Source of the DNA: a virus
Length of the DNA stretch: 48,569 nucleotides
Virus record (IMG/VR): IMGVR_UViG_3300020187_000056
Coordinates: 1 to 48,569 of that record
Reading direction: 5' to 3' (one strand)
Positions 1 to 48,569 of this stretch are shown here, one piece after another. Position 1 is the stretch's first letter. Each line of letters opens with the position of its first letter. The notes under the pieces were generated by a model. The model was not told the origin of the DNA and did no database searches. It worked only from the letters and a program-made list of their open reading frames with translations. Made by a program: the position numbers and the translations under genes.

Positions 1-2
1 CA

Positions 3-758
3 GGTAACGTAGGTATCGGGACAACTAATCCTAATTCTATATTACATATAACAGGTGCTAACCCTGAATTTATACTAGAAGATACAACAAATCTAAATAG
101 GTGTAGAATAAAAAACAACGATGGTAATCTTCGCTTCGAGGCTGATTACAATAGCCAAATGGGTAACTCTAGGCATCAGTTCTTTATTGATGGGTCTGAA
201 AAACTTAGAATAAACACGGACGGAAACGTCGGGATCGGGACTACTAGTCCAAGTGCTAAGCTGCAGGTTTCATCTACATCTGGATGGGGTGTTTTTACTG
301 AAAGAGGAATTAAGGACGGGTCAACTAGTACTTATTCTCATAATTACAGTGCAGGAAACGCTCATATATTAGGTAGGTCTACTATTTTTGAATCATCTGT
401 TACATTTTCTACATCAACAGCCACTTCAACAACTAAAGAGTATAGACTGAACAACACATCAGATAAATTAACATTGGCGTCTGTTGTTGGGGGTGTTACT
501 ACGGACAACAATATTTTAGTAGCATCAGGTGCCAACGTAGGAATTGGAACTGCTAGTCCAAGAGCTAAATTAGATGTAGCAGGGGGAGTAAAAGTAGCTG
601 ATGACACAGATACGGCAACCGCAGACAAAGAGGGTACATTAAGATATAGACTTGCGCCTGATGTTCCTAAAAGCCAGAGTATGGTAGACATGTGCATGAA
701 GACTGGGCCTAGTAGTTACGCTTGGGTTAATATAGTTACTAACACATGGAGCAATTAA
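3..758 (+). CDS. Tail fibre protein, C-terminal part (5' end outside window)
   Basis: The reading frame is open from base 3, so the gene starts left of the window; the ATG at 159 is internal. The protein carries three copies of a GNVGIGTxxP-type repeat (at about nt 3-32, 222-251 and 531-560), the later two followed by a K-L-x-V strand. These repeats are typical of trimeric phage tail fibres and adhesins of Bacteroidota phages. The C-terminal stretch with KVADDTDTATADKEGTLRYR resembles the segment before the receptor-binding tip. No S74 chaperone domain is seen, although one could be on another gene. It is followed after 9 bases by another fibre-like gene. Receptor binding is inferred from the repeat family. 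High confidence in coding, good confidence in fibre. Confidence 0.85.
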   Translation, partial: GNVGIGTTNPNSILHITGANPEFILEDTTNLNRCRIKNNDGNLRFEADYNSQMGNSRHQFFIDGSEKLRINTDGNVGIGTTSPSAKLQVSSTSGWGVFTERGIKDGSTSTYSHNYSAGNAHILGRSTIFESSVTFSTSTATSTTKEYRLNNTSDKLTLASVVGGVTTDNNILVASGANVGIGTASPRAKLDVAGGVKVADDTDTATADKEGTLRYRLAPDVPKSQSMVDMCMKTGPSSYAWVNIVTNTWSN

Positions 759-767
759 GATAAAAGT

Positions 768-1658
768 ATGAAAGAATTTATAATGGATACGGTTACGTTA
801 GAAGGAGTAGAAACGTTTGACGAGAAAACATCCAATCAAAGCAAAATATCGCAAATTAACTATAAATACCTAGAGAGTGAACCGACATTTCCAGATTCAT
901 GCGCTTTTGCTACCCAAATAACATTTAATAAGAGATTTATAGGTGTTGCCGCAGAAACCACTATCAGCATAGGCGGGTTTGAAGACAGTACGCTTGAGTT
1001 TCAGCCGCAGGAAATTAACGCTCCAAATAAAATAAAGCTATATACCGGGGAACCATTTTCAGAAAATCCGGGAGAATTTTATCCAGGGCGAGAAAGATTT
1101 ACTATTGACAAAAGAGGCCATGTGGGTATTAATAGTCCAAATATATTTAGGGATAGAGTAACTCTTGATGTGATGTCAACTACCGCCTATTCCACCAGCC
1201 CTATCATCACCCCTAGCCCGGTAACGCCTTCTATTGCAATTACTCATCCATATTTTAATCAGGAAGGAAGCACACCTCCTACTCCTCAAGGTATTGGAAG
1301 ACTACAATTTAGGTCAATACAAGAGCCCTCTAGGTTTGGTGGCAAGGGAATACCGCCCACGGATATGGCCGGAATATCAGTAGAAACCAATGGCGAAGCT
1401 AATGTTTACGAAGACCCCAGGGTGAACATGACTTTTAACACAAATACAGGAGACGGAGAAGGTAGACCTGAACCTGTAAAGCATTTAGAAATAAATGGGT
1501 ATGAAAAGAAAACCAAAATATTCACGCAATTAAACTTAGGTAATGTTCCTGTCTTTCGGGATCTGAAGGAAGCTCTGAACGGCGGATTAGTAAACGGAGA
1601 TGTATGGCAAGACGGAAACCAAAATTTAAAAATAGTAAATATTCTTGAAGAAAGATAA
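768..1658 (+). CDS. Tail fibre-associated protein
   Basis: This 296-aa protein begins 9 bases after the first fibre gene. An alternative start is Met6 at 783. Around residues 112-135 it has FTIDKRGHVGINSPN followed by a VTLDV strand, a diverged form of the GNVGIGTxxPxxKLxV fibre repeat upstream. The middle is rich in Pro, Thr and Ser (STSPIITPSPVTPS) and the rest reads as beta-rich. There is no signal peptide or membrane segment. I infer a second fibre or adhesin component of the same tail apparatus. The exact role (tip, baseplate or decoration) is not visible. Confidence 0.7.
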   Translation: MKEFIMDTVTLEGVETFDEKTSNQSKISQINYKYLESEPTFPDSCAFATQITFNKRFIGVAAETTISIGGFEDSTLEFQPQEINAPNKIKLYTGEPFSENPGEFYPGRERFTIDKRGHVGINSPNIFRDRVTLDVMSTTAYSTSPIITPSPVTPSIAITHPYFNQEGSTPPTPQGIGRLQFRSIQEPSRFGGKGIPPTDMAGISVETNGEANVYEDPRVNMTFNTNTGDGEGRPEPVKHLEINGYEKKTKIFTQLNLGNVPVFRDLKEALNGGLVNGDVWQDGNQNLKIVNILEER

Positions 1659-1700
1659 CCGCCTCCTAAGATAGAATAAAATTATTAAATAAAAAAAATT

Positions 1701-2042
1701 ATGATAACATACAATTGGAATTGCAAAACAGTAGATGCTTACGTGGAAACAGGCGGAAATGACGATGTAGTGTATAACGTACACTGGATAGTTACAGGAA
1801 CCACCACCGAGGTAGACGAAGAATACTCCTCCACAAATATAGGAACACAGGTTTTGAATATTGACGACATAACAAATTTTATACCATTTGACGAGCTAAC
1901 TAATGATGAAGTTGTAGCTTGGACCCAAGCAGCAATGGGCGCAGAGCAAGTTGCGGCAATAGAAACAAACATAGCTAACGCTATCAACCTGGAGATAAAC
2001 CCAGTGTCAATAACGCTTACTATTGGCGAGCCTGTAACGTAA
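1701..2042 (+). CDS. Conserved phage tail-region protein (DUF7936-like)
   Basis: A 113-aa acidic protein starting MITYNWNCKTVDAYVE. The order of features (NWNCKTVDAY, then VVYNVHWIVTGT, then TNIGTQ, then FIPFDELTNDEVVAWTQAAMG, ending in INPVS) matches by memory a short family found beside tail fibres in marine phages, sometimes labelled DUF7936. Its function is unknown. Position after two fibre genes suggests a small tail or fibre attachment component. The leader is A-rich (AAATAAAAAAAATT before ATG) with no Shine-Dalgarno. The gene is followed by an 80-base gap holding a candidate promoter motif and a small hairpin. Confidence 0.7.
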   Translation: MITYNWNCKTVDAYVETGGNDDVVYNVHWIVTGTTTEVDEEYSSTNIGTQVLNIDDITNFIPFDELTNDEVVAWTQAAMGAEQVAAIETNIANAINLEINPVSITLTIGEPVT

Positions 2043-2063
2043 AGTATTAAATAAAATTATTCT

Positions 2064-2081
2064 ACGTAATAATAAAGGTAT
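2064..2081 (+). promoter_or_regulatory. Candidate repeated late-promoter motif, copy 1
   Basis: The sequence ACGTAATAATAAAGGTAT lies 41 bases before the groEL start. An almost identical copy (one mismatch) occurs at 25217-25234, and a shorter version (GTAATAATAATAGTA) at 13360-13374. All three sit in intergenic spacers on the plus strand at the head of a gene group. A phage sigma-factor promoter or an RNA-processing site is an inference. AT-rich spacers can resemble one another by chance. Confidence 0.4.
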
Positions 2082-2094
2082 GCCAAAAGGCATA
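2079..2094 (+). other. Small perfect hairpin upstream of groEL
   Basis: TATGCC and GGCATA form a perfect 6-bp stem around an AAAA loop in the fibre-groEL spacer. No U-run follows, so it is a poor intrinsic terminator. It could be an attenuator, an operator or a 5' stem protecting groEL mRNA. It overlaps the end of the candidate promoter motif by three bases. Confidence 0.45.
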
Positions 2095-2122
2095 TAAGAT
2101 TAAATCAATTAAATTAAATTAA

Positions 2123-3727
2123 ATGGAATTCAATTTACCAAGTCAGATCGTAAAGGATCTAAGCTTCGGAGAAGAAGCGCGCAATAAGATATTGTCAGGT
2201 GTTTATAAATTATCAAACGCAGTTAAGTCCACATTAGGGGCTTCAGGAAAGTGCGTGATATATGAGGACGCAATGGGCAGACCGGTGATAACAAAAGACG
2301 GGGTAACCGTTGCAGAAAGCGTAGTCTTAATGGACCCGGTCGAGAATATAGGTGCCACCTTAATAAAGGAAGCAGCTAACAATACAGTGAAAGAAGCAGG
2401 AGACGGTACTACTACAGCTACCGTTCTTGCTACTTCATTATTAACAGGACTAAACAATTACAAGGGTGAAGAAAAGATTAGAAGTATTAAAGACGGCATT
2501 TCTGAATGTTACAAAGAAGTTGTCGATTATCTTGACAATGCCAGTATACCGGTTGAAGGCGAAATGCTTAGGCAAGTTGCTTATATTAGCTGCAATAATG
2601 ACAGTAGTCTTGGAGACAAAATTGGAGAGGCTTTTGAAAAAGTTGGCAAGAATGGAGTCGTTCTAATGGAAGACTCTGAAACAAATGATACTTACGTTGA
2701 TTTTGTTGAGGGGACACAATTTGAAGCGGGTATAAAATCTCCGCATTTATTAACTGACAAAGACAAAGGTACTGCGGTGTTGGAAAACCCGTATGTATTA
2801 ATAGTTAGTTCGAACATACCAAGTGTACGACGTATACAAAGTATATTAGAGCATGTAGTTAAAACTAAAAGAGCATTGCTTATTGTTGCGCCTATGGATC
2901 AACAGCCGTATGCTACTTTACTAGCTAACAAAGTTAAGGGCAACATTAAAGTCAATATTGTTGACCTACCCGGTTTTGGCCCAACTAAGCAAGACACTAT
3001 AGAAGACCTGGCCATATTAACCGGCGCCACAGTCGTTAACGAGGAGTTAGGGGATGATTTAGATCTTATTAGCCCTGATGTATTAGGAGAAGCAATTAAG
3101 TCCGTTACAGACGCTAAAAACACTACGTTGCAAATTAAAGAAGCAACCGAAGATCTATCAGATAGAATAGCAGAAGTAGAAAACAAAATTGACAAAGAAA
3201 CAAACGGTTATATTAAAAAGAAATTAGAGCAGCGTTTATCAATGCTAACCGGTAAGGTTGGTGTTATATACGTAGGAGCCGATTCTGCCGTAGAGTTAAA
3301 AGAAAAGAAAGACAGAGTAGAAGACGCTATTCACGCAACTAAAGCTGCTTTGCAAGAAGGTATTATACCAGGTGGTGGAACTGCTTTATTAAATGCGTCT
3401 CAACTTATAGAACCTAAGAATGACGGGTACAAAATATTGCTAGAAGCAATACAATCACCTTACAACATTATATTAGATAACGCAGGTTACTCTGATTACA
3501 TATCACCAAAAGAAAAATCTATAGAAGCCGGTAGCGGTGAAGAGGATGATTGGGTTGGCGTAGGTGTTGACGTCACTTGTGGGTGTTATAAAAGAATGGT
3601 TCATAACGGTATTATAGATCCGGTACTGGTAACTAAGTCTGCATTAAAGAATGCGATAAGTGTTGCCACTACTATTATCTCAGCCGATTGTATAATCTCA
3701 AATGTAAGATCTCTTGAAAGCAATTAA
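2123..3727 (+). CDS. groEL: Phage-encoded chaperonin GroEL (Cpn60)
   Basis: A 534-aa full-length group I chaperonin. Equatorial ATP-site motifs are present: VITKDGVTVA with D59 (E. coli D52), AGDGTTTATVLA with D94 (D87), RVEDAIHATKAAL with D401 (the catalytic D398), and IIPGGGTALL at 414-423. The apical domain (about 193-380) keeps KSPHLL and LPGFGPTKQDTIEDLAILTG, corresponding to APGFGDRRKAMLQDIA. Oddities: the phosphate loop LGPKGR reads LGASGK at 38-43, and the GGM-type C-terminal tail is missing. It is followed by a GroES gene overlapping by 14 bases, so the pair is probably co-translated. Its position between fibre and packaging genes suggests folding of a virion protein. Family assignment is very secure; substrate unknown. 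Confidence 0.96.
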   Translation: MEFNLPSQIVKDLSFGEEARNKILSGVYKLSNAVKSTLGASGKCVIYEDAMGRPVITKDGVTVAESVVLMDPVENIGATLIKEAANNTVKEAGDGTTTATVLATSLLTGLNNYKGEEKIRSIKDGISECYKEVVDYLDNASIPVEGEMLRQVAYISCNNDSSLGDKIGEAFEKVGKNGVVLMEDSETNDTYVDFVEGTQFEAGIKSPHLLTDKDKGTAVLENPYVLIVSSNIPSVRRIQSILEHVVKTKRALLIVAPMDQQPYATLLANKVKGNIKVNIVDLPGFGPTKQDTIEDLAILTGATVVNEELGDDLDLISPDVLGEAIKSVTDAKNTTLQIKEATEDLSDRIAEVENKIDKETNGYIKKKLEQRLSMLTGKVGVIYVGADSAVELKEKKDRVEDAIHATKAALQEGIIPGGGTALLNASQLIEPKNDGYKILLEAIQSPYNIILDNAGYSDYISPKEKSIEAGSGEEDDWVGVGVDVTCGCYKRMVHNGIIDPVLVTKSALKNAISVATTIISADCIISNVRSLESN

Positions 3728-3971
3728 TTATTATATCGTAATAGATAAGATAAAGGAAGCACCAAAAACGGTTGCTGGCCTAGAATTAACTGAAACACAG
3801 AACACAGACATTAGGTATTTAAAAGCCGAGGTTATAAGTGCTGGCGATAAAGTTGATTATATAAAAGAAGGTAGTGTTGTTAGATATGACAAACACGCTG
3901 GCCACGGAATAGAATGGAATGACAAGATGTACCATGTTATTACCATCAACGATATTGTTTTAGTTGAATGA
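3714..3971 (+). CDS. groES: Phage co-chaperonin GroES (Cpn10)
   Basis: An 85-aa protein with the Cpn10 layout: an N-terminal strand (NYYIVIDKI), a mobile-loop region (VAGLELTETQNTDIRY), then AEVISAGDKVDYIKEGSVVRYDKHAGHGIEW and a C-terminal ITINDIVLVE that matches the GroES ending (SESDILAIVE). It overlaps groEL by 14 bases and the following gene by 4 (ATGA). The role is to cap the phage or host GroEL. The mobile loop should touch the GroEL apical domain, but I cannot tell whether it prefers the phage partner. Confidence 0.88.
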   Translation: MKAINYYIVIDKIKEAPKTVAGLELTETQNTDIRYLKAEVISAGDKVDYIKEGSVVRYDKHAGHGIEWNDKMYHVITINDIVLVE

Positions 3972-4408
3972 GACTAAGCGCGCAGGATTTAAGGAATAAG
4001 AACATATTTAAGTATTACAGGCTTGTCAGGAGATGGGCTTGTAAAACTTACGATTTGAAAGATGCGGATTTAGAGTTACTTATTTATTTAGATTGTAAAA
4101 ACCATTTTATACGTAATGATTTTATTAAAGGTGCATACACCTATTCTTGGGATAAAGCAAGGTGGGAAAGATTACGTAAGAACGATTGGATAACTGTTTT
4201 TAGTAAAAGGAACAGGACAACAATGAAGTACAATACGTATACAACTTCTTTTAAGTGTAAGCAACTTATAACTAGAATATATAGAATACTACTAGGCGAA
4301 GAAGATCTGCCTACATCAGAAAGAAGTACTTTTTATAAAAACAAAACATATACCGATAAGGTTTTCAATCATGCGATTGATAATATGATTAAAGATAACG
4401 AAAGATAA
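3968..4408 (+). CDS. Conserved winged-helix-like phage protein
   Basis: A 146-aa very basic protein rich in Arg, Lys, Trp and Tyr. It starts inside the groES stop (ATGA overlap). Segment VRRWACKTYDLKDADLELLIYLD is helical, and YTYSWDKARWERLRKNDWITVFSKRNRTT reads like a recognition helix plus beta wing of a MarR-type winged helix. The end has LLGEEDLPTSERS and KTYTDKVFN. I recall similar proteins of unknown function in many uncultured marine phages. DNA binding and late regulation are inferences from fold impression and charge. Confidence 0.75.
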   Translation: MRLSAQDLRNKNIFKYYRLVRRWACKTYDLKDADLELLIYLDCKNHFIRNDFIKGAYTYSWDKARWERLRKNDWITVFSKRNRTTMKYNTYTTSFKCKQLITRIYRILLGEEDLPTSERSTFYKNKTYTDKVFNHAIDNMIKDNER

Positions 4409-4418
4409 AACAAACACT

Positions 4419-5405
4419 ATGGCATTTAAAATGACACCTAAATCCCCTGTCTTATTGGCAACGGGTAGATTCGGATCTCCGGCAAAACAGACTAAAGAGG
4501 GAGGGAGTATTTCCAATACACAAGGTAGTGATAGCGGCGAACTAACAAAAAAAGGAGCGACTAAGCCTCTAACTGCATTGCAACGAGCACAACAAGAAGC
4601 AGCCGCTGCTCAAGTAAGCAATCAGGTAGCAAATATACAAAGAAACACTTCGGGAACTAAAAAAGAAACCGCAAGGCTAAAGAAAAGAACAGCAAGAAAC
4701 AATAGTGCAACAGAAAGAAAAGAAAAAAACGCTAAGAAAACACAAGCTAGAGTTGACGAAAGAAAAAAATCTGGTAAAACTCGAGTAGGCAAAGTAGTAG
4801 CTGAAATAAAAAAAGCGGTATCCCCAGCTAAGCAAAAAAGAACGATGGATGAGGCTTACGCGAAAAGAGATATGGACATCTATGGCGACTTGGATAAAAA
4901 TGAGTATAAAAGAGAAGCAAAGCGTCAAAACAAAGTTATAGCAGGTAAGAAAAAACTTTATACTAAACTTGGGGATGGCACCATGCAAACAAAAAAGGAC
5001 AAGTTCGGTAACACTGATCTTAACACCCCTGGCTTAGAACCTAACATGCGTAATACTAAAGGCGAAAGCATGAATAGCGGTAATACTGGAGGAAGAAAAA
5101 TCACCGGTGATGTTCCTAAGACTAAAATGAAGTCTAAAACAAAAAAGGTTACTACCCTAAAAGCAGAAGGCCCTAAAAACGAAAAGGCTGCATTGCCTAC
5201 TGCAAAGCCAATCAAGACTAAAGAAATTAAAGTTACCAAAAAAGTAACAAAAGCTAAACCAACCCGTTCTCAAAAAATAAGAGCAAAAGGAGAAGCTGCA
5301 TTAGCTAGTGGAAACACAGGCAAAGCTCAAAGGTTGAGAAAAAGAATGGATAGAGTAGACGCTAGAAAAGCAAAAAGAGCAGCTAGAAAAGAAGCTAGAG
5401 CATAA
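4419..5405 (+). CDS. Lys/Arg-rich SPAK-motif protein
   Basis: A 328-aa extremely basic protein made of Lys/Arg/Ala/Thr-rich low-complexity sequence. It carries SPAK twice (GSPAKQ at 19-24 and VSPAKQ at 134-139). The C-terminus is a run of RLRKRMDRVDARKAKRAARK-type helix. The start MAFKM resembles the MAFKL start of the next gene, which begins one base before this stop codon ends (TAATG). Composition resembles histone H1 or a DNA-condensing protein. Packaging with DNA or a capsid interior location is an inference. No enzyme motif is seen. Confidence 0.7.
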   Translation: MAFKMTPKSPVLLATGRFGSPAKQTKEGGSISNTQGSDSGELTKKGATKPLTALQRAQQEAAAAQVSNQVANIQRNTSGTKKETARLKKRTARNNSATERKEKNAKKTQARVDERKKSGKTRVGKVVAEIKKAVSPAKQKRTMDEAYAKRDMDIYGDLDKNEYKREAKRQNKVIAGKKKLYTKLGDGTMQTKKDKFGNTDLNTPGLEPNMRNTKGESMNSGNTGGRKITGDVPKTKMKSKTKKVTTLKAEGPKNEKAALPTAKPIKTKEIKVTKKVTKAKPTRSQKIRAKGEAALASGNTGKAQRLRKRMDRVDARKAKRAARKEARA

Positions 5406-5758
5406 TGGCATTTAAGCTAAAATCACATTCTGAAATATTCGGTTTGCACGACGCTACATCAGAGTTTGGCACACCTGTTATTATAAAGGATGATTTAGAA
5501 GAAGGAGTACAAGCAGAAGCTAATAGAGATGGAACGATCTTTGTTAGCTCAGACTTGCCTGAAAGCAAAGTGCAAGACGCGGTAAACCACGAAAAAGTAC
5601 ATTTAGATCAAATGGCTTCTGGTAGATTGCAATACTCAGACGATTCTGTTACTTGGAAACGAGACACTAGATCTCCTGCTAGAAAATACGATAGGGCTAC
5701 AATGAATGAAGGACACCCTGATTTTGAGTGGGAAAACGAAGCATATAAACAATCATAA
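5405..5758 (+). CDS. Mini zincin-like metallopeptidase with SPAR motif
   Basis: A 117-aa protein with a zinc-binding HExxH motif in AVNHEKVHLDQM (H62, E63, H66). Near the C-terminus FEWENEAYKQ supplies E112, a possible third ligand in the way short phage zincins end in W-E-x-E-A-Y. SPAR lies at 90-93. There is no signal peptide or membrane segment. It starts by TAATG overlap with the basic SPAK protein, pointing to a linked function. It could be a maturation protease or an inactive structural zincin. Catalysis is inferred from the motif alone. Confidence 0.65.
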   Translation: MAFKLKSHSEIFGLHDATSEFGTPVIIKDDLEEGVQAEANRDGTIFVSSDLPESKVQDAVNHEKVHLDQMASGRLQYSDDSVTWKRDTRSPARKYDRATMNEGHPDFEWENEAYKQS

Positions 5759-5760
5759 TT

Positions 5761-6252
5761 ATGGGATTAAATTTTAGAGGCGAAGCAAATAGGCTAGGCA
5801 AAAGAAACCAACACGGGTTTCAAGAAAAATCAGCACCAGGCCCAAGACAAGGCCAAGGCGGTGATCAGCCAGGTAGTTTAGCTAGAGCGGAAAAAAGATT
5901 TGGCAACATAACTAGCCCCGCTAAAATAAAGAAAAACTTCTACGGAGGTGAAGCTTATTTTCAGGATGGGTATAGTGGCGACTTAGGTAAAAGCAGACCT
6001 ATAACAGATAAGTCTAGATCTCCTTTGAAAATCAATATGGCTTTAGTGGACGGCGCAGCTAATACTAATAAAAAGTTTACGGATATTGGAGCAGCAGTTG
6101 CGGACGGATTTAAAGACGCAACCCCAGAACCTACTGCAGCAAATTTAGCTGGTTTTGCAAATTCAGTTGGCAAAGGGAAAGATAAAGATCCCGCTGTCAA
6201 AGGCACAGGCTTTAAGCCCGCAGACACGAAGTCTATGTTTTCAAAATTCTAA
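5761..6252 (+). CDS. SPAK-motif protein, unknown function
   Basis: A 163-aa Gly/Lys-rich, probably disordered protein. It holds SPAK at 52-55 (NITSPAKIKKNF) and SPLK at 87-90 (KSRSPLKINM), each followed by basic or hydrophobic residues. The C-terminus is KSMFSKF. It begins two bases after the zincin stop. No catalytic motif or membrane segment is seen. Shared motifs with neighbours suggest it belongs to the same virion-associated set; the role is not known. Confidence 0.65.
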   Translation: MGLNFRGEANRLGKRNQHGFQEKSAPGPRQGQGGDQPGSLARAEKRFGNITSPAKIKKNFYGGEAYFQDGYSGDLGKSRPITDKSRSPLKINMALVDGAANTNKKFTDIGAAVADGFKDATPEPTAANLAGFANSVGKGKDKDPAVKGTGFKPADTKSMFSKF

Positions 6253-6270
6253 TAACACAAAACTACAAAT

Positions 6271-7269
6271 ATGAAAAATACACCAATTACAGCCAGAGTT
6301 AAAAGTGGCATGTTTAAAACAAAAGAGCCATTACTAAATGTAGGACCGGCTGGAGTTGATGGAAACAATAAGACTCGCACTATGCCTTCTCCAAGTAAAA
6401 TGAAAGGGTATTCAATGAAGTCTTCTCCTTTTAAGGATTTAACAGAAGCAGAAAAATCTGCTCAAGCGGAAAATAAGAAAACTTTACAGACGGGGAAAGA
6501 CAACTCAGGGGTTTCAAGCCAATCTACCACAACCGTTAAAACAGCTGGAGATATTGTTAAAGGTAAAGAAATAATGAAGGACGGGATTAAAAAACCGACC
6601 AGAACAGCAGAAGGAGATGCGGCTTACGCAGCGCTAACACCTGAGCAAAGAAAAGCTCAAGACGATAGATATAGAGCTAGAAAAGAAAATCAAATAAAAG
6701 TTGGTACTGGAACATTCGAGCCAGATACAGTAGGGCCGGACAAGGAAACTAAGGTTAAGACCAATACTGACTTATACAGAAAATCAACTGGGAAAGCGCA
6801 ATCAGCTTATGATAGGCGTAATAATTTTAGAGCCAACACAAGAGCAAATAGGGGCGTAAATAAAAACGAGCGCAAGCTTGGTAAATACGGATCTTTTAAT
6901 GCTGCAGGTGAATTTACACAAAAAGATAACTTAAGTCAAAAAGAACTACGCAAAATGCGCAGCGCTAAATCAAAATTAGCTTTTGCAAAGCAAGAGGTAG
7001 AGAACACCAATGCTCAGTCCAAACAAAATGTGGGCGGATTTAGTAAAGCAAACGTAAGGAACAAGGACCAAAGAGCAACAATGGGTGATTTTGATTTAAA
7101 AACAGAGCAACCAGGTATGTCTACTCTATCAGGAAAAAGCAAATCGTTTTCAAATATTAATACAAGTCCTAATACTGAAATAGGGTTTACTCCTGCAGAG
7201 CAAAAATTAAGCAAAGGCGGAGGACTTTTCAAAAAGGCTGGCCCATTAAAAAAAGGGTATTTTAAATAA
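6271..7269 (+). CDS. PITxRV/SPSK basic protein, unknown function
   Basis: A 332-aa Lys/Arg/Asn/Gln-rich protein with an N-terminal motif TPITARVKSG (residues 4-13), SPSK at 40-43 and SPFK at 52-55. The remainder is low complexity with predicted helices such as LSQKELRKMRSAKSKLAFAKQ, and the end is basic (GPLKKGYFK). The N-terminal PIT-x-x-RV recurs in two proteins near 36-37 kb. Its stop overlaps the next start (TAATG). It may be a virion-internal or DNA-associated protein, which is inference only. Confidence 0.65.
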   Translation: MKNTPITARVKSGMFKTKEPLLNVGPAGVDGNNKTRTMPSPSKMKGYSMKSSPFKDLTEAEKSAQAENKKTLQTGKDNSGVSSQSTTTVKTAGDIVKGKEIMKDGIKKPTRTAEGDAAYAALTPEQRKAQDDRYRARKENQIKVGTGTFEPDTVGPDKETKVKTNTDLYRKSTGKAQSAYDRRNNFRANTRANRGVNKNERKLGKYGSFNAAGEFTQKDNLSQKELRKMRSAKSKLAFAKQEVENTNAQSKQNVGGFSKANVRNKDQRATMGDFDLKTEQPGMSTLSGKSKSFSNINTSPNTEIGFTPAEQKLSKGGGLFKKAGPLKKGYFK

Positions 7270-7409
7270 TGAAATCCAAAGGTTTAGGAGACACAATAGA
7301 AAAAATTACAACCGTAACCGGAATTAAAAAAGCTGTTAAGGCTTTGCCATGGGATTGCGGTTGTGATAAAAGAAAAGAAACACTAAATAAGATGTTTCCA
7401 TATAAGTAA
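7269..7409 (+). CDS. Small Cys-containing phage protein (46 aa)
   Basis: A 46-aa ORF starting in TAATG overlap with the previous gene. The sequence has three parts: KGLGDTIEKITTVTGIKK, then LPWDCGCDKRKETLN, then a terminal FPYK. I recall the D-C-G-C-D-x-R-K-x-x-L-N-x-x-F-P-Y pattern from many marine phage and Bacteroidota phage small proteins, always in the structural block. The CxC could bind metal. Function unknown. The next gene starts 17 bases later after an A/T-rich leader. Confidence 0.65.
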   Translation: MKSKGLGDTIEKITTVTGIKKAVKALPWDCGCDKRKETLNKMFPYK

Positions 7410-7426
7410 CAATTAAATTTAATATT

Positions 7427-7705
7427 ATGAAGAAAGTAAAAGAGTACACAGAATTCACAGCAGTGAAAAAATCATTAAGCGAAACTGAATTAAAAGAACT
7501 ACAAACAGCGGTTAATAGCGTTAGTGAAGTTCAAATGCAAATAGGTGGAATCGAAGCGCATAAAGCTAAGTTAATAGCAGACATACTATTGCTTAATAAA
7601 GAAGTTGAAAGTACTCAAAAAATACTAGCCGCTAAATACGGAGATGTAAATATTAATCTTACTACGGGGGAAATTACAGAACATGCAGCTGATAAGAAAG
7701 ATTAG
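7427..7705 (+). CDS. Conserved coiled-coil phage protein
   Basis: A 92-aa protein, mostly one long helix with heptad character (residues about 15-68), ending in AAKYGDVNINLTTGEITE, a short hairpin-like tail. The YG-x-(V/I)-N-(I/L) plus TGEI ending is shared by memory with small phage proteins next to packaging genes. It overlaps the following gene by 23 bases. Possible roles include a scaffold or chaperone-like coiled coil, but nothing in the sequence decides. Confidence 0.65.
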   Translation: MKKVKEYTEFTAVKKSLSETELKELQTAVNSVSEVQMQIGGIEAHKAKLIADILLLNKEVESTQKILAAKYGDVNINLTTGEITEHAADKKD

Positions 7706-7901
7706 TGTAGGCAAAGACTATAAGAATGATGCCATGCACTATACTGTTGGACAGGAAGTGTATGGTGGTCATACTATAGAGAACATTATAGAAGAGGAAA
7801 CAAAGTACTCAATCTATATATCAAAAGGGGATGTTATCATGCCATGGAAAGACTTCAATAAGAATATGTCTATATCTGTGGAATACAATATTGCATGGTA
7901 G
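7683..7901 (+). CDS. Conserved small phage protein, unknown
   Basis: A 72-aa protein with DYKNDAMHYTVGQEV, then a central strand ENIIEE-x4-SIYIS, then VIMPWKDFNKNMSISVEYNI. It reads as a small beta-barrel or SH3-like fold. The DAMHY-VGQ and WK-FN-(6)-VEYNI pattern recurs by memory in uncultured marine phages. It overlaps the previous gene by 23 bases and stops one base before the next start. Function unknown. Confidence 0.65.
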   Translation: MQLIRKISVGKDYKNDAMHYTVGQEVYGGHTIENIIEEETKYSIYISKGDVIMPWKDFNKNMSISVEYNIAW

Positions 7902-7902
7902 A

Positions 7903-8508
7903 ATGCAGAGTGTATTTAATTACCTAGTATCGCCAAAAGGTGCTAGAACGACAGGACAAACAACTATCGACGGACAAGAGCTATTGCTTAATACTGAATT
8001 ACAAAACCATGAGTACTCGAATAGAGTTGGTGTTGTTTTAAGCTTACCATTAGCGGAGAAATATAAAGAAATAAAAGAAGGTGATGAGGTTATAGTGCAT
8101 CACAATGTATTCAGAAGATTTAGAGACGTAAGAGGTAAAGAAAAAAATAGTAAAAGCTATTTAACTGAAGAGACCTACTTAGCACAACCTGATCAAATAT
8201 ACGCTTACAGAAGAAACGGCGAGTGGAAAGCATTAGAAGGTTTTTGCTTTGTAATGCCGGTTAAAGAAACCAAAATGTTTTCAATGGATTTTGAAAAGCC
8301 TTTAATAGGCGTGGTTAAGTATTGCACTTGTGGCTTAGAAGTAGATAATATAGTGGGTTTTAGGCCTACATCAGAATACGAATTTATTATAGACGGGCAG
8401 AGGTTATACCGAGTACCCAACAATTCAATTACAATCAATTATGGACATAAAGGAAACGAAGAGGAATATAATCCGAGCTGGGCACAGAGCAGTAGAGGAA
8501 CTCATTAA
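7903..8508 (+). CDS. Putative double GroES-fold protein
   Basis: I choose ATG 7903, one base after the previous stop; the longer frame from 7831 would lie inside that gene. The 201-aa product has two parts that each read like a GroES barrel. The first has RVGVVLSLP, then EIKEGDEVIVHH, then DQIYAYRRNGEWKALEGFCFVMPV. The second has LIGVVKY, then VDNIVGFRP, then FIIDGQRLYRVPNNSITI. The strand, G-D-x-V and late strand order resembles Cpn10. With groEL and groES upstream this could be a specialised cap or lid. This is fold inference without a search; an unrelated beta protein is possible. It overlaps the next gene by 68 bases. Confidence 0.55.
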   Translation: MQSVFNYLVSPKGARTTGQTTIDGQELLLNTELQNHEYSNRVGVVLSLPLAEKYKEIKEGDEVIVHHNVFRRFRDVRGKEKNSKSYLTEETYLAQPDQIYAYRRNGEWKALEGFCFVMPVKETKMFSMDFEKPLIGVVKYCTCGLEVDNIVGFRPTSEYEFIIDGQRLYRVPNNSITINYGHKGNEEEYNPSWAQSSRGTH

Positions 8509-8716
8509 AGTAGCTAAAGAAGACATCGTGGATTCAGACGATGACATTTCAGCAGACAGACTCAAGAATGCGGCAGCTACAAAAAAGCTGGCTATATTTG
8601 ACGCGTTTGAAATACTTAACCGTATTGAAGAGGAAGAAAGAATCCTCGAGAACAAACCTAGGCAAGAAGTTGAAACTACTAGCTTCGGTGGATTTGCTGA
8701 AAATAGATCCAAATAA
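8441..8716 (+). CDS. Putative small terminase subunit
   Basis: A 91-aa helical protein located directly before terL, sharing one base with its start (TAATG). It has KRNIIRAGHRAVEELIKVAKEDI, then SADRLKNAAATKKLAIFDAFEILNRIEEEE, and a conserved-looking end TTSFGGFAENRSK. Small terminase subunits are usually encoded here and are helical with an N-terminal HTH. A clear HTH is not obvious, so the call rests on position, size and recollection of similar ORFs before terL in marine phages. Confidence 0.55.
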   Translation: MDIKETKRNIIRAGHRAVEELIKVAKEDIVDSDDDISADRLKNAAATKKLAIFDAFEILNRIEEEERILENKPRQEVETTSFGGFAENRSK

Positions 8717-10929
8717 TGTATACCCAAGAACTATATCAAATAATAGAACCTATAAGGCGCACAACAATTACGCGGCTTAATAAAGGTAAAAAATGGGAAT
8801 ATGGCTATAACAAGGAACACGATGTCGTTGTTATAAGCAAAACTGGACAAATAGGCGAAATCTATAATATACAAAATCTAAAGATAGCGCTGCCTAAATC
8901 TCCAGGCAAATTAAGTAAAGCTACTAACAAATGGACTCCAGAGGAATACCCAAAAGAATTGAAAGGCATAAAAAGCATTTTTGATTGGAGGGATTACCCT
9001 GAGGGATTCAAAACAAAATGGGGAGAATATATAGATGAAAATTTCAACAAAAGAGAGAACGGTCATTGGTTCAATAATAAAGGCGTGGATACTTACCTTA
9101 CTGGTACTCACTTTATGTACTTGCAGTGGACCAAGATTGACGTTGGGCAACCTGACTTTAGGGAATCAAACAGATTATTCTTCATATTCTGGGAAGCTTG
9201 TAAAGCCGACAGAAGATGTTATGGTATGTGTTATCTTAAGAACAGACGTTCGGGTTTTTCGTTCATGGGGTCAGGGGAGACAGTTAACCTCGCGACCATA
9301 TCAAGCGATGCACGGATTGGAATATTGTCCAAATCTGGGGCCGATGCGAAGAAAATGTTCACCGATAAGGTTGTACCCATATCTGTTAACTACCCATTCT
9401 TTTTCAAACCAATACAAGACGGAATGGACCGTCCCAAAACAGAACTCGCATACAGAGTACCCGCATCCAAATTCACACGACGCAGACTCGATTCGAATGA
9501 CAAGACGGAATCGCTCGCAGGTCTCGATACCACCATTGACTGGAAGAACACAGGGGACAATGCGTACGATGGGGAGAAACTTAAACTCCTCGTCCACGAT
9601 GAGAGCGGTAAATGGGAAAGGCCGAACAACATCCTCAACAACTGGAGGGTCACGAAAACAACATTAAGATTAGGTAGTCGTATTATTGGTAAGTGCATGA
9701 TGGGATCAACATCAAACGCATTAGATAAAGGAGGAGAGAATTTTAAAAAGCTATATAATAGTTCAGACGTAACTAAAAGAAATGCCAACGGTCAAACTAG
9801 ATCCGGGCTGTATTCTTTGTTTATTCCCATGGAATGGAATTACGAAGGTTTTATAGATGAATACGGGCACGCTGTATTTAATACGCCATCAGAAAGGACT
9901 GTGGACCCACACGGAGACGTTATAGACGTCGGGGTTATAGAGCACTGGAATAATGAGGTTGATGGATTAAAAGGCGACCAGGACGCTCTAAATGAGTTTT
10001 ACCGACAATTTCCTAGAACAGAGGAACACGCTTTCAGAGATGAAACAAAAAACAGTATATTTAATTTAGCAAAAATATACGAACAAATAGATTACAACGA
10101 AGATCTAAGGAACAGCAATGTATTAACTAAAGGTAGTTTTCATTGGGAAAACGGTATTAAAGATACCAAGGTGGTATTTACGCCAAACCCTCAAGGAAGA
10201 TTTTTAATTTCTTGGACACCTGAATATAGTATACAGAACAGGCAAGTAATCAAAAACGGCGTTAAACATCCTGGCAATGAACACATGGGTGCTTTTGGTT
10301 GTGATAGTTACGATATATCAGGTACAACTGACGGCAGAGGATCCAAGGGTGCTTTGCACGGTTTAACCAAATTTAGTATGGAAGACGCTCCGCCAAGTAC
10401 TTTCTTTTTAGAGTATGTAGCAAGGCCTCAAACCGCTGAGATATTTTTTGAAGATGTCCTTATGGCATGCGTATTTTATGGAATGCCTTTATTGTGTGAA
10501 AATAACAAGCCAAGACTTTTATATTACTTTAAAAGAAGGGGCTATAGGGGTTACTCTATGAACAGACCAGACAAGCTATGGAACAAGCTATCTGTTACCG
10601 AGAAAGAAATAGGTGGAATACCAAATTCAAGTGAGGATATAAAACAAGCACACGCTGCTGCTATTGAAATGTATATAGACAGACACGTAGGGCTTAATGA
10701 CGAAGGAGAGTACGGGACAATGTATTTTAATGAGACATTAAACGACTGGTCTAAATTTGATATAAATAATAGGACGAAGTTTGATGCAGCTATTAGCTCT
10801 GGGCTTGCCATAATGGCTTGCAACAAAGATCTATATAGGCCTAGTAATATTAGGCAGAGGCAAGTTGTTAATTTAAGATTTGCGAAATATACCCACGAAG
10901 GTAACGCATCAAAAATAATAAAAAGATAA
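8716..10929 (+). CDS. terL: Terminase large subunit (DNA-packaging ATPase/nuclease)
   Basis: A 737-aa packaging motor. The ATPase has a degenerate Walker A, LKNRRSGFS (residues 174-182), lacking the usual GKS/T lysine but with nearby arginines. Walker B is KLLVHDES (residues 290-297, D295, E296) and a coupling-type motif GSTSN follows. The C-terminal RNase H-like nuclease starts at GAFGCDSYDISG, with its first acidic residue in GCDSYD. It is slightly long for TerL. The stretch 9235-9657, spanning both Walker motifs, has quite different codon use. The portal starts one base after its stop. Position and motifs make the call secure; the packaging strategy cannot be read. Confidence 0.93.
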   Translation: MYTQELYQIIEPIRRTTITRLNKGKKWEYGYNKEHDVVVISKTGQIGEIYNIQNLKIALPKSPGKLSKATNKWTPEEYPKELKGIKSIFDWRDYPEGFKTKWGEYIDENFNKRENGHWFNNKGVDTYLTGTHFMYLQWTKIDVGQPDFRESNRLFFIFWEACKADRRCYGMCYLKNRRSGFSFMGSGETVNLATISSDARIGILSKSGADAKKMFTDKVVPISVNYPFFFKPIQDGMDRPKTELAYRVPASKFTRRRLDSNDKTESLAGLDTTIDWKNTGDNAYDGEKLKLLVHDESGKWERPNNILNNWRVTKTTLRLGSRIIGKCMMGSTSNALDKGGENFKKLYNSSDVTKRNANGQTRSGLYSLFIPMEWNYEGFIDEYGHAVFNTPSERTVDPHGDVIDVGVIEHWNNEVDGLKGDQDALNEFYRQFPRTEEHAFRDETKNSIFNLAKIYEQIDYNEDLRNSNVLTKGSFHWENGIKDTKVVFTPNPQGRFLISWTPEYSIQNRQVIKNGVKHPGNEHMGAFGCDSYDISGTTDGRGSKGALHGLTKFSMEDAPPSTFFLEYVARPQTAEIFFEDVLMACVFYGMPLLCENNKPRLLYYFKRRGYRGYSMNRPDKLWNKLSVTEKEIGGIPNSSEDIKQAHAAAIEMYIDRHVGLNDEGEYGTMYFNETLNDWSKFDINNRTKFDAAISSGLAIMACNKDLYRPSNIRQRQVVNLRFAKYTHEGNASKIIKR
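9235..9657 (+). other. Codon-usage island inside terL
   Basis: Within terL codons 174-314 the usage changes abruptly. I count eight CTC leucine codons here and see none in frame in the rest of the gene, which uses TTA, CTA and CTT. TCG, CCC, GTC, ACC, ATC and CGA also become common. The frame is uninterrupted and encodes Walker A to just after Walker B. Edges are sharp (before: CTT AAG; after: ACA TTA AGA TTA). Recombination with a phage of different codon use is the simplest inference. Confidence 0.75.
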
Positions 10930-10930
10930 T

Positions 10931-13363
10931 ATGGCGATAAATGCAATAAATAGTTTTTTCCCTAGCCAGGTAGTAAGTGATCAAGAAAAAGTTTCTGAGA
11001 GTTACGGGTTACAGGTTGGTAGAGCGATTCAAAACGAATGGTTTTCCAGTAATACAGGGGCTACTCGCTATAGAAGCAATCAAAATACTTTTCATAACTT
11101 AAGGTTATATGCAAGAGGTGAACAACCTGTGCAGAAGTATAAAGACGAACTTTCTATTAATGGAGATTTATCTTACTTGAATTTAGATTGGAAGCCTGTG
11201 CCTATATTATCAAAGTTTGTTGATATAGTTGTAAACGGGATCGCAGATAGATCTTTTGATATTAGTACATATTCACAAGACCCATACGGGGTAAGCAAGC
11301 GATCTGCTTATATGGAATCCGTAATAAGAGATAAGCAAACAGAAGAGCTTAACAATTTTGCGCAAGAAAACTTTGGTATTAATCTTTTTGAAAATCCTCC
11401 AGAAACATTACCTGATTCGCAAGAAGAGCTTGACATACACATGCAACTTACTTACAAGCAAGGTATTGAAATAGCGGAGGAAACTGCTCTTAACACATTA
11501 CTTGATGAGAACAGATATGATTTAACAAAAAGAAGAACTTACTTAGATCTTGCGACTTTGGGTATTGGAGCTGTTAAAAATAACTTTTCAGAATCAGAGG
11601 GGGTAACTATTGATTACGTTGATCCAGCTTATTTAGTATACTCTTATACTGAGGATCCTTATTTTCAAGACATATATTATGCTGGTGAAGTAAAATTTGT
11701 ACCTATAAACGAGCTTAAAAAGCAATTCCCAAATTTAACGCAGGATCAATTAGAAAGAATCCAGCAACAAGGAACACAAAATTACGGCGTCTTTGATACT
11801 AATGTGAGCAACGAGTACAATAACAATAGAGATTCAAACGTCATACAGGTTTTATACTTTAATTATAAAACTTACATGAATGAAGTATACAAAGTTAAAG
11901 AAACTTCTACAGGAGCAACTAAGATAATAGTAAGAGATGATCAGTTTGATCCACCAGTAGAAATGCTTGAGGAGCAATTTGGTAAAATGTCAAGATCACT
12001 TGAAGTACTTTACGAAGGGGTAATGATTGTTGGTGCTGATATTATGCTTAAGTGGGAAATGGCAAAAAACATGATGCGCCCTAAAAGTGATGTATCTAAG
12101 GTTAAAATGAATTACGCTATTACTGCTCCTAGAATGTATAAGGGTAGAATAGAATCATTAGTAAGCAAGTGTACAGGATTTGCGGATATGGTGCAATTGA
12201 CTCACTTGAAATTACAACAAGTACTACAAAGAATGATACCTGACGGTGTTTATCTTGATGCCGATGGAATCAACGAGGTTGATTTAGGTAACGGTACAAA
12301 TTACAATCCGCAGGAAGCATTAAATATGTTTTTTCAAACGGGTTCTATAATAGGTAGATCATTTACACAAGAGGGAGATATGAATCCTGGTAAAGTGCCT
12401 ATACAAGAAGTGCCTACTGGCAGCGGTGGTCAAAAGCTACAAACATTAATATCCACGTACAACTATTATCTGCAAATGATAAGAGATGTAACTGGATTGA
12501 ACGAAGCAAGAGATGGTTCTACACCTGACTCTAGAGCATTAGTAGGGGTGCAAAAGTTAGCGGCGGCAAATTCAAACACCGCAACAAGGCATATATTGGA
12601 TTCTGGTTTGTATTTAACAAGAGAGCTTTGCGAATGTTTGTCACTTAGAATATCGGATATAATAGAGTACCATCCAGCTAAAGAAGCATTTATAACTAAA
12701 ATAGGTAGATTCAATGTAGGTATCTTGGAGGAAATGTCAAATTTATATATGCACGACTTCGGAATATCCCTGGAACTAATGCCTGACGAAGAAGAATCTC
12801 AAATGCTCGAAAACAATGTTCAAATTGCTTTGCAACAAGGCTCTATAGATTTGTCTGATGCAATAGATATACGAGAGGTAAGAAATATAAAGCTAGCTAA
12901 CCAATTATTGAAGGTTAAGCAAAAGCAAAGACAAGCTAGGCTGCAGGAAGAACAACAAGCCAACATACAAGCTCAAGCCCAGGCTAATGCCCAGGCACAA
13001 CAAGTTGCTGCTCAAGCAGAAATACAAAAAGACCAAGCTCTATTTCAAACTAAATCGCAACTAGAACAACTTAAAGGTACTCTAAAGCAGCAAGAAATGT
13101 CCGCTGAAGTAAAAGCTAAGAAAGAACTAATGGAATTAGAGTTCCAGTACAACATGCAGCTTAAGGGTCTTGAGATAGACAAAAACAAAGCCAAGGAGAA
13201 GGAAATGGAAGATCGCAAAGATCAAAGAACGCGAATACAAGGAACTCAGCAAAGTGAAATGATTGAGCAGCGAAAGAACGATTCTCCAGCCAAAAACTTT
13301 GAGTCTTCAGGAAATGACGTAATGGGCGGAGGATTTGGCTTAGGTGCGTTCGATCCTAAGTAA
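10931..13363 (+). CDS. Portal protein
   Basis: An 810-aa protein between terL and the scaffold/capsid genes, as expected for the portal. It has the N-terminal domain of large podoviral-type portals, with DWKPVPILSKFVDIVVNGIADR near 90-110, an LGIGAVKNNF wing/stem region, and VTGLNEARDGSTPDSRALVGVQKL near 520-545, the conserved portal helix-loop. Residues about 665-770 are a Gln/Lys/Glu-rich coiled coil (barrel-like). The C-terminus carries SPAK (785-788) and a Gly-rich tail ending in DPK. The dodecamer role at the capsid vertex is known for the family. The SPAK tail links it to the small basic proteins. Confidence 0.85.
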   Translation: MAINAINSFFPSQVVSDQEKVSESYGLQVGRAIQNEWFSSNTGATRYRSNQNTFHNLRLYARGEQPVQKYKDELSINGDLSYLNLDWKPVPILSKFVDIVVNGIADRSFDISTYSQDPYGVSKRSAYMESVIRDKQTEELNNFAQENFGINLFENPPETLPDSQEELDIHMQLTYKQGIEIAEETALNTLLDENRYDLTKRRTYLDLATLGIGAVKNNFSESEGVTIDYVDPAYLVYSYTEDPYFQDIYYAGEVKFVPINELKKQFPNLTQDQLERIQQQGTQNYGVFDTNVSNEYNNNRDSNVIQVLYFNYKTYMNEVYKVKETSTGATKIIVRDDQFDPPVEMLEEQFGKMSRSLEVLYEGVMIVGADIMLKWEMAKNMMRPKSDVSKVKMNYAITAPRMYKGRIESLVSKCTGFADMVQLTHLKLQQVLQRMIPDGVYLDADGINEVDLGNGTNYNPQEALNMFFQTGSIIGRSFTQEGDMNPGKVPIQEVPTGSGGQKLQTLISTYNYYLQMIRDVTGLNEARDGSTPDSRALVGVQKLAAANSNTATRHILDSGLYLTRELCECLSLRISDIIEYHPAKEAFITKIGRFNVGILEEMSNLYMHDFGISLELMPDEEESQMLENNVQIALQQGSIDLSDAIDIREVRNIKLANQLLKVKQKQRQARLQEEQQANIQAQAQANAQAQQVAAQAEIQKDQALFQTKSQLEQLKGTLKQQEMSAEVKAKKELMELEFQYNMQLKGLEIDKNKAKEKEMEDRKDQRTRIQGTQQSEMIEQRKNDSPAKNFESSGNDVMGGGFGLGAFDPK

Positions 13364-13374
13364 TAATAATAGTA
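13360..13374 (+). promoter_or_regulatory. Candidate repeated late-promoter motif, short copy
   Basis: GTAATAATAATAGTA starts at the last base of the codon before the portal stop and runs into the spacer, ending 24 bases before the scaffold gene. It matches 14 of 15 bases of the core of the motif at 25217 and 13 of 15 at 2064. A strong promoter ahead of scaffold and capsid would make sense. The low complexity (TAA repeats) weakens the case. Confidence 0.3.
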
Positions 13375-13398
13375 ACAATAATTATATAATATTTTATC

Positions 13399-14565
13399 AT
13401 GGAAGAAAATCAAGAAATTGTAGAACAGCCAGTAACGGAAGTTGCGGTTGATGATACAAGCCCGACATCAATGGGCGACGACGGAACAATTAAACTAGAC
13501 ATGGGTAAATTCGCTGAACCCGTAACAGAAACACCTATTGAGCAACCAGTTGAAGAACAGCCAATTGCAGAAACGCCAATTGCAGAAACGCCAGCAGAAC
13601 CTGTATTGGAAGCAGCTATCGAGGAGGCCGTTTTAGAAGAGGTAACAGAAGAAGAGGTAGTGGAACAGGTAGAAGAGCTAACCGAACAAGTTGAGCAAGC
13701 TATAGTGGGAGCGAACGCAGGCGTTGAATTACCTGAGAATATTCAGAAGGTGATAGACTTTATGAATGAAACCAGTGGCTCACTGGAAGATTACGTTAAG
13801 CTTAATCAAAACTACGAAGATTTAAACGAGGACCAATTGCTAAAAGAATACTATGCAAACACTAAGCCTCATTTAGAAAAAGAAGATATTGATTTCCTAA
13901 TGGAAGACAATTTTCTTTATGACGAAGAATTTGACGAAGAGCGAGATGTTAAAAGAAAAAAATTAGCCCGAAGAGAAGAATTAGCAAAAGCTAAAGCTCA
14001 TTTAACGGGAATGAAAAATAAGTACTACGAAGAAATTCGTGGAGGAGCTAGATTAGCACCTGAACAAAAGAAAGCGGTAGAGTTTTTCAATCGCTATACA
14101 AAAGAAAACGAAACAGCAACTCAATTAGCTAAAAAGCAATCAGAGGTGTTTTTAAACAAAACAGAAAATGTTTTTAACCAAGATTTCAAAGGTTTTGATT
14201 ATCAGGTTGGGGACAAAAAATTCCGTTTTAAAGTTAAAGACGCACCTTCTATTAAGGAGACCCAAAGTGACATTAACAATTTCGTCAAGAAGTTCTTGGA
14301 CAAAGATAATGCGATGTCAGATGCCGCGGGTTACCATAAGGGGTTATTTACAGCTATGAATGCAGATTCAATTGCAAATCATTTTTATGAGCAAGGGAAA
14401 GCCGATGCGATGAAAACGAGTATAACCAATTCGAAAAACGTACAAATGGGCGCGAGAGGCGTTCACGAGGATGTTAAAGCACCGAATGGTTGGTCAGTTA
14501 GATCTGTTGATTCCGGGGGAAGTGATTCAAAACTGAGAATTAAAAAATTTAAACACATTAAATAA
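13399..14565 (+). CDS. Putative capsid scaffolding protein
   Basis: A 388-aa protein between portal and major capsid genes. Residues 1-115 are strongly acidic and low complexity (EEVTEEEVVEQVEELTEQVEQA), followed by helical, mixed-charge segments and a basic C-terminus (KLRIKKFKHIK). This acid-to-basic layout and position are typical of podoviral scaffold proteins, which bind the capsid protein through a basic C-terminal helix. No protease motif is seen. A 15-bp tandem duplication lies in the acidic part. The call is by position and composition. Confidence 0.75.
   Translation: MEENQEIVEQPVTEVAVDDTSPTSMGDDGTIKLDMGKFAEPVTETPIEQPVEEQPIAETPIAETPAEPVLEAAIEEAVLEEVTEEEVVEQVEELTEQVEQAIVGANAGVELPENIQKVIDFMNETSGSLEDYVKLNQNYEDLNEDQLLKEYYANTKPHLEKEDIDFLMEDNFLYDEEFDEERDVKRKKLARREELAKAKAHLTGMKNKYYEEIRGGARLAPEQKKAVEFFNRYTKENETATQLAKKQSEVFLNKTENVFNQDFKGFDYQVGDKKFRFKVKDAPSIKETQSDINNFVKKFLDKDNAMSDAAGYHKGLFTAMNADSIANHFYEQGKADAMKTSITNSKNVQMGARGVHEDVKAPNGWSVRSVDSGGSDSKLRIKKFKHIK
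13561..13590 (+). repeat. 15-bp perfect tandem duplication in scaffold gene
   Basis: CCAATTGCAGAAACG occurs twice in tandem, in frame, encoding PIAETPIAET in the acidic disordered region. It is probably a slippage product tolerated in a low-complexity linker. Confidence 0.9.
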
Positions 14566-14573
14566 GAAAAATT

Positions 14574-16016
14574 ATGGCAACAGGATTTGCAACCGCGCCG
14601 GCTACATTAGCCAATTTAGCGCATTTAACACCGCGTCCAGTAAAAGGATTATTCGGAGACAACTATTTAGCTCTTGCGGATATGGACTGGGCACAACAAT
14701 TTTTACCTGAGGTATACGAAAAAGAAATCGAGCGTTATGGAAACAGAACAATCACTGGATTTTTACGTATGGTCGGAGCTGAGATGCCAATGGCGTCAGA
14801 TCAAGTAGTTTGGTCAGAACAAGGAAGATTACACATTGCTTATGATACTGTTACTTCTGGTGCAGCAGCAGCTAAAACTATTATATTACCTTCTCCTGGA
14901 GCGGATGGCAAAGTGCCATTACTAGGACCTGGTATGACAGTAGTAATAGCTTTAGGTAATGAAACAGTAAAAGCTTTCATAAAGTCTGTAGGGGCTTTAG
15001 CAGGTGGATTACAAACGTATAACATTGAAGTATATGATACTGCCAATGGTCAACTGCCAGCAGCCTTAGCGGGTGCAACAGCAGGAGCGCCACTTAGCTT
15101 ATTCGTATATGGATCTGAATATGGTAAAGGATCTAGCTTAGCTGGTAATTCAGTTGACGCTTCTTTTACAACTTTCAGTAACAAGCCAATCATCTTAAGA
15201 GACAAGTATGCCGTTAACGGATCAGACGTTGCTCAAATTGGATGGGTTGAAGTTACTACTGAGATCGGAACTGGAGGATACCTATGGTACCTAAAGTCTG
15301 AGCATGAGTCTAGAATTCGTTTTGAAGATTACTTAGAGATGTCTATGGTTGAAGCCAAAGATGCTCAAAGTGCATTTACTGACGCAGCAGGGGCTACTAT
15401 CTCAGGTATGCAAGGTTTGTTTGATTCATTAGAAACTAGAGGACTAGTATTTAACGATCCAGACTTTGACATCGCAGGAGGTCTTGCGCAATTTGACACT
15501 ATATTAGCAGAGCTTGATAAGCAAGGAGCGATTGAAGAGAACATGATGTTCTTAGATCGTGGTACTTCTTTAAGCATTGACAATATGTTGGCTGCGCAAA
15601 ATTCTTACGGAGCAGGTGGTACATCTTACGGTGTATTCGAAAACTCTGAAGAAATGGCGTTGAACTTAGGATTTTCAGGATTCCGTAGAGGATCTTACGA
15701 TTTCTACAAGACAGACTGGAAATACTTAAATGATTCTACAACTCGTGGACTTATTTCAGACATATCAGGAGTAATAGTTCCAGCAGGAACGTCTACTGTA
15801 TATGATCAGCAATTAGGACAAAACATCTCACGACCTTTCTTACACATCCGTTATAGAGCTTCAGAAGCTGATGACAGACGTTTGAAATCTTGGGTAACTG
15901 GTTCAGTTGGTGGAAACTACACAAGTGACGAGGATGCAATGAATGTTCACTTCCTATCGGAAAGAACTATGTGTACTCAAGCAGCTAACAACTTTGTATT
16001 ACTAAAAAATACATAG
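14574..16016 (+). CDS. Major capsid protein
   Basis: A 480-aa protein following the scaffold by 8 bases, with a large downstream hairpin. The N-terminal region has LADMDWAQQFLPEVYEKEIERYGNRTITGFLRMVGAEMPMASDQVVW, like the N-arm and E-loop approach of HK97-fold capsids. A long helix-rich region follows (RFEDYLEMSMVEAKDAQSAFTDAAGATISGMQGL) and the end is FLSERTMCTQAANNFVLLKNT. It has no extended SPAK tail or obvious cleavage prodomain. Location and size give the call. The fold is inferred and could be tested by structure prediction. Confidence 0.8.
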   Translation: MATGFATAPATLANLAHLTPRPVKGLFGDNYLALADMDWAQQFLPEVYEKEIERYGNRTITGFLRMVGAEMPMASDQVVWSEQGRLHIAYDTVTSGAAAAKTIILPSPGADGKVPLLGPGMTVVIALGNETVKAFIKSVGALAGGLQTYNIEVYDTANGQLPAALAGATAGAPLSLFVYGSEYGKGSSLAGNSVDASFTTFSNKPIILRDKYAVNGSDVAQIGWVEVTTEIGTGGYLWYLKSEHESRIRFEDYLEMSMVEAKDAQSAFTDAAGATISGMQGLFDSLETRGLVFNDPDFDIAGGLAQFDTILAELDKQGAIEENMMFLDRGTSLSIDNMLAAQNSYGAGGTSYGVFENSEEMALNLGFSGFRRGSYDFYKTDWKYLNDSTTRGLISDISGVIVPAGTSTVYDQQLGQNISRPFLHIRYRASEADDRRLKSWVTGSVGGNYTSDEDAMNVHFLSERTMCTQAANNFVLLKNT

Positions 16017-16029
16017 TAGTAAGTTTATT

Positions 16030-16070
16030 GTAATGATTACCCTCGTTGAATCTACGGGGGTAGTTATTAC
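16030..16070 (+). terminator. 17-bp hairpin after the major capsid gene
   Basis: The arms 16030-16046 and 16054-16070 pair over 17 positions with three G-U wobbles around a 7-base loop (TGAATCT); the core is TACCCTCGT/ACGGGGGTA. A U-poor sequence follows, so it may be a leaky terminator or a 3' stability stem that raises capsid mRNA relative to downstream genes. Confidence 0.6.
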
Positions 16071-16079
16071 TACTATTAG

Positions 16080-16121
16080 CGACAGTAGGTAGTTATATTA
16101 AATAGTAATAGGCTATCGTCG
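16080..16121 (+). other. Second imperfect hairpin in the capsid 3' spacer
   Basis: CGACAGTAG (16080-16088) and CTATCGTCG (16113-16121) can pair at 8 of 9 positions (one mismatch, one wobble). The intervening bases include most of ATAGTAATAGGCT (16102-16114), a 13-mer repeated exactly at 16995-17007. The 16017-16152 spacer holds only these elements and an AT-rich leader. Function unknown. Confidence 0.4.
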
Positions 16122-16152
16122 TACATTACTAACATTTATATTATATTATATT

Positions 16153-16986
16153 ATGGCTAAAAAAGCTATAGCAAATAAAGTTGAGGTTGCTCCTCAGGAA
16201 GAAGTAAAGCAAGTTGTTAAACCAATTGCTAAAATAAAAAAACCAAAAGACGAGTGGGTTATTAAGGATAGGCTATATGAGCTAACAAGAACAAAGCCAC
16301 TGGTTTTTACATTACCTACATCACATGGTAGGAAAAAAAGTTTATTACATTTTGACGAAGAATTAGGTTACCAGAGAGAACTAAGATACGCTACAAATCA
16401 AAGATCTTGTTTTGTTGATGAGCAGCAAGGCCAGATAGTTATGGGACGTATTGTGTTTAGAGACGGTAAACTTAATGTTCCAAAAGAAAATGTAGTATTA
16501 CAAAAGCTATTATCTTTGTATCACCCCGCTGTTAAAGACGGTATATACGAAGAATACAAACCAGCACAACAAGCAAGCAATGAGGTTGACTGGATTGAGT
16601 TTGAATTACAAGCACTGAATCTAGCTAAGAGTTTAACTGTTGATGAAGCAGAGGCTATCTTACGCGTTGAAATGGGTGCATCTGTAACAGAACTATCATC
16701 TTCTGAAATTAAAAGAGATGTATTAATTTTTGCTAAAAAGAATCCAAACCTATTTATACAATTAGCTACGGATGAAAATACGCAATTAAGAAGTTTCGGA
16801 GCAAAAGCTGTTGAAATGGGTATATTAAATTTATCACAAGATCAAAGAACCTTTACATACGGAAATACCGGTAGAAAAGTAATGACAGTGCCATTTGATG
16901 AGCATCCTTACTTTGCTTTGTCTGCATTCTTTAGAACAGACGAAGGTATGGAAATATACAAGGCAATAGAAAAAAGACTAAACTAG
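16153..16986 (+). CDS. Conserved structural/head protein, unknown
   Basis: A 277-aa protein after the capsid gene. It starts with a Lys/Ala-rich N-terminus, then LYELTRTKPLVFTLPTSHGRKKSLLHFDEELGYQRELRYATNQRS, FVDEQQGQIVMGRIVFRDGKLNVP and LQKLLSLYHP. I recall this order from capsid-linked proteins in marine phages. The C-terminal half is helical, ending GRKVMTVPFDEHPYFALSAFF. It is flanked on both sides by hairpins. Likely roles are capsid decoration or head completion. Function is not proven. Confidence 0.65.
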   Translation: MAKKAIANKVEVAPQEEVKQVVKPIAKIKKPKDEWVIKDRLYELTRTKPLVFTLPTSHGRKKSLLHFDEELGYQRELRYATNQRSCFVDEQQGQIVMGRIVFRDGKLNVPKENVVLQKLLSLYHPAVKDGIYEEYKPAQQASNEVDWIEFELQALNLAKSLTVDEAEAILRVEMGASVTELSSSEIKRDVLIFAKKNPNLFIQLATDENTQLRSFGAKAVEMGILNLSQDQRTFTYGNTGRKVMTVPFDEHPYFALSAFFRTDEGMEIYKAIEKRLN

Positions 16987-17020
16987 TCACCTTTATAGTA
17001 ATAGGCTGCTGAAAGGTGGC
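16986..17020 (+). terminator. Hairpin between structural genes with shared loop 13-mer
   Basis: GTCACCTTT (16986-16994) and AAAGGTGGC (17012-17020) form a 9-bp stem with one wobble. The 17-base loop begins with ATAGTAATAGGCT, identical to 16102-16114. No U-run follows. A processing or attenuation element is more likely than a classical terminator. Confidence 0.45.
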
Positions 17021-17049
17021 CTATAACTATATAAAATAAAAAACAAATT

Positions 17050-17796
17050 ATGGCTGTAAGCGTAGATACTGTTTATCAAAGAGTGTTGGCAATACTCAAC
17101 AAAGAACAAAGAGGGTATCTTACCCCACAAGAATTTAATCTATTTGCAAACCAAGCGCAATTAGATATATTTGAACAATACTTTTACGACATCAACCAAT
17201 TCGGTAGAGTGCCGGGCAATGACACAGAGTTTTCTGACATGCTCAATGTTCTAAACGAAAAAATAAACATCTTCGAAAAAAATACCGCTTTAGTATACGG
17301 CGGAACTCACTGGGCTGCACCTGCTGATCTGTATAGATTAGGGACTATAGTATACAATAACACAATAACTTCAAAGTCATTATATCCTGTGCCTAACACA
17401 GTGGTGACTACGATAGTGCCTACTGAGGCAGAGCGAATAAACTTTAATGAGTTTATATACATAAACCAATCACCTTACACAAAACCATCTAATTCAAGAC
17501 CGATATTTATAGCCGACTACATTGGCTATAGAGTATATGGTAATAGCGAGTTAACTACGGATGTTACGTGTAATTATATAAAAGAACCTTCTCAAGTAGC
17601 TTGGGCATATCAAATGGTTTTCGGGGAAGCGCTGTATAATGCAAATGAATCCACGAACTTTGAGCTTCATGAGTCTGAAGAAACAGAATTAGTTATTAAA
17701 ATATTAGAATTTGCGGGGCTTTTAGTTAAGGACATCGGGCTATATCAAATAGCAAATCAAATAGAAGGGCAAACCAACCAACAAGAAAAAGCATAA
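17050..17796 (+). CDS. Putative head-tail connector protein
   Basis: A 248-aa protein with a helical N-terminus (VDTVYQRVLAILNKEQRGYLTPQEFNLFANQAQLDIFEQYFYDINQF), a beta-rich middle with PADLYRLGTIVYN, and a helical Gln/Glu-rich C-terminus. Adaptor proteins that dock under the portal are often helical at both ends with a beta insert. It sits between capsid-linked genes and the tail nozzle candidate, with a 3-base gap to the next gene. The adaptor call is by position and architecture. Confidence 0.6.
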   Translation: MAVSVDTVYQRVLAILNKEQRGYLTPQEFNLFANQAQLDIFEQYFYDINQFGRVPGNDTEFSDMLNVLNEKINIFEKNTALVYGGTHWAAPADLYRLGTIVYNNTITSKSLYPVPNTVVTTIVPTEAERINFNEFIYINQSPYTKPSNSRPIFIADYIGYRVYGNSELTTDVTCNYIKEPSQVAWAYQMVFGEALYNANESTNFELHESEETELVIKILEFAGLLVKDIGLYQIANQIEGQTNQQEKA

Positions 17797-17799
17797 TAT

Positions 17800-18723
17800 A
17801 TGGCATTAATAAATCAAACACCGGAAGAATACTACTTAGGCCCTGACGGGGTATGGGATAGTGGAGATGAAAGTTACGGAGATTATCAGTTTGTTAGTAT
17901 AACAGATATTATAAACAATTTTATAGTAGCTTATGTTGGGCAAGACAAATTAATAACAAAAGTAAAAAGAACTGATGTTGCATATTGGGCTCAAAGAGCT
18001 ATCCAAGAGTTTAGCTTTGATACATTGCCGCAGGAAAAATCTATTGAAATAGAATGCCCTCCTGGTTTGTATATGATTTTACCGCAAGACTATGTTAACT
18101 ACACCAAGCTTTCTTGGGTGGATAGCCGAGGTATAGAAAGAATAATATATAGGACGGATTTGTCAAGCAATCCAAATGCAATAATACAAGATAACACGTA
18201 CGAATACACTTTTGATCAAGATGGTAATATACCTCTTGCGGCGGAATCAGAAACGCTAAAAAGATGGAACTCGAGTAGTAGCTATCCATTAGGTGGCTCA
18301 GGAGGAGGTAACTTTGATTTAGTAAACAATCCAGACCTATTAGCATTATATGCTTATGGTGGAAGATACGGGATAAACCCGGAGCAAGCTCAAGCAAATG
18401 GAACTTTTTACGTGGACAAAATAAACAATGTAATTCGATTTAGCTCAGATATACGAGGTAGAATAGTTACACTAAAATACGTAAGTGACGGGCTGGGAAC
18501 AGCAGAAGATATGACTGTTCATAAGTTTGCAATGGATGCAATAGAAAAGTATATAGCTTACTCTATACTGTCCACAAGGGCTAACATACAAGAATACTTA
18601 GTCGCTAGATTTAGAAAAGTTGCTTCGGCAGCAAGAAGAAATGCCAAGATTAGATTATCAGAACTTAAGTCAGACTTAATGGCACAGGTATTTAGAAATC
18701 AATCAAAATGGATTAAACACTAG
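17800..18723 (+). CDS. Putative tail adaptor / ring protein
   Basis: A 307-aa protein: acidic N-terminus, then TDIINNFIVAYVGQDKLITKVKRTDVAYWAQRAIQEFSFDTLPQ and PPGLYMILPQDYVNYTKLSWVD. A Gly-rich loop follows, and a long helical C-terminus (AMDAIEKYIAYSILSTRANIQEYLVARFRKVASAARR). The layout, including the YWAQRAIQEFSFD helix, resembles adaptor/ring proteins between portal and nozzle. It lies six bases before the nozzle gene. Function inferred. Confidence 0.6.
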   Translation: MALINQTPEEYYLGPDGVWDSGDESYGDYQFVSITDIINNFIVAYVGQDKLITKVKRTDVAYWAQRAIQEFSFDTLPQEKSIEIECPPGLYMILPQDYVNYTKLSWVDSRGIERIIYRTDLSSNPNAIIQDNTYEYTFDQDGNIPLAAESETLKRWNSSSSYPLGGSGGGNFDLVNNPDLLALYAYGGRYGINPEQAQANGTFYVDKINNVIRFSSDIRGRIVTLKYVSDGLGTAEDMTVHKFAMDAIEKYIAYSILSTRANIQEYLVARFRKVASAARRNAKIRLSELKSDLMAQVFRNQSKWIKH

Positions 18724-18729
18724 AATTAA

Positions 18730-21700
18730 ATGGCAGAGTTAATACACACGTTTACATCAGGTAAAATGAACAAGGATCTTGACGAAAGACTTGTTCCTAA
18801 CGGAGAATATAGAGATGCCTTAAATTTAGAATTAGCATCTTCAGATAGCTCTCAAGTTGGCACCTTTCAAAATATTAAAGGTAACTTAGAATTAGCGTAC
18901 AAGACATATAATCCTATTACCGAAGTTAGAACAGTATGGACAAGCAATTATATATCTGACTTGACAAACGCTTCCTGCGTAGGAACTGTAACAGATAGGA
19001 ATACAGATAATATATACTGGTTTATAGAAAGCGACGAGGTTAGTGCCATAGCTTACTACAATGATGTTACAAAAGTTATAGCTCCCTTAATAGTAGACGC
19101 TAATAATATACTAAACTTTAGTAAAGATTACTTAATAACAGGTGTTAACGTGCTGGAGGGCATATTAATGTGGACAGACAATCAAACCGAGCCTAAAAGT
19201 GTAACTATAAAAGACTGGATAGGATCCACGGTAGATTTTTTAACGCATTCACAAATATATGGTCGTGACTTTATTGAACAAGACATTACTGTAATAAAAA
19301 AATACCCATTGCAGCCTCCTACGATAACAGCCAGTTCTACAACTAGGGTTGACAACAATGGAAATCCAGCTACCATAGAGACAAAAGTTAACTTTTCTTT
19401 TGTTAAAAACATCGGTACTGATCCCTTAAACCCTATATACGTAGGGCTAACGCCGGAAGATGGGCCGCAAACAATGACGTGGGTCCCACAACAAAACCCT
19501 CCTTTTTACCAACCCGGAGATTATTTAGTATTTTCTTTTGCAGGGAATGAGCCTTTGTCTGAGGACGCTAATATTAGAGCACAGGTAGTGTCTGTAATAC
19601 CGCCTACCCCTAACGCAACTCAAACAGGAGCTATTGTAACTATACTTTCTGTAGGTGAGGGCGACGAAAACAATGACGAAGTTATTAAAGAATTTGAGGT
19701 AGTGTTAGAACAAGAAGACCCGTTTTTTGAATTTAGGTTTGCTAGGTTTGGATACAGGTACAAGTATAACAACAATCAAATATCAGCTTTTTCGCCTTTT
19801 TCAAATCCAGCTTTTTTGCCAGGGGAGTTTGAATACAATCCTAAAAATGGATATAACCTAGGAATGGTTAATACCATTAGGCAACTTGAAATATCAAATT
19901 TTAGACCAGCTGATATTCCTCCTGATGTAGATACTATAGATATATTGTATAAGGCTACAAATAATCCTAACGTATATGTGGTAGATTCATTTACTCCTGA
20001 AGATACAGAGTGGGAAGCAAATAACTTCAATATAAAAACGGAAATAATAACGTCTGTTGTAAAGTCAAATCAAATATTAAGACCTTATGATAACGTGCCT
20101 AGAAAAGCAAAAGCACAGGAAATAACCGCTAATAGATTAATATACGGTAATTACACACAAAACTTTAATCTAGACAATCCGTATGCTAAAAATTCGCCGC
20201 TTCACGTAGCGCTTAGTGTAGGTACAGATGTAAGAGAAGTATCTTCGGACGCGGCGTTAGCAGGGGGAGTAAATATAAACGGGTTAAACGTAGCTGAATC
20301 AGTAAAGTCAATAAGAACTTATCAGGCGGGTGTAGCTTATATGGATGAGTACGGTAGAACAACTCCAGTGTTTACTAGTGCACTAGGAGCTATAATCATA
20401 CCTAAAAATCAGGCTAGCTTTTCTACGAAGCTAACTGTTAAGATAGACAGCGCTTTGCCTTACTATGACACAGGTAAACCTTTTACACACTTTAAATATT
20501 ATGTAAAAGAAACATCACAGCCGTATTACAATTTATGCTTAGATAGGTTTTATAACGCGGAAGACGGGAATCTTTGGCTTTCGTTTCCTTCTTCTGAAAG
20601 AAATAAGGTAGACGAAGAAACATTTCTTATACTAAAAAAGGAGCATGACAATGCTACTCCCGTAAAAGACACCGCGGCGAAGTACAAAGTGCTTGCTATT
20701 TCTAACGAAGCTCCGCAATTTCTGAAAGACACGAAGCTATCTAAGGGATCAGCTCCCCTTCTTCCTACCGGTTCAGCTACTCCCGCTGTGGGGTCTAACG
20801 AATTTTTTATAAGCGGAGAGGATTTTGATAACGCATTTGGAGCCGAAACTAGGACTATATCTGGTTTAGTGTTAAGAATAAGTGCACCAGGAAATAATAG
20901 CGACTATTATAAAATATCAACATTTGGTTTAGCAGACGTTCCTAACCCGCCTGTGAGAATTGTTGTGTCGGAAGTTTTTGGGGACGACATGGCCTTTGCA
21001 TCTGACCCTAATACAGGATTGCCGGTAGGTGGGCTATTGTTAAACCTATACGAAATTGTAACAGAAAATAAGCCAGAATTTACAGGTAGATTTTTTGTTA
21101 AGGTAAACAAAGACGCTATTCTAACCGAAAAAATTGCAGCAGCGGCAGCAGCGGAACCGGTTTACGTTAGAAAAGCATTTGAATTTTTGTATCAAGCTCA
21201 ATTTAATGAAGGGGGCAAGAGCTTTTGGAATGAAACATGGCGCAACGCAGATGGGCAAGGCAACGGCCCAAAGGGCAGGCTATTTATAAATTACATAGAA
21301 ACAGATTGCGAGGGGCCTTTTAACGGGGTTGATGAGACAGGCACTATGAGATTAGCGGATGCCGCAGGTTATGGAGAGTGGAGACAGACTGGAGGTATAG
21401 CCGAAAGAAACCCAGCAATGCTTAGGCAATTAAATATTGGCTCTGGAGCAAGATTTCGTTTTGTTGAAGCTCCGGGCAGTACAATAACAGGAATACCAAG
21501 TACAGTTTACAGGATTACTCAATCAACAAATGAACAAAGAAGAAATACTTGGTGGTGCGGCGACAACTCTAAAAACAAAAGAAAGCACATGTCTAACCAA
21601 ATTACATACTGGACACTAAAATTCCAGAGAGTAGAAGATGGAGTAGCCGCTTTGGATTGGAAACCTAAAGAAGATGGGGGGATGTCTAATTGGTCAGGTA

Positions 21701-23247
21701 GCACCACTAATTGGGGAAATTCATTTATAGGTATTGAATTTATAGACACAATAGAAGACAATAATAGTTTTACTACTGACAACCCTGCTATATTTGAAAC
21801 CGAACCAAAAGAGGCTGCGGAATTAGATATATATTGGGAAGTTCCGGGGTCTTATACGGCGGCACAGCATGGGCAAACGCATGCTTTAGATTGGTTTAAT
21901 TGTTACTCTTTTGGAAACGGAGTTGAGTCGGATCGTATTAGAGATGATTTTAATCAACCTTTAATAGAAAACGGAGTAAAAGCTTCTGCTACATTAGAAG
22001 AGCCTTACGGCGAAGAACACAGATCCACGGGGCTTATATTCTCTCAAATATTTAACTCTACTTCAAGCACCAACAACCTTAATCAATTTATACAGGCAGA
22101 AAGCATTACCAAAGATGTAAATCCGGAGTATGGTAGTATACAAAAACTACACACAAGAGACACAGATTTAATTACCTTATGCGAAAACAAGTCAATGAAA
22201 ATATTGGCTAAGAAAGATGCTTTATTTAATGCGGACGGTAGCACTAACTTAACATCTAACGCTGCGGTACTGGGTCAGACATTAACTTTTCAAGGTGAAT
22301 TTGGCATAGCTACTAATCCTGAATCATTCGCTGAGTTCGGTTTTAGAATGTATTACACCGACGCAAACAAAGGAGCAGTGCTTAGACTTTCAGGTGATGG
22401 TATTACCGATGTATCTGATTATGGCATGCACTCATTCTTTTCAGACAACCTACCGGTTAACACTAAAATACTGGGATCGTGGGATGTTGGAAAAAGAAAC
22501 TATAACATAACGCTAAAATCTTTAACTCCTTATTGGCAACAAACTTTAGGTGCGGGAGAATTTGATAGATTAAATAGAGATCCTGCGTGCAATCAATTTA
22601 TAAACACTTTGCCAACCTACAGCACTACAATATCATTCAAAGAAGAAGTTAATGGATTTACTTCAAGGAAAGTCTATATACCAGAGGCAGCGGCTTATCT
22701 TAATAACATATACTACACATTTAAAAACGGTAGAATATGGGAGCATGGGCTAAACACAGCGTATAATACTTTTTATGGTATAGGACCAGACAACGTTTTT
22801 GCAGGTCCATACTATGAAAGCTCATTCAATACTATATTTAATGAAAATCCGGCCGTAGTTAAAGGTTATAAAACGCTAAATTATAGCGGGACCGACGCTA
22901 AAGAACATTTATACAAACTAACCGGCAGCGAAAGACTGTATACCTTAGCTCAAGTACAAGCAGGAGGTTTAACGCCTGATACGTCTGTAGAAACAAAAGG
23001 CTGGTATGTAAACTCTATAGTAACTGACTTACAAGAAGGGCAAATAAAAGAATTCTTAGACAAAGAAGGTAAGAAGTTCAACTACATAAAAGGCATGGAC
23101 ACTTTTTACTTAAGCTCTTGTAATACTAATGTGGACACTAAGGAATTTAATGTTCAGGGTATAGGTAATCCTAGTGTGATAACAGTTCCGCCTCAAACAG
23201 TATTTACGGTAACAAACCAAGCGGACCCGAATTGTTCAACTCCGTAA
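18730..23247 (+). CDS. Tail nozzle / tail tube-like protein
   Basis: A 1505-aa beta-rich protein. Its N-terminus, with GKMNKDLDERLVPNGEYRDA and GTFQNIKGN, is a signature I recall from tail proteins of uncultured marine podoviruses and crAss-like phages. Repeated blade-like segments (TDRNTDNIYWFIESDEVSAIAYYN and ANRLIYGNYTQNF) suggest a beta-propeller, as in T7 gp12. The C-terminus returns to similar blades (YLNNIYYTFKNGRIWEHG). There is no protease or transmembrane segment. It is the main argument for a short-tailed virion. Exact oligomer and position are inferred. Confidence 0.7.
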   Translation: MAELIHTFTSGKMNKDLDERLVPNGEYRDALNLELASSDSSQVGTFQNIKGNLELAYKTYNPITEVRTVWTSNYISDLTNASCVGTVTDRNTDNIYWFIESDEVSAIAYYNDVTKVIAPLIVDANNILNFSKDYLITGVNVLEGILMWTDNQTEPKSVTIKDWIGSTVDFLTHSQIYGRDFIEQDITVIKKYPLQPPTITASSTTRVDNNGNPATIETKVNFSFVKNIGTDPLNPIYVGLTPEDGPQTMTWVPQQNPPFYQPGDYLVFSFAGNEPLSEDANIRAQVVSVIPPTPNATQTGAIVTILSVGEGDENNDEVIKEFEVVLEQEDPFFEFRFARFGYRYKYNNNQISAFSPFSNPAFLPGEFEYNPKNGYNLGMVNTIRQLEISNFRPADIPPDVDTIDILYKATNNPNVYVVDSFTPEDTEWEANNFNIKTEIITSVVKSNQILRPYDNVPRKAKAQEITANRLIYGNYTQNFNLDNPYAKNSPLHVALSVGTDVREVSSDAALAGGVNINGLNVAESVKSIRTYQAGVAYMDEYGRTTPVFTSALGAIIIPKNQASFSTKLTVKIDSALPYYDTGKPFTHFKYYVKETSQPYYNLCLDRFYNAEDGNLWLSFPSSERNKVDEETFLILKKEHDNATPVKDTAAKYKVLAISNEAPQFLKDTKLSKGSAPLLPTGSATPAVGSNEFFISGEDFDNAFGAETRTISGLVLRISAPGNNSDYYKISTFGLADVPNPPVRIVVSEVFGDDMAFASDPNTGLPVGGLLLNLYEIVTENKPEFTGRFFVKVNKDAILTEKIAAAAAAEPVYVRKAFEFLYQAQFNEGGKSFWNETWRNADGQGNGPKGRLFINYIETDCEGPFNGVDETGTMRLADAAGYGEWRQTGGIAERNPAMLRQLNIGSGARFRFVEAPGSTITGIPSTVYRITQSTNEQRRNTWWCGDNSKNKRKHMSNQITYWTLKFQRVEDGVAALDWKPKEDGGMSNWSGSTTNWGNSFIGIEFIDTIEDNNSFTTDNPAIFETEPKEAAELDIYWEVPGSYTAAQHGQTHALDWFNCYSFGNGVESDRIRDDFNQPLIENGVKASATLEEPYGEEHRSTGLIFSQIFNSTSSTNNLNQFIQAESITKDVNPEYGSIQKLHTRDTDLITLCENKSMKILAKKDALFNADGSTNLTSNAAVLGQTLTFQGEFGIATNPESFAEFGFRMYYTDANKGAVLRLSGDGITDVSDYGMHSFFSDNLPVNTKILGSWDVGKRNYNITLKSLTPYWQQTLGAGEFDRLNRDPACNQFINTLPTYSTTISFKEEVNGFTSRKVYIPEAAAYLNNIYYTFKNGRIWEHGLNTAYNTFYGIGPDNVFAGPYYESSFNTIFNENPAVVKGYKTLNYSGTDAKEHLYKLTGSERLYTLAQVQAGGLTPDTSVETKGWYVNSIVTDLQEGQIKEFLDKEGKKFNYIKGMDTFYLSSCNTNVDTKEFNVQGIGNPSVITVPPQTVFTVTNQADPNCSTP

Positions 23248-23275
23248 AAATTTATTAGCAATTTAAACAAATATT

Positions 23276-24856
23276 ATGGCATTTAATAACTTCACAGTAA
23301 GCGTAGTAAGCTTTAATGAAACGGCTGGCGTTGACTGGACAATAGCACAACCGTCTGTTTCTTTACTAATAACACCTGCTACCGGGTATACTGTAACCGC
23401 ATCCAACTTTGCGCCCATAACGCCTTTGCCAACTTATGTAAATAGCGTTGTTTTTACTCAAAATGGTTTGAATGTAGATTGCGTTATTACCTACATTACG
23501 CCCAGCGTGATGCCTAGTGCTGATGTGCTTATATCTCTTTGTATTCAGGGATCTGCTGTAGAAAAACAAATATGCGTTTCAGGGGTTGTATCACAATGTG
23601 ATGTAAGTAATTGCAAATCACCTGTTCCGGGAGGAGCTGATGTAGCTTATAGCGCTTGTAATACTGTAGGGGCAAGCAGCACTGTGGTTGCAAGTTATTT
23701 TGTAAACGCTGATTCCGCACATTATTTTCCAGTAGCTCCTTCTTTATCAGTTGTTATAGGAGATCCTAATAGTTACACTATAACGGACACAAAAGGCTAT
23801 GACAGCGCCGGAAATTTAATAAGCGTAACTTTTACAATAGTCTATACTTTTCCACCAAGCGATGTCACGGGGGATAAAATATGCTTAAGTGCACATGGTG
23901 TAGTAGTATATAATCCTCCGATACAAATAAACTCTTACTCTTTTCCTATAGGGGGCAACGTGCCTTCTGGAGGATTAAACACAAGTTTTAGTATATTCGG
24001 TATAGAAGGAGCGGCGTGGAGTTTATTGTCCACATCCACTGGGCTAGGAATACCAATTGCAGCAACATCCGGGGTGTTAGATTCCACCGGCACAACAACA
24101 ATAGCAGCTAATTTCCCTAGCGTAAACGTCGATACAACATATACAATTACTTTGTCAGGGGATTTAGCATCTACTTTTGACACTCCAGCGGGGCAGCCTT
24201 CTACAATAACAATATACCAATATGTTAACACAACTTTAGGGCTTAGGTTCACAACCACTAACTCTGATATAATTACTCCCCTACCCATAACCTCCTTGTC
24301 GTTTATACCAAACATAGTTCCTTCTACCAATTTTTACACGTACGAAGTAGTAGCAACCTCGAACGAGAATATAAATCTGGGCGGAATACCTAATCCTGGA
24401 GAATGGTCTAATCAAAACCAAAATAATCCATTATACGAATTTGGTGTGCAATCTCATAGCTTCTTAGTAGACAACTCTGTTTCTCCTAGGACATTAACCG
24501 CTTCTGTGATTGTTAGTATTGATGAAACCGGAACACCTAGCGTTATAAGTGAATTAGATTTAGATAATTATCTAGTCGGAGCGGGATCATATTCTGCAGT
24601 GGATTGTACGGCGGTTACAACATTTAACATAGACATGTATCAGGGCTGGATTAATGACCCTTCTACGGGCTTAGCTCCAATGACGCTTGCTTATAATATA
24701 AACGATGTAGTAGTGGTTAAAGACACTGTAAACGGAACAGAGTATTGCGTAAGAATAACCGGCACATCCACCACGGCTGCCACAACATACATAAATACAG
24801 CTGTTAACAATGGCACTGGAGTGTACGGTAGCTGTGCTAACTGCGACGAATTATAA
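23276..24856 (+). CDS. Ig-like surface/tail protein
   Basis: A 526-aa Ser/Thr/Val/Ile-rich, Lys-poor protein with several beta-sandwich-like stretches (PSLSVVIGDPNSYTITDTKG, DTTYTITLSGDLASTF, TLTASVIVSIDETGTPS). The composition resembles Ig-like or BACON-type adhesive domains that phages use for carbohydrate attachment. Cysteines occur as pairs (CDVSNC and a terminal CANC). It follows the nozzle by 28 bases. A fibre or tail decoration role is inferred; no specific domain is certain. Confidence 0.6.
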   Translation: MAFNNFTVSVVSFNETAGVDWTIAQPSVSLLITPATGYTVTASNFAPITPLPTYVNSVVFTQNGLNVDCVITYITPSVMPSADVLISLCIQGSAVEKQICVSGVVSQCDVSNCKSPVPGGADVAYSACNTVGASSTVVASYFVNADSAHYFPVAPSLSVVIGDPNSYTITDTKGYDSAGNLISVTFTIVYTFPPSDVTGDKICLSAHGVVVYNPPIQINSYSFPIGGNVPSGGLNTSFSIFGIEGAAWSLLSTSTGLGIPIAATSGVLDSTGTTTIAANFPSVNVDTTYTITLSGDLASTFDTPAGQPSTITIYQYVNTTLGLRFTTTNSDIITPLPITSLSFIPNIVPSTNFYTYEVVATSNENINLGGIPNPGEWSNQNQNNPLYEFGVQSHSFLVDNSVSPRTLTASVIVSIDETGTPSVISELDLDNYLVGAGSYSAVDCTAVTTFNIDMYQGWINDPSTGLAPMTLAYNINDVVVVKDTVNGTEYCVRITGTSTTAATTYINTAVNNGTGVYGSCANCDEL

Positions 24857-24867
24857 AATAAAAAACT

Positions 24868-25215
24868 ATGCCAATAATAACCTTGCAATTTCCCTTCCCT
24901 ATAAACGATTCAGTTCAAGTAGGCGATACCGCTTATTATACAAATGACGTTAATGGCACAAATCTAATAAGATTAGGCCTTATAACCGAAATAACTAGAG
25001 CGATTAATCAAATGAAGGTAGATATTTTACCTCAGCTTGTAGGTACTGTTGATACAGCGTTAACCACAAGTAGTTTCATACTATTTAGTAAAACAGCATT
25101 GGTAAACACCAGTGGGCTAAAAGGCTATTATGCTGAGGCTCAATTTAAGAATGATTCAATAGACTACGCCGAATTGTTTTTAGTCGGGTCTGAAATATTT
25201 GATAGTAGCAAATAA
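24868..25215 (+). CDS. Conserved small virion/tail protein
   Basis: A 115-aa beta-rich protein: INDSVQVGDTAYYTN, then LGLITEITR, then FILFSKTALVNTSGLKGYYAEAQFKNDS, then AELFLVGSEIFDSSK. By memory the SGL-x-GYYAE and GSE-(I/V)-x2-SSK ending is widespread in marine phages with a similar tail block. It sits between surface-protein and internal-virion genes. Function unknown. Confidence 0.65.
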   Translation: MPIITLQFPFPINDSVQVGDTAYYTNDVNGTNLIRLGLITEITRAINQMKVDILPQLVGTVDTALTTSSFILFSKTALVNTSGLKGYYAEAQFKNDSIDYAELFLVGSEIFDSSK

Positions 25216-25216
25216 C

Positions 25217-25234
25217 ACGTAATAATAAAAGTAT
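25217..25234 (+). promoter_or_regulatory. Candidate repeated late-promoter motif, copy 2
   Basis: ACGTAATAATAAAAGTAT lies 19 bases before the next gene and matches the element at 2064-2081 in 17 of 18 positions. It would drive the internal virion protein group. It is a promoter or processing-site candidate only. Confidence 0.4.
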
Positions 25235-25253
25235 AATAATAAAATAAAGGTAT

Positions 25254-25892
25254 ATGATAACACCAGGTATGATAGGCGGCGCTGTATCAGGTCTTGCGGG
25301 AATTGCAGGAGGAATGATAGGCAGCGGCAAAAGAAAGAGAGAACAAGCGGCAGCGCAGACAGAATTTAACAGGAACAAAGCAAGAATGGAGGGGGCTGAC
25401 ACCTCTAACCTACATACAAACGTAGAAAATACTATGGAAGACCTAACGGTCAACACACAGGCAGCTGAATTTCAATCTCAACAACAAGCTTCGGGATTTG
25501 CTAATACAATGGACAATCTATCGTCTGCTGCTGGGGGATCTGGAATTGCAGCTTTAGCTCAATCAATGGCGGGGGCACAAAGCAATGCGGCTATACAAAG
25601 TTCCGCTGATATAGGTAGACAAGAATCTAGTAATCAAGCTGCTGAAAGACAAATGGCTGGACAGTTGCAGCAAAACGAAATACAAGGAGCATATAATTCT
25701 CGCGCAGCAGAAAAAGATAAAGTAGATACGATGCTGGGTATGTCTCAGAATAGGTTAGGCGCGGCAAATGCAGCAAGAGATGCAGCAACAAACTCCATAA
25801 TAGGTGGAGTTGGCAGTATAGCGGGGGCAGCGGCTCCGGGATTAGCAAACCTAGGAAAAGCCGGCGGCTTTATGGGCGGCTTTAAAAGTTAA
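25254..25892 (+). CDS. Internal virion protein (T7 gp14-like)
   Basis: A 212-aa protein starting with a Gly/Ala-rich amphipathic segment (GMIGGAVSGLAGIAGGMIG) that could insert in a membrane. It continues as an Ala/Gln-rich coiled coil (about 30-175) and ends in a Gly-rich tail (GGVGSIAGAAAPGLANLGKA). This is the usual layout of the small internal virion proteins ejected by podoviruses to form the periplasmic tunnel. It precedes two larger internal-protein genes by 5 bases. Function inferred from layout and context. Confidence 0.65.
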   Translation: MITPGMIGGAVSGLAGIAGGMIGSGKRKREQAAAQTEFNRNKARMEGADTSNLHTNVENTMEDLTVNTQAAEFQSQQQASGFANTMDNLSSAAGGSGIAALAQSMAGAQSNAAIQSSADIGRQESSNQAAERQMAGQLQQNEIQGAYNSRAAEKDKVDTMLGMSQNRLGAANAARDAATNSIIGGVGSIAGAAAPGLANLGKAGGFMGGFKS

Positions 25893-25897
25893 AAACT

Positions 25898-27241
25898 ATG
25901 GCAAACAATCAATTAATAGCAGGGGCTGCTAAAGTAGCTAGCAAGTTTATAGATGTAGGAGCAGAAATAACTAAAGGGTTTAACTCTACGACTTATCAAA
26001 GAGCTCCCTCTAGAACGGAACAGACAAACAAAGCTTACCAAAATAGAGTTAATTCCTTAATGGGTAAGATGAAAACAAACATCGACTTCACTTCTTTTTC
26101 TCCGCAAGAAACTGCAGCTATGAGAACCTTTTTAGCAAACGAAAGAACAAAGTATGCTGATGCAGCTACTATGGTAGCAAACATGGATGACACCACTTCT
26201 CCGGAATACATGGAGCAAGTGGATATTATGAACGGCGTAAACAATAGTTTTACTAATTTAGCTGCACAATTAAAATCTTACAAAGAAAGCAAGGTAGATT
26301 TTACAGAAAATATGATGACGGGTGCTATATCAGATGGCAACCCAGTAAATAACACCAGAGAAAATTTAGCTATATACGGTTTCTTAGACTCTGACGGTGA
26401 TGGCATTAATGACGAAAGATTAAATGTTCCTTTTTCTATACAACAAGGGGGTAACCTAGGTTTTGAAATAGACGGATCAGTTAGACTATGGAATGATCAC
26501 AAAGGCCCTATATTTAAAGATTATAAATTCGGGGGAGAGCTGCTTAAAGGAAATGAAGCAGTTTTTAATGCAGGCAGAAAAGTAGGTGAAGATGCACAGG
26601 ATTTATATAGATTAGAATTACAGCAAGCTTTAGGCAATCAAGACACACTAAGATCGTTTATATACGACTTCAATGACAACTTTAAAACAGAAGACTTAGC
26701 TAAACTATGGGAAGAGAATCCAGACTCACCAGAAGTGCTACAGCAAGTCCGACAGCAAGCAATAGACAGGTTAGTACAGTCAAGAGTAGCCGTAGGCAAC
26801 GAAGGTTACGCAAACAGGCAGGCTTATCGAAATAGGGACAAATTTAAAGGGTATTCAAAAGTAAAAGATACCGTAGATCTTGGTCCAGACAATCCTAATG
26901 CTGATAAAGGCGCAGGAGAATATCAAAAATGGATCAATATAGATAAAACAAAACCCGAAATATATATATACATAGGGCCGACTCCTGGAGGATCTTCGAA
27001 TAACTTACCCGAACAAAAGGGTGATGGTACAGAAATAAATGATTCTGGATTATCTGATGACATAAAAGATTCAAGAGTTAATGACCCCACCAAAGACGAA
27101 GATGAAAAAGCGGCGATAATGAAGGCGGCTCAAGGTTCAGTAAAAAGAAAAAACTACCCTGAAACCGAAGAGGGCGATGAAGCTTACAAAAAAGAGGTAA
27201 TGAGGATATACAAAGAAAGTTTAAATAAAGCAAAGAAATAA
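25898..27241 (+). CDS. Probable internal virion protein
   Basis: A 447-aa protein. The N-terminal half is helical (GAAKVASKFIDVGAEITKGF, then long helices). Near residue 160 is DSDGDGINDE, a calcium-binding type DxDxDG loop. The C-terminal quarter is acidic/basic low complexity and ends KESLNKAKK. It shares its last base with the start of the 2918-aa gene (TAATG). It corresponds by position to T7 gp15-type ejection proteins, although no homology is visible to me. Confidence 0.6.
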   Translation: MANNQLIAGAAKVASKFIDVGAEITKGFNSTTYQRAPSRTEQTNKAYQNRVNSLMGKMKTNIDFTSFSPQETAAMRTFLANERTKYADAATMVANMDDTTSPEYMEQVDIMNGVNNSFTNLAAQLKSYKESKVDFTENMMTGAISDGNPVNNTRENLAIYGFLDSDGDGINDERLNVPFSIQQGGNLGFEIDGSVRLWNDHKGPIFKDYKFGGELLKGNEAVFNAGRKVGEDAQDLYRLELQQALGNQDTLRSFIYDFNDNFKTEDLAKLWEENPDSPEVLQQVRQQAIDRLVQSRVAVGNEGYANRQAYRNRDKFKGYSKVKDTVDLGPDNPNADKGAGEYQKWINIDKTKPEIYIYIGPTPGGSSNNLPEQKGDGTEINDSGLSDDIKDSRVNDPTKDEDEKAAIMKAAQGSVKRKNYPETEEGDEAYKKEVMRIYKESLNKAKK

Positions 27242-30200
27242 TGCCTAAATATAAATTAAATAACGGAGAAGTAGTTGATACATCTAACTTTTCAGAAGAG
27301 GAAGAAAACAATTGGCTTTTTGATAATACGGATAACATAGATTTAAACTATGATTTTCAAAACGGGGCTGTGGGGACCGATGCGTCTGCAACTCCAGTAA
27401 ACAATCCGGCATCAAATGGGGATTCAATCTCGGAAGATGGTTTATCGGGTGGAGTAGATCGTAGTGAATATTTACTTACACTAGATGATATAAGGGGATC
27501 ATCGGAAAGCGATATTGCAATAGCCCTTGGTGAAAAGCTTGCGGATGTGGGCTTAGCGGTTGAAGAGTCTGCAACTTATCAAGATTTAACAGCTATTAGA
27601 ATAAAAAAAGCCATACGCGGCGATACTTTAAAAGATAGGCTTGCGGAAGGTTACGAAGAAAGTGGTTTTTGGGGCGATTTGCTAGCCGGAGGACTTACAC
27701 TTACTCAATTTACCGGGGATGACCCAGGCACTTTTGCAGTAGGAGAAGATTTAACTGATGAGGAGCTGCAAGCTAACTTAGACAAATTTAATAAGTTTAT
27801 TCTTGAAAATGCAGACTATGATTTTGTAGACAAAGCTAGGGAAAGAAGCAATGACACCTATGTTAACGAGTACGCACCAGCTGTTAAGGCTACAGATTTA
27901 TCTAAAGAGGAACAAAAATCTCAGTACATAGAAGAACTTGTAGACAAGTTTGAAGAAATAAAAGTTTTAGAAGACGAATGGTCTCCAGATACAGGCAGAA
28001 TTGGTAAAGCTGCTACAATAGATGATTTTGAAAGCGAAAAAGAATTTGAAGATTACAAACGCTGGGAAAAAGAAGAGCCTATATCTGAAATAGACAATAA
28101 AACTCTTGAAGCCTGGGATTACGAAAGAAGAGAAAAGGAGGTGCTTAAGAACTCAGGACAGTTTATGAGTAATCTTGAACCAGAACAAAGAGCAGATATA
28201 CTTGCTTTAGCTATTGACGACAGAAAAGCCGTGGCTCGGTTTAGCACTAATATAAAAAAATTTGAACAAGACCAGGTAAAATTTGAAGAAGCGTATAGCA
28301 ATTATAAAAGCGATCCATCAAATAGCAACTTTCTTGCAGCACAGGACTTAAATTTAAAATTACTAGAAGATCAATCTAGGCTACAAAAAGCTCAAACTAA
28401 AGCAACAGCTAGTGGCCTGTTAAAAAGAGCTGATGCAGTACCATTAGCTATAGCGGACGCTCAAAAAAATTACAACAGGCTTAGGCAGTTTAACCTAGGT
28501 TTTAGAACAACGGGTCAAACAGTAGGCTTTAGTGCTTTAACCTTAGGGACTTACTTATCTCAAGGATTTGGAGGCCCAGGTAAAATGTCTTTAAACGAAG
28601 TAAACACCTTGCTTGACGAGGGAATAGGTGCTACCTCTCTATCTGAAGACTTAGCTAAAGAAACAGCTAGAAACCAGTACGCTATTGAAGTTGACGACAT
28701 ACGCAACTTAACTGATGTAGGCGCATGGACAATGAACTCTTCTATAAATTTAGCTCCCTCATTAGCTATGGCTAGTACAGGGGCATTTGCTTTGCCTTTA
28801 TTTTTCCTTACAGGTTCAGGAGGAGTGCTCGAGAAAAGGGCTATGGACCAAAAGCAAGCTGCTAGCAGAATACTTTTAAATAATGAATGGCTAGCGTCTA
28901 ATCCGAATGCTGATCCCTTAGAAATAGCGACAAGGCAAGCTCAACTGGATGAGGACACAAGGGTTATTGGCATAGAAGATTGGAGAGTATTAAGTACAGC
29001 CGGTTTGTCTGGGGCAGCAGAAGTAGTATTTGAAAAAATAGGTACTATTGCGATGTTAAAAAGCCTAAAGAACGGAATTGGGCAAGTGCCTATTGAAAAC
29101 ATGAGACAAGGTTTTTCTTTCGCAGCAAAAGGTATTACTAAAGGTATGCTACAAGAAGGTGGTTCTGAATTTGCTACAACGTTAGTTCAAAACTGGGGGG
29201 ATATATTTATATTAGATGGGGATAAAAACCTATTTGGCGACGTAGAAAACTGGAAAAAAGTGACTAAAGGTTCTTTAGAATCGTTTGCACAAGGAGCATT
29301 AATGGGAGGCGGTATGTCTTCTATAAACGGGGCCAAAGCAGTACAGGCTGGGGTATTAGCTGAAATAGCTACAAAAGAACAAAATGCAGCAATGCAAGAG
29401 TTAGTAGACAAGCTATCTGCTATCGTTGGTGTAGAGTTACTTAATATTAATAATTTATCTGATTTAAACTTAAACTTTTCCCCGGATGTGCAGGCTCAAA
29501 TAGATAAGCTTTTACAAGAAGGCGTAGACATTGAAGCAGACATAATAGAAAGTTTAAAGAGTGGCTTTTCCGCTGCCGACTTAATTGAAATAGGTGAAAT
29601 AAACAGAAAAAAAAGAGCTATAAGTAAAAAGCTATTATATGCTTCTAGTCAAGGATTAAATGCTTCTCAGCTAGCCGCATACAAAAATCAATTACAAAAA
29701 GATTTTGAAGCATTAGACAAACAAAGAGAAACAATGCTTTCCGGATCCGCTGGAAAACTAAACAGAATTTCTAACAAGTTTAACTTTGAAGCTACTGGGG
29801 GATATGCGATGTACTCAGCAGCAATGCTTAATGAAAGTGTATTTAATATAAACCAAAATTACTTAAATCAAAACAAAAAACAAAAACAAATTGCATTTGA
29901 CAAGGCAAGAGCTAAGCTAAAAGCAGAAGGCAAGCCTTTTACTGAAGCTGACGTTAAAAAGAAAGCTAAAGACGATTACATATACGATGCTTACTATAAG
30001 AAAATAGAGCAAGGAGAAAAAACCGCAGCGGCACTCGCAGAATCACTAGGGTTAGACGTTAAAATAATATCAACAAACTCTACTGAAGAAACTCTACAAA
30101 AAGCCCTAGAGGCCAACCCTAATATGTCTGCCGAAAATATAGCTGCAATTAAGGCGGGTCAAGTAGAGGGAATGCGTATACCGGGAGAAAACGGAGGGCC

Positions 30201-33200
30201 CGATACAATAATAGTAGACAGAAATCAAGCGGCTATTAATAAAAGACCAGGGGTATTCGCTCATGAGGTGTTGCATTCTTATGTAGCTAAAAAGTTTGGA
30301 TCTGCTAATTTTGTACAAACAGAAAAAGGAGTGCAGGCTTCTATAAATAAAGCAGGTGAGGATTTACTAAGCTTTCTTGAAAAAAATGATAAAGACTTAT
30401 TCGCTAAAGTAAAGTTTAGAATTGACTCAAGTTATACAAATAAAAACGAAAACGGAGAATTAATTAAAAACGAAGACTATTACGAAGAGGTGCTTAACGC
30501 TATGTCTGATGTGTTAGCCGACGGTCAAAAGCTTAATACCGGTACTTTAAGTAAAATAAAATCTTTTGCCAACTCTCTTCTAGAAGGTATTGGACAAGGT
30601 CCATTTTTCAAAGAAGATCAAGGAAAAGACGCGTTTATATTTGTAAGAGATTATAACAAGTCTGCCCATTACGGTAAAAAATACAACAAGAAAAAAGCGG
30701 GTGTAGCTGATGACAATAAGCGAGCTAGACGAAGCACAGGGGGTAATACTGGGTTTTCTAAATCAAAAAAGCTTACTGAAGCCGAAGAGGATAGAATGGA
30801 AGCTATTGACGAGGAGATTGGTGAAATAAGCGATGATTTAATGCAGGGCTTTATAGATCAGGATACTCACGATAAAAAAATAGCAAAGCTCGAGGAGGAA
30901 TACGAGAACATCGAAAATCCACCTAAAGTAGAGGTTAAAGCAAAGCCTAAGGCAAAACCTAAAGCTAAAAAAGAATCCGATATTGATGCGCCTCAAGCAT
31001 CTAAAAAAGACGAGCAAAGCTTAAGCGATGTTACCGCAAAATCTAAAAAGAAGCTTGACGCTATAGGTAATAACCCAGATGGATTTAACCCAAATGATGG
31101 CGCTATATATGAAGTACTAGCAGGAATGATTCGCTCTAAAGTAAAAGCGTTTAAAACAGCGGGTAATAATATAGTTAATCTTACAAATCTTCCAGGATTT
31201 GAAATGGATAATATGGTTAGTGAAACATTGACTAGTCTTATACCTTATATAAAGAAATTCGATCCAGCTAAAAATGACTCTTTATTTGGATATGTAATGG
31301 CTCAGCTAGGTAATAGAATGAGAGGTGCGTTAAAGACTGGTAGAGTGACTGAAAACGCTTTTACGGAAGACGTAACCACAGCTAAAGGTATTGCCGCAGA
31401 AGAAAGTTCAAACGAAGTAAAAGAAAGACCTAAGTTTAAAAAATTCACAGAAGCCAATGTAGTGCCTTCAGAGGTTATTGATGCAATACGCACTAAGCTA
31501 AAGTCTACATTACGTACATTAAAAACTCGTATGGATGTAGCTATATCCAATAATAGAACTGTAACTCCGCTTATAGCTGAAATACAATATGAAATGGGTA
31601 AGCAAGCCGACATAGACCTTAAAAAAGCTATGGGCGGTAAAAAAGATTTAAAGCTTAGAAAATTTTTATTAAAAAGCAAAAAAGCGATATTAGAAAATCT
31701 TACTACCACATTTCTGATGGGTAAAGATGGCAAGGGTGGTTTTCCTCAGGCTATACAGAAGAAAATAGATGGCAAATTTGTATCATATCCAGGTTGGGTT
31801 GGTAAAAAAATAGATAGAGAAACTACAAGTACAGATAATGCTGGTAGAACTTCTGGGGCAGAAATTGTTAGAAGAGTGCCAAATGTAAATAGGGTTGTTA
31901 CGGATCAAGAGTTTTTGTCTCAAATACTAGATGAAACAGGTAACCCAATAAGAGGTAGAAAAGAAGCGCTAGCAAAAGCAATGGCTGAAGAAATTTCATT
32001 TGAAATATTCTCTGCTGATTTAGCGAATCCTGCCAGTGAAATAAGTGAGGCCTTTGAAAACAATCAAGAAAGACAAGGTGCTGTATTGGCTGAGAATTTT
32101 GTTCAAGAACTAGAAAGAGACATGGACCGGGGTAATATTAAACTTAGTATTACGAAGGAGAGACAAAAGGAGCTAAACGAGATGTGGGCTAAAACATGGC
32201 AAACAACCTCTGAAAGTAACAGGCTAAAGGCTGTGGAAAAGCTAAAAAAGAAGCTAAGGAAAAAAGAAGAAAAAGACTATATTGAGACGGTAGACAATAT
32301 GCTTACCGAAGAAATAAATGAAATATTAGAATTAAACTGGCAACAAAAAGAACAAAGACTAGTTGATATTACCAACAAGCTTCAAAGCGTGGTTCCTGGT
32401 TTAACAATAAAACAAAAAACAACCCAAAAGAACCCTAATAAAGCAGATTTAGTTTTTAGTTTGTATGGAAAACAATACGCATGGGAAGCAAAAGGCTCAA
32501 GAAACGCTATTTTAGCCACATTTTATATGGGGGCATGGTGGAAAGGCGACTTTAAGATAAAAAGAAAAAACGTCACAAAAACTACAAAAGACTTAATAGA
32601 AGCAGCTGATCAAGGTAATGCTGAAATGCAGAATTTAGTAGATATTCTAGAGGATATGTACGATACTGGCTCCTACATTAACGAGCAGGGTATGCGAAAG
32701 AGATTATACGGCAAAGATCTTATAACAAAAAACAAAGACGGCAATTTTAAAATGCCTGTTTGGTTTTACGATCGTTACGTAAAGGGAGTATATAGCATGG
32801 GTAAAGTAAATGGCGGCGCAATTAGAAAGTTTAAAATAAAAGGAGGACTGGCCGCTGTTGTAAAAGTATACAATGGCAAAGGGCCAATACCCGTACGCTA
32901 TATTACACTAGCTGATGTAGGGGATTTAAGCATGGGAGCATTAGATCCATTGAATCTAAACCTGCCTAAATTAAAAGGAGATGTAGATGTCACTGTTAGA
33001 TTCCAGCCTACTTTTTCGGGAGAAAAAGGCAGTAGAAAAGTTACTTTAGCGAGAGTTGCTAGTTTCAAAATGACTGCGGAAACCGCTAACACGCTATCTA
33101 AAAAGGCTAAGACTAATTTATTTAGAGAAAATTCTGCAAAAGAAACTTTTACCAAAGCAGGAAACCCGCAATTGTCTATAACGAAGCAAGCCGCTATAAA

Positions 33201-35997
33201 TAACGCTGCAAGCATTAAATACTCTCAAACACCTAAAGGTATTAGCGTATTCGACTTTGACGACACGCTGGCTCGCACAAAAAGTAATGTGCTATACGTT
33301 ACTGCTGATGGTAAAAAAGGTAAGCTTAACGCAGCTCAATTTGCCGCTAGATCGGAAACAATGTTAGCGCAGGGAGTAGAGTTTGATTTCAGCGAGTTTA
33401 GTAAAGTAATGAAAGGCGAGTTAGGCCCGTTGTTTAGCGAAGCACAAAAGAAAGAAGGTAAGTATACTAACAAAGATATATTTGTTTTAACAGCAAGACC
33501 AGCAAATTCGGCTAAAGCGATACATGAATTTCTGAAGTCAGAAGGGCTAAACATACCTATAGGAAATATAACAGGATTAGGTAATGGTGCCCCGCAGGCC
33601 AAGGCTGACTGGATGGTTAGTAAGATAGCAGAGGGCTACAATGATTTTTACTTTGCGGATGATCACATAGGCAACGTTAAAGCTGTGGGTAAAGCTCTAA
33701 AGAGCGAAGGTGTTACAGGTCAAACAGAATTGTCCATAGTAGATTTTAAAAATCAACCTAAGGCTGTAAGAGATATACTTAACACGTTTGATGTTAAAGG
33801 ACCAACACAGAGATCTAGGGTTAAGTTTAGTAGAACATCGAATAAGACTATTAACGACATGCTCGAAAGAGCTTCAGGTATTCCTTCTAGAAAAAGATTA
33901 ACACGAATAGAGGGAGCTGAGCTAGGTAAAAAGAAAGGCAGGTTCAAAATATGGATGCCTTCTAGCCTTGAAGATTTTAGAGGTCTTACGGAATATACAT
34001 TCGCAGGCAAAGGAAGACAGGGCGACATTGATCAAAAGTTCTTCCGAGATGCTTTGGTTACACCGTATTGGAGGGGTATAAATGAAATGGATCAAGTTAA
34101 GCAATCACTTAAGAACGGATTCGCAGCACTTAATAAGCAATTCAAGCCTGTGCTTAAAAAGCTAGGTAAGAAAATACCAGGCATGGAATACACACACGAT
34201 CAAGCAATACGTGTTTACCTTTGGAATAAAGCAGGATACGAAATACCTGGACTTACTAAAAAGCTAGAAAGAACATTAGTTGCCGCGGTGCAAGCTGATG
34301 CTGATCTACTAGCTTATGCTAATGGAGCATTAAGACTGTCTCAAAGAAAACAGTGGTCTAAGCCTTCTGATTATTGGAATGTACAAACCATATTATCTGA
34401 CATTAATAATTTCACAGAAAAAGCAGGTAGAAAAGAATACCTTAAGGAGTTTATTGACAATGCCGATTTAATTTTTAGCGAGAAAAACCTAAACAAAATA
34501 GAAGCTATATACGGAAAAGCTCATAGAGAAGCCATTGAGGATATATTGTATCGAATGAAAAACGGTACAAACAGAGCGGCGGGCATGAAAAAGAACGAGC
34601 AAACATGGAACAATTGGTTAAACAATTCTATTGGTGCTATTATGTTCTTTAACAGAAGATCCGCACTATTGCAATTGCTATCTACGGTAAACTTTGTAAA
34701 CTGGAGTGATAACAATCCAATGAAAGCAGCAGCGGCATTTGCAAATCAAAAACAATACTGGGCTGATTTCGCTATGATATTTAACTCAGCTTCATTAAAG
34801 CAAAGAAGATCAGGATTAAAGACGGATGTTAATGCAGCGGAACTTGCTAGTGCGGTTACAGGCGCAACGGATAAAGCATCTGCAGCATTGAATTATTTAC
34901 TTAAAATAGGATTTACCCCTACGCAAATAGTGGATAGTTTTGCTATCTCAGCAGGGGGTGCTACTCTTTATAGAAACAGATTGAATACTTATTTAAAAGA
35001 AAAAGACGCAAAAGGAAATCCTAAGTATACACAAAAGGAAGCCGAGAAGCAAGCGTTTTATGACTTTAGTGTTATTTCTCGTGAGACACAACAATCGGGT
35101 GATCCAGCTTTAATATCCTCGGATCAATCTAGTTCGCTTGGTAGGGTTGTTTTAAATTTTATGAATACACCTATACAATTGAACAGATCAATTAAAAAGG
35201 CTGCTCAAAATATATACTATAGGAGAAAAGAACCAGGTATGACTCAAATGCAAAGTGACTTTTCTAATTTTAGTAAAATAATATATTACGGAACCATTCA
35301 AAACGCTATTTTCTCAACACTACAAGCTGCAATGTTCGCGCTTATACCTGGATTCAATGACGACGATGAGGAGCTAGATGACCTAACTAAGCAGGAAAAA
35401 ATAGACAAGAAAACATTTGCGGTTATAAATTCAATGATAGACACTACTCTTAAAGGAGGCTTTGGTTTACCTGGAGCTGTAGTATCTATTTTAAAGAACG
35501 CTATAATAGAATACAAGAAGCAGGAAGACAGAGGATTCTTAGCAGATGATTCTAAAACACTTATAGCTTTACTTAATATATCGCCAGCAGTGGGATCAAA
35601 AGGAAGAAAGATAGTTAACTTTATTAAAACAGAAAGGTTTGATAAAGAAGTTATAAATGAAAGAGGCTGGGATGTAACCATAGACGGTAAATTTAATTTA
35701 AGTCCTAGGTGGTCTTCAGCAGGTAACCTTATTGAAGGAACACTTAATATACCGATGGCTAGGGTAGTTGATGAACTTAATTCCATAACGGAAGCATTAG
35801 ATTCTAGAAATACAGCGTATCAAAGAATAGCTTTAGCATTAGGCTGGAAGACTTGGAATGTAGGTGCTAAAAACGAAGAAAACGATTTAATAGAGGTTGT
35901 TGCTAAGTACAGAAATAAGCTAAATAAAAAAGCAGAAACCAAAGCAAAAAAAGCAGCTGAAAAATTAAAGAAAAGAAGAGCTAACATACAATACTAA
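27241..35997 (+). CDS. Giant multidomain virion protein (zincin, sigma2-like, PD-(D/E)XK-like, HAD)
   Basis: A 2918-aa protein, the largest here, probably ejected with DNA. Modules, in order: helical N-terminus with a hydrophobic segment near 501-524; zincin motif FAHEVLHSY with H1008 and H1012; Lys/Glu linker 1175-1265; sigma-region-2-like segment around 1325-1365 (YIKKFDP, then LFGYVMAQLGNRMRGAL); PD-(D/E)XK-like D1736 with E1749/K1751 (YAWEAKG); HAD phosphohydrolase with FDFDDTLA (D2005, D2007), LTARP and FADDHIGN; a long helical C-terminal region with a hydrophobic stretch near 2688-2705. A short (K)LS or KYS/KFS motif recurs near module borders. Polyvalent phage proteins injected at infection are a known class, and this fits. 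Individual activities are motif-based. Confidence 0.8.
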   Translation: MPKYKLNNGEVVDTSNFSEEEENNWLFDNTDNIDLNYDFQNGAVGTDASATPVNNPASNGDSISEDGLSGGVDRSEYLLTLDDIRGSSESDIAIALGEKLADVGLAVEESATYQDLTAIRIKKAIRGDTLKDRLAEGYEESGFWGDLLAGGLTLTQFTGDDPGTFAVGEDLTDEELQANLDKFNKFILENADYDFVDKARERSNDTYVNEYAPAVKATDLSKEEQKSQYIEELVDKFEEIKVLEDEWSPDTGRIGKAATIDDFESEKEFEDYKRWEKEEPISEIDNKTLEAWDYERREKEVLKNSGQFMSNLEPEQRADILALAIDDRKAVARFSTNIKKFEQDQVKFEEAYSNYKSDPSNSNFLAAQDLNLKLLEDQSRLQKAQTKATASGLLKRADAVPLAIADAQKNYNRLRQFNLGFRTTGQTVGFSALTLGTYLSQGFGGPGKMSLNEVNTLLDEGIGATSLSEDLAKETARNQYAIEVDDIRNLTDVGAWTMNSSINLAPSLAMASTGAFALPLFFLTGSGGVLEKRAMDQKQAASRILLNNEWLASNPNADPLEIATRQAQLDEDTRVIGIEDWRVLSTAGLSGAAEVVFEKIGTIAMLKSLKNGIGQVPIENMRQGFSFAAKGITKGMLQEGGSEFATTLVQNWGDIFILDGDKNLFGDVENWKKVTKGSLESFAQGALMGGGMSSINGAKAVQAGVLAEIATKEQNAAMQELVDKLSAIVGVELLNINNLSDLNLNFSPDVQAQIDKLLQEGVDIEADIIESLKSGFSAADLIEIGEINRKKRAISKKLLYASSQGLNASQLAAYKNQLQKDFEALDKQRETMLSGSAGKLNRISNKFNFEATGGYAMYSAAMLNESVFNINQNYLNQNKKQKQIAFDKARAKLKAEGKPFTEADVKKKAKDDYIYDAYYKKIEQGEKTAAALAESLGLDVKIISTNSTEETLQKALEANPNMSAENIAAIKAGQVEGMRIPGENGGPDTIIVDRNQAAINKRPGVFAHEVLHSYVAKKFGSANFVQTEKGVQASINKAGEDLLSFLEKNDKDLFAKVKFRIDSSYTNKNENGELIKNEDYYEEVLNAMSDVLADGQKLNTGTLSKIKSFANSLLEGIGQGPFFKEDQGKDAFIFVRDYNKSAHYGKKYNKKKAGVADDNKRARRSTGGNTGFSKSKKLTEAEEDRMEAIDEEIGEISDDLMQGFIDQDTHDKKIAKLEEEYENIENPPKVEVKAKPKAKPKAKKESDIDAPQASKKDEQSLSDVTAKSKKKLDAIGNNPDGFNPNDGAIYEVLAGMIRSKVKAFKTAGNNIVNLTNLPGFEMDNMVSETLTSLIPYIKKFDPAKNDSLFGYVMAQLGNRMRGALKTGRVTENAFTEDVTTAKGIAAEESSNEVKERPKFKKFTEANVVPSEVIDAIRTKLKSTLRTLKTRMDVAISNNRTVTPLIAEIQYEMGKQADIDLKKAMGGKKDLKLRKFLLKSKKAILENLTTTFLMGKDGKGGFPQAIQKKIDGKFVSYPGWVGKKIDRETTSTDNAGRTSGAEIVRRVPNVNRVVTDQEFLSQILDETGNPIRGRKEALAKAMAEEISFEIFSADLANPASEISEAFENNQERQGAVLAENFVQELERDMDRGNIKLSITKERQKELNEMWAKTWQTTSESNRLKAVEKLKKKLRKKEEKDYIETVDNMLTEEINEILELNWQQKEQRLVDITNKLQSVVPGLTIKQKTTQKNPNKADLVFSLYGKQYAWEAKGSRNAILATFYMGAWWKGDFKIKRKNVTKTTKDLIEAADQGNAEMQNLVDILEDMYDTGSYINEQGMRKRLYGKDLITKNKDGNFKMPVWFYDRYVKGVYSMGKVNGGAIRKFKIKGGLAAVVKVYNGKGPIPVRYITLADVGDLSMGALDPLNLNLPKLKGDVDVTVRFQPTFSGEKGSRKVTLARVASFKMTAETANTLSKKAKTNLFRENSAKETFTKAGNPQLSITKQAAINNAASIKYSQTPKGISVFDFDDTLARTKSNVLYVTADGKKGKLNAAQFAARSETMLAQGVEFDFSEFSKVMKGELGPLFSEAQKKEGKYTNKDIFVLTARPANSAKAIHEFLKSEGLNIPIGNITGLGNGAPQAKADWMVSKIAEGYNDFYFADDHIGNVKAVGKALKSEGVTGQTELSIVDFKNQPKAVRDILNTFDVKGPTQRSRVKFSRTSNKTINDMLERASGIPSRKRLTRIEGAELGKKKGRFKIWMPSSLEDFRGLTEYTFAGKGRQGDIDQKFFRDALVTPYWRGINEMDQVKQSLKNGFAALNKQFKPVLKKLGKKIPGMEYTHDQAIRVYLWNKAGYEIPGLTKKLERTLVAAVQADADLLAYANGALRLSQRKQWSKPSDYWNVQTILSDINNFTEKAGRKEYLKEFIDNADLIFSEKNLNKIEAIYGKAHREAIEDILYRMKNGTNRAAGMKKNEQTWNNWLNNSIGAIMFFNRRSALLQLLSTVNFVNWSDNNPMKAAAAFANQKQYWADFAMIFNSASLKQRRSGLKTDVNAAELASAVTGATDKASAALNYLLKIGFTPTQIVDSFAISAGGATLYRNRLNTYLKEKDAKGNPKYTQKEAEKQAFYDFSVISRETQQSGDPALISSDQSSSLGRVVLNFMNTPIQLNRSIKKAAQNIYYRRKEPGMTQMQSDFSNFSKIIYYGTIQNAIFSTLQAAMFALIPGFNDDDEELDDLTKQEKIDKKTFAVINSMIDTTLKGGFGLPGAVVSILKNAIIEYKKQEDRGFLADDSKTLIALLNISPAVGSKGRKIVNFIKTERFDKEVINERGWDVTIDGKFNLSPRWSSAGNLIEGTLNIPMARVVDELNSITEALDSRNTAYQRIALALGWKTWNVGAKNEENDLIEVVAKYRNKLNKKAETKAKKAAEKLKKRRANIQY

Positions 35998-36006
35998 AAA
36001 ATAACT

Positions 36007-36285
36007 ATGAACTTACCAATAACAACAAGAGTAGCTAAAGCTAGAGGCTGTGGTTCATCACCCGCTAAACAATTAAAAAGATCTACAAAAGTCGCTTTAA
36101 AAGCCGCTAAAACCGCCATCAAAGGCCGGAAAGCTGTTGACGAAGGTAAAGATAAAAAAGCCACTCGCTTACTGAAACGAGCTGCTAGACAAGAAAATCG
36201 TTCTATAAATATAGAGGAAAGAGAAGATGACTACGATTTAAAAAGAAGAGGTTTTAATAACATGTCCCGCGACGGAATCGCATAA
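36007..36285 (+). CDS. Small basic PITxRV/SPAK protein
   Basis: A 92-aa Lys/Arg/Ala-rich protein. The N-terminus LPITTRVAKARG (residues 3-14) matches the PITxRV start seen at 6271 and 36845, followed by SPAK at 18-21. The middle is a basic helix (STKVALKAAKTAIKGRKAV). It starts 9 bases after the giant gene. A DNA-binding or virion-packaged role is inferred from composition. Confidence 0.65.
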   Translation: MNLPITTRVAKARGCGSSPAKQLKRSTKVALKAAKTAIKGRKAVDEGKDKKATRLLKRAARQENRSINIEEREDDYDLKRRGFNNMSRDGIA

Positions 36286-36295
36286 AAATAAAAGC

Positions 36296-36469
36296 ATGAG
36301 CATAAACGAAATAAAACTATACCTAATAAATGGTGGCACGTTAGGAGTAACTACTTTTACAGGTATAGAAGATTGGCTGAAGATACTACTACTACTTATA
36401 ACTATAGGTTATACATTGACGAAGTGGGCATCTTTGAATAAGAAAAACGGTAAAGATGAAACTAACTAA
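36296..36469 (+). CDS. Putative holin (single membrane segment)
   Basis: A 57-aa ORF. Residues 27-45 form one hydrophobic helix (DWLKILLLLITIGYTLTKW) flanked by Asp and a Lys-rich tail. The start is 10 bases after the preceding stop, and the end overlaps the M15 peptidase start by 14 bases. A small membrane protein directly before the endolysin is the usual lysis cassette order. An anchor for another function cannot be excluded. Confidence 0.7.
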   Translation: MSINEIKLYLINGGTLGVTTFTGIEDWLKILLLLITIGYTLTKWASLNKKNGKDETN

Positions 36470-36839
36470 GAACTTTAGTTTAGATGAATTCCAATGCAAA
36501 TGTGGGTGTGATATGCCTCGCAGTGTGATGGAAAATATATTTAAGCTGTCTGATCAGCTACAAATATTAAGAGATATTTATGGTGCTATCAATGTTAACA
36601 GCGCATACAGATGTGAAAGTCATAATAGTAGCATCGGTAGCAAGTCCACAAGTCAGCATGTATTAGGTAAGGCCGCTGATATTACTGTAGAAGGCATGAC
36701 TCCTGATGAGGTAGCCACATTGATCGAAAGATTAATGGCAGAGGAAGTGCTAAACTCCGGTGGGGTAGGAAGATACAATACATTTACACATATAGACTTG
36801 CGCGGTAGAAATGCGCGATGGGATAACACAACTAAATAA
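36456..36839 (+). CDS. Endolysin, M15 family peptidase
   Basis: A 127-aa protein of the Peptidase_M15_3 / D-Ala-D-Ala carboxypeptidase-like family. Motifs: NSAYRCESHN (49-57); SQHVLGKAADI with zinc ligands H68 and D75; FTHIDLR with H112 and D114. It cleaves a peptide bond in peptidoglycan stem peptides. It has no signal peptide, so it needs the adjacent holin candidate. The start is TAA-overlapping within the upstream gene. A Cys-rich N-terminus (CKCGC) is shared by many phage M15 enzymes. High confidence. Confidence 0.92.
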   Translation: MKLTKNFSLDEFQCKCGCDMPRSVMENIFKLSDQLQILRDIYGAINVNSAYRCESHNSSIGSKSTSQHVLGKAADITVEGMTPDEVATLIERLMAEEVLNSGGVGRYNTFTHIDLRGRNARWDNTTK

Positions 36840-36844
36840 AAATT

Positions 36845-37195
36845 ATGGGAAACTTTTTAAAACCGATAACAATGAGAGTGCGGGATGCTAGAAACGGCAT
36901 TAGTATGCCTAAGGGTATGGAAATATCAATGAACGCTGATGGGTCCGGCGGAGCTGTGCCTGAGGTTAACCCTTCACCCGCTAAAAGAACAAAGGCTTAT
37001 AAAGCTGGCATGAGTGCAGCCGAGAGAAGAGCATACAACAACAAAACAGGCGGAAATCTAAAAGCACCGCAACCAGGTGGAGGGTCTAGAAAAAAGTCTT
37101 ATTGTGCTAGATCCGCGGGGATTAAAAAATGTAAAAACCCAGACAAAAACGGGGACTGTCCTAACGACATCGCAAGAAGAAACTGGAAATGCTAA
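36845..37195 (+). CDS. PITxRV/SPAK protein with Cys-rich C-terminus
   Basis: A 116-aa protein. The N-terminus LKPITMRVRDARNG (5-18) matches the PITxRV motif; SPAK is at 44-47. The C-terminal third has SYCARSAGIKKCKN, then DCPNDIARRNWKC: four cysteines and a terminal Arg-Arg-x-Trp-x-Cys. By memory the CARS and RR-x-W-x-C ending occurs in small proteins of several marine phages. It may bind zinc. No enzyme motif. A virion-associated basic protein is the inference. Confidence 0.65.
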   Translation: MGNFLKPITMRVRDARNGISMPKGMEISMNADGSGGAVPEVNPSPAKRTKAYKAGMSAAERRAYNNKTGGNLKAPQPGGGSRKKSYCARSAGIKKCKNPDKNGDCPNDIARRNWKC

Positions 37196-37207
37196 AAACA
37201 AAAAGTC

Positions 37208-37354
37208 ATGAGAACAAAAGGAATAGGGCCTCAAGGTCTAGGTATAAAGGGTAATAACGGATACAGCATAGGATCTCCTGCAAAATGTTGGCAAGGATAT
37301 GCGCGAGTACCGGGAACTAAGAAAAACGCAAAAGGAAGTTGTAAAAAAAAATAA
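37208..37354 (+). CDS. 48-aa SPAK/Cys peptide
   Basis: A 48-aa protein (MRTKGIGPQGLG, then SIGSPAKCWQGYARVPGT, then KKNAKGSCKKK). It holds SPAK at 23-26, followed by C-W-x-G-Y-x-R-V-P-G-T and a late G-S-C, a pattern I recall as recurring in marine phage mini-proteins. It starts 12 bases after the previous stop. It is basic with two cysteines 18 residues apart. Function unknown. Confidence 0.6.
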   Translation: MRTKGIGPQGLGIKGNNGYSIGSPAKCWQGYARVPGTKKNAKGSCKKK

Positions 37355-37358
37355 ACCT

Positions 37359-37427
37359 ATGAAAAAACTAAAAAGCTATTGGAATAAGTTAATGTATCGG
37401 CTTATGTTTAAAAACTATAATGAATAA
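37359..37427 (+). CDS. Possible 22-aa basic peptide at end of late block
   Basis: An ATG begins 4 bases after the 48-aa peptide and gives 22 residues (MKKLKSYWNKLMYRLMFKNY plus NE). It ends just before the terminator stem. It is aromatic and basic, amphipathic-looking. Coding is uncertain because the ORF is so short; it may simply be trailing sequence. Confidence 0.3.
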   Translation: MKKLKSYWNKLMYRLMFKNYNE

Positions 37428-37431
37428 AAAA

Positions 37432-37460
37432 AAGGGGATAACCAATGCGGCTATCCCCTT
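37432..37460. terminator. Bidirectional intrinsic terminator between convergent blocks
   Basis: AAGGGGATA (37432-37440) and TATCCCCTT (37452-37460) form a perfect 9-bp stem with an 11-base loop. An A-run precedes it (T-run on the minus strand) and an AT-rich stretch follows. It sits between the late genes and the minus-strand nrdA stop at 37480, so it can end both transcripts. Confidence 0.8.
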
Positions 37461-37479
37461 AATAATTTATATGGATATT

Positions 37480-39201
37480 TTATCCATCACACGCAAGACA
37501 ATCCTCATCCATTGCGGACGCAGCAATATCTCCTCGCAACACACTTTCTGTTCTTGTATAATATAAGGTTTTAACACCCTTCTTCCAAGCTTCCATGTGT
37601 ACCTTGTTAAGCCATTTAGGAGTTGCCTCCGCTGGAAAAGCAAGATTCAAACTAACAGACTGATCTACATACTGTTGTCTTAATCCGGCCTGGGCAATGA
37701 GTTCCAGCTGATTGATCTCTTTAAATGTTTTAAAAACTTCTTTGGCAGGTATGTCATGATCACCAACGGTAATATCATCCAACCCGTCAATATCCTGTAC
37801 TGAACCACCGTCAGCCAGTATCTTACTCCATGTTTTTTCATTGTTTAAGTTATGTTTTTCTAGTAGTTTAACAAGCGTTAGGTTTTTCCTAATAAAAGTA
37901 CCTTTAGCACTTTGCTCCGTGAAAACATTTGCAGCCCACGGCTCAATACCCGGTGAGACATTTCCACTAAGCTTGCTATTGCTAACAGTAGGTGCAACAG
38001 CACGTAAATGGGTATTACGCATACCAGTTCCAGCACACCAAAGAGGTTCTCCATAAATCTCCGCAAGGTCCATGGAAGCTCTTTCGCTTTCAATTTTGAT
38101 TTGCGAAAATATTTTCCTAGTTTCAAACTGAGATAATAGACCTTCGAAAGGAATACCTTTCTCTTGGAGATATGTATGCCATCCAAGGACTCCCAGGCCC
38201 AATGCTCGCCCTTTCTGCGCAGATCGTATAGCATTTTCGAATCCGCGTAACCCCTTGGCTCTTTGAATAAATTCCTCCATAACTCCGTCAAGAAAGAACG
38301 TGGCGTCATAGATAAGGTTAGTATCCTTCCATTCCTCATATTTAGCTAAGTTTAATGATGATAGGCAACATACAAAACTGTGACTTTCATCGGTGTGTAA
38401 TGTGATCTCTGAACATATATTAGTCATGTGAACCTTTAACCCATTTTCTTTATATGCTTCTGGATTTGCTTTGTTAACATTCCCTTTAAACATAATGTAC
38501 GGTTCTCCAGTTGCTTTTCGCTTTCTAAGTAGTTTACTCCATCGAGTCCTTGCATCTGCATCTCCTTGTTCAAGTTTTCGCATAAATTTATCACCAACAA
38601 TTGCGCACTGATGAAGGTTAAGTGACTGCCTGTTGACATCCCCTTTAGGTTCTCTAATCTCAAGCCACTGTTCGAAATCTCCATGTTCAATATTGATATT
38701 AACTGAGGCAGCTCCGCGACGGACAGAGCCTTGATTAGTTGCGAGAATTGTTGAGTCAAAAATTTTAGCGAAGGGCACGACTCCATCTGATGTTCCATTA
38801 CCTGTTATATTACTGCCAGCGGGTCTAATTTGATTAATACCAACGCCAACTCCACCGCCATGCTTAGCGAGTAACATCATTTCTAAATTCTTTTGCCCTA
38901 TATCCTGGATGCTATCAGCCACATCAATCCCGAAACAGCTAATAGGCAAACCCCGATCAGTACCTGTGTTAGATAATACTGGGCTAGCGAGGCAAAGCCA
39001 ACCATTCCAAATGTATTGGAAGAACGTTTCCGCCATTTCCGGTTTGTATAACCTACGAGCAACTGTTTTAGATACCCTGTGGTATGCTTCTTTTGGTGTT
39101 TCTCCATCATATAAATATCCTCCTGATATAGTTTTCTTATATACTTCTGTATCACCCCACTCAGGGTAATCGTCTCCTTTAATCCAATTTTTGTTCCACA
39201 T
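37480..39201 (-). CDS. nrdA: Ribonucleotide reductase large subunit, class I, short form
   Basis: A 573-aa class I RNR alpha subunit; it reduces NDPs to dNDPs with NrdB. Key residues: C89 (E. coli C225) in LPISCFG; N261, C263, E265 (N437, C439, E441) in TNICSEI; C278 (C462) in FVCCLSSLNL; radical-path pair Y547-Y548 in TLYYTRTES; and a C-terminal CxxC (C568, C571) that accepts electrons. It is about 190 residues shorter than E. coli NrdA (761 aa): the N-terminal ATP-cone is missing, so dATP feedback at the activity site is probably lost. The start overlaps a 71-aa gene. Position next to nrdB supports the call. Confidence 0.95.
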   Translation of the reverse strand: MWNKNWIKGDDYPEWGDTEVYKKTISGGYLYDGETPKEAYHRVSKTVARRLYKPEMAETFFQYIWNGWLCLASPVLSNTGTDRGLPISCFGIDVADSIQDIGQKNLEMMLLAKHGGGVGVGINQIRPAGSNITGNGTSDGVVPFAKIFDSTILATNQGSVRRGAASVNINIEHGDFEQWLEIREPKGDVNRQSLNLHQCAIVGDKFMRKLEQGDADARTRWSKLLRKRKATGEPYIMFKGNVNKANPEAYKENGLKVHMTNICSEITLHTDESHSFVCCLSSLNLAKYEEWKDTNLIYDATFFLDGVMEEFIQRAKGLRGFENAIRSAQKGRALGLGVLGWHTYLQEKGIPFEGLLSQFETRKIFSQIKIESERASMDLAEIYGEPLWCAGTGMRNTHLRAVAPTVSNSKLSGNVSPGIEPWAANVFTEQSAKGTFIRKNLTLVKLLEKHNLNNEKTWSKILADGGSVQDIDGLDDITVGDHDIPAKEVFKTFKEINQLELIAQAGLRQQYVDQSVSLNLAFPAEATPKWLNKVHMEAWKKGVKTLYYTRTESVLRGDIAASAMDEDCLACDG

Positions 39202-39394
39202 CTACGGCTGGTTGTTTAGCTTGGTTTTCTAATAATTTATCTATAGCTTCCTTGTACCCTGGCATCAATTTAATGGTCTCTAACAAGCCCTGGGTTAACG
39301 TGTTTATATGTACTATGTTTTGTATATTATTGTGCAGAGCTTCGGCTATTTTGCCCATGTCATGCTTCATATTCATTAAAGTTTGTTCTTTCAT
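39179..39394 (-). CDS. Small helical protein between nrdB and nrdA
   Basis: A 71-aa acidic/helical protein (KHDMGKIAEALHNNIQNIVHINTLTQGLLETIKLMPGYKEAIDKL) ending in KQPAVDVEQKLD. It overlaps the nrdA start by 23 bases and follows nrdB by 17. The leader is A-rich without Shine-Dalgarno. No domain is recognised. Genes between nrdB and nrdA are sometimes redox partners, but no CxxC is present here. Confidence 0.65.
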   Translation of the reverse strand: MKEQTLMNMKHDMGKIAEALHNNIQNIVHINTLTQGLLETIKLMPGYKEAIDKLLENQAKQPAVDVEQKLD

Positions 39395-39411
39395 TTTATT
39401 TATTTTTTAGT

Positions 39412-40380
39412 TTACCAAATATCTTCAAAGTCTTCTCCTTCACCCGCTTTCGAGTAATCTGTCGACCTAAGCGCGAAAAAATCAGTATGGGTAACGCCCC
39501 CGGTAAGATGGTAAAACCAATCAAGATTGCCCGCTGCATTGGGGTCATACGCAAAATACGATCCCAAGTCGACGTAACCAAGTTCCACAAGTTTTTCATT
39601 TGTTCTTTTCTTTATAAAGTGTTTAAGATCGTTTGCGGATATACCTTCAATGTCACCCATTTCAAACATCTTATCTATATACTTTGTTTCTAGCTTAACC
39701 ATTATTTCGGCAGCTTCTATTATGTCTTCTCGACATAAGTGTAGTAGTTGATTATCTTCATCACACATATCACGGAATAGCTTACAACCCATTTTACTGT
39801 GTAACGATTCATCTCTAACTGACCATTTCATCTGTTGACCTACGCCTTTAAGTAAATTACGTAGCTGAAAAGAATACAGCACTGCAAAAGCACTATAAAG
39901 AGATACTCCTTCAGCGAACGCAGAGAATACTGCAAGTGATTTCGCAATGCCAACACTAGATTTACCACTGTAAGCAACCAAGTTATCAAACCTATCAGCA
40001 GTAGCAGGTTCATGTAAAAATGCTTCATAATCTTCTAATCCTAATGTTTCGTTTAAGTAACTATAAGCTACAGCATGTACTGTTTCTTGTGATCCAAACA
40101 TCATAGCCATTTGTTGTATTTCATATTTAGGAAACCATCCTACTACATTCTGCGTCCAATAGTCAGATACTGCGCATTCAGTCTGAGCAAAGCCTAGCAG
40201 GATGTTGCCTACTAGGTTTTTCTCTTTGTCATCTAACTTCTCGTTCCAATCTTTAATATCACTTTGCATCGATATTTCGGTGTGTAACCAAAATGCTTGT
40301 GCTTGTTTAAGCCAACCCTCAGTATAATACTCAGGGTATTCAAACGGCTTGTAAGGTATTCTTTTATCTCGTAATCCCAT
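39412..40380 (-). CDS. nrdB: Ribonucleotide reductase small subunit, class I
   Basis: A 322-aa beta subunit that forms the tyrosyl radical or metal cofactor for NrdA. Metal ligands visible: E68 (E. coli D84), E99 and H102 in GSQETVHAVAY, E157 in FAEGVSL, and E191/H194 in RDESLH. The tyrosine Y106 is correctly placed seven residues after E99 (E. coli Y122). The C-terminal acidic tail (GEGEDFEDIW) is the likely docking peptide for NrdA. The gene overlaps the upstream 61-aa gene by 17 bases. Secure assignment; the metal (Fe/Fe or Mn) cannot be read. Confidence 0.95.
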   Translation of the reverse strand: MGLRDKRIPYKPFEYPEYYTEGWLKQAQAFWLHTEISMQSDIKDWNEKLDDKEKNLVGNILLGFAQTECAVSDYWTQNVVGWFPKYEIQQMAMMFGSQETVHAVAYSYLNETLGLEDYEAFLHEPATADRFDNLVAYSGKSSVGIAKSLAVFSAFAEGVSLYSAFAVLYSFQLRNLLKGVGQQMKWSVRDESLHSKMGCKLFRDMCDEDNQLLHLCREDIIEAAEIMVKLETKYIDKMFEMGDIEGISANDLKHFIKKRTNEKLVELGYVDLGSYFAYDPNAAGNLDWFYHLTGGVTHTDFFALRSTDYSKAGEGEDFEDIW

Positions 40381-40549
40381 CTACTTTCATCATGTATTTA
40401 ATTGTTTGTAATGTTGCTCTCCAGTATTCCATGTGAGCTAGCATATCCGCTTTTTTAACGCTCATATCGACTCTATTAAAGTCACTAAGTATTTCGTCTA
40501 CAAAGAAACTAATGGTCTCCATCTGGACTTTCATTTCGTCGTTTGTCAT
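40364..40549 (-). CDS. Small helical protein upstream of nrdB
   Basis: A 61-aa protein (MTNDEMKVQMETISFFVDEI, then HMEYWRATLQTIKYMM) that is helical and amphipathic. Its ATG overlaps the stop of the 52-aa gene upstream by four bases (ATGA), and its end overlaps nrdB by 17. Tight translational coupling argues for a real gene in the nucleotide operon. Function unknown. Confidence 0.6.
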   Translation of the reverse strand: MTNDEMKVQMETISFFVDEILSDFNRVDMSVKKADMLAHMEYWRATLQTIKYMMKVDGITR

Positions 40550-40704
40550 ACGAACTTTGTAAAGGCTATGTCGATAAACGGTACGTATAGCACGTGAGTT
40601 GTAAACTCTTCCTCGCGATACGATCTAAATCCAAATAATATTCCCGGGTATACGCCTAGCTCTAGCATCCATCCTGGTCTGTCGTCTTCTTCTTTCATGT
40701 ACAT
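40546..40704 (-). CDS. Conserved 52-aa phage protein
   Basis: Starting at ATG 40704 (Met3 at 40698 is an alternative), the product has DRPGWMLELGVYPGILFGFR, then EEEFTTHVLYVPFIDIAF. I recall similar small proteins in marine phages with a conserved G-x-Y-P-G-I-L-F-G core and Y-V-P-F-I-D-I end. It is hydrophobic but without a clear membrane helix. It ends in ATGA overlap with the 61-aa gene. Function unknown. Confidence 0.65.
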   Translation of the reverse strand: MYMKEEDDRPGWMLELGVYPGILFGFRSYREEEFTTHVLYVPFIDIAFTKFV

Positions 40705-40865
40705 TTTATATTATGCTTATTTTGTTGTTTAATTAATTCCTTATACTTGATCTTGCCTCTTGTGTTCCAGCTCCACTTCCACCATTTTTCTATTTGGCGT
40801 TCTACGTATTTTTTTCTTGCTAGTGCTTTCGCTTCTCTAGGATTATTCGAACTGTCTCGTCGCAT
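40695..40865 (-). CDS. Small basic protein (56 aa)
   Basis: ATG 40865 gives a basic, Trp-rich product (REAKALARKKYVERQIEKWW, then KWSWNTRGKIKYKELIKQ). It overlaps the downstream 52-aa gene by 10 bases and the 3' end of the nuclease gene by 46. It fills an otherwise empty stretch of a dense operon, which favours coding. No domain recognised. Confidence 0.5.
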   Translation of the reverse strand: MRRDSSNNPREAKALARKKYVERQIEKWWKWSWNTRGKIKYKELIKQQNKHNIKCT

Positions 40866-41275
40866 GTAGCTTGGTTTGAAGGTTTATATAATGTTATGCC
40901 AGGGAACTGGCTAACAACTAACTGTTTGAATAGTTTCCATCGCATTGGAAATGATTCGTTTGCTCTGCCTTTGGTTTCTATTATGAAATCATCGCCAATA
41001 AAATCAGGAGTATACTTGATAGGTAATATTCTTTTGTTACCTCTGTTTTTAAAATCCCCTTTGCCATTGCTTTGTTTCTCATAAACCTCGTTATCAAAAT
41101 GGAATCCATTTAATAAAACAAAAGTTTCACCTTCGTATTTGCATTTTATACCTGCGTTTTTTAAAGCAACCCACATATATTTCTCAAGCCCGGAGGCAAA
41201 GTCAATACCGTCATACGATACCTTCTTTGCTCTTACTGGACCTCTTTTCTTTGAGCTCTTTTTAAACTTTTTCAT
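40820..41275 (-). CDS. PD-(D/E)XK endonuclease, phage resolvase-like
   Basis: I choose ATG 41275, directly after the upstream stop (TAAAATG), rather than the longer frame to 41293. The 151-aa product is basic. The nuclease core is SGLEKYMWVALK (E31), YTPDFIGDDFIIETKGR (D91, E100, K102), a PD-(D/E)XK layout, then a helix RWKLFKQLVV. Phage proteins of this kind are Holliday junction resolvases or DUF1064-like nucleases. Role in resolving or trimming recombining DNA is inferred from neighbours (ERF and exonuclease in the same block). Confidence 0.8.
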   Translation of the reverse strand: MKKFKKSSKKRGPVRAKKVSYDGIDFASGLEKYMWVALKNAGIKCKYEGETFVLLNGFHFDNEVYEKQSNGKGDFKNRGNKRILPIKYTPDFIGDDFIIETKGRANESFPMRWKLFKQLVVSQFPGITLYKPSNQATCDETVRIILEKRKH

Positions 41276-41276
41276 T

Positions 41277-42065
41277 TTACAGGGTTTTTGCAAACGTTCC
41301 GTTAGTCATAGATCCTTTTCTATTCTTGATCTCGTCGTAAGCAGCGTCAATACAGTGCTCTATATCATACCCTTCTAACTTAGCTAGATTAGTTAATACA
41401 ACAACCATATCACCAATAGAGTCAACTATCTCGCGATTATTTTTGGTTAGAAGCGCTTTAGCTAATTCACCAGCCTCTTCCATAAGCTTTACGTATTGTG
41501 TTTTAGAATCACCTAATTTATATATACCTCTTTCTTCAGCCCACTCGCGTATCAAATCAAATGAACTAAAATTTTTAGGTTTTTCAAACTGTTTTTCTTT
41601 TTTTAGCTCGTCTACAAATGATAACAACGTTTTATTATAAACGTATGATCTTGAGTTTCTAAAGTGTGAAGTACGCGCATTTTTCAATATCCAGTCTTGT
41701 TCTTGTTGATTAAGAGTTACCTTAGAACCTTCTATAGATAGTTTTAATCCTGTACTTTTAGCAAGATATTCTTTCAAATCCGTTTTTCCTACTGGAAAAG
41801 TTACTGTTTGGTCTGTGATGTTTATTGACATTTTATTATTTTTTTTATTAAATTGATTAGATAATATTTTGTAACTATTGAAGTCCGCTTTATAGCCATA
41901 AGACTTTTGAAGTTCTATCTCCATATCAGATATATAATTTATATCTTCGCTTGTAAATAGAACCTCGTATTCGTCTGAAGTATAGCCTTGCTCCTTCGTA
42001 ACCCTCTTATTAAGATCACGTGTAACTCCGATCTTTTTATTAGGTATGTGATAAATATAATACAT
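41277..42065 (-). CDS. GIY-YIG-like / MazG fusion protein
   Basis: A 262-aa protein. Residues 1-70 resemble a GIY-YIG nuclease start (YYIYHIPNKKIGVTRDLNKRV), but truncated and without an obvious catalytic Glu. Residues 79-160 are an unassigned linker. Residues 168-250 are a MazG-type NTP pyrophosphohydrolase with EEAGE (E196, E197, E200) and DSIGD (D215, D219), hydrolysing NTPs to NMP and PPi. Met79 (ATG 41831) sits behind a 24-base A/T run that looks like a native leader, so MazG may also be made alone. Fits with nucleotide genes around it. Confidence 0.75.
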   Translation of the reverse strand: MYYIYHIPNKKIGVTRDLNKRVTKEQGYTSDEYEVLFTSEDINYISDMEIELQKSYGYKADFNSYKILSNQFNKKNNKMSINITDQTVTFPVGKTDLKEYLAKSTGLKLSIEGSKVTLNQQEQDWILKNARTSHFRNSRSYVYNKTLLSFVDELKKEKQFEKPKNFSSFDLIREWAEERGIYKLGDSKTQYVKLMEEAGELAKALLTKNNREIVDSIGDMVVVLTNLAKLEGYDIEHCIDAAYDEIKNRKGSMTNGTFAKTL

Positions 42066-42073
42066 ATTTATTT

Positions 42074-42898
42074 TTATTTGCCAACACTCAGCGGCGCTTT
42101 TATTGCCGGGTAAGGATTGTAGATTAATAATTTAATTTCAAAATCTTCTGGAATATTTAATCCGCCTAGTAGATTATCACTTAGCCCTCTTTCTAATTCG
42201 AGCTTAGGTAATGCTCTGTTAGGCCTATTTAAGTATTCTCTGGCTTGATCCAAATGATTGTTATACAAATGACAGTCTCCAAGCTGTCCTATTAGCTGCC
42301 CAGGCTTCAAATCAGAGCCTTTGGCCAACATCTCTAAGAGTAAGCCATACATTGCAATATCGTACGGCAGGCCAAGAAAAATATCAGCGGATCTTTGTTG
42401 CCACATTAGATCTATAACGCCATCATTTACATAAACCTGAAAAGCATAATGACAAGGAGGCAAAACCATATCCGGCATATCAGAAGGATTCCAAGCTGAA
42501 ACCATCATACGACGGCTGTCGGGATCAGTACGTATAGCATGAACAAGGTTTTTAAGCTGGTCTACGCCTTTAAAATCCCGCCATTGCTTGCCGTATACTG
42601 GGCCTAACGTTTCATCTGTTCTACCTGAGCGTTTATAATCTGGTCTCCAGTATTTAACACCATTATCTTCAAGATACTTTAGATCTGTTCTGCCATTTAA
42701 TATCCACAGCAATTCAGTTCTTGCAGCATTAAAACTTATCTTCTTTCCTGTAAGTATAGGGAAGCCCATTGACATATCATGCTTGATTGTTCTTCCGAAC
42801 ACAGATCTCGTTCCAGTTCCAGTTCTATCTTTTTTAGCAGCTCCTCTGTCGAGTACTTCCGCCATAAGCTCTCTGTATTTGTCCTCAATGTTAATCAT
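42074..42898 (-). CDS. thyA: Thymidylate synthase ThyA
   Basis: A thymidylate synthase that makes dTMP from dUMP with methylene-tetrahydrofolate. From Met6 (ATG 42898, overlapping the upstream stop by 8 bases) it is 274 aa; a longer start at 42913 adds five residues. Numbering from the long start: catalytic Cys154 in LPPCHYAFQ, dUMP/folate-site QRSADIFLGLPYDIAMYG (173-190), and QWR at 110-112. Length is in the family range (E. coli 264 aa). A complete, probably active enzyme. Confidence 0.96.
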   Translation of the reverse strand: MINIEDKYRELMAEVLDRGAAKKDRTGTGTRSVFGRTIKHDMSMGFPILTGKKISFNAARTELLWILNGRTDLKYLEDNGVKYWRPDYKRSGRTDETLGPVYGKQWRDFKGVDQLKNLVHAIRTDPDSRRMMVSAWNPSDMPDMVLPPCHYAFQVYVNDGVIDLMWQQRSADIFLGLPYDIAMYGLLLEMLAKGSDLKPGQLIGQLGDCHLYNNHLDQAREYLNRPNRALPKLELERGLSDNLLGGLNIPEDFEIKLLIYNPYPAIKAPLSVGK

Positions 42899-43106
42899 GC
42901 TTTGGTAATACACTTTTTAGTTTTTCAACATAGTTAGCTGCGTCTAGTAGTTCTTCTTGCAAGTGTTGTAGCCACTTCTGTAAGTCTGGTACATCTTCGT
43001 CTAAAGTTACACCATACTTCTTATAGCCTACGTCAGATCTACTTACTAATTGATCACATACACTTTCAATTATTGGATCCCTAAATGTTACTTCTTTTGT
43101 TTTCAT
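42891..43106 (-). CDS. Small MazG-like helical protein
   Basis: A 71-aa protein: SRSDVGYKKYGVTLDE, then DLQKWLQHLQEELLDAANYVEKLK. The QEELLDAANYVEKL helix is the pattern of one all-alpha NTP-PPase helix (EExxD), and phage proteins of this type accompany dNTP genes. It has only one metal-binding-like motif, so catalysis is doubtful. It overlaps thyA and the upstream gene (ATGA, 43103-43106). Confidence 0.75.
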   Translation of the reverse strand: MKTKEVTFRDPIIESVCDQLVSRSDVGYKKYGVTLDEDVPDLQKWLQHLQEELLDAANYVEKLKSVLPKHD

Positions 43107-43357
43107 TGATTTGATTTTTTATAATAATACATATAATACTCGTACATTTTTACCCACACTTCTGTTCTGCTTACTTGGTCAGGAGCATTAACTATCTTGC
43201 CGTTTAAATCTAACACTAGCACCCATCTTGTTGGAGTACCTGCGCCTACAGCCGATGGTGATATTCTTATATTGTTATTAATACACCAGCGTCTAGCTTG
43301 CTCTTCTTTTTCACTGGGAATGTGAGCTCCCATCATACTCGCTTTTTTCTTAGCCAT
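43103..43357 (-). CDS. Small conserved protein, unknown
   Basis: An 84-aa protein, basic at the N-terminus (MAKKKASMMGAHIPSEKEEQ), with GTPTRWVLVLDLNGKIVNAP and an aromatic C-terminus (MYEYYMYYYKK). It overlaps the primase-helicase 3' end by 8 bases and the next gene by 4. No domain is recognised. Coupling suggests replication-linked expression. Confidence 0.6.
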   Translation of the reverse strand: MAKKKASMMGAHIPSEKEEQARRWCINNNIRISPSAVGAGTPTRWVLVLDLNGKIVNAPDQVSRTEVWVKMYEYYMYYYKKSNQ

Positions 43358-45056
43358 TCTCCCAAGGCATTTTCTCTTCTTCAGGCTGACTCATAGGAAC
43401 GTAGCATCCACTCTTTGTATCCCAAGTGAAGTGGCATTCAGCGCCATTAGTACCGAGGTTTTGAAACTTACACTTAAGTATTTTTACTTTAACAGTGTTA
43501 GCCTCATAGTTTCTATGCACTAATAATCCGTGATAACTAGCATCGTACCATTCTCCTCCTCCTTTAATAGAATACATTGTAGGCTCTTCAATTTCGCCTG
43601 TCTTTTGATTCTTATACATCTTGGTAGGGTGAGCAACTACAAACACAAGCACATCATACTTTTTAGCAAATACTTCTATCTTAGTTAGATAATCCATGGT
43701 ATATCTATTGACATCATCGCTTACAGCATTTATGTCTCTTACCTTGTTGAATGGATCTATCACCAAACATTTAATACCTTTGCGTTTAACAAGCTCTGCT
43801 CCTTTCTTTAAGATTGAATCTAAAGAATATCTTTCCATGTCTATATGGAAGTAATTTGCATTACAGTGATCTGCTATTTGATTCCACTTCTCTCCTCCAA
43901 TATCTTCTTTCTCAGGCATACCTTGCCAGTGCTTACGCATTAGCTTGTGAGCATGAAGAAAGGTTGGTACATTTTCAGGCGAAGCATACGCTGTCTTCCA
44001 TGAGTAGCGTTGGTTATATCCAACAACCATTTGGTCGACAAAATCAGACTTGCCGGAAGAAGGTATACCAGTGACAGTAATAAATTGACCGGTATAAGTT
44101 GAAAAGATGTCATCAAAGTTATTAAGACCAACTTGAAATCCTGGCGTAAAGCCATTCCTAACAAACTCAGTAACTTCGTCTTCGATGTCCCTGAACGTTG
44201 TAACATTCTCCATTGGTACAGGCTTTGCACCTGTAATACGCTCTGATAGTTTTTCTTTTCCATACTTCTGTAAATATTCATTAGCATCTTTACAGTCTTC
44301 AAAGGTTGTTATAAAACAAACTTCAGATCCTAGTCTTCTTATTAATTCTGTTTGTAAAGCTAGTCCAGCATCATCTGTGTCAACAGCTAATATGATCTTC
44401 TCTTTGTCTTCAAAATAATCAATACAATTATCAAGATAATCAAGGTTGTTGTTGTTAAGAGTTGCTCCATTTGGTACTGATATAGCGTTTGTTATGCCGG
44501 CTTCGTGTAGTGCTAACACATCCATTTCACCTTCGACTATTACACAGTATTCAAATCCAACTGTCGCATCTATATTATAAAATACTTTCTCAGCTCCCTT
44601 ATATAATTTAAAGTTTTTTCTTCCATCGCGGTACTTGATGTTTGTTAATTCACCGCCCATGAAGTAATTAAACTTTATTACATTCTCGGTCTTGCTGGTT
44701 TGTGGCATCCATTCAGGCCCCTCAGTAACTTGTAAGTCAGTGAGGGTCTGTTTGGAAATACCCCTTGTTTTAAACCAATCTTCAACTTTCATACCGGGCT
44801 CAACACGTATAGCAATAGGCTCTGGCTTTGAATATACTTTTTCGGCCTTGCCTTTACGTTTGTAGGTATGCAATTGAAATGATTTATTACAGTTATGACA
44901 AGTACCGAGACCACGTTCCCAATCGTAAGAAGCACACTTTGCTTTTTGATTCTTGGGTTTTCTATCAGGGGAACAAACAGGGCATATACCCTGCTTCTTT
45001 CCTTCTTCAAGCTTATGTTGATTGAACTCATCAATCGCAAATCCATTGATCTCCAT
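43350..45056 (-). CDS. DNA primase-helicase (T7 gp4-like)
   Basis: A 568-aa bifunctional protein. The zinc-binding primase domain has CPVC (C25, C28) and CHNC (C53, C56). The TOPRIM core has VIVEGEMDVLAL with E175 and AVDTDDAG with D226/D228. The helicase has Walker A GIPSSGKS (330-337) and Walker B CLVIDPFN (D434), plus an arginine-rich RecA-type C-terminal half. It primes and unwinds at the fork. Length matches T7 gp4 (566 aa). No DNA polymerase is in view. Very secure. Confidence 0.95.
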   Translation of the reverse strand: MEINGFAIDEFNQHKLEEGKKQGICPVCSPDRKPKNQKAKCASYDWERGLGTCHNCNKSFQLHTYKRKGKAEKVYSKPEPIAIRVEPGMKVEDWFKTRGISKQTLTDLQVTEGPEWMPQTSKTENVIKFNYFMGGELTNIKYRDGRKNFKLYKGAEKVFYNIDATVGFEYCVIVEGEMDVLALHEAGITNAISVPNGATLNNNNLDYLDNCIDYFEDKEKIILAVDTDDAGLALQTELIRRLGSEVCFITTFEDCKDANEYLQKYGKEKLSERITGAKPVPMENVTTFRDIEDEVTEFVRNGFTPGFQVGLNNFDDIFSTYTGQFITVTGIPSSGKSDFVDQMVVGYNQRYSWKTAYASPENVPTFLHAHKLMRKHWQGMPEKEDIGGEKWNQIADHCNANYFHIDMERYSLDSILKKGAELVKRKGIKCLVIDPFNKVRDINAVSDDVNRYTMDYLTKIEVFAKKYDVLVFVVAHPTKMYKNQKTGEIEEPTMYSIKGGGEWYDASYHGLLVHRNYEANTVKVKILKCKFQNLGTNGAECHFTWDTKSGCYVPMSQPEEEKMPWENG

Positions 45057-45077
45057 TGTCTTTATTTAATTTAATTG

Positions 45078-45167
45078 TTATTCTCCGTCTAAGCACTCGG
45101 GGCATATATCGCAATAATCAAAGTCACACTTAGTCATGACCTCTCCGCACATTTCGCATTGATCCAT
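45078..45167 (-). CDS. 29-aa Cys-rich mini-protein
   Basis: ATG 45167 overlaps the SSB stop by one base (TAATG). The product has CEMCGEVMTKCDFDYCDICPEC: two CxxC-type pairs plus two more cysteines in 29 residues, reading as a zinc ribbon or knuckle. It is followed by the primase-helicase leader. It may be a small regulator or a nucleic-acid-binding cofactor. Coding is plausible because of the overlap, though the ORF is very short. Confidence 0.5.
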   Translation of the reverse strand: MDQCEMCGEVMTKCDFDYCDICPECLDGE

Positions 45168-45478
45168 TAAAATGGTAGATCATCGTGTGCTACTGCTGCA
45201 GGGGCTGGCGCTTGCTGTTGTCCGTCACCTCTTGGTGCAGCTTCAACATTAGTACCGTTACTCCATACAACTTGTACGTTTCCTAAATAAACTTTGTCAA
45301 CTTTCGCATCACGTTCTTCTTTAGTTTGTTCCACGATAACAGGACCTTGATTGTTATACTGGTCTAGTTCGTCATTAATTGTAATAACTATTGGTAAATA
45401 GCTACCCTTCTTTCCTTTGTAGATCTTATCCTTTGGAATTTTATTTAGATCTATATTCGCTTTTATAATACTTGCCAT
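45167..45478 (-). CDS. Single-stranded DNA-binding protein-like
   Basis: A 103-aa protein with a Lys-rich OB-fold-like N-terminal half (SIIKANIDLNKIPKDKIYKG, YLPIVITINDELDQYN), a Gln/Pro/Ala-rich linker and a terminal HDDLPF. The D-D-(L/I)-P-F tail is the hallmark of SSB proteins, which bind recombination partners with it. It is short for bacterial SSB but within phage range. It is flanked by primase-helicase and recombination genes. Confidence 0.75.
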   Translation of the reverse strand: MASIIKANIDLNKIPKDKIYKGKKGSYLPIVITINDELDQYNNQGPVIVEQTKEERDAKVDKVYLGNVQVVWSNGTNVEAAPRGDGQQQAPAPAAVAHDDLPF

Positions 45479-45480
45479 AA

Positions 45481-45681
45481 TTAGTACGCTTGTAATTGGT
45501 TAAACATGTTAGTTAATTGTTCTTTCGTTGCTCCCGTGTTTCGTCGAATGTTATCAACGGCTTTTACATGGGTTTGGTTAGTATAAAAATTGTTCGCTGT
45601 AGTTTTCATACCTGTTACAGAGCAGGTTCTTTTTGATTTTCTCATTGGATTAAATTTAGTTATTAATTGTTTTACATTCAT
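45481..45681 (-). CDS. Small basic protein next to SSB, unknown
   Basis: A 66-aa basic protein (MNVKQLITKFNPMRKSKRTCSVTGMKTTANNFYTNQTHV). It ends two bases before the SSB start and begins just after a repeated leader element (45682-45712). One Cys pair is absent. No domain recognised. It could be a small DNA-binding partner of SSB. Confidence 0.6.
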   Translation of the reverse strand: MNVKQLITKFNPMRKSKRTCSVTGMKTTANNFYTNQTHVKAVDNIRRNTGATKEQLTNMFNQLQAY

Positions 45682-45712
45682 ATTATCATTTTTTATTCGT
45701 GTTCAGACTGTA
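45682..45712 (-). repeat. Duplicated 31-base leader element, copy 1
   Basis: A stretch just upstream (minus strand) of the 66-aa gene. It is nearly identical to the stretch 47948-47981 ahead of the 37-aa gene; the shared 15-mer CGTGTYCAGACTGTA lies at 45698-45712 (plus-strand reading) and 47967-47981, and AT-rich sequence continues toward each start codon. A promoter, RNA-processing site or duplicated gene border are all possible. Both copies also encode or resemble L-Q-S-x-H in one frame. Confidence 0.6.
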
Positions 45713-45716
45713 AGAG

Positions 45717-46469
45717 TTATAATGTTTCGGTTTTAACATAATCTTTAATATCAAACAGCGGATCTTCTATTAGCTTCTCATACTGCTCCATTGCCATTTT
45801 AACTTTGTAGCCACCTCTCTCGTAGAACTCATCAGAGCAATCATATATGCCTATTTGATGTGTCTTCTTACATATTACAAGGAAAACTAATTCGTGCCCA
45901 AATATGCGTCTGTATAAGTACGCTTGACTGTCATAGTTGTATGTATTAGCACTTTTCCTGAATCCGTTTATATCTCCTGTGGTTTTTATATCTACTAGTA
46001 GCCCTTGATCTTTGTTGATGCAATCGGCTTTACCTTTCCACCAGGTTCCGTTAATATTTTTGATTCCAGGTTCTTCGTATATAACGTCTTGACCGGTTAA
46101 TAGAGATTGACATACTGAATTGTTTTTAATTTTGTTAATCATTAGGTTACACTTATCGACTTCTTTACGCAGGATCATCATCTTGCCGTCGTTAGCTGCA
46201 ACATCGGCTTTATATATTTTAGTTAACCTGCTTGATCCTTCTGATATAGGATAATTAGCTTCTAGTTTATCCGGCTCGAGAATAGCCGTGTGAACATAAC
46301 CACCAATAATGAAATTGATATTCTGCTCAACCGGCTTTCCGAACTGTTCCGGGTCATTAAGTAGCTTATATATATCTGAGTTAGATCTATATTGCCTACC
46401 TACTCCGTTATAATATTCCTCATCAATTCTAAGTAGTTCTACTACTTTACTTTGTTCGGTTTCTGTCAT
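45717..46469 (-). CDS. PD-(D/E)XK exonuclease (RecE/YqaJ/DUF3799-like)
   Basis: A 250-aa nuclease. Motifs: H60 in GGYVHTAIL, D149 in WKGKADCI, and D160-x-K162 in GLLVDIKTT, followed by the helix YDSQAYLYR (Q182). This is the typical order of RecB/YqaJ-like phage exonucleases that resect double-strand ends. It directly follows the ERF annealing gene (TAATG overlap), a canonical exonuclease/annealase pair. Good confidence. Confidence 0.85.
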   Translation of the reverse strand: MTETEQSKVVELLRIDEEYYNGVGRQYRSNSDIYKLLNDPEQFGKPVEQNINFIIGGYVHTAILEPDKLEANYPISEGSSRLTKIYKADVAANDGKMMILRKEVDKCNLMINKIKNNSVCQSLLTGQDVIYEEPGIKNINGTWWKGKADCINKDQGLLVDIKTTGDINGFRKSANTYNYDSQAYLYRRIFGHELVFLVICKKTHQIGIYDCSDEFYERGGYKVKMAMEQYEKLIEDPLFDIKDYVKTETL

Positions 46470-47047
46470 TATAGTGTTTCACTTTTTATAGGTTTAGCCG
46501 CTTCTAATACTTTTTGTATTTCTTTAGAAACGTTGTACTTAGTTGTAATAGCTTTTAAATCTCCGCCTCCTTCAACGAACTTAAGCGCTTTAGCATATAA
46601 AGGATCTTTCTTGGATGTTAATGAGACTTTTTCAGTTTTACCCGAATGATCATTAGATGCGTCTGCGTCTGCTGTATCATCGATAAGGAATAAGTTACCT
46701 AAGGCATACTTTTTACCATAACTAGAAGCTGCACCGTATTTTTGTGGCATAGACATTCCCTTAGATAGTAGATCAACGCCAACGATCGCAGAAGTACGTA
46801 TAGCAGAGTCAGACTCGGCATCTAGTATACTTGCTGTTGACTTTATAATAGGTGGGTCAATGCTAATCATCTCCTCGTCTATTGTTACGGTCACATTATG
46901 TTGAACACAAAATGGTTTAACCGCTTCAAGTATATCTTCAGCTGCTCGATAGTAATATTTACCAAAGCCGTTGTACCTGGATTTTTTAGCTTTCATATCC
47001 TTTTGGATCATAGCTAATTTTAATTGTAGATTTCCTGTTTCTTTCAT
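46469..47047 (-). CDS. ERF-family single-strand annealing protein
   Basis: A 192-aa recombinase. The ERF signature is GAASSYGKKYALGNLFLIDDTADAD (105-129), where the family has S-Y-x-x-R/K-Y-x-L and a following acidic D-A-D. The N-terminal half (FGKYYYRAAEDILEAVKPFCVQHNV) is also typical. It anneals complementary ssDNA during phage recombination or replication. A C-terminal helix and SETL end are extra. It overlaps the exonuclease start by TAATG. Good confidence. Confidence 0.87.
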   Translation of the reverse strand: MKETGNLQLKLAMIQKDMKAKKSRYNGFGKYYYRAAEDILEAVKPFCVQHNVTVTIDEEMISIDPPIIKSTASILDAESDSAIRTSAIVGVDLLSKGMSMPQKYGAASSYGKKYALGNLFLIDDTADADASNDHSGKTEKVSLTSKKDPLYAKALKFVEGGGDLKAITTKYNVSKEIQKVLEAAKPIKSETL

Positions 47048-47097
47048 TTGCTTTACTTGTATTTGTTATTAATATAATTACGTATTTTGAGCATAAC

Positions 47098-47847
47098 TTA
47101 AAGGTAATCAATCACTTGCGCTGCGTCGACGTTAGCGATTAGATGGTCGATTGCTTCCTTCTTTATTTGAGATACAATGACATTAGCCGTTGGAACTGTG
47201 AGACTTATGTGCTTTGCAATCTCTTTGGCAGAATGTTTTTTACAGTCTAAACCGTAGAATAATCTTACTACCTCATATTGCTTTTCTGTTAGATGTTCTT
47301 TCATTATGCCTAATAAATATATATTGAGTAGATCAATATTGTATGGCTCTGAGTTATCAGGTAATTGATACGCAAAGTTATTTTCGTCGGCAGGTGTTAT
47401 GTCGTAACTAGAAAACATACTGTTGAAAAACAGGGCAACCATTTTTTGATCTTTAGGGTTGTTGCGTATAGCATTGAGCTTGTGCTCTGGAATCTTTATA
47501 TCTCCCCTGTTTATATCTATGGCTCTGCGTATGGCTCCCTTGATTCTTTTGCTGAAGAATGACTTTAACGTTTTCTCCATGTCATTAGATTCGTTTAAAG
47601 CAATCCAATCTATTCTGTCTACTGCTTTAATTAATCCTGAATTACCCTCTTGTATCAAATCATTTATACTAAGTACTCCTGATGCTTGCTGTGTTGTTGC
47701 GAACTTACGTGCTAAGTTTTCTACTAACGGCAGAAACTTTGTTATTAGCTCATCTCTAGTATACTCATCAAAGAATTTACCGTCAGGCATAGATCTTTTA
47801 ATATCTTCTTTGTATCTTACATAGTTATCTATATTATACTTTTTCAT
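47098..47847 (-). CDS. Phage sigma-70 family factor
   Basis: A 249-aa protein with sigma region 2 (about 37-110: LVENLARKFA, SINDLIQEGNSGLIKAVDRID, FFSKRIKGAIRRAI) and region 4 (about 190-240: LTEKQYEVVRLFYGL, then a helix-turn-helix SAKEIAKHISLTVPTANVIVSQIKKEA). Region 1.1 and region 3 are missing or short. It would steer host RNA polymerase to phage promoters, such as the repeated motif at 2064 and 25217. No phage RNA polymerase is visible. It overlaps the upstream 37-aa ORF by 14 bases. Confidence 0.88.
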   Translation of the reverse strand: MKKYNIDNYVRYKEDIKRSMPDGKFFDEYTRDELITKFLPLVENLARKFATTQQASGVLSINDLIQEGNSGLIKAVDRIDWIALNESNDMEKTLKSFFSKRIKGAIRRAIDINRGDIKIPEHKLNAIRNNPKDQKMVALFFNSMFSSYDITPADENNFAYQLPDNSEPYNIDLLNIYLLGIMKEHLTEKQYEVVRLFYGLDCKKHSAKEIAKHISLTVPTANVIVSQIKKEAIDHLIANVDAAQVIDYL

Positions 47848-47947
47848 CGTTTATTTTTTGGTATGCAGCTGTCATAGCTTCGTTATCTGCAAAAAAATTA
47901 TTATTTATTTTTAGCATCCATTCATTGAATTTTTCAATCTCTTCCAT
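47834..47947 (-). CDS. 37-aa small protein upstream of sigma gene
   Basis: ATG 47947 gives an acidic helical product (MEEIEKFNEWMLKINNNFFA, then AMTAAYQKIN). It starts right after the duplicated leader element and overlaps the sigma gene by 14 bases. It may act by translational coupling to sigma. Coding is plausible, function unknown. Confidence 0.5.
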   Translation of the reverse strand: MEEIEKFNEWMLKINNNFFADNEAMTAAYQKINDEKV

Positions 47948-47981
47948 ATTATTATCTATTTTTTATCGTGTCCAGACTGTA
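47948..47981 (-). repeat. Duplicated leader element, copy 2
   Basis: Nearly identical to the element at 45682-45712 (one substitution plus small indels). Part of it is the coding end of the 79-aa gene (L-Q-S-G-H-D). It lies directly before the 37-aa ORF and the sigma gene. Candidate early promoter or RNA-processing signal on the minus strand, or a duplicated gene boundary. Confidence 0.6.
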
Positions 47982-48195
47982 GGCCTCTTATTTTAGCAAA
48001 TACATTTGCTGCGTTTGTATAGTCTTCGATACTTTCATAGTGTTTTAAAAGTAAATTTAATTCTATTATTTGTTCTTCGTTGCTAGGCAATGAATTAATA
48101 AACTCCTCATTCATTGCTTTAGCTTCATCATTAATACGTATAAACAATTGTTCTACAATCATATCCACGATCTTATTCATCTCTTCTTCTGTCAT
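47956..48195 (-). CDS. Small acidic helical protein, unknown
   Basis: A 79-aa acidic protein (MTEEEMNKIVDMIVEQLFIR, then EQIIELNLLLKHYESIEDYTNAANVFAKI) ending LQSGHDKK. The second half looks like a TPR-like helix pair. It begins 3 bases after the upstream gene. The C-terminal coding sequence is part of the duplicated element. Function unknown. Confidence 0.6.
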   Translation of the reverse strand: MTEEEMNKIVDMIVEQLFIRINDEAKAMNEEFINSLPSNEEQIIELNLLLKHYESIEDYTNAANVFAKIRGLQSGHDKK

Positions 48196-48198
48196 ACT

Positions 48199-48474
48199 TT
48201 AATTTAAGTTAGTTAACTGGTATTCACCAGATAGTATTTTATCTCGGGTTAAATCAACACCTTCTCCTAAGAAATCACGTCTGTACTCAGCTGTGGTTTT
48301 AGAATAGTCCCATGCGTTTTCGTCAAGTTGTACCTTGCCGTTGTGATCACGGAAAGCAATCGTACTGTTGTAACTTTGAAAGTACGTGCCATCAGACGTG
48401 TATAGCAAGAATTGATTAGGGGCAGGATTGCCACCCCTAGTTGTCATCTGTCTTACTCTAGGCTTCATCTTCAT
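48199..48474 (-). CDS. Conserved small phage protein
   Basis: A 91-aa protein: NQFLLYTSDGTYFQSYNSTIAFRD, then KVQLDENAWDYSKTTAEYRRDFLGE. By memory the F-x-S-Y-x(3)-I-A and W-x-Y-S-x-T-T-x-x-Y-R-x-x-F-L pattern occurs in small early proteins of several phages (function unknown). It overlaps the partial gene upstream by 17 bases. Likely real; no function assigned. Confidence 0.65.
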   Translation of the reverse strand: MKMKPRVRQMTTRGGNPAPNQFLLYTSDGTYFQSYNSTIAFRDHNGKVQLDENAWDYSKTTAEYRRDFLGEGVDLTRDKILSGEYQLTNLN

Positions 48475-48568
48475 CTTCTATTATGTTAAACAAATCTTCT
48501 AGCTTAGAATAGATCTCATCACCTATATCGTGTGTATGATTGAACTCGATGTTTTCTAATGATATTCT
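48458..48568 (-). CDS. Unknown protein, C-terminal part (5' end outside window)
   Basis: The frame is open from the right edge and stops at TAG 48458. Only 36 C-terminal residues are visible (ENIEFNHTHDIGDEIYSKL, EDLFNIIEDEDEA), acidic and helical. It overlaps the next gene start by 17 bases, as elsewhere in this operon. Nothing can be said of function. Confidence 0.6.
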   Translation of the reverse strand, partial: RISLENIEFNHTHDIGDEIYSKLEDLFNIIEDEDEA

Positions 48569-48569
48569 A

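Follow-up and report, generated by a model that had tools for sequence, protein, structure and literature searches.

An uncultured marine phage, kin of flavobacterial viruses, encodes a 2918-aa protein that combines the motifs of a zincin metallopeptidase, a PD-(D/E)XK nuclease and a HAD phosphatase, all of them conserved, in a single chain, from which several disparate activities are predicted. We consider it probable that this is a polyvalent protein that is carried in the virion, is ejected with the DNA and has its enzyme cargo freed by the zincin; ejection, self-cleavage, the activities and their targets are what we infer here. The window, i.e. the whole stretch of DNA analyzed, comprises positions 1 to 48,569 of the IMG/VR virus record IMGVR_UViG_3300020187_000056 (48,569 bp). 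In it, the gene for the giant protein (27241-35997, plus strand) forms an uninterrupted open reading frame of 2918 codons, and relatives of 2983-2993 aa are encoded at the same place. The original prediction of a 2918-aa frame bearing these motifs was thus borne out, as the frame is open and the motifs are present at the predicted residues save for the start of the HAD motif. Pfam and PHROG scans of the whole chain returned nothing above cut-off, and none of its modules reached a curated Pfam cut-off. No match was obtained when the protein and two distant members were compared with phage records by tblastn, when genome contigs were scanned, or, below E 0.001, when modeled slices were compared with the PDB by Foldseek; with single models of 1200-aa slices, Foldseek was swamped by helical regions. 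Relatives were drawn from IMG/VR, yielding a non-redundant set of 81 proteins between 1068 and 3370 aa long, a part of them shortened by contig ends. For the HAD domain alone, relatives are encoded in 262 candidate stretches. Chance levels of motifs were taken from 1000 shuffles of the 2918-aa protein.

Matches to the PHROG families of podovirus-like phages of flavobacteria were obtained for the terminase, the portal and a group of virion genes, and the kin of the terminase are found in Flavobacterium elemoA phages, in Cellulophaga and Tenacibaculum phages and in the uncultured phage MW202828. In all relatives inspected, the giant gene is the final gene of the structural block, with products of 1691 aa in phi40:1, 1871 aa in phi19:3, 2482 aa in Gundel_1, 3694 aa in elemoA and 3859 aa in MW202828. 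The gene directly upstream (25898-27241, plus strand, 447 aa) is, by synteny only, the positional counterpart of phi40:1 gp100, which is annotated from MS/MS. The giant protein itself begins with a fast evolving region (residues 1-440, 27241-28560) that has 40% and 21% identity to relatives. It is followed by a hydrophobic, mostly helical module (residues 445-860, 28573-29820) with its hydrophobic stretch at residues 502-530, for which a function in the virion or in ejection is likely. A profile of this module detected the giant proteins of elemoA (67 bits), Gundel_1 (50) and phi40:1 (gp101, 47), with reversed and shuffled decoys scoring at most 6.4. The Cellulophaga phage protein gp101 is annotated as a structural/virion protein from MS/MS, and its genome position matches that of the giant gene in the window. 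On the basis of this homology and synteny, the window protein likely resides in the virion, as had been predicted, with the support coming from relatives. Phi40:1 gp101 has neither an HExxH nor a HAD motif; hence its virion status covers the shared module only. We propose that residues 1-860 pack and eject the protein, which would most likely leave the head either ahead of the DNA or together with it.

The same observations could be explained by a mainly structural ejection (pilot) protein like T7 gp16, in which the enzyme domains would be mostly accessories or relics of minor importance for takeover. The place of the gene at the end of the structural block, the sharing of the hydrophobic module with a protein devoid of both motifs and the constancy of the large helical C-terminal domain, the highest in the chain, all agree with this explanation. 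Nevertheless, we regard it as unlikely, because modules that have drifted to only 10-30% identity elsewhere still share all of their catalytic residues, which indicates selection for activity. Across more than 80 IMG/VR relatives, the catalytic residues of the zincin, PD-(D/E)XK and HAD domains persist where nearly all else diverges; their loss in close relatives, named in the original prediction as evidence that would speak against it, was not the pattern seen for any of the three.

The zincin motif HEVLH occupies residues 1008-1012 (30262-30276), exactly where it had been predicted, and HExxH arises at only 0.001 per shuffle. A single HExxH, usually about 1000 residues ahead of the HAD motif, is present in 71 of 76 long relatives. 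In 36 diverse members, chosen for HExxH and not for E1083, the sole invariant columns are H1008, E1009, H1012 and E1083. The latter (30487-30489) is a previously unnoticed third ligand, and every one of the 74 members with HExxH has it. The AlphaFold model displays the order strand-helix-strand-strand-HExxH helix-helices including the helix with the glutamate, with pLDDT values of about 76-94, and weak Pfam matches in this region include the metallopeptidase families M78, SprT-like, M90 and Zincin_1. The zincin profile detected the giant structural protein of elemoA with 38 bits and that of MW202828 with 17 bits, and an hhalign comparison of the window and elemoA zincins yielded an E-value of 3.7e-7. 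Given HExxH plus a downstream glutamate ligand and the strand-helix order of the zincin core, the assignment of a zincin-like metallopeptidase domain to residues ~930-1145 (30028-30675) holds up, with zinc binding and proteolysis as predicted properties. Five long relatives are without canonical HExxH. Among them, L098 has HExxxH, a variant described for polyvalent metallopeptidases (PMC5512222), and the giant proteins of L033 and L036 carry QExGH in place of the zincin motif, such that the zincin of this clade is possibly inactive or altered.

In the model put forward by Iyer et al. (2017, PMC5512222), a polyvalent protein accompanies the DNA into the cell, and its parts are set free or activated by the metallopeptidase. 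The order of virion module, zincin, cargo, HAD and C-terminus in the window protein fits this model. Between the ejection part and the helical C-terminus, we envisage the zincin peptidase, a sigma-2-like helical segment, a Holliday-resolvase-like PD-(D/E)XK nuclease and a HAD phosphatase, and the zincin would cut the chain, or less likely host proteins, and thereby release the enzymatic cargo inside the host. Alternatively, the zincin could be an effector or envelope enzyme that cuts host proteins or aids envelope penetration, the chain acting uncut and without self-processing. Precedents for such behavior exist, since the phage N4 virion RNA polymerase is packaged unprocessed despite its metallopeptidase domain and effector roles have also been considered for such peptidases (PMC5512222), and the QExGH members suggest that a catalytically impaired zincin is tolerated. 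However, the zincin is located after the virion-type module and ahead of the cargo, and almost every member with a different cargo has retained the metal ligands of the zincin, which fits a general releasing role. We therefore think this alternative somewhat improbable and prefer release of the cargo by the zincin.

Downstream of the zincin, a conserved charged linker (residues 1177-1240, 30769-30960) is 84% and 77% identical in relatives with a differing zincin region. It precedes the putative sigma-region-2-like helical segment (residues 1262-1420, FDPAKNDSLFGYVMAQLGNRMRGALK, 31024-31500). The segment named in the original prediction exists, but its homology to sigma factors was not established and is suggestive only. 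With the family profile, the two best of three PDB matches were sigma factors at region 2, both sub-threshold (E 0.26 and 0.29); weak Foldseek matches include domain 2 of sigmaA, and one of 16 members matched Sigma70_r2 at E 0.034. These similarities would be in line with a genuine sigma domain by which the host RNA polymerase is steered upon phage entry. Such a domain is nevertheless very unlikely, as a Pfam scan of 30 sequences of the module gave no Sigma70 match at E<=1, no region 4 was seen, and the segment exhibited neither profile similarity to nor an alignment with the phage's own sigma factor. The latter is a stand-alone sigma-70-like protein encoded at 47098-47847 on the minus strand, with Sigma70_r2 above cut-off.

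A strongly conserved uncharacterized domain (residues ~1400-1636, 31438-32148) ends with RGNIKLS and leads to a region that differs among relatives. This slot comprises 310-460 aa between an RGN[IV]K[FYL]S motif and the HAD domain and falls into several sequence groups; only a part of the members have the nuclease there, and the rest have modules unrelated to it. The window protein and that of L002 are only 14% identical in the zincin region and 15% in the nuclease region, whereas the HAD domain and the C-terminus are 89-90% identical; across relatives, the constant core consists of the HAD domain and the C-terminal domain of about 690 aa only. The chain is thus built as a scaffold of modules whose payloads are exchanged between sister phages, a property that the original prediction had missed and that is more informative than the set of motifs; such exchange would suit a set of enzymes brought into the bacterium along with the DNA. 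The domain shuffling observed among relatives corresponds to the mosaicism of polyvalent proteins. In the window, the slot (residues 1638-1992, 32152-33216) contains D1736 (32446-32448), E1749 and K1751 (32485-32493) at the residues predicted earlier, together with the previously unnoticed E1704 (32350-32352). With about two occurrences per shuffle, the spaced D...ExK motif was rejected as evidence for a nuclease when taken alone. The nuclease reading is supported by the conservation of four residues and not by the motif itself: in 14 sequences with 11-30% identity to the window, E1704, D1736, E1749 and K1751 are the only invariant columns, and four more members join the group by profile. When the group profile was compared with the PDB at E<=10, only three chains were found, namely two Holliday junction resolvases and the Hjc-like ST1444 (E 0.02-0.06), with their catalytic residues aligned to those of the nuclease module. 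RecU matched weakly in L101, and this part of the predicted structure is of low confidence (about 30-65). With a conserved E...D-x(12-15)-ExK pattern in a resolvase-like arrangement, the predicted PD-(D/E)XK nuclease-like module was corroborated, and its assignment as Holliday-junction-resolvase-like holds up at the level of sequence comparison. We suggest that the effector in the slot is specific to each phage and would in the window be a nuclease. In L041, L086, L092, L008, L090, L091 and L051, other modules occupy the slot instead and have a common EHxPP/EHxxP-type motif.

The HAD phosphatase-like domain extends over residues 1996-2200 (33226-33840). Its motif I, FDFDDT, was confirmed together with its conservation, but spans residues 2004-2009 (33250-33267) and not 2005-2009 as predicted; the HAD motif occurs at 0.010 per shuffle. 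Among about 80 relatives, at least 97.5% have kept D2005/D2007, T2084 (33490-33492), K2121 (33601-33603) and D2140/D2141 (33658-33663). PF12710 matched 25 of 59 members, and the polynucleotide kinase family phrog_415 matched 47 of 59, with a best E-value of 5e-8. The model of the region is Rossmann-like, and Foldseek lists the HAD phosphatases 3qgm (prob 0.84) and 1zjj. With motifs I-IV (DxD, T, K, DD) and a Rossmann-like core, the assignment holds up, phosphatase activity being predicted. We propose that the always-kept HAD domain has a core job, which may be the dephosphorylation of nucleotides or of the ends of nucleic acids. Its identity as a 3'-phosphatase of the T4 PNKP type was rejected, since in a pairwise profile alignment only motif I aligned with T4 PseT (33% probability); no kinase domain was identified. 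The remaining all-helical C-terminal domain (residues 2201-2886, 33841-35898) is highly conserved, has no Pfam or PHROG family and would probably also serve packing or ejection. Its profile matched Gundel_1 at 36 bits, part of the domain corresponding to the C-terminus of Gundel_1 gp074 (hhalign E 3.7e-8). LPD38 gave no match as a candidate for this domain, in a search whose controls were equally silent.

The polyvalent proteins of the phage type, as described by Iyer et al. (2017, PMC5512222), resemble the window protein in their very large chains with several disparate enzyme-like domains, in mosaic architectures whose least variable enzymatic module is a zincin-like metallopeptidase, and in their predicted delivery with DNA. 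They differ in that a term search of the main text of this publication did not find HAD and PD-(D/E)XK. Scans of the whole protein, the zincin and the C-terminal module gave no match to Pfam polyvalent (LPD/-PolyVal) domains, which are frequent in polyvalent proteins and not strictly defining. The giant proteins phi40:1 gp101 and those of elemoA, Gundel_1 and MW202828 share with the window the position at the end of the structural genes and, in part, the hydrophobic module (gp101, elemoA, Gundel), the zincin (elemoA, more weakly MW202828) and a portion of the C-terminus (Gundel), but none of them has a HAD domain or matches the sigma-like module. The nuclease has the order and identity of the E...D...ExK residues in common with the archaeal Holliday junction resolvase Hjc (PDB 2eo0, 1gef, 7bgs), from which it differs in being embedded in a giant chain.

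Polyvalent proteins as a kind are already known; the present family is undescribed within a limited literature search, which retrieved no description of a fixed HAD and C-terminal core with an exchangeable nuclease slot. A role in takeover or defense evasion is plausible by analogy with the published idea for polyvalent proteins. A more far-reaching reading, which we offer tentatively and hold to be possible, though less likely than not, is that this widespread family is a plug-in delivery platform. Its ejection part would be fixed, as would a HAD phosphatase for end processing with its C-terminal domain; the zincin would cleave the chain itself, the effector in the slot (a PD-(D/E)XK nuclease or another module) would be exchanged between close phages, and more domains would be inserted in or beside the HAD domain. 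Each phage would in this way inject its own takeover or anti-defense set. Polyvalent proteins are mostly a computational idea with few experimental models, and this family is large, has a cartridge design and is related to cultured phages of Cellulophaga, Flavobacterium and Tenacibaculum. The exchanged slots would directly supply early-infection effectors of marine phages, and the zincin would offer a test of the self-processing hypothesis.

Several further features were observed. The window encodes a GroEL (2123-3727, Pfam Cpn60, E 9e-56) and, just before the terminase, a 225-aa protein (7831-8508) without Pfam match at the place of the GroES-like cpn10 of relatives. A small 117-aa protein (5405-5758) outside any Pfam family has an HExxH of its own (HEKVH). 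Six relatives of the giant protein carry insertions in or just after the HAD domain. In L007 (8909-9472) and at the same place in L032, about 188 aa interrupt the HAD domain a short way past motif I and resemble an ADP-ribosyltransferase by eye (YYHGTSA...GLGKHYT), a reading that was rejected because it depends on motifs seen by eye and Pfam gave no confirmation. In L069 (10520-11011), L092, L081 and L046, an insertion of about 160 aa lies downstream of motif IV, where the HAD domain ends. Its GNAT-like look (ITGTGNAAEVFG) was likewise set aside as unconfirmed, and this insertion is distantly matched in jumbo phages of Vibrio and Pseudomonas.

Follow-up and report, generated by a model that had tools for sequence, protein, structure and literature searches.

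In-frame internal translation starts are known in phages. In gene 4 of phage T7, which encodes the primase-helicase, an internal in-frame start gives rise to the 4A and 4B proteins, and this has been proven experimentally. For endolysins from phages of Gram-positive hosts, the accessible part of one report describes how two polypeptides are made from single genes via an in-frame internal translation start, with both isoforms shown (PMC9430671). Internal starts have often been spotted via Shine-Dalgarno-type ribosome-binding sites, and since Bacteroidetes lack Shine-Dalgarno sequences, as stated in an extract of PMC6847099, nested genes in Bacteroidota and their phages are easily missed. According to the same extract, initiation in Flavobacterium johnsoniae is favoured by A at positions -3, -6, -12, and -13 together with low structure, and AUG is scarce near starts. 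A search of the literature for internal starts in Bacteroidetes phages returned nothing.

As for the protein itself, the T5orf172 family belongs to the GIY-YIG superfamily, and in the ICP1 protein Gp88/Odn such a domain is combined with a RepA_N domain in an enzyme that keeps the catalytic Arg/Glu pair and cuts DNA at the replication origin (extract of PMC8263062). Phage MazG-like proteins in which a C-terminal MazG domain follows an N-terminal extension are represented by phrog_1992, phrog_1994, and MRS_039 of Staphylococcus phage MR003. In the literature on GIY-YIG or T5orf172 domains together with MazG, as far as the accessible parts go, no such fusion is described.

Here we analyze a GIY-YIG-MazG gene of a marine phage for which sequence comparison makes it likely that two proteins ending at the same stop are made from one frame, a long form of 262 amino acids and a short form of 184 amino acids, the latter from an A-rich internal start without a Shine-Dalgarno sequence. 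Like the endolysin genes (PMC9430671, accessible part), it would be a phage gene with one frame, a common stop, and an N-terminally shortened second product, but the signal is A-rich and of the SD-less type, the protein is a GIY-YIG-MazG fusion, and the short form is predicted. The likeness to T7 4A/4B is that the shorter form would lack the N-terminal nucleic-acid domain, while the oligomerising enzyme part is common to both forms; the two cases differ in the enzyme, the host, and the initiation signal, and what is proven for T7 is predicted here. With Odn, as presented in the extract of PMC8263062, our protein shares a T5orf172-family domain in a chimeric phage protein and, by the invariance of R21 and E49 described below, the Arg/Glu pair; in Odn, however, the domain is joined to RepA_N in an origin nuclease, whereas here it heads a MazG protein and its nuclease activity is putative. 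The N-terminal parts of the other phage MazG-like proteins differ from the GIY-YIG and middle domain pair found here. The present case differs from the known internal starts in signal, host group, and protein.

The window, that is the whole stretch of 48,569 nucleotides analyzed here, carries the gene at 41277..42065. The initial annotation had placed an open reading frame in this interval without naming a strand; the frame is genuine and is read from the minus strand, running from its own ATG (42063..42065) to a stop codon at 41277-41279, while the same interval on the plus strand is full of stops. The architecture consists of three parts and not two as first described: a GIY-YIG-clan head of the T5orf172 type (residues 1-70, 41856..42065), a conserved middle domain (residues 79-160, 41586..41831) that had been overlooked, and a MazG nucleotide pyrophosphohydrolase domain (residues 163-262, 41280..41579). 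Between the head and the middle domain lies a short A/T-rich linker (residues 69-78, 41832..41861), which is the proposed leader of the internal start. Met79, whose ATG at 41829..41831 is the proposed internal start codon, follows directly, and the predicted short product would extend over 41280..41831. In a structure model of the full-length protein (mean pLDDT 91.5) the only segment of at least three residues under 50 comprises residues 71-76, so that the linker appears disordered just before Met79, which is itself placed outside regular secondary structure at the border of the disordered stretch. A probable full-length relative is found in BFVD (A0A516MJS7, 43% identity over 262 columns), which means that the long protein is already in public databases, although without a name there. 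The BFVD entry A0A516LX97, a viral protein of 185 amino acids with a structural match of 77 columns and 49% identity to part of the model, could be an example of one of these domains with another partner.

The 262-residue protein itself has no GIY-YIG family match at residues 1-70 in Pfam or among the PHROGs, and the head alone gave one weak match in the phage collection (E 0.6); structure searches with the whole model as query returned lists filled by MazG. Among the 66 aligned members, on the other hand, 33 match T5orf172 (PF10544) and 25 match MUG113, which we take to be another family of the GIY-YIG superfamily (E≤1 in both cases), and in the relative L241 both matches exceed the curated cut-offs (residues 9-63 and 12-58 respectively). 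These matches make the original description of the first 70 residues as GIY-YIG-like correct at the superfamily level. Y5, K11, G13, R21, and E49 are invariant in the 66 diverse members, and from their spacing and the extract of PMC8263062 we infer that R21 and E49 are the catalytic Arg/Glu pair. A second, weak GIY-YIG-like match (E 4.65e-04) is seen at L055:912-1076, about 3 kb before the main one in the same locus. A role in recombination has been suggested for the T5orf172 family (extract of PMC7824862), which would suit the resolvase-like neighbour gene described below.

The MazG assignment, which the initial annotation had given to the last 95 residues, is borne out by a Pfam match above cut-off (PF03819, residues 193-250, E 2.4e-05), by matches of the C-terminal part to PHROG MazG families, and by structural matches of the same part of the model to 6j2l of the MazG family (Z 10.1, 2.7 Å over 82 residues) and to 7ody of cyanophage S-2L (Z 9.7, 2.6 Å over 95 residues). 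All 66 aligned members match MazG (E≤1), and E196, E197, E200, D215, and D219 are invariant among them, fitting the EExxE and later D-x3-D residues that bind metal in MazG nucleotide pyrophosphohydrolases. The middle domain folds well when modelled alone (mean pLDDT 90.3), but a structural search gave a best Z of 3.1 and no convincing relative among solved structures, and the phage collection gave a single weak partial match (E 0.7).

The terminase of this phage matches 87 phage records, 68 from Flavobacterium, 15 from Cellulophaga, 2 from Tenacibaculum, 1 from Maribacter, and 1 other, which makes a flavobacterium the probable host. The gene follows a thymidylate synthase gene and precedes a Holliday-junction-resolvase-like gene, the likely ATG of which (at 41275) lies one base past the GIY-YIG-MazG stop; ribonucleotide reductase and primase-helicase genes are nearby. 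Where the flank is long enough to tell, 201 of 217 relatives retain the resolvase-like neighbour, and thymidylate synthase was found upstream in 94 of 193. In the phage collection no record matches at least 80% of the protein, no DNA-level match was found for 37400-48569 of the window, and the 42 kb covered of the nearest annotated phage by terminase, MW202828, contain no relative.

Relatives were collected by three protein-guided and two pattern scans of viral contigs and by one scan of bacterial genomes, and all counts below refer to the matches listed by these scans. Duplicates, defined as proteins that were identical, contained in another, or identical in the last 150-200 residues, were removed. 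Also left out were two chance pattern matches (L172 and L177), three contigs that stop before the junction (L330, L375, and L382), MazG-like parts without a middle domain (L333, L335-L348, and L350-L353), one contig with the middle domain out of frame (L329), and one with the junction missing and the frame broken (L358). The broken frames in the middle domain or at the junction are each seen in a single contig, so assembly errors are possible, or else the copies have decayed. This left 255 distinct relatives with a middle domain, which are not independent of one another; 11 of them are cut on the 5' side and 244 are not.

The GIY-YIG-type domain was found in frame in all 244 uncut relatives (in 231 the GIY motif was located by pattern and in the remaining 13 by eye), so that the long form is kept throughout. 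Among 31 stretches of bacterial genome contigs that fit the pattern, five encode relatives, and all five are fused. A stand-alone gene whose start corresponds to Met79, named earlier as a sign of recent fusion, was looked for in the scanned viral and bacterial genome contigs; among the matches listed there was no free-standing gene of middle domain plus MazG, and the separate MazG-only genes that do occur (for example L333 and L335-L343) all lack the middle domain. Nor does the head show the sporadic, mobile presence expected of a homing endonuclease. Because it is in frame in every uncut relative and its key residues are invariant, the fusion is neither recent nor a decaying nuclease remnant.

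The junction ATG is present in all 255 distinct relatives among the matches listed (231/231 and 24/24 further ones); in L363 and L371 the automated pick was a later Met, but the junction Met is visible in both. In the first set of relatives the ATG sits eight residues ahead of a T-x-T-F motif in 189 of 196. Across the 196, the Met follows the last Y-x-Y at a distance of 15 to 26 residues. In the alignment of the middle domain the Met is invariant in 35 of 35 sequences and the adjoining columns are variable. Homologues combining the long form with a conserved linker and no internal start had been suggested as counter-evidence; what we find is that the long form is kept, the linker varies both in length and in sequence, and the ATG is universal. 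In the window 23 bases without G or C precede Met79 (24 had been reported), giving a 25-base A/T run at 41830-41854 when the AT of the ATG is counted. Only three A/T runs of at least 23 bases exist in the window (1675-1702, 41830-41854, and 47891-47913), and the first of these, 28 bases long, leads into the ATG of the ORF at 1701-2042, so the likeness to gene leaders that was noticed originally is real.

Codon usage at the junction was compared among 66 members that share less than about 72% identity. GC3 is 0.093 over the ten codons leading up to the Met versus 0.238 in the ten further upstream and 0.235 in the ten that follow, and the values are 0.197 in a second variable linker of the protein and 0.207 in K/N-rich windows taken from other ORFs (n = 390). 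In 37 K/N-matched linkers the GC3 was 0.128 (Mann-Whitney p about 1e-4 against the K/N-rich windows). The codons preferred before the Met are AAA for Lys, AAT for Asn, TTA for Leu, TAT for Tyr, and CAA for Gln. Among 43 relatives under 65% identity, 37 have a pre-Met GC3 below the value for the remainder of the gene, and when ten-codon windows are pooled (225 in all), the nine with the lowest GC3 all cover pre-Met codons; in single genes, GC3 is equal or lower in about a third of windows, ties included.

A start profile was trained on 881 ORF starts, which had been picked mechanically. It gives the internal site a mean score of 4.04, compared with 2.00 for the training starts and -1.32 for other in-frame Mets of the same proteins, and synonymous shuffles of the linker lower the score to 3.05 ± 0.08. 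In 47 of 66 members the score of the internal site equals or exceeds that of the gene's own ATG. The values for the window are 7.40 at the internal site and 3.03 at the gene's own ATG, and none of the 13 other gene starts examined there goes above 7.24. The leader with the score of 7.24 belongs to an ORF of 71 amino acids at 39179-39394 on the minus strand and is very like the internal leader of the GIY-YIG-MazG gene. As a control we used all conserved internal Met columns, 27 in number, from seven gene families of these phages. The junction Met tops the 27 columns with a profile score of 4.24 (next 2.23) and has the lowest preceding GC3, 0.091 (next 0.125).

The 40-base folding energy is weakest from about -24 to +12 relative to the ATG, with values of -0.3 to -0.9 kcal/mol compared with mostly -2 to -5.6 elsewhere; in the window itself the weak folding equals the expectation from composition (z 0.40). 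Other ATGs near the candidate are depleted, 29 being observed versus 45.2 ± 3.6 expected, and of seven control offsets six lie within about one standard deviation while +30 is also low. The Met79 ATG of the window has no other ATG within 40 bases on either side. Among 194 relatives A is found in 78% at -3, 76% at -6, 54% at -12, and 58% at -13, a pattern that follows in part from the amino acids encoded. The junction signal resembles the SD-less, A-rich initiation signal of Flavobacterium as given in the extract of PMC6847099, and by comparison a putative ribosome-loading signal is present upstream of the internal ATG.

The junction thus carries a conserved ATG and a nucleotide-level constraint. 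Given that no relative has lost the ATG, that the remainder of the linker can vary, and that codon choice at this place is bent towards an unstructured A-rich leader, the simplest account is that ribosomes start there. The comparison gives good support to the initially proposed option of one frame yielding two proteins, the short product being predicted. Initiation at the own ATG (42065) would give the 262-residue form with its GIY-YIG-clan head, flexible linker, middle domain, and MazG, and ribosomes loading directly on the linker-coding stretch, which is A-rich, unstructured, and nearly free of G, would start at the internal ATG (41831) to give the 184-residue form of middle domain and MazG; the initiation signal would be of the Shine-Dalgarno-less, A-rich Bacteroidota kind. 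MazG enzymes act as oligomers, and for this reason long and short chains might co-assemble through the shared MazG part, with the ratio of the two starts setting the number of GIY-YIG heads per MazG core; we put this forward with less assurance than the internal start. Part of the (d)NTP pyrophosphatase might then be free and another part tethered to DNA or to a nuclease. It is a more speculative and rather doubtful proposal that, in a large marine and probably flavobacterial phage clade, two SD-less starts set up a mixed MazG oligomer with a limited number of GIY-YIG heads held by a new adaptor domain, coupling (d)NTP removal to DNA cutting or binding. On that proposal, the GC3 dip, the lack of G, and the depletion of ATG before a constant Met could serve as a trace by which to search for further nested genes in Bacteroidota and their phages.

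Could the long protein be the only product, with the Met kept as an N-terminal residue of the middle domain and the low GC3 reflecting relaxed, A/T-biased codon usage in a disordered segment? We regard this as unlikely. In 189 of 196 relatives the N, T, and T that follow are as invariant as the Met itself, so there may be a protein-level reason for the conservation in those members, and the short form is so far predicted. The Met is nevertheless retained in 26 of 231 relatives where the residues after it have diverged or shifted, it is placed outside regular secondary structure at the edge of a disordered stretch, neither the second variable linker nor the K/N-rich windows elsewhere have such a codon bias, and at none of the other 26 conserved internal Mets do the signals occur together.

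The codon bias and A-richness amount to a nucleotide constraint of unspecified kind, and they could in principle serve an internal promoter, an mRNA processing site, or a DNA element, all the more as such phages may have promoters outside our scans: the window encodes a protein matching a phage RNA polymerase sigma factor family (47098-47847, minus strand, phrog_351, E 7e-22), so the phage may use its own promoters. We consider this improbable. TAnnTTTG, the Bacteroidota -7 promoter motif, occurs in the 120 bases upstream in one of 43 relatives compared with 8 and 10 in two control stretches, on the minus strand the interval from the region of the own start to the internal ATG contains no sigma-70-like site, no Rfam match was found in the window, and such a use would leave the constant ATG and the depletion of other ATGs unexplained. 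GIY-YIG domains are common in mobile endonucleases, the gene is flanked by thymidylate synthase and the resolvase-like gene and has ribonucleotide reductase close by, and its linker resembles a leader, all of which would fit a mobile homing endonuclease gene that joined mazG not long ago and is now decaying, the linker being an old and functionless mazG leader. This reading, a form of which the initial annotation had raised as a homing nuclease remnant, is hardly credible: the fusion extends to very diverged relatives and to the five contigs from bacterial assemblies, key positions of the head are invariant, and a functionless leader would not retain its ATG and codon bias. A recent fusion event is refuted by the fusion in all uncut relatives listed, while an ancient fusion of a homing endonuclease with mazG is possible as the origin of the gene.

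The preferred reading, two products from one frame, thus draws on several partly independent traces of a nested gene, obtained from comparative sequence alone and kept through deep divergence. If it is true, the gene offers a testable case of SD-independent internal initiation and of a MazG enzyme in two forms, as well as a conserved putative adaptor domain.

Elsewhere in the window, on the plus strand, an ORF of 2918 amino acids at 27241-35997 is very large for a record of 48.6 kb, and a GroEL-like chaperonin gene is found at 2123-3727 (phrog_5725, E 7e-137); in the related phage MW202828, groEL and a 10-kDa chaperonin are annotated as well.
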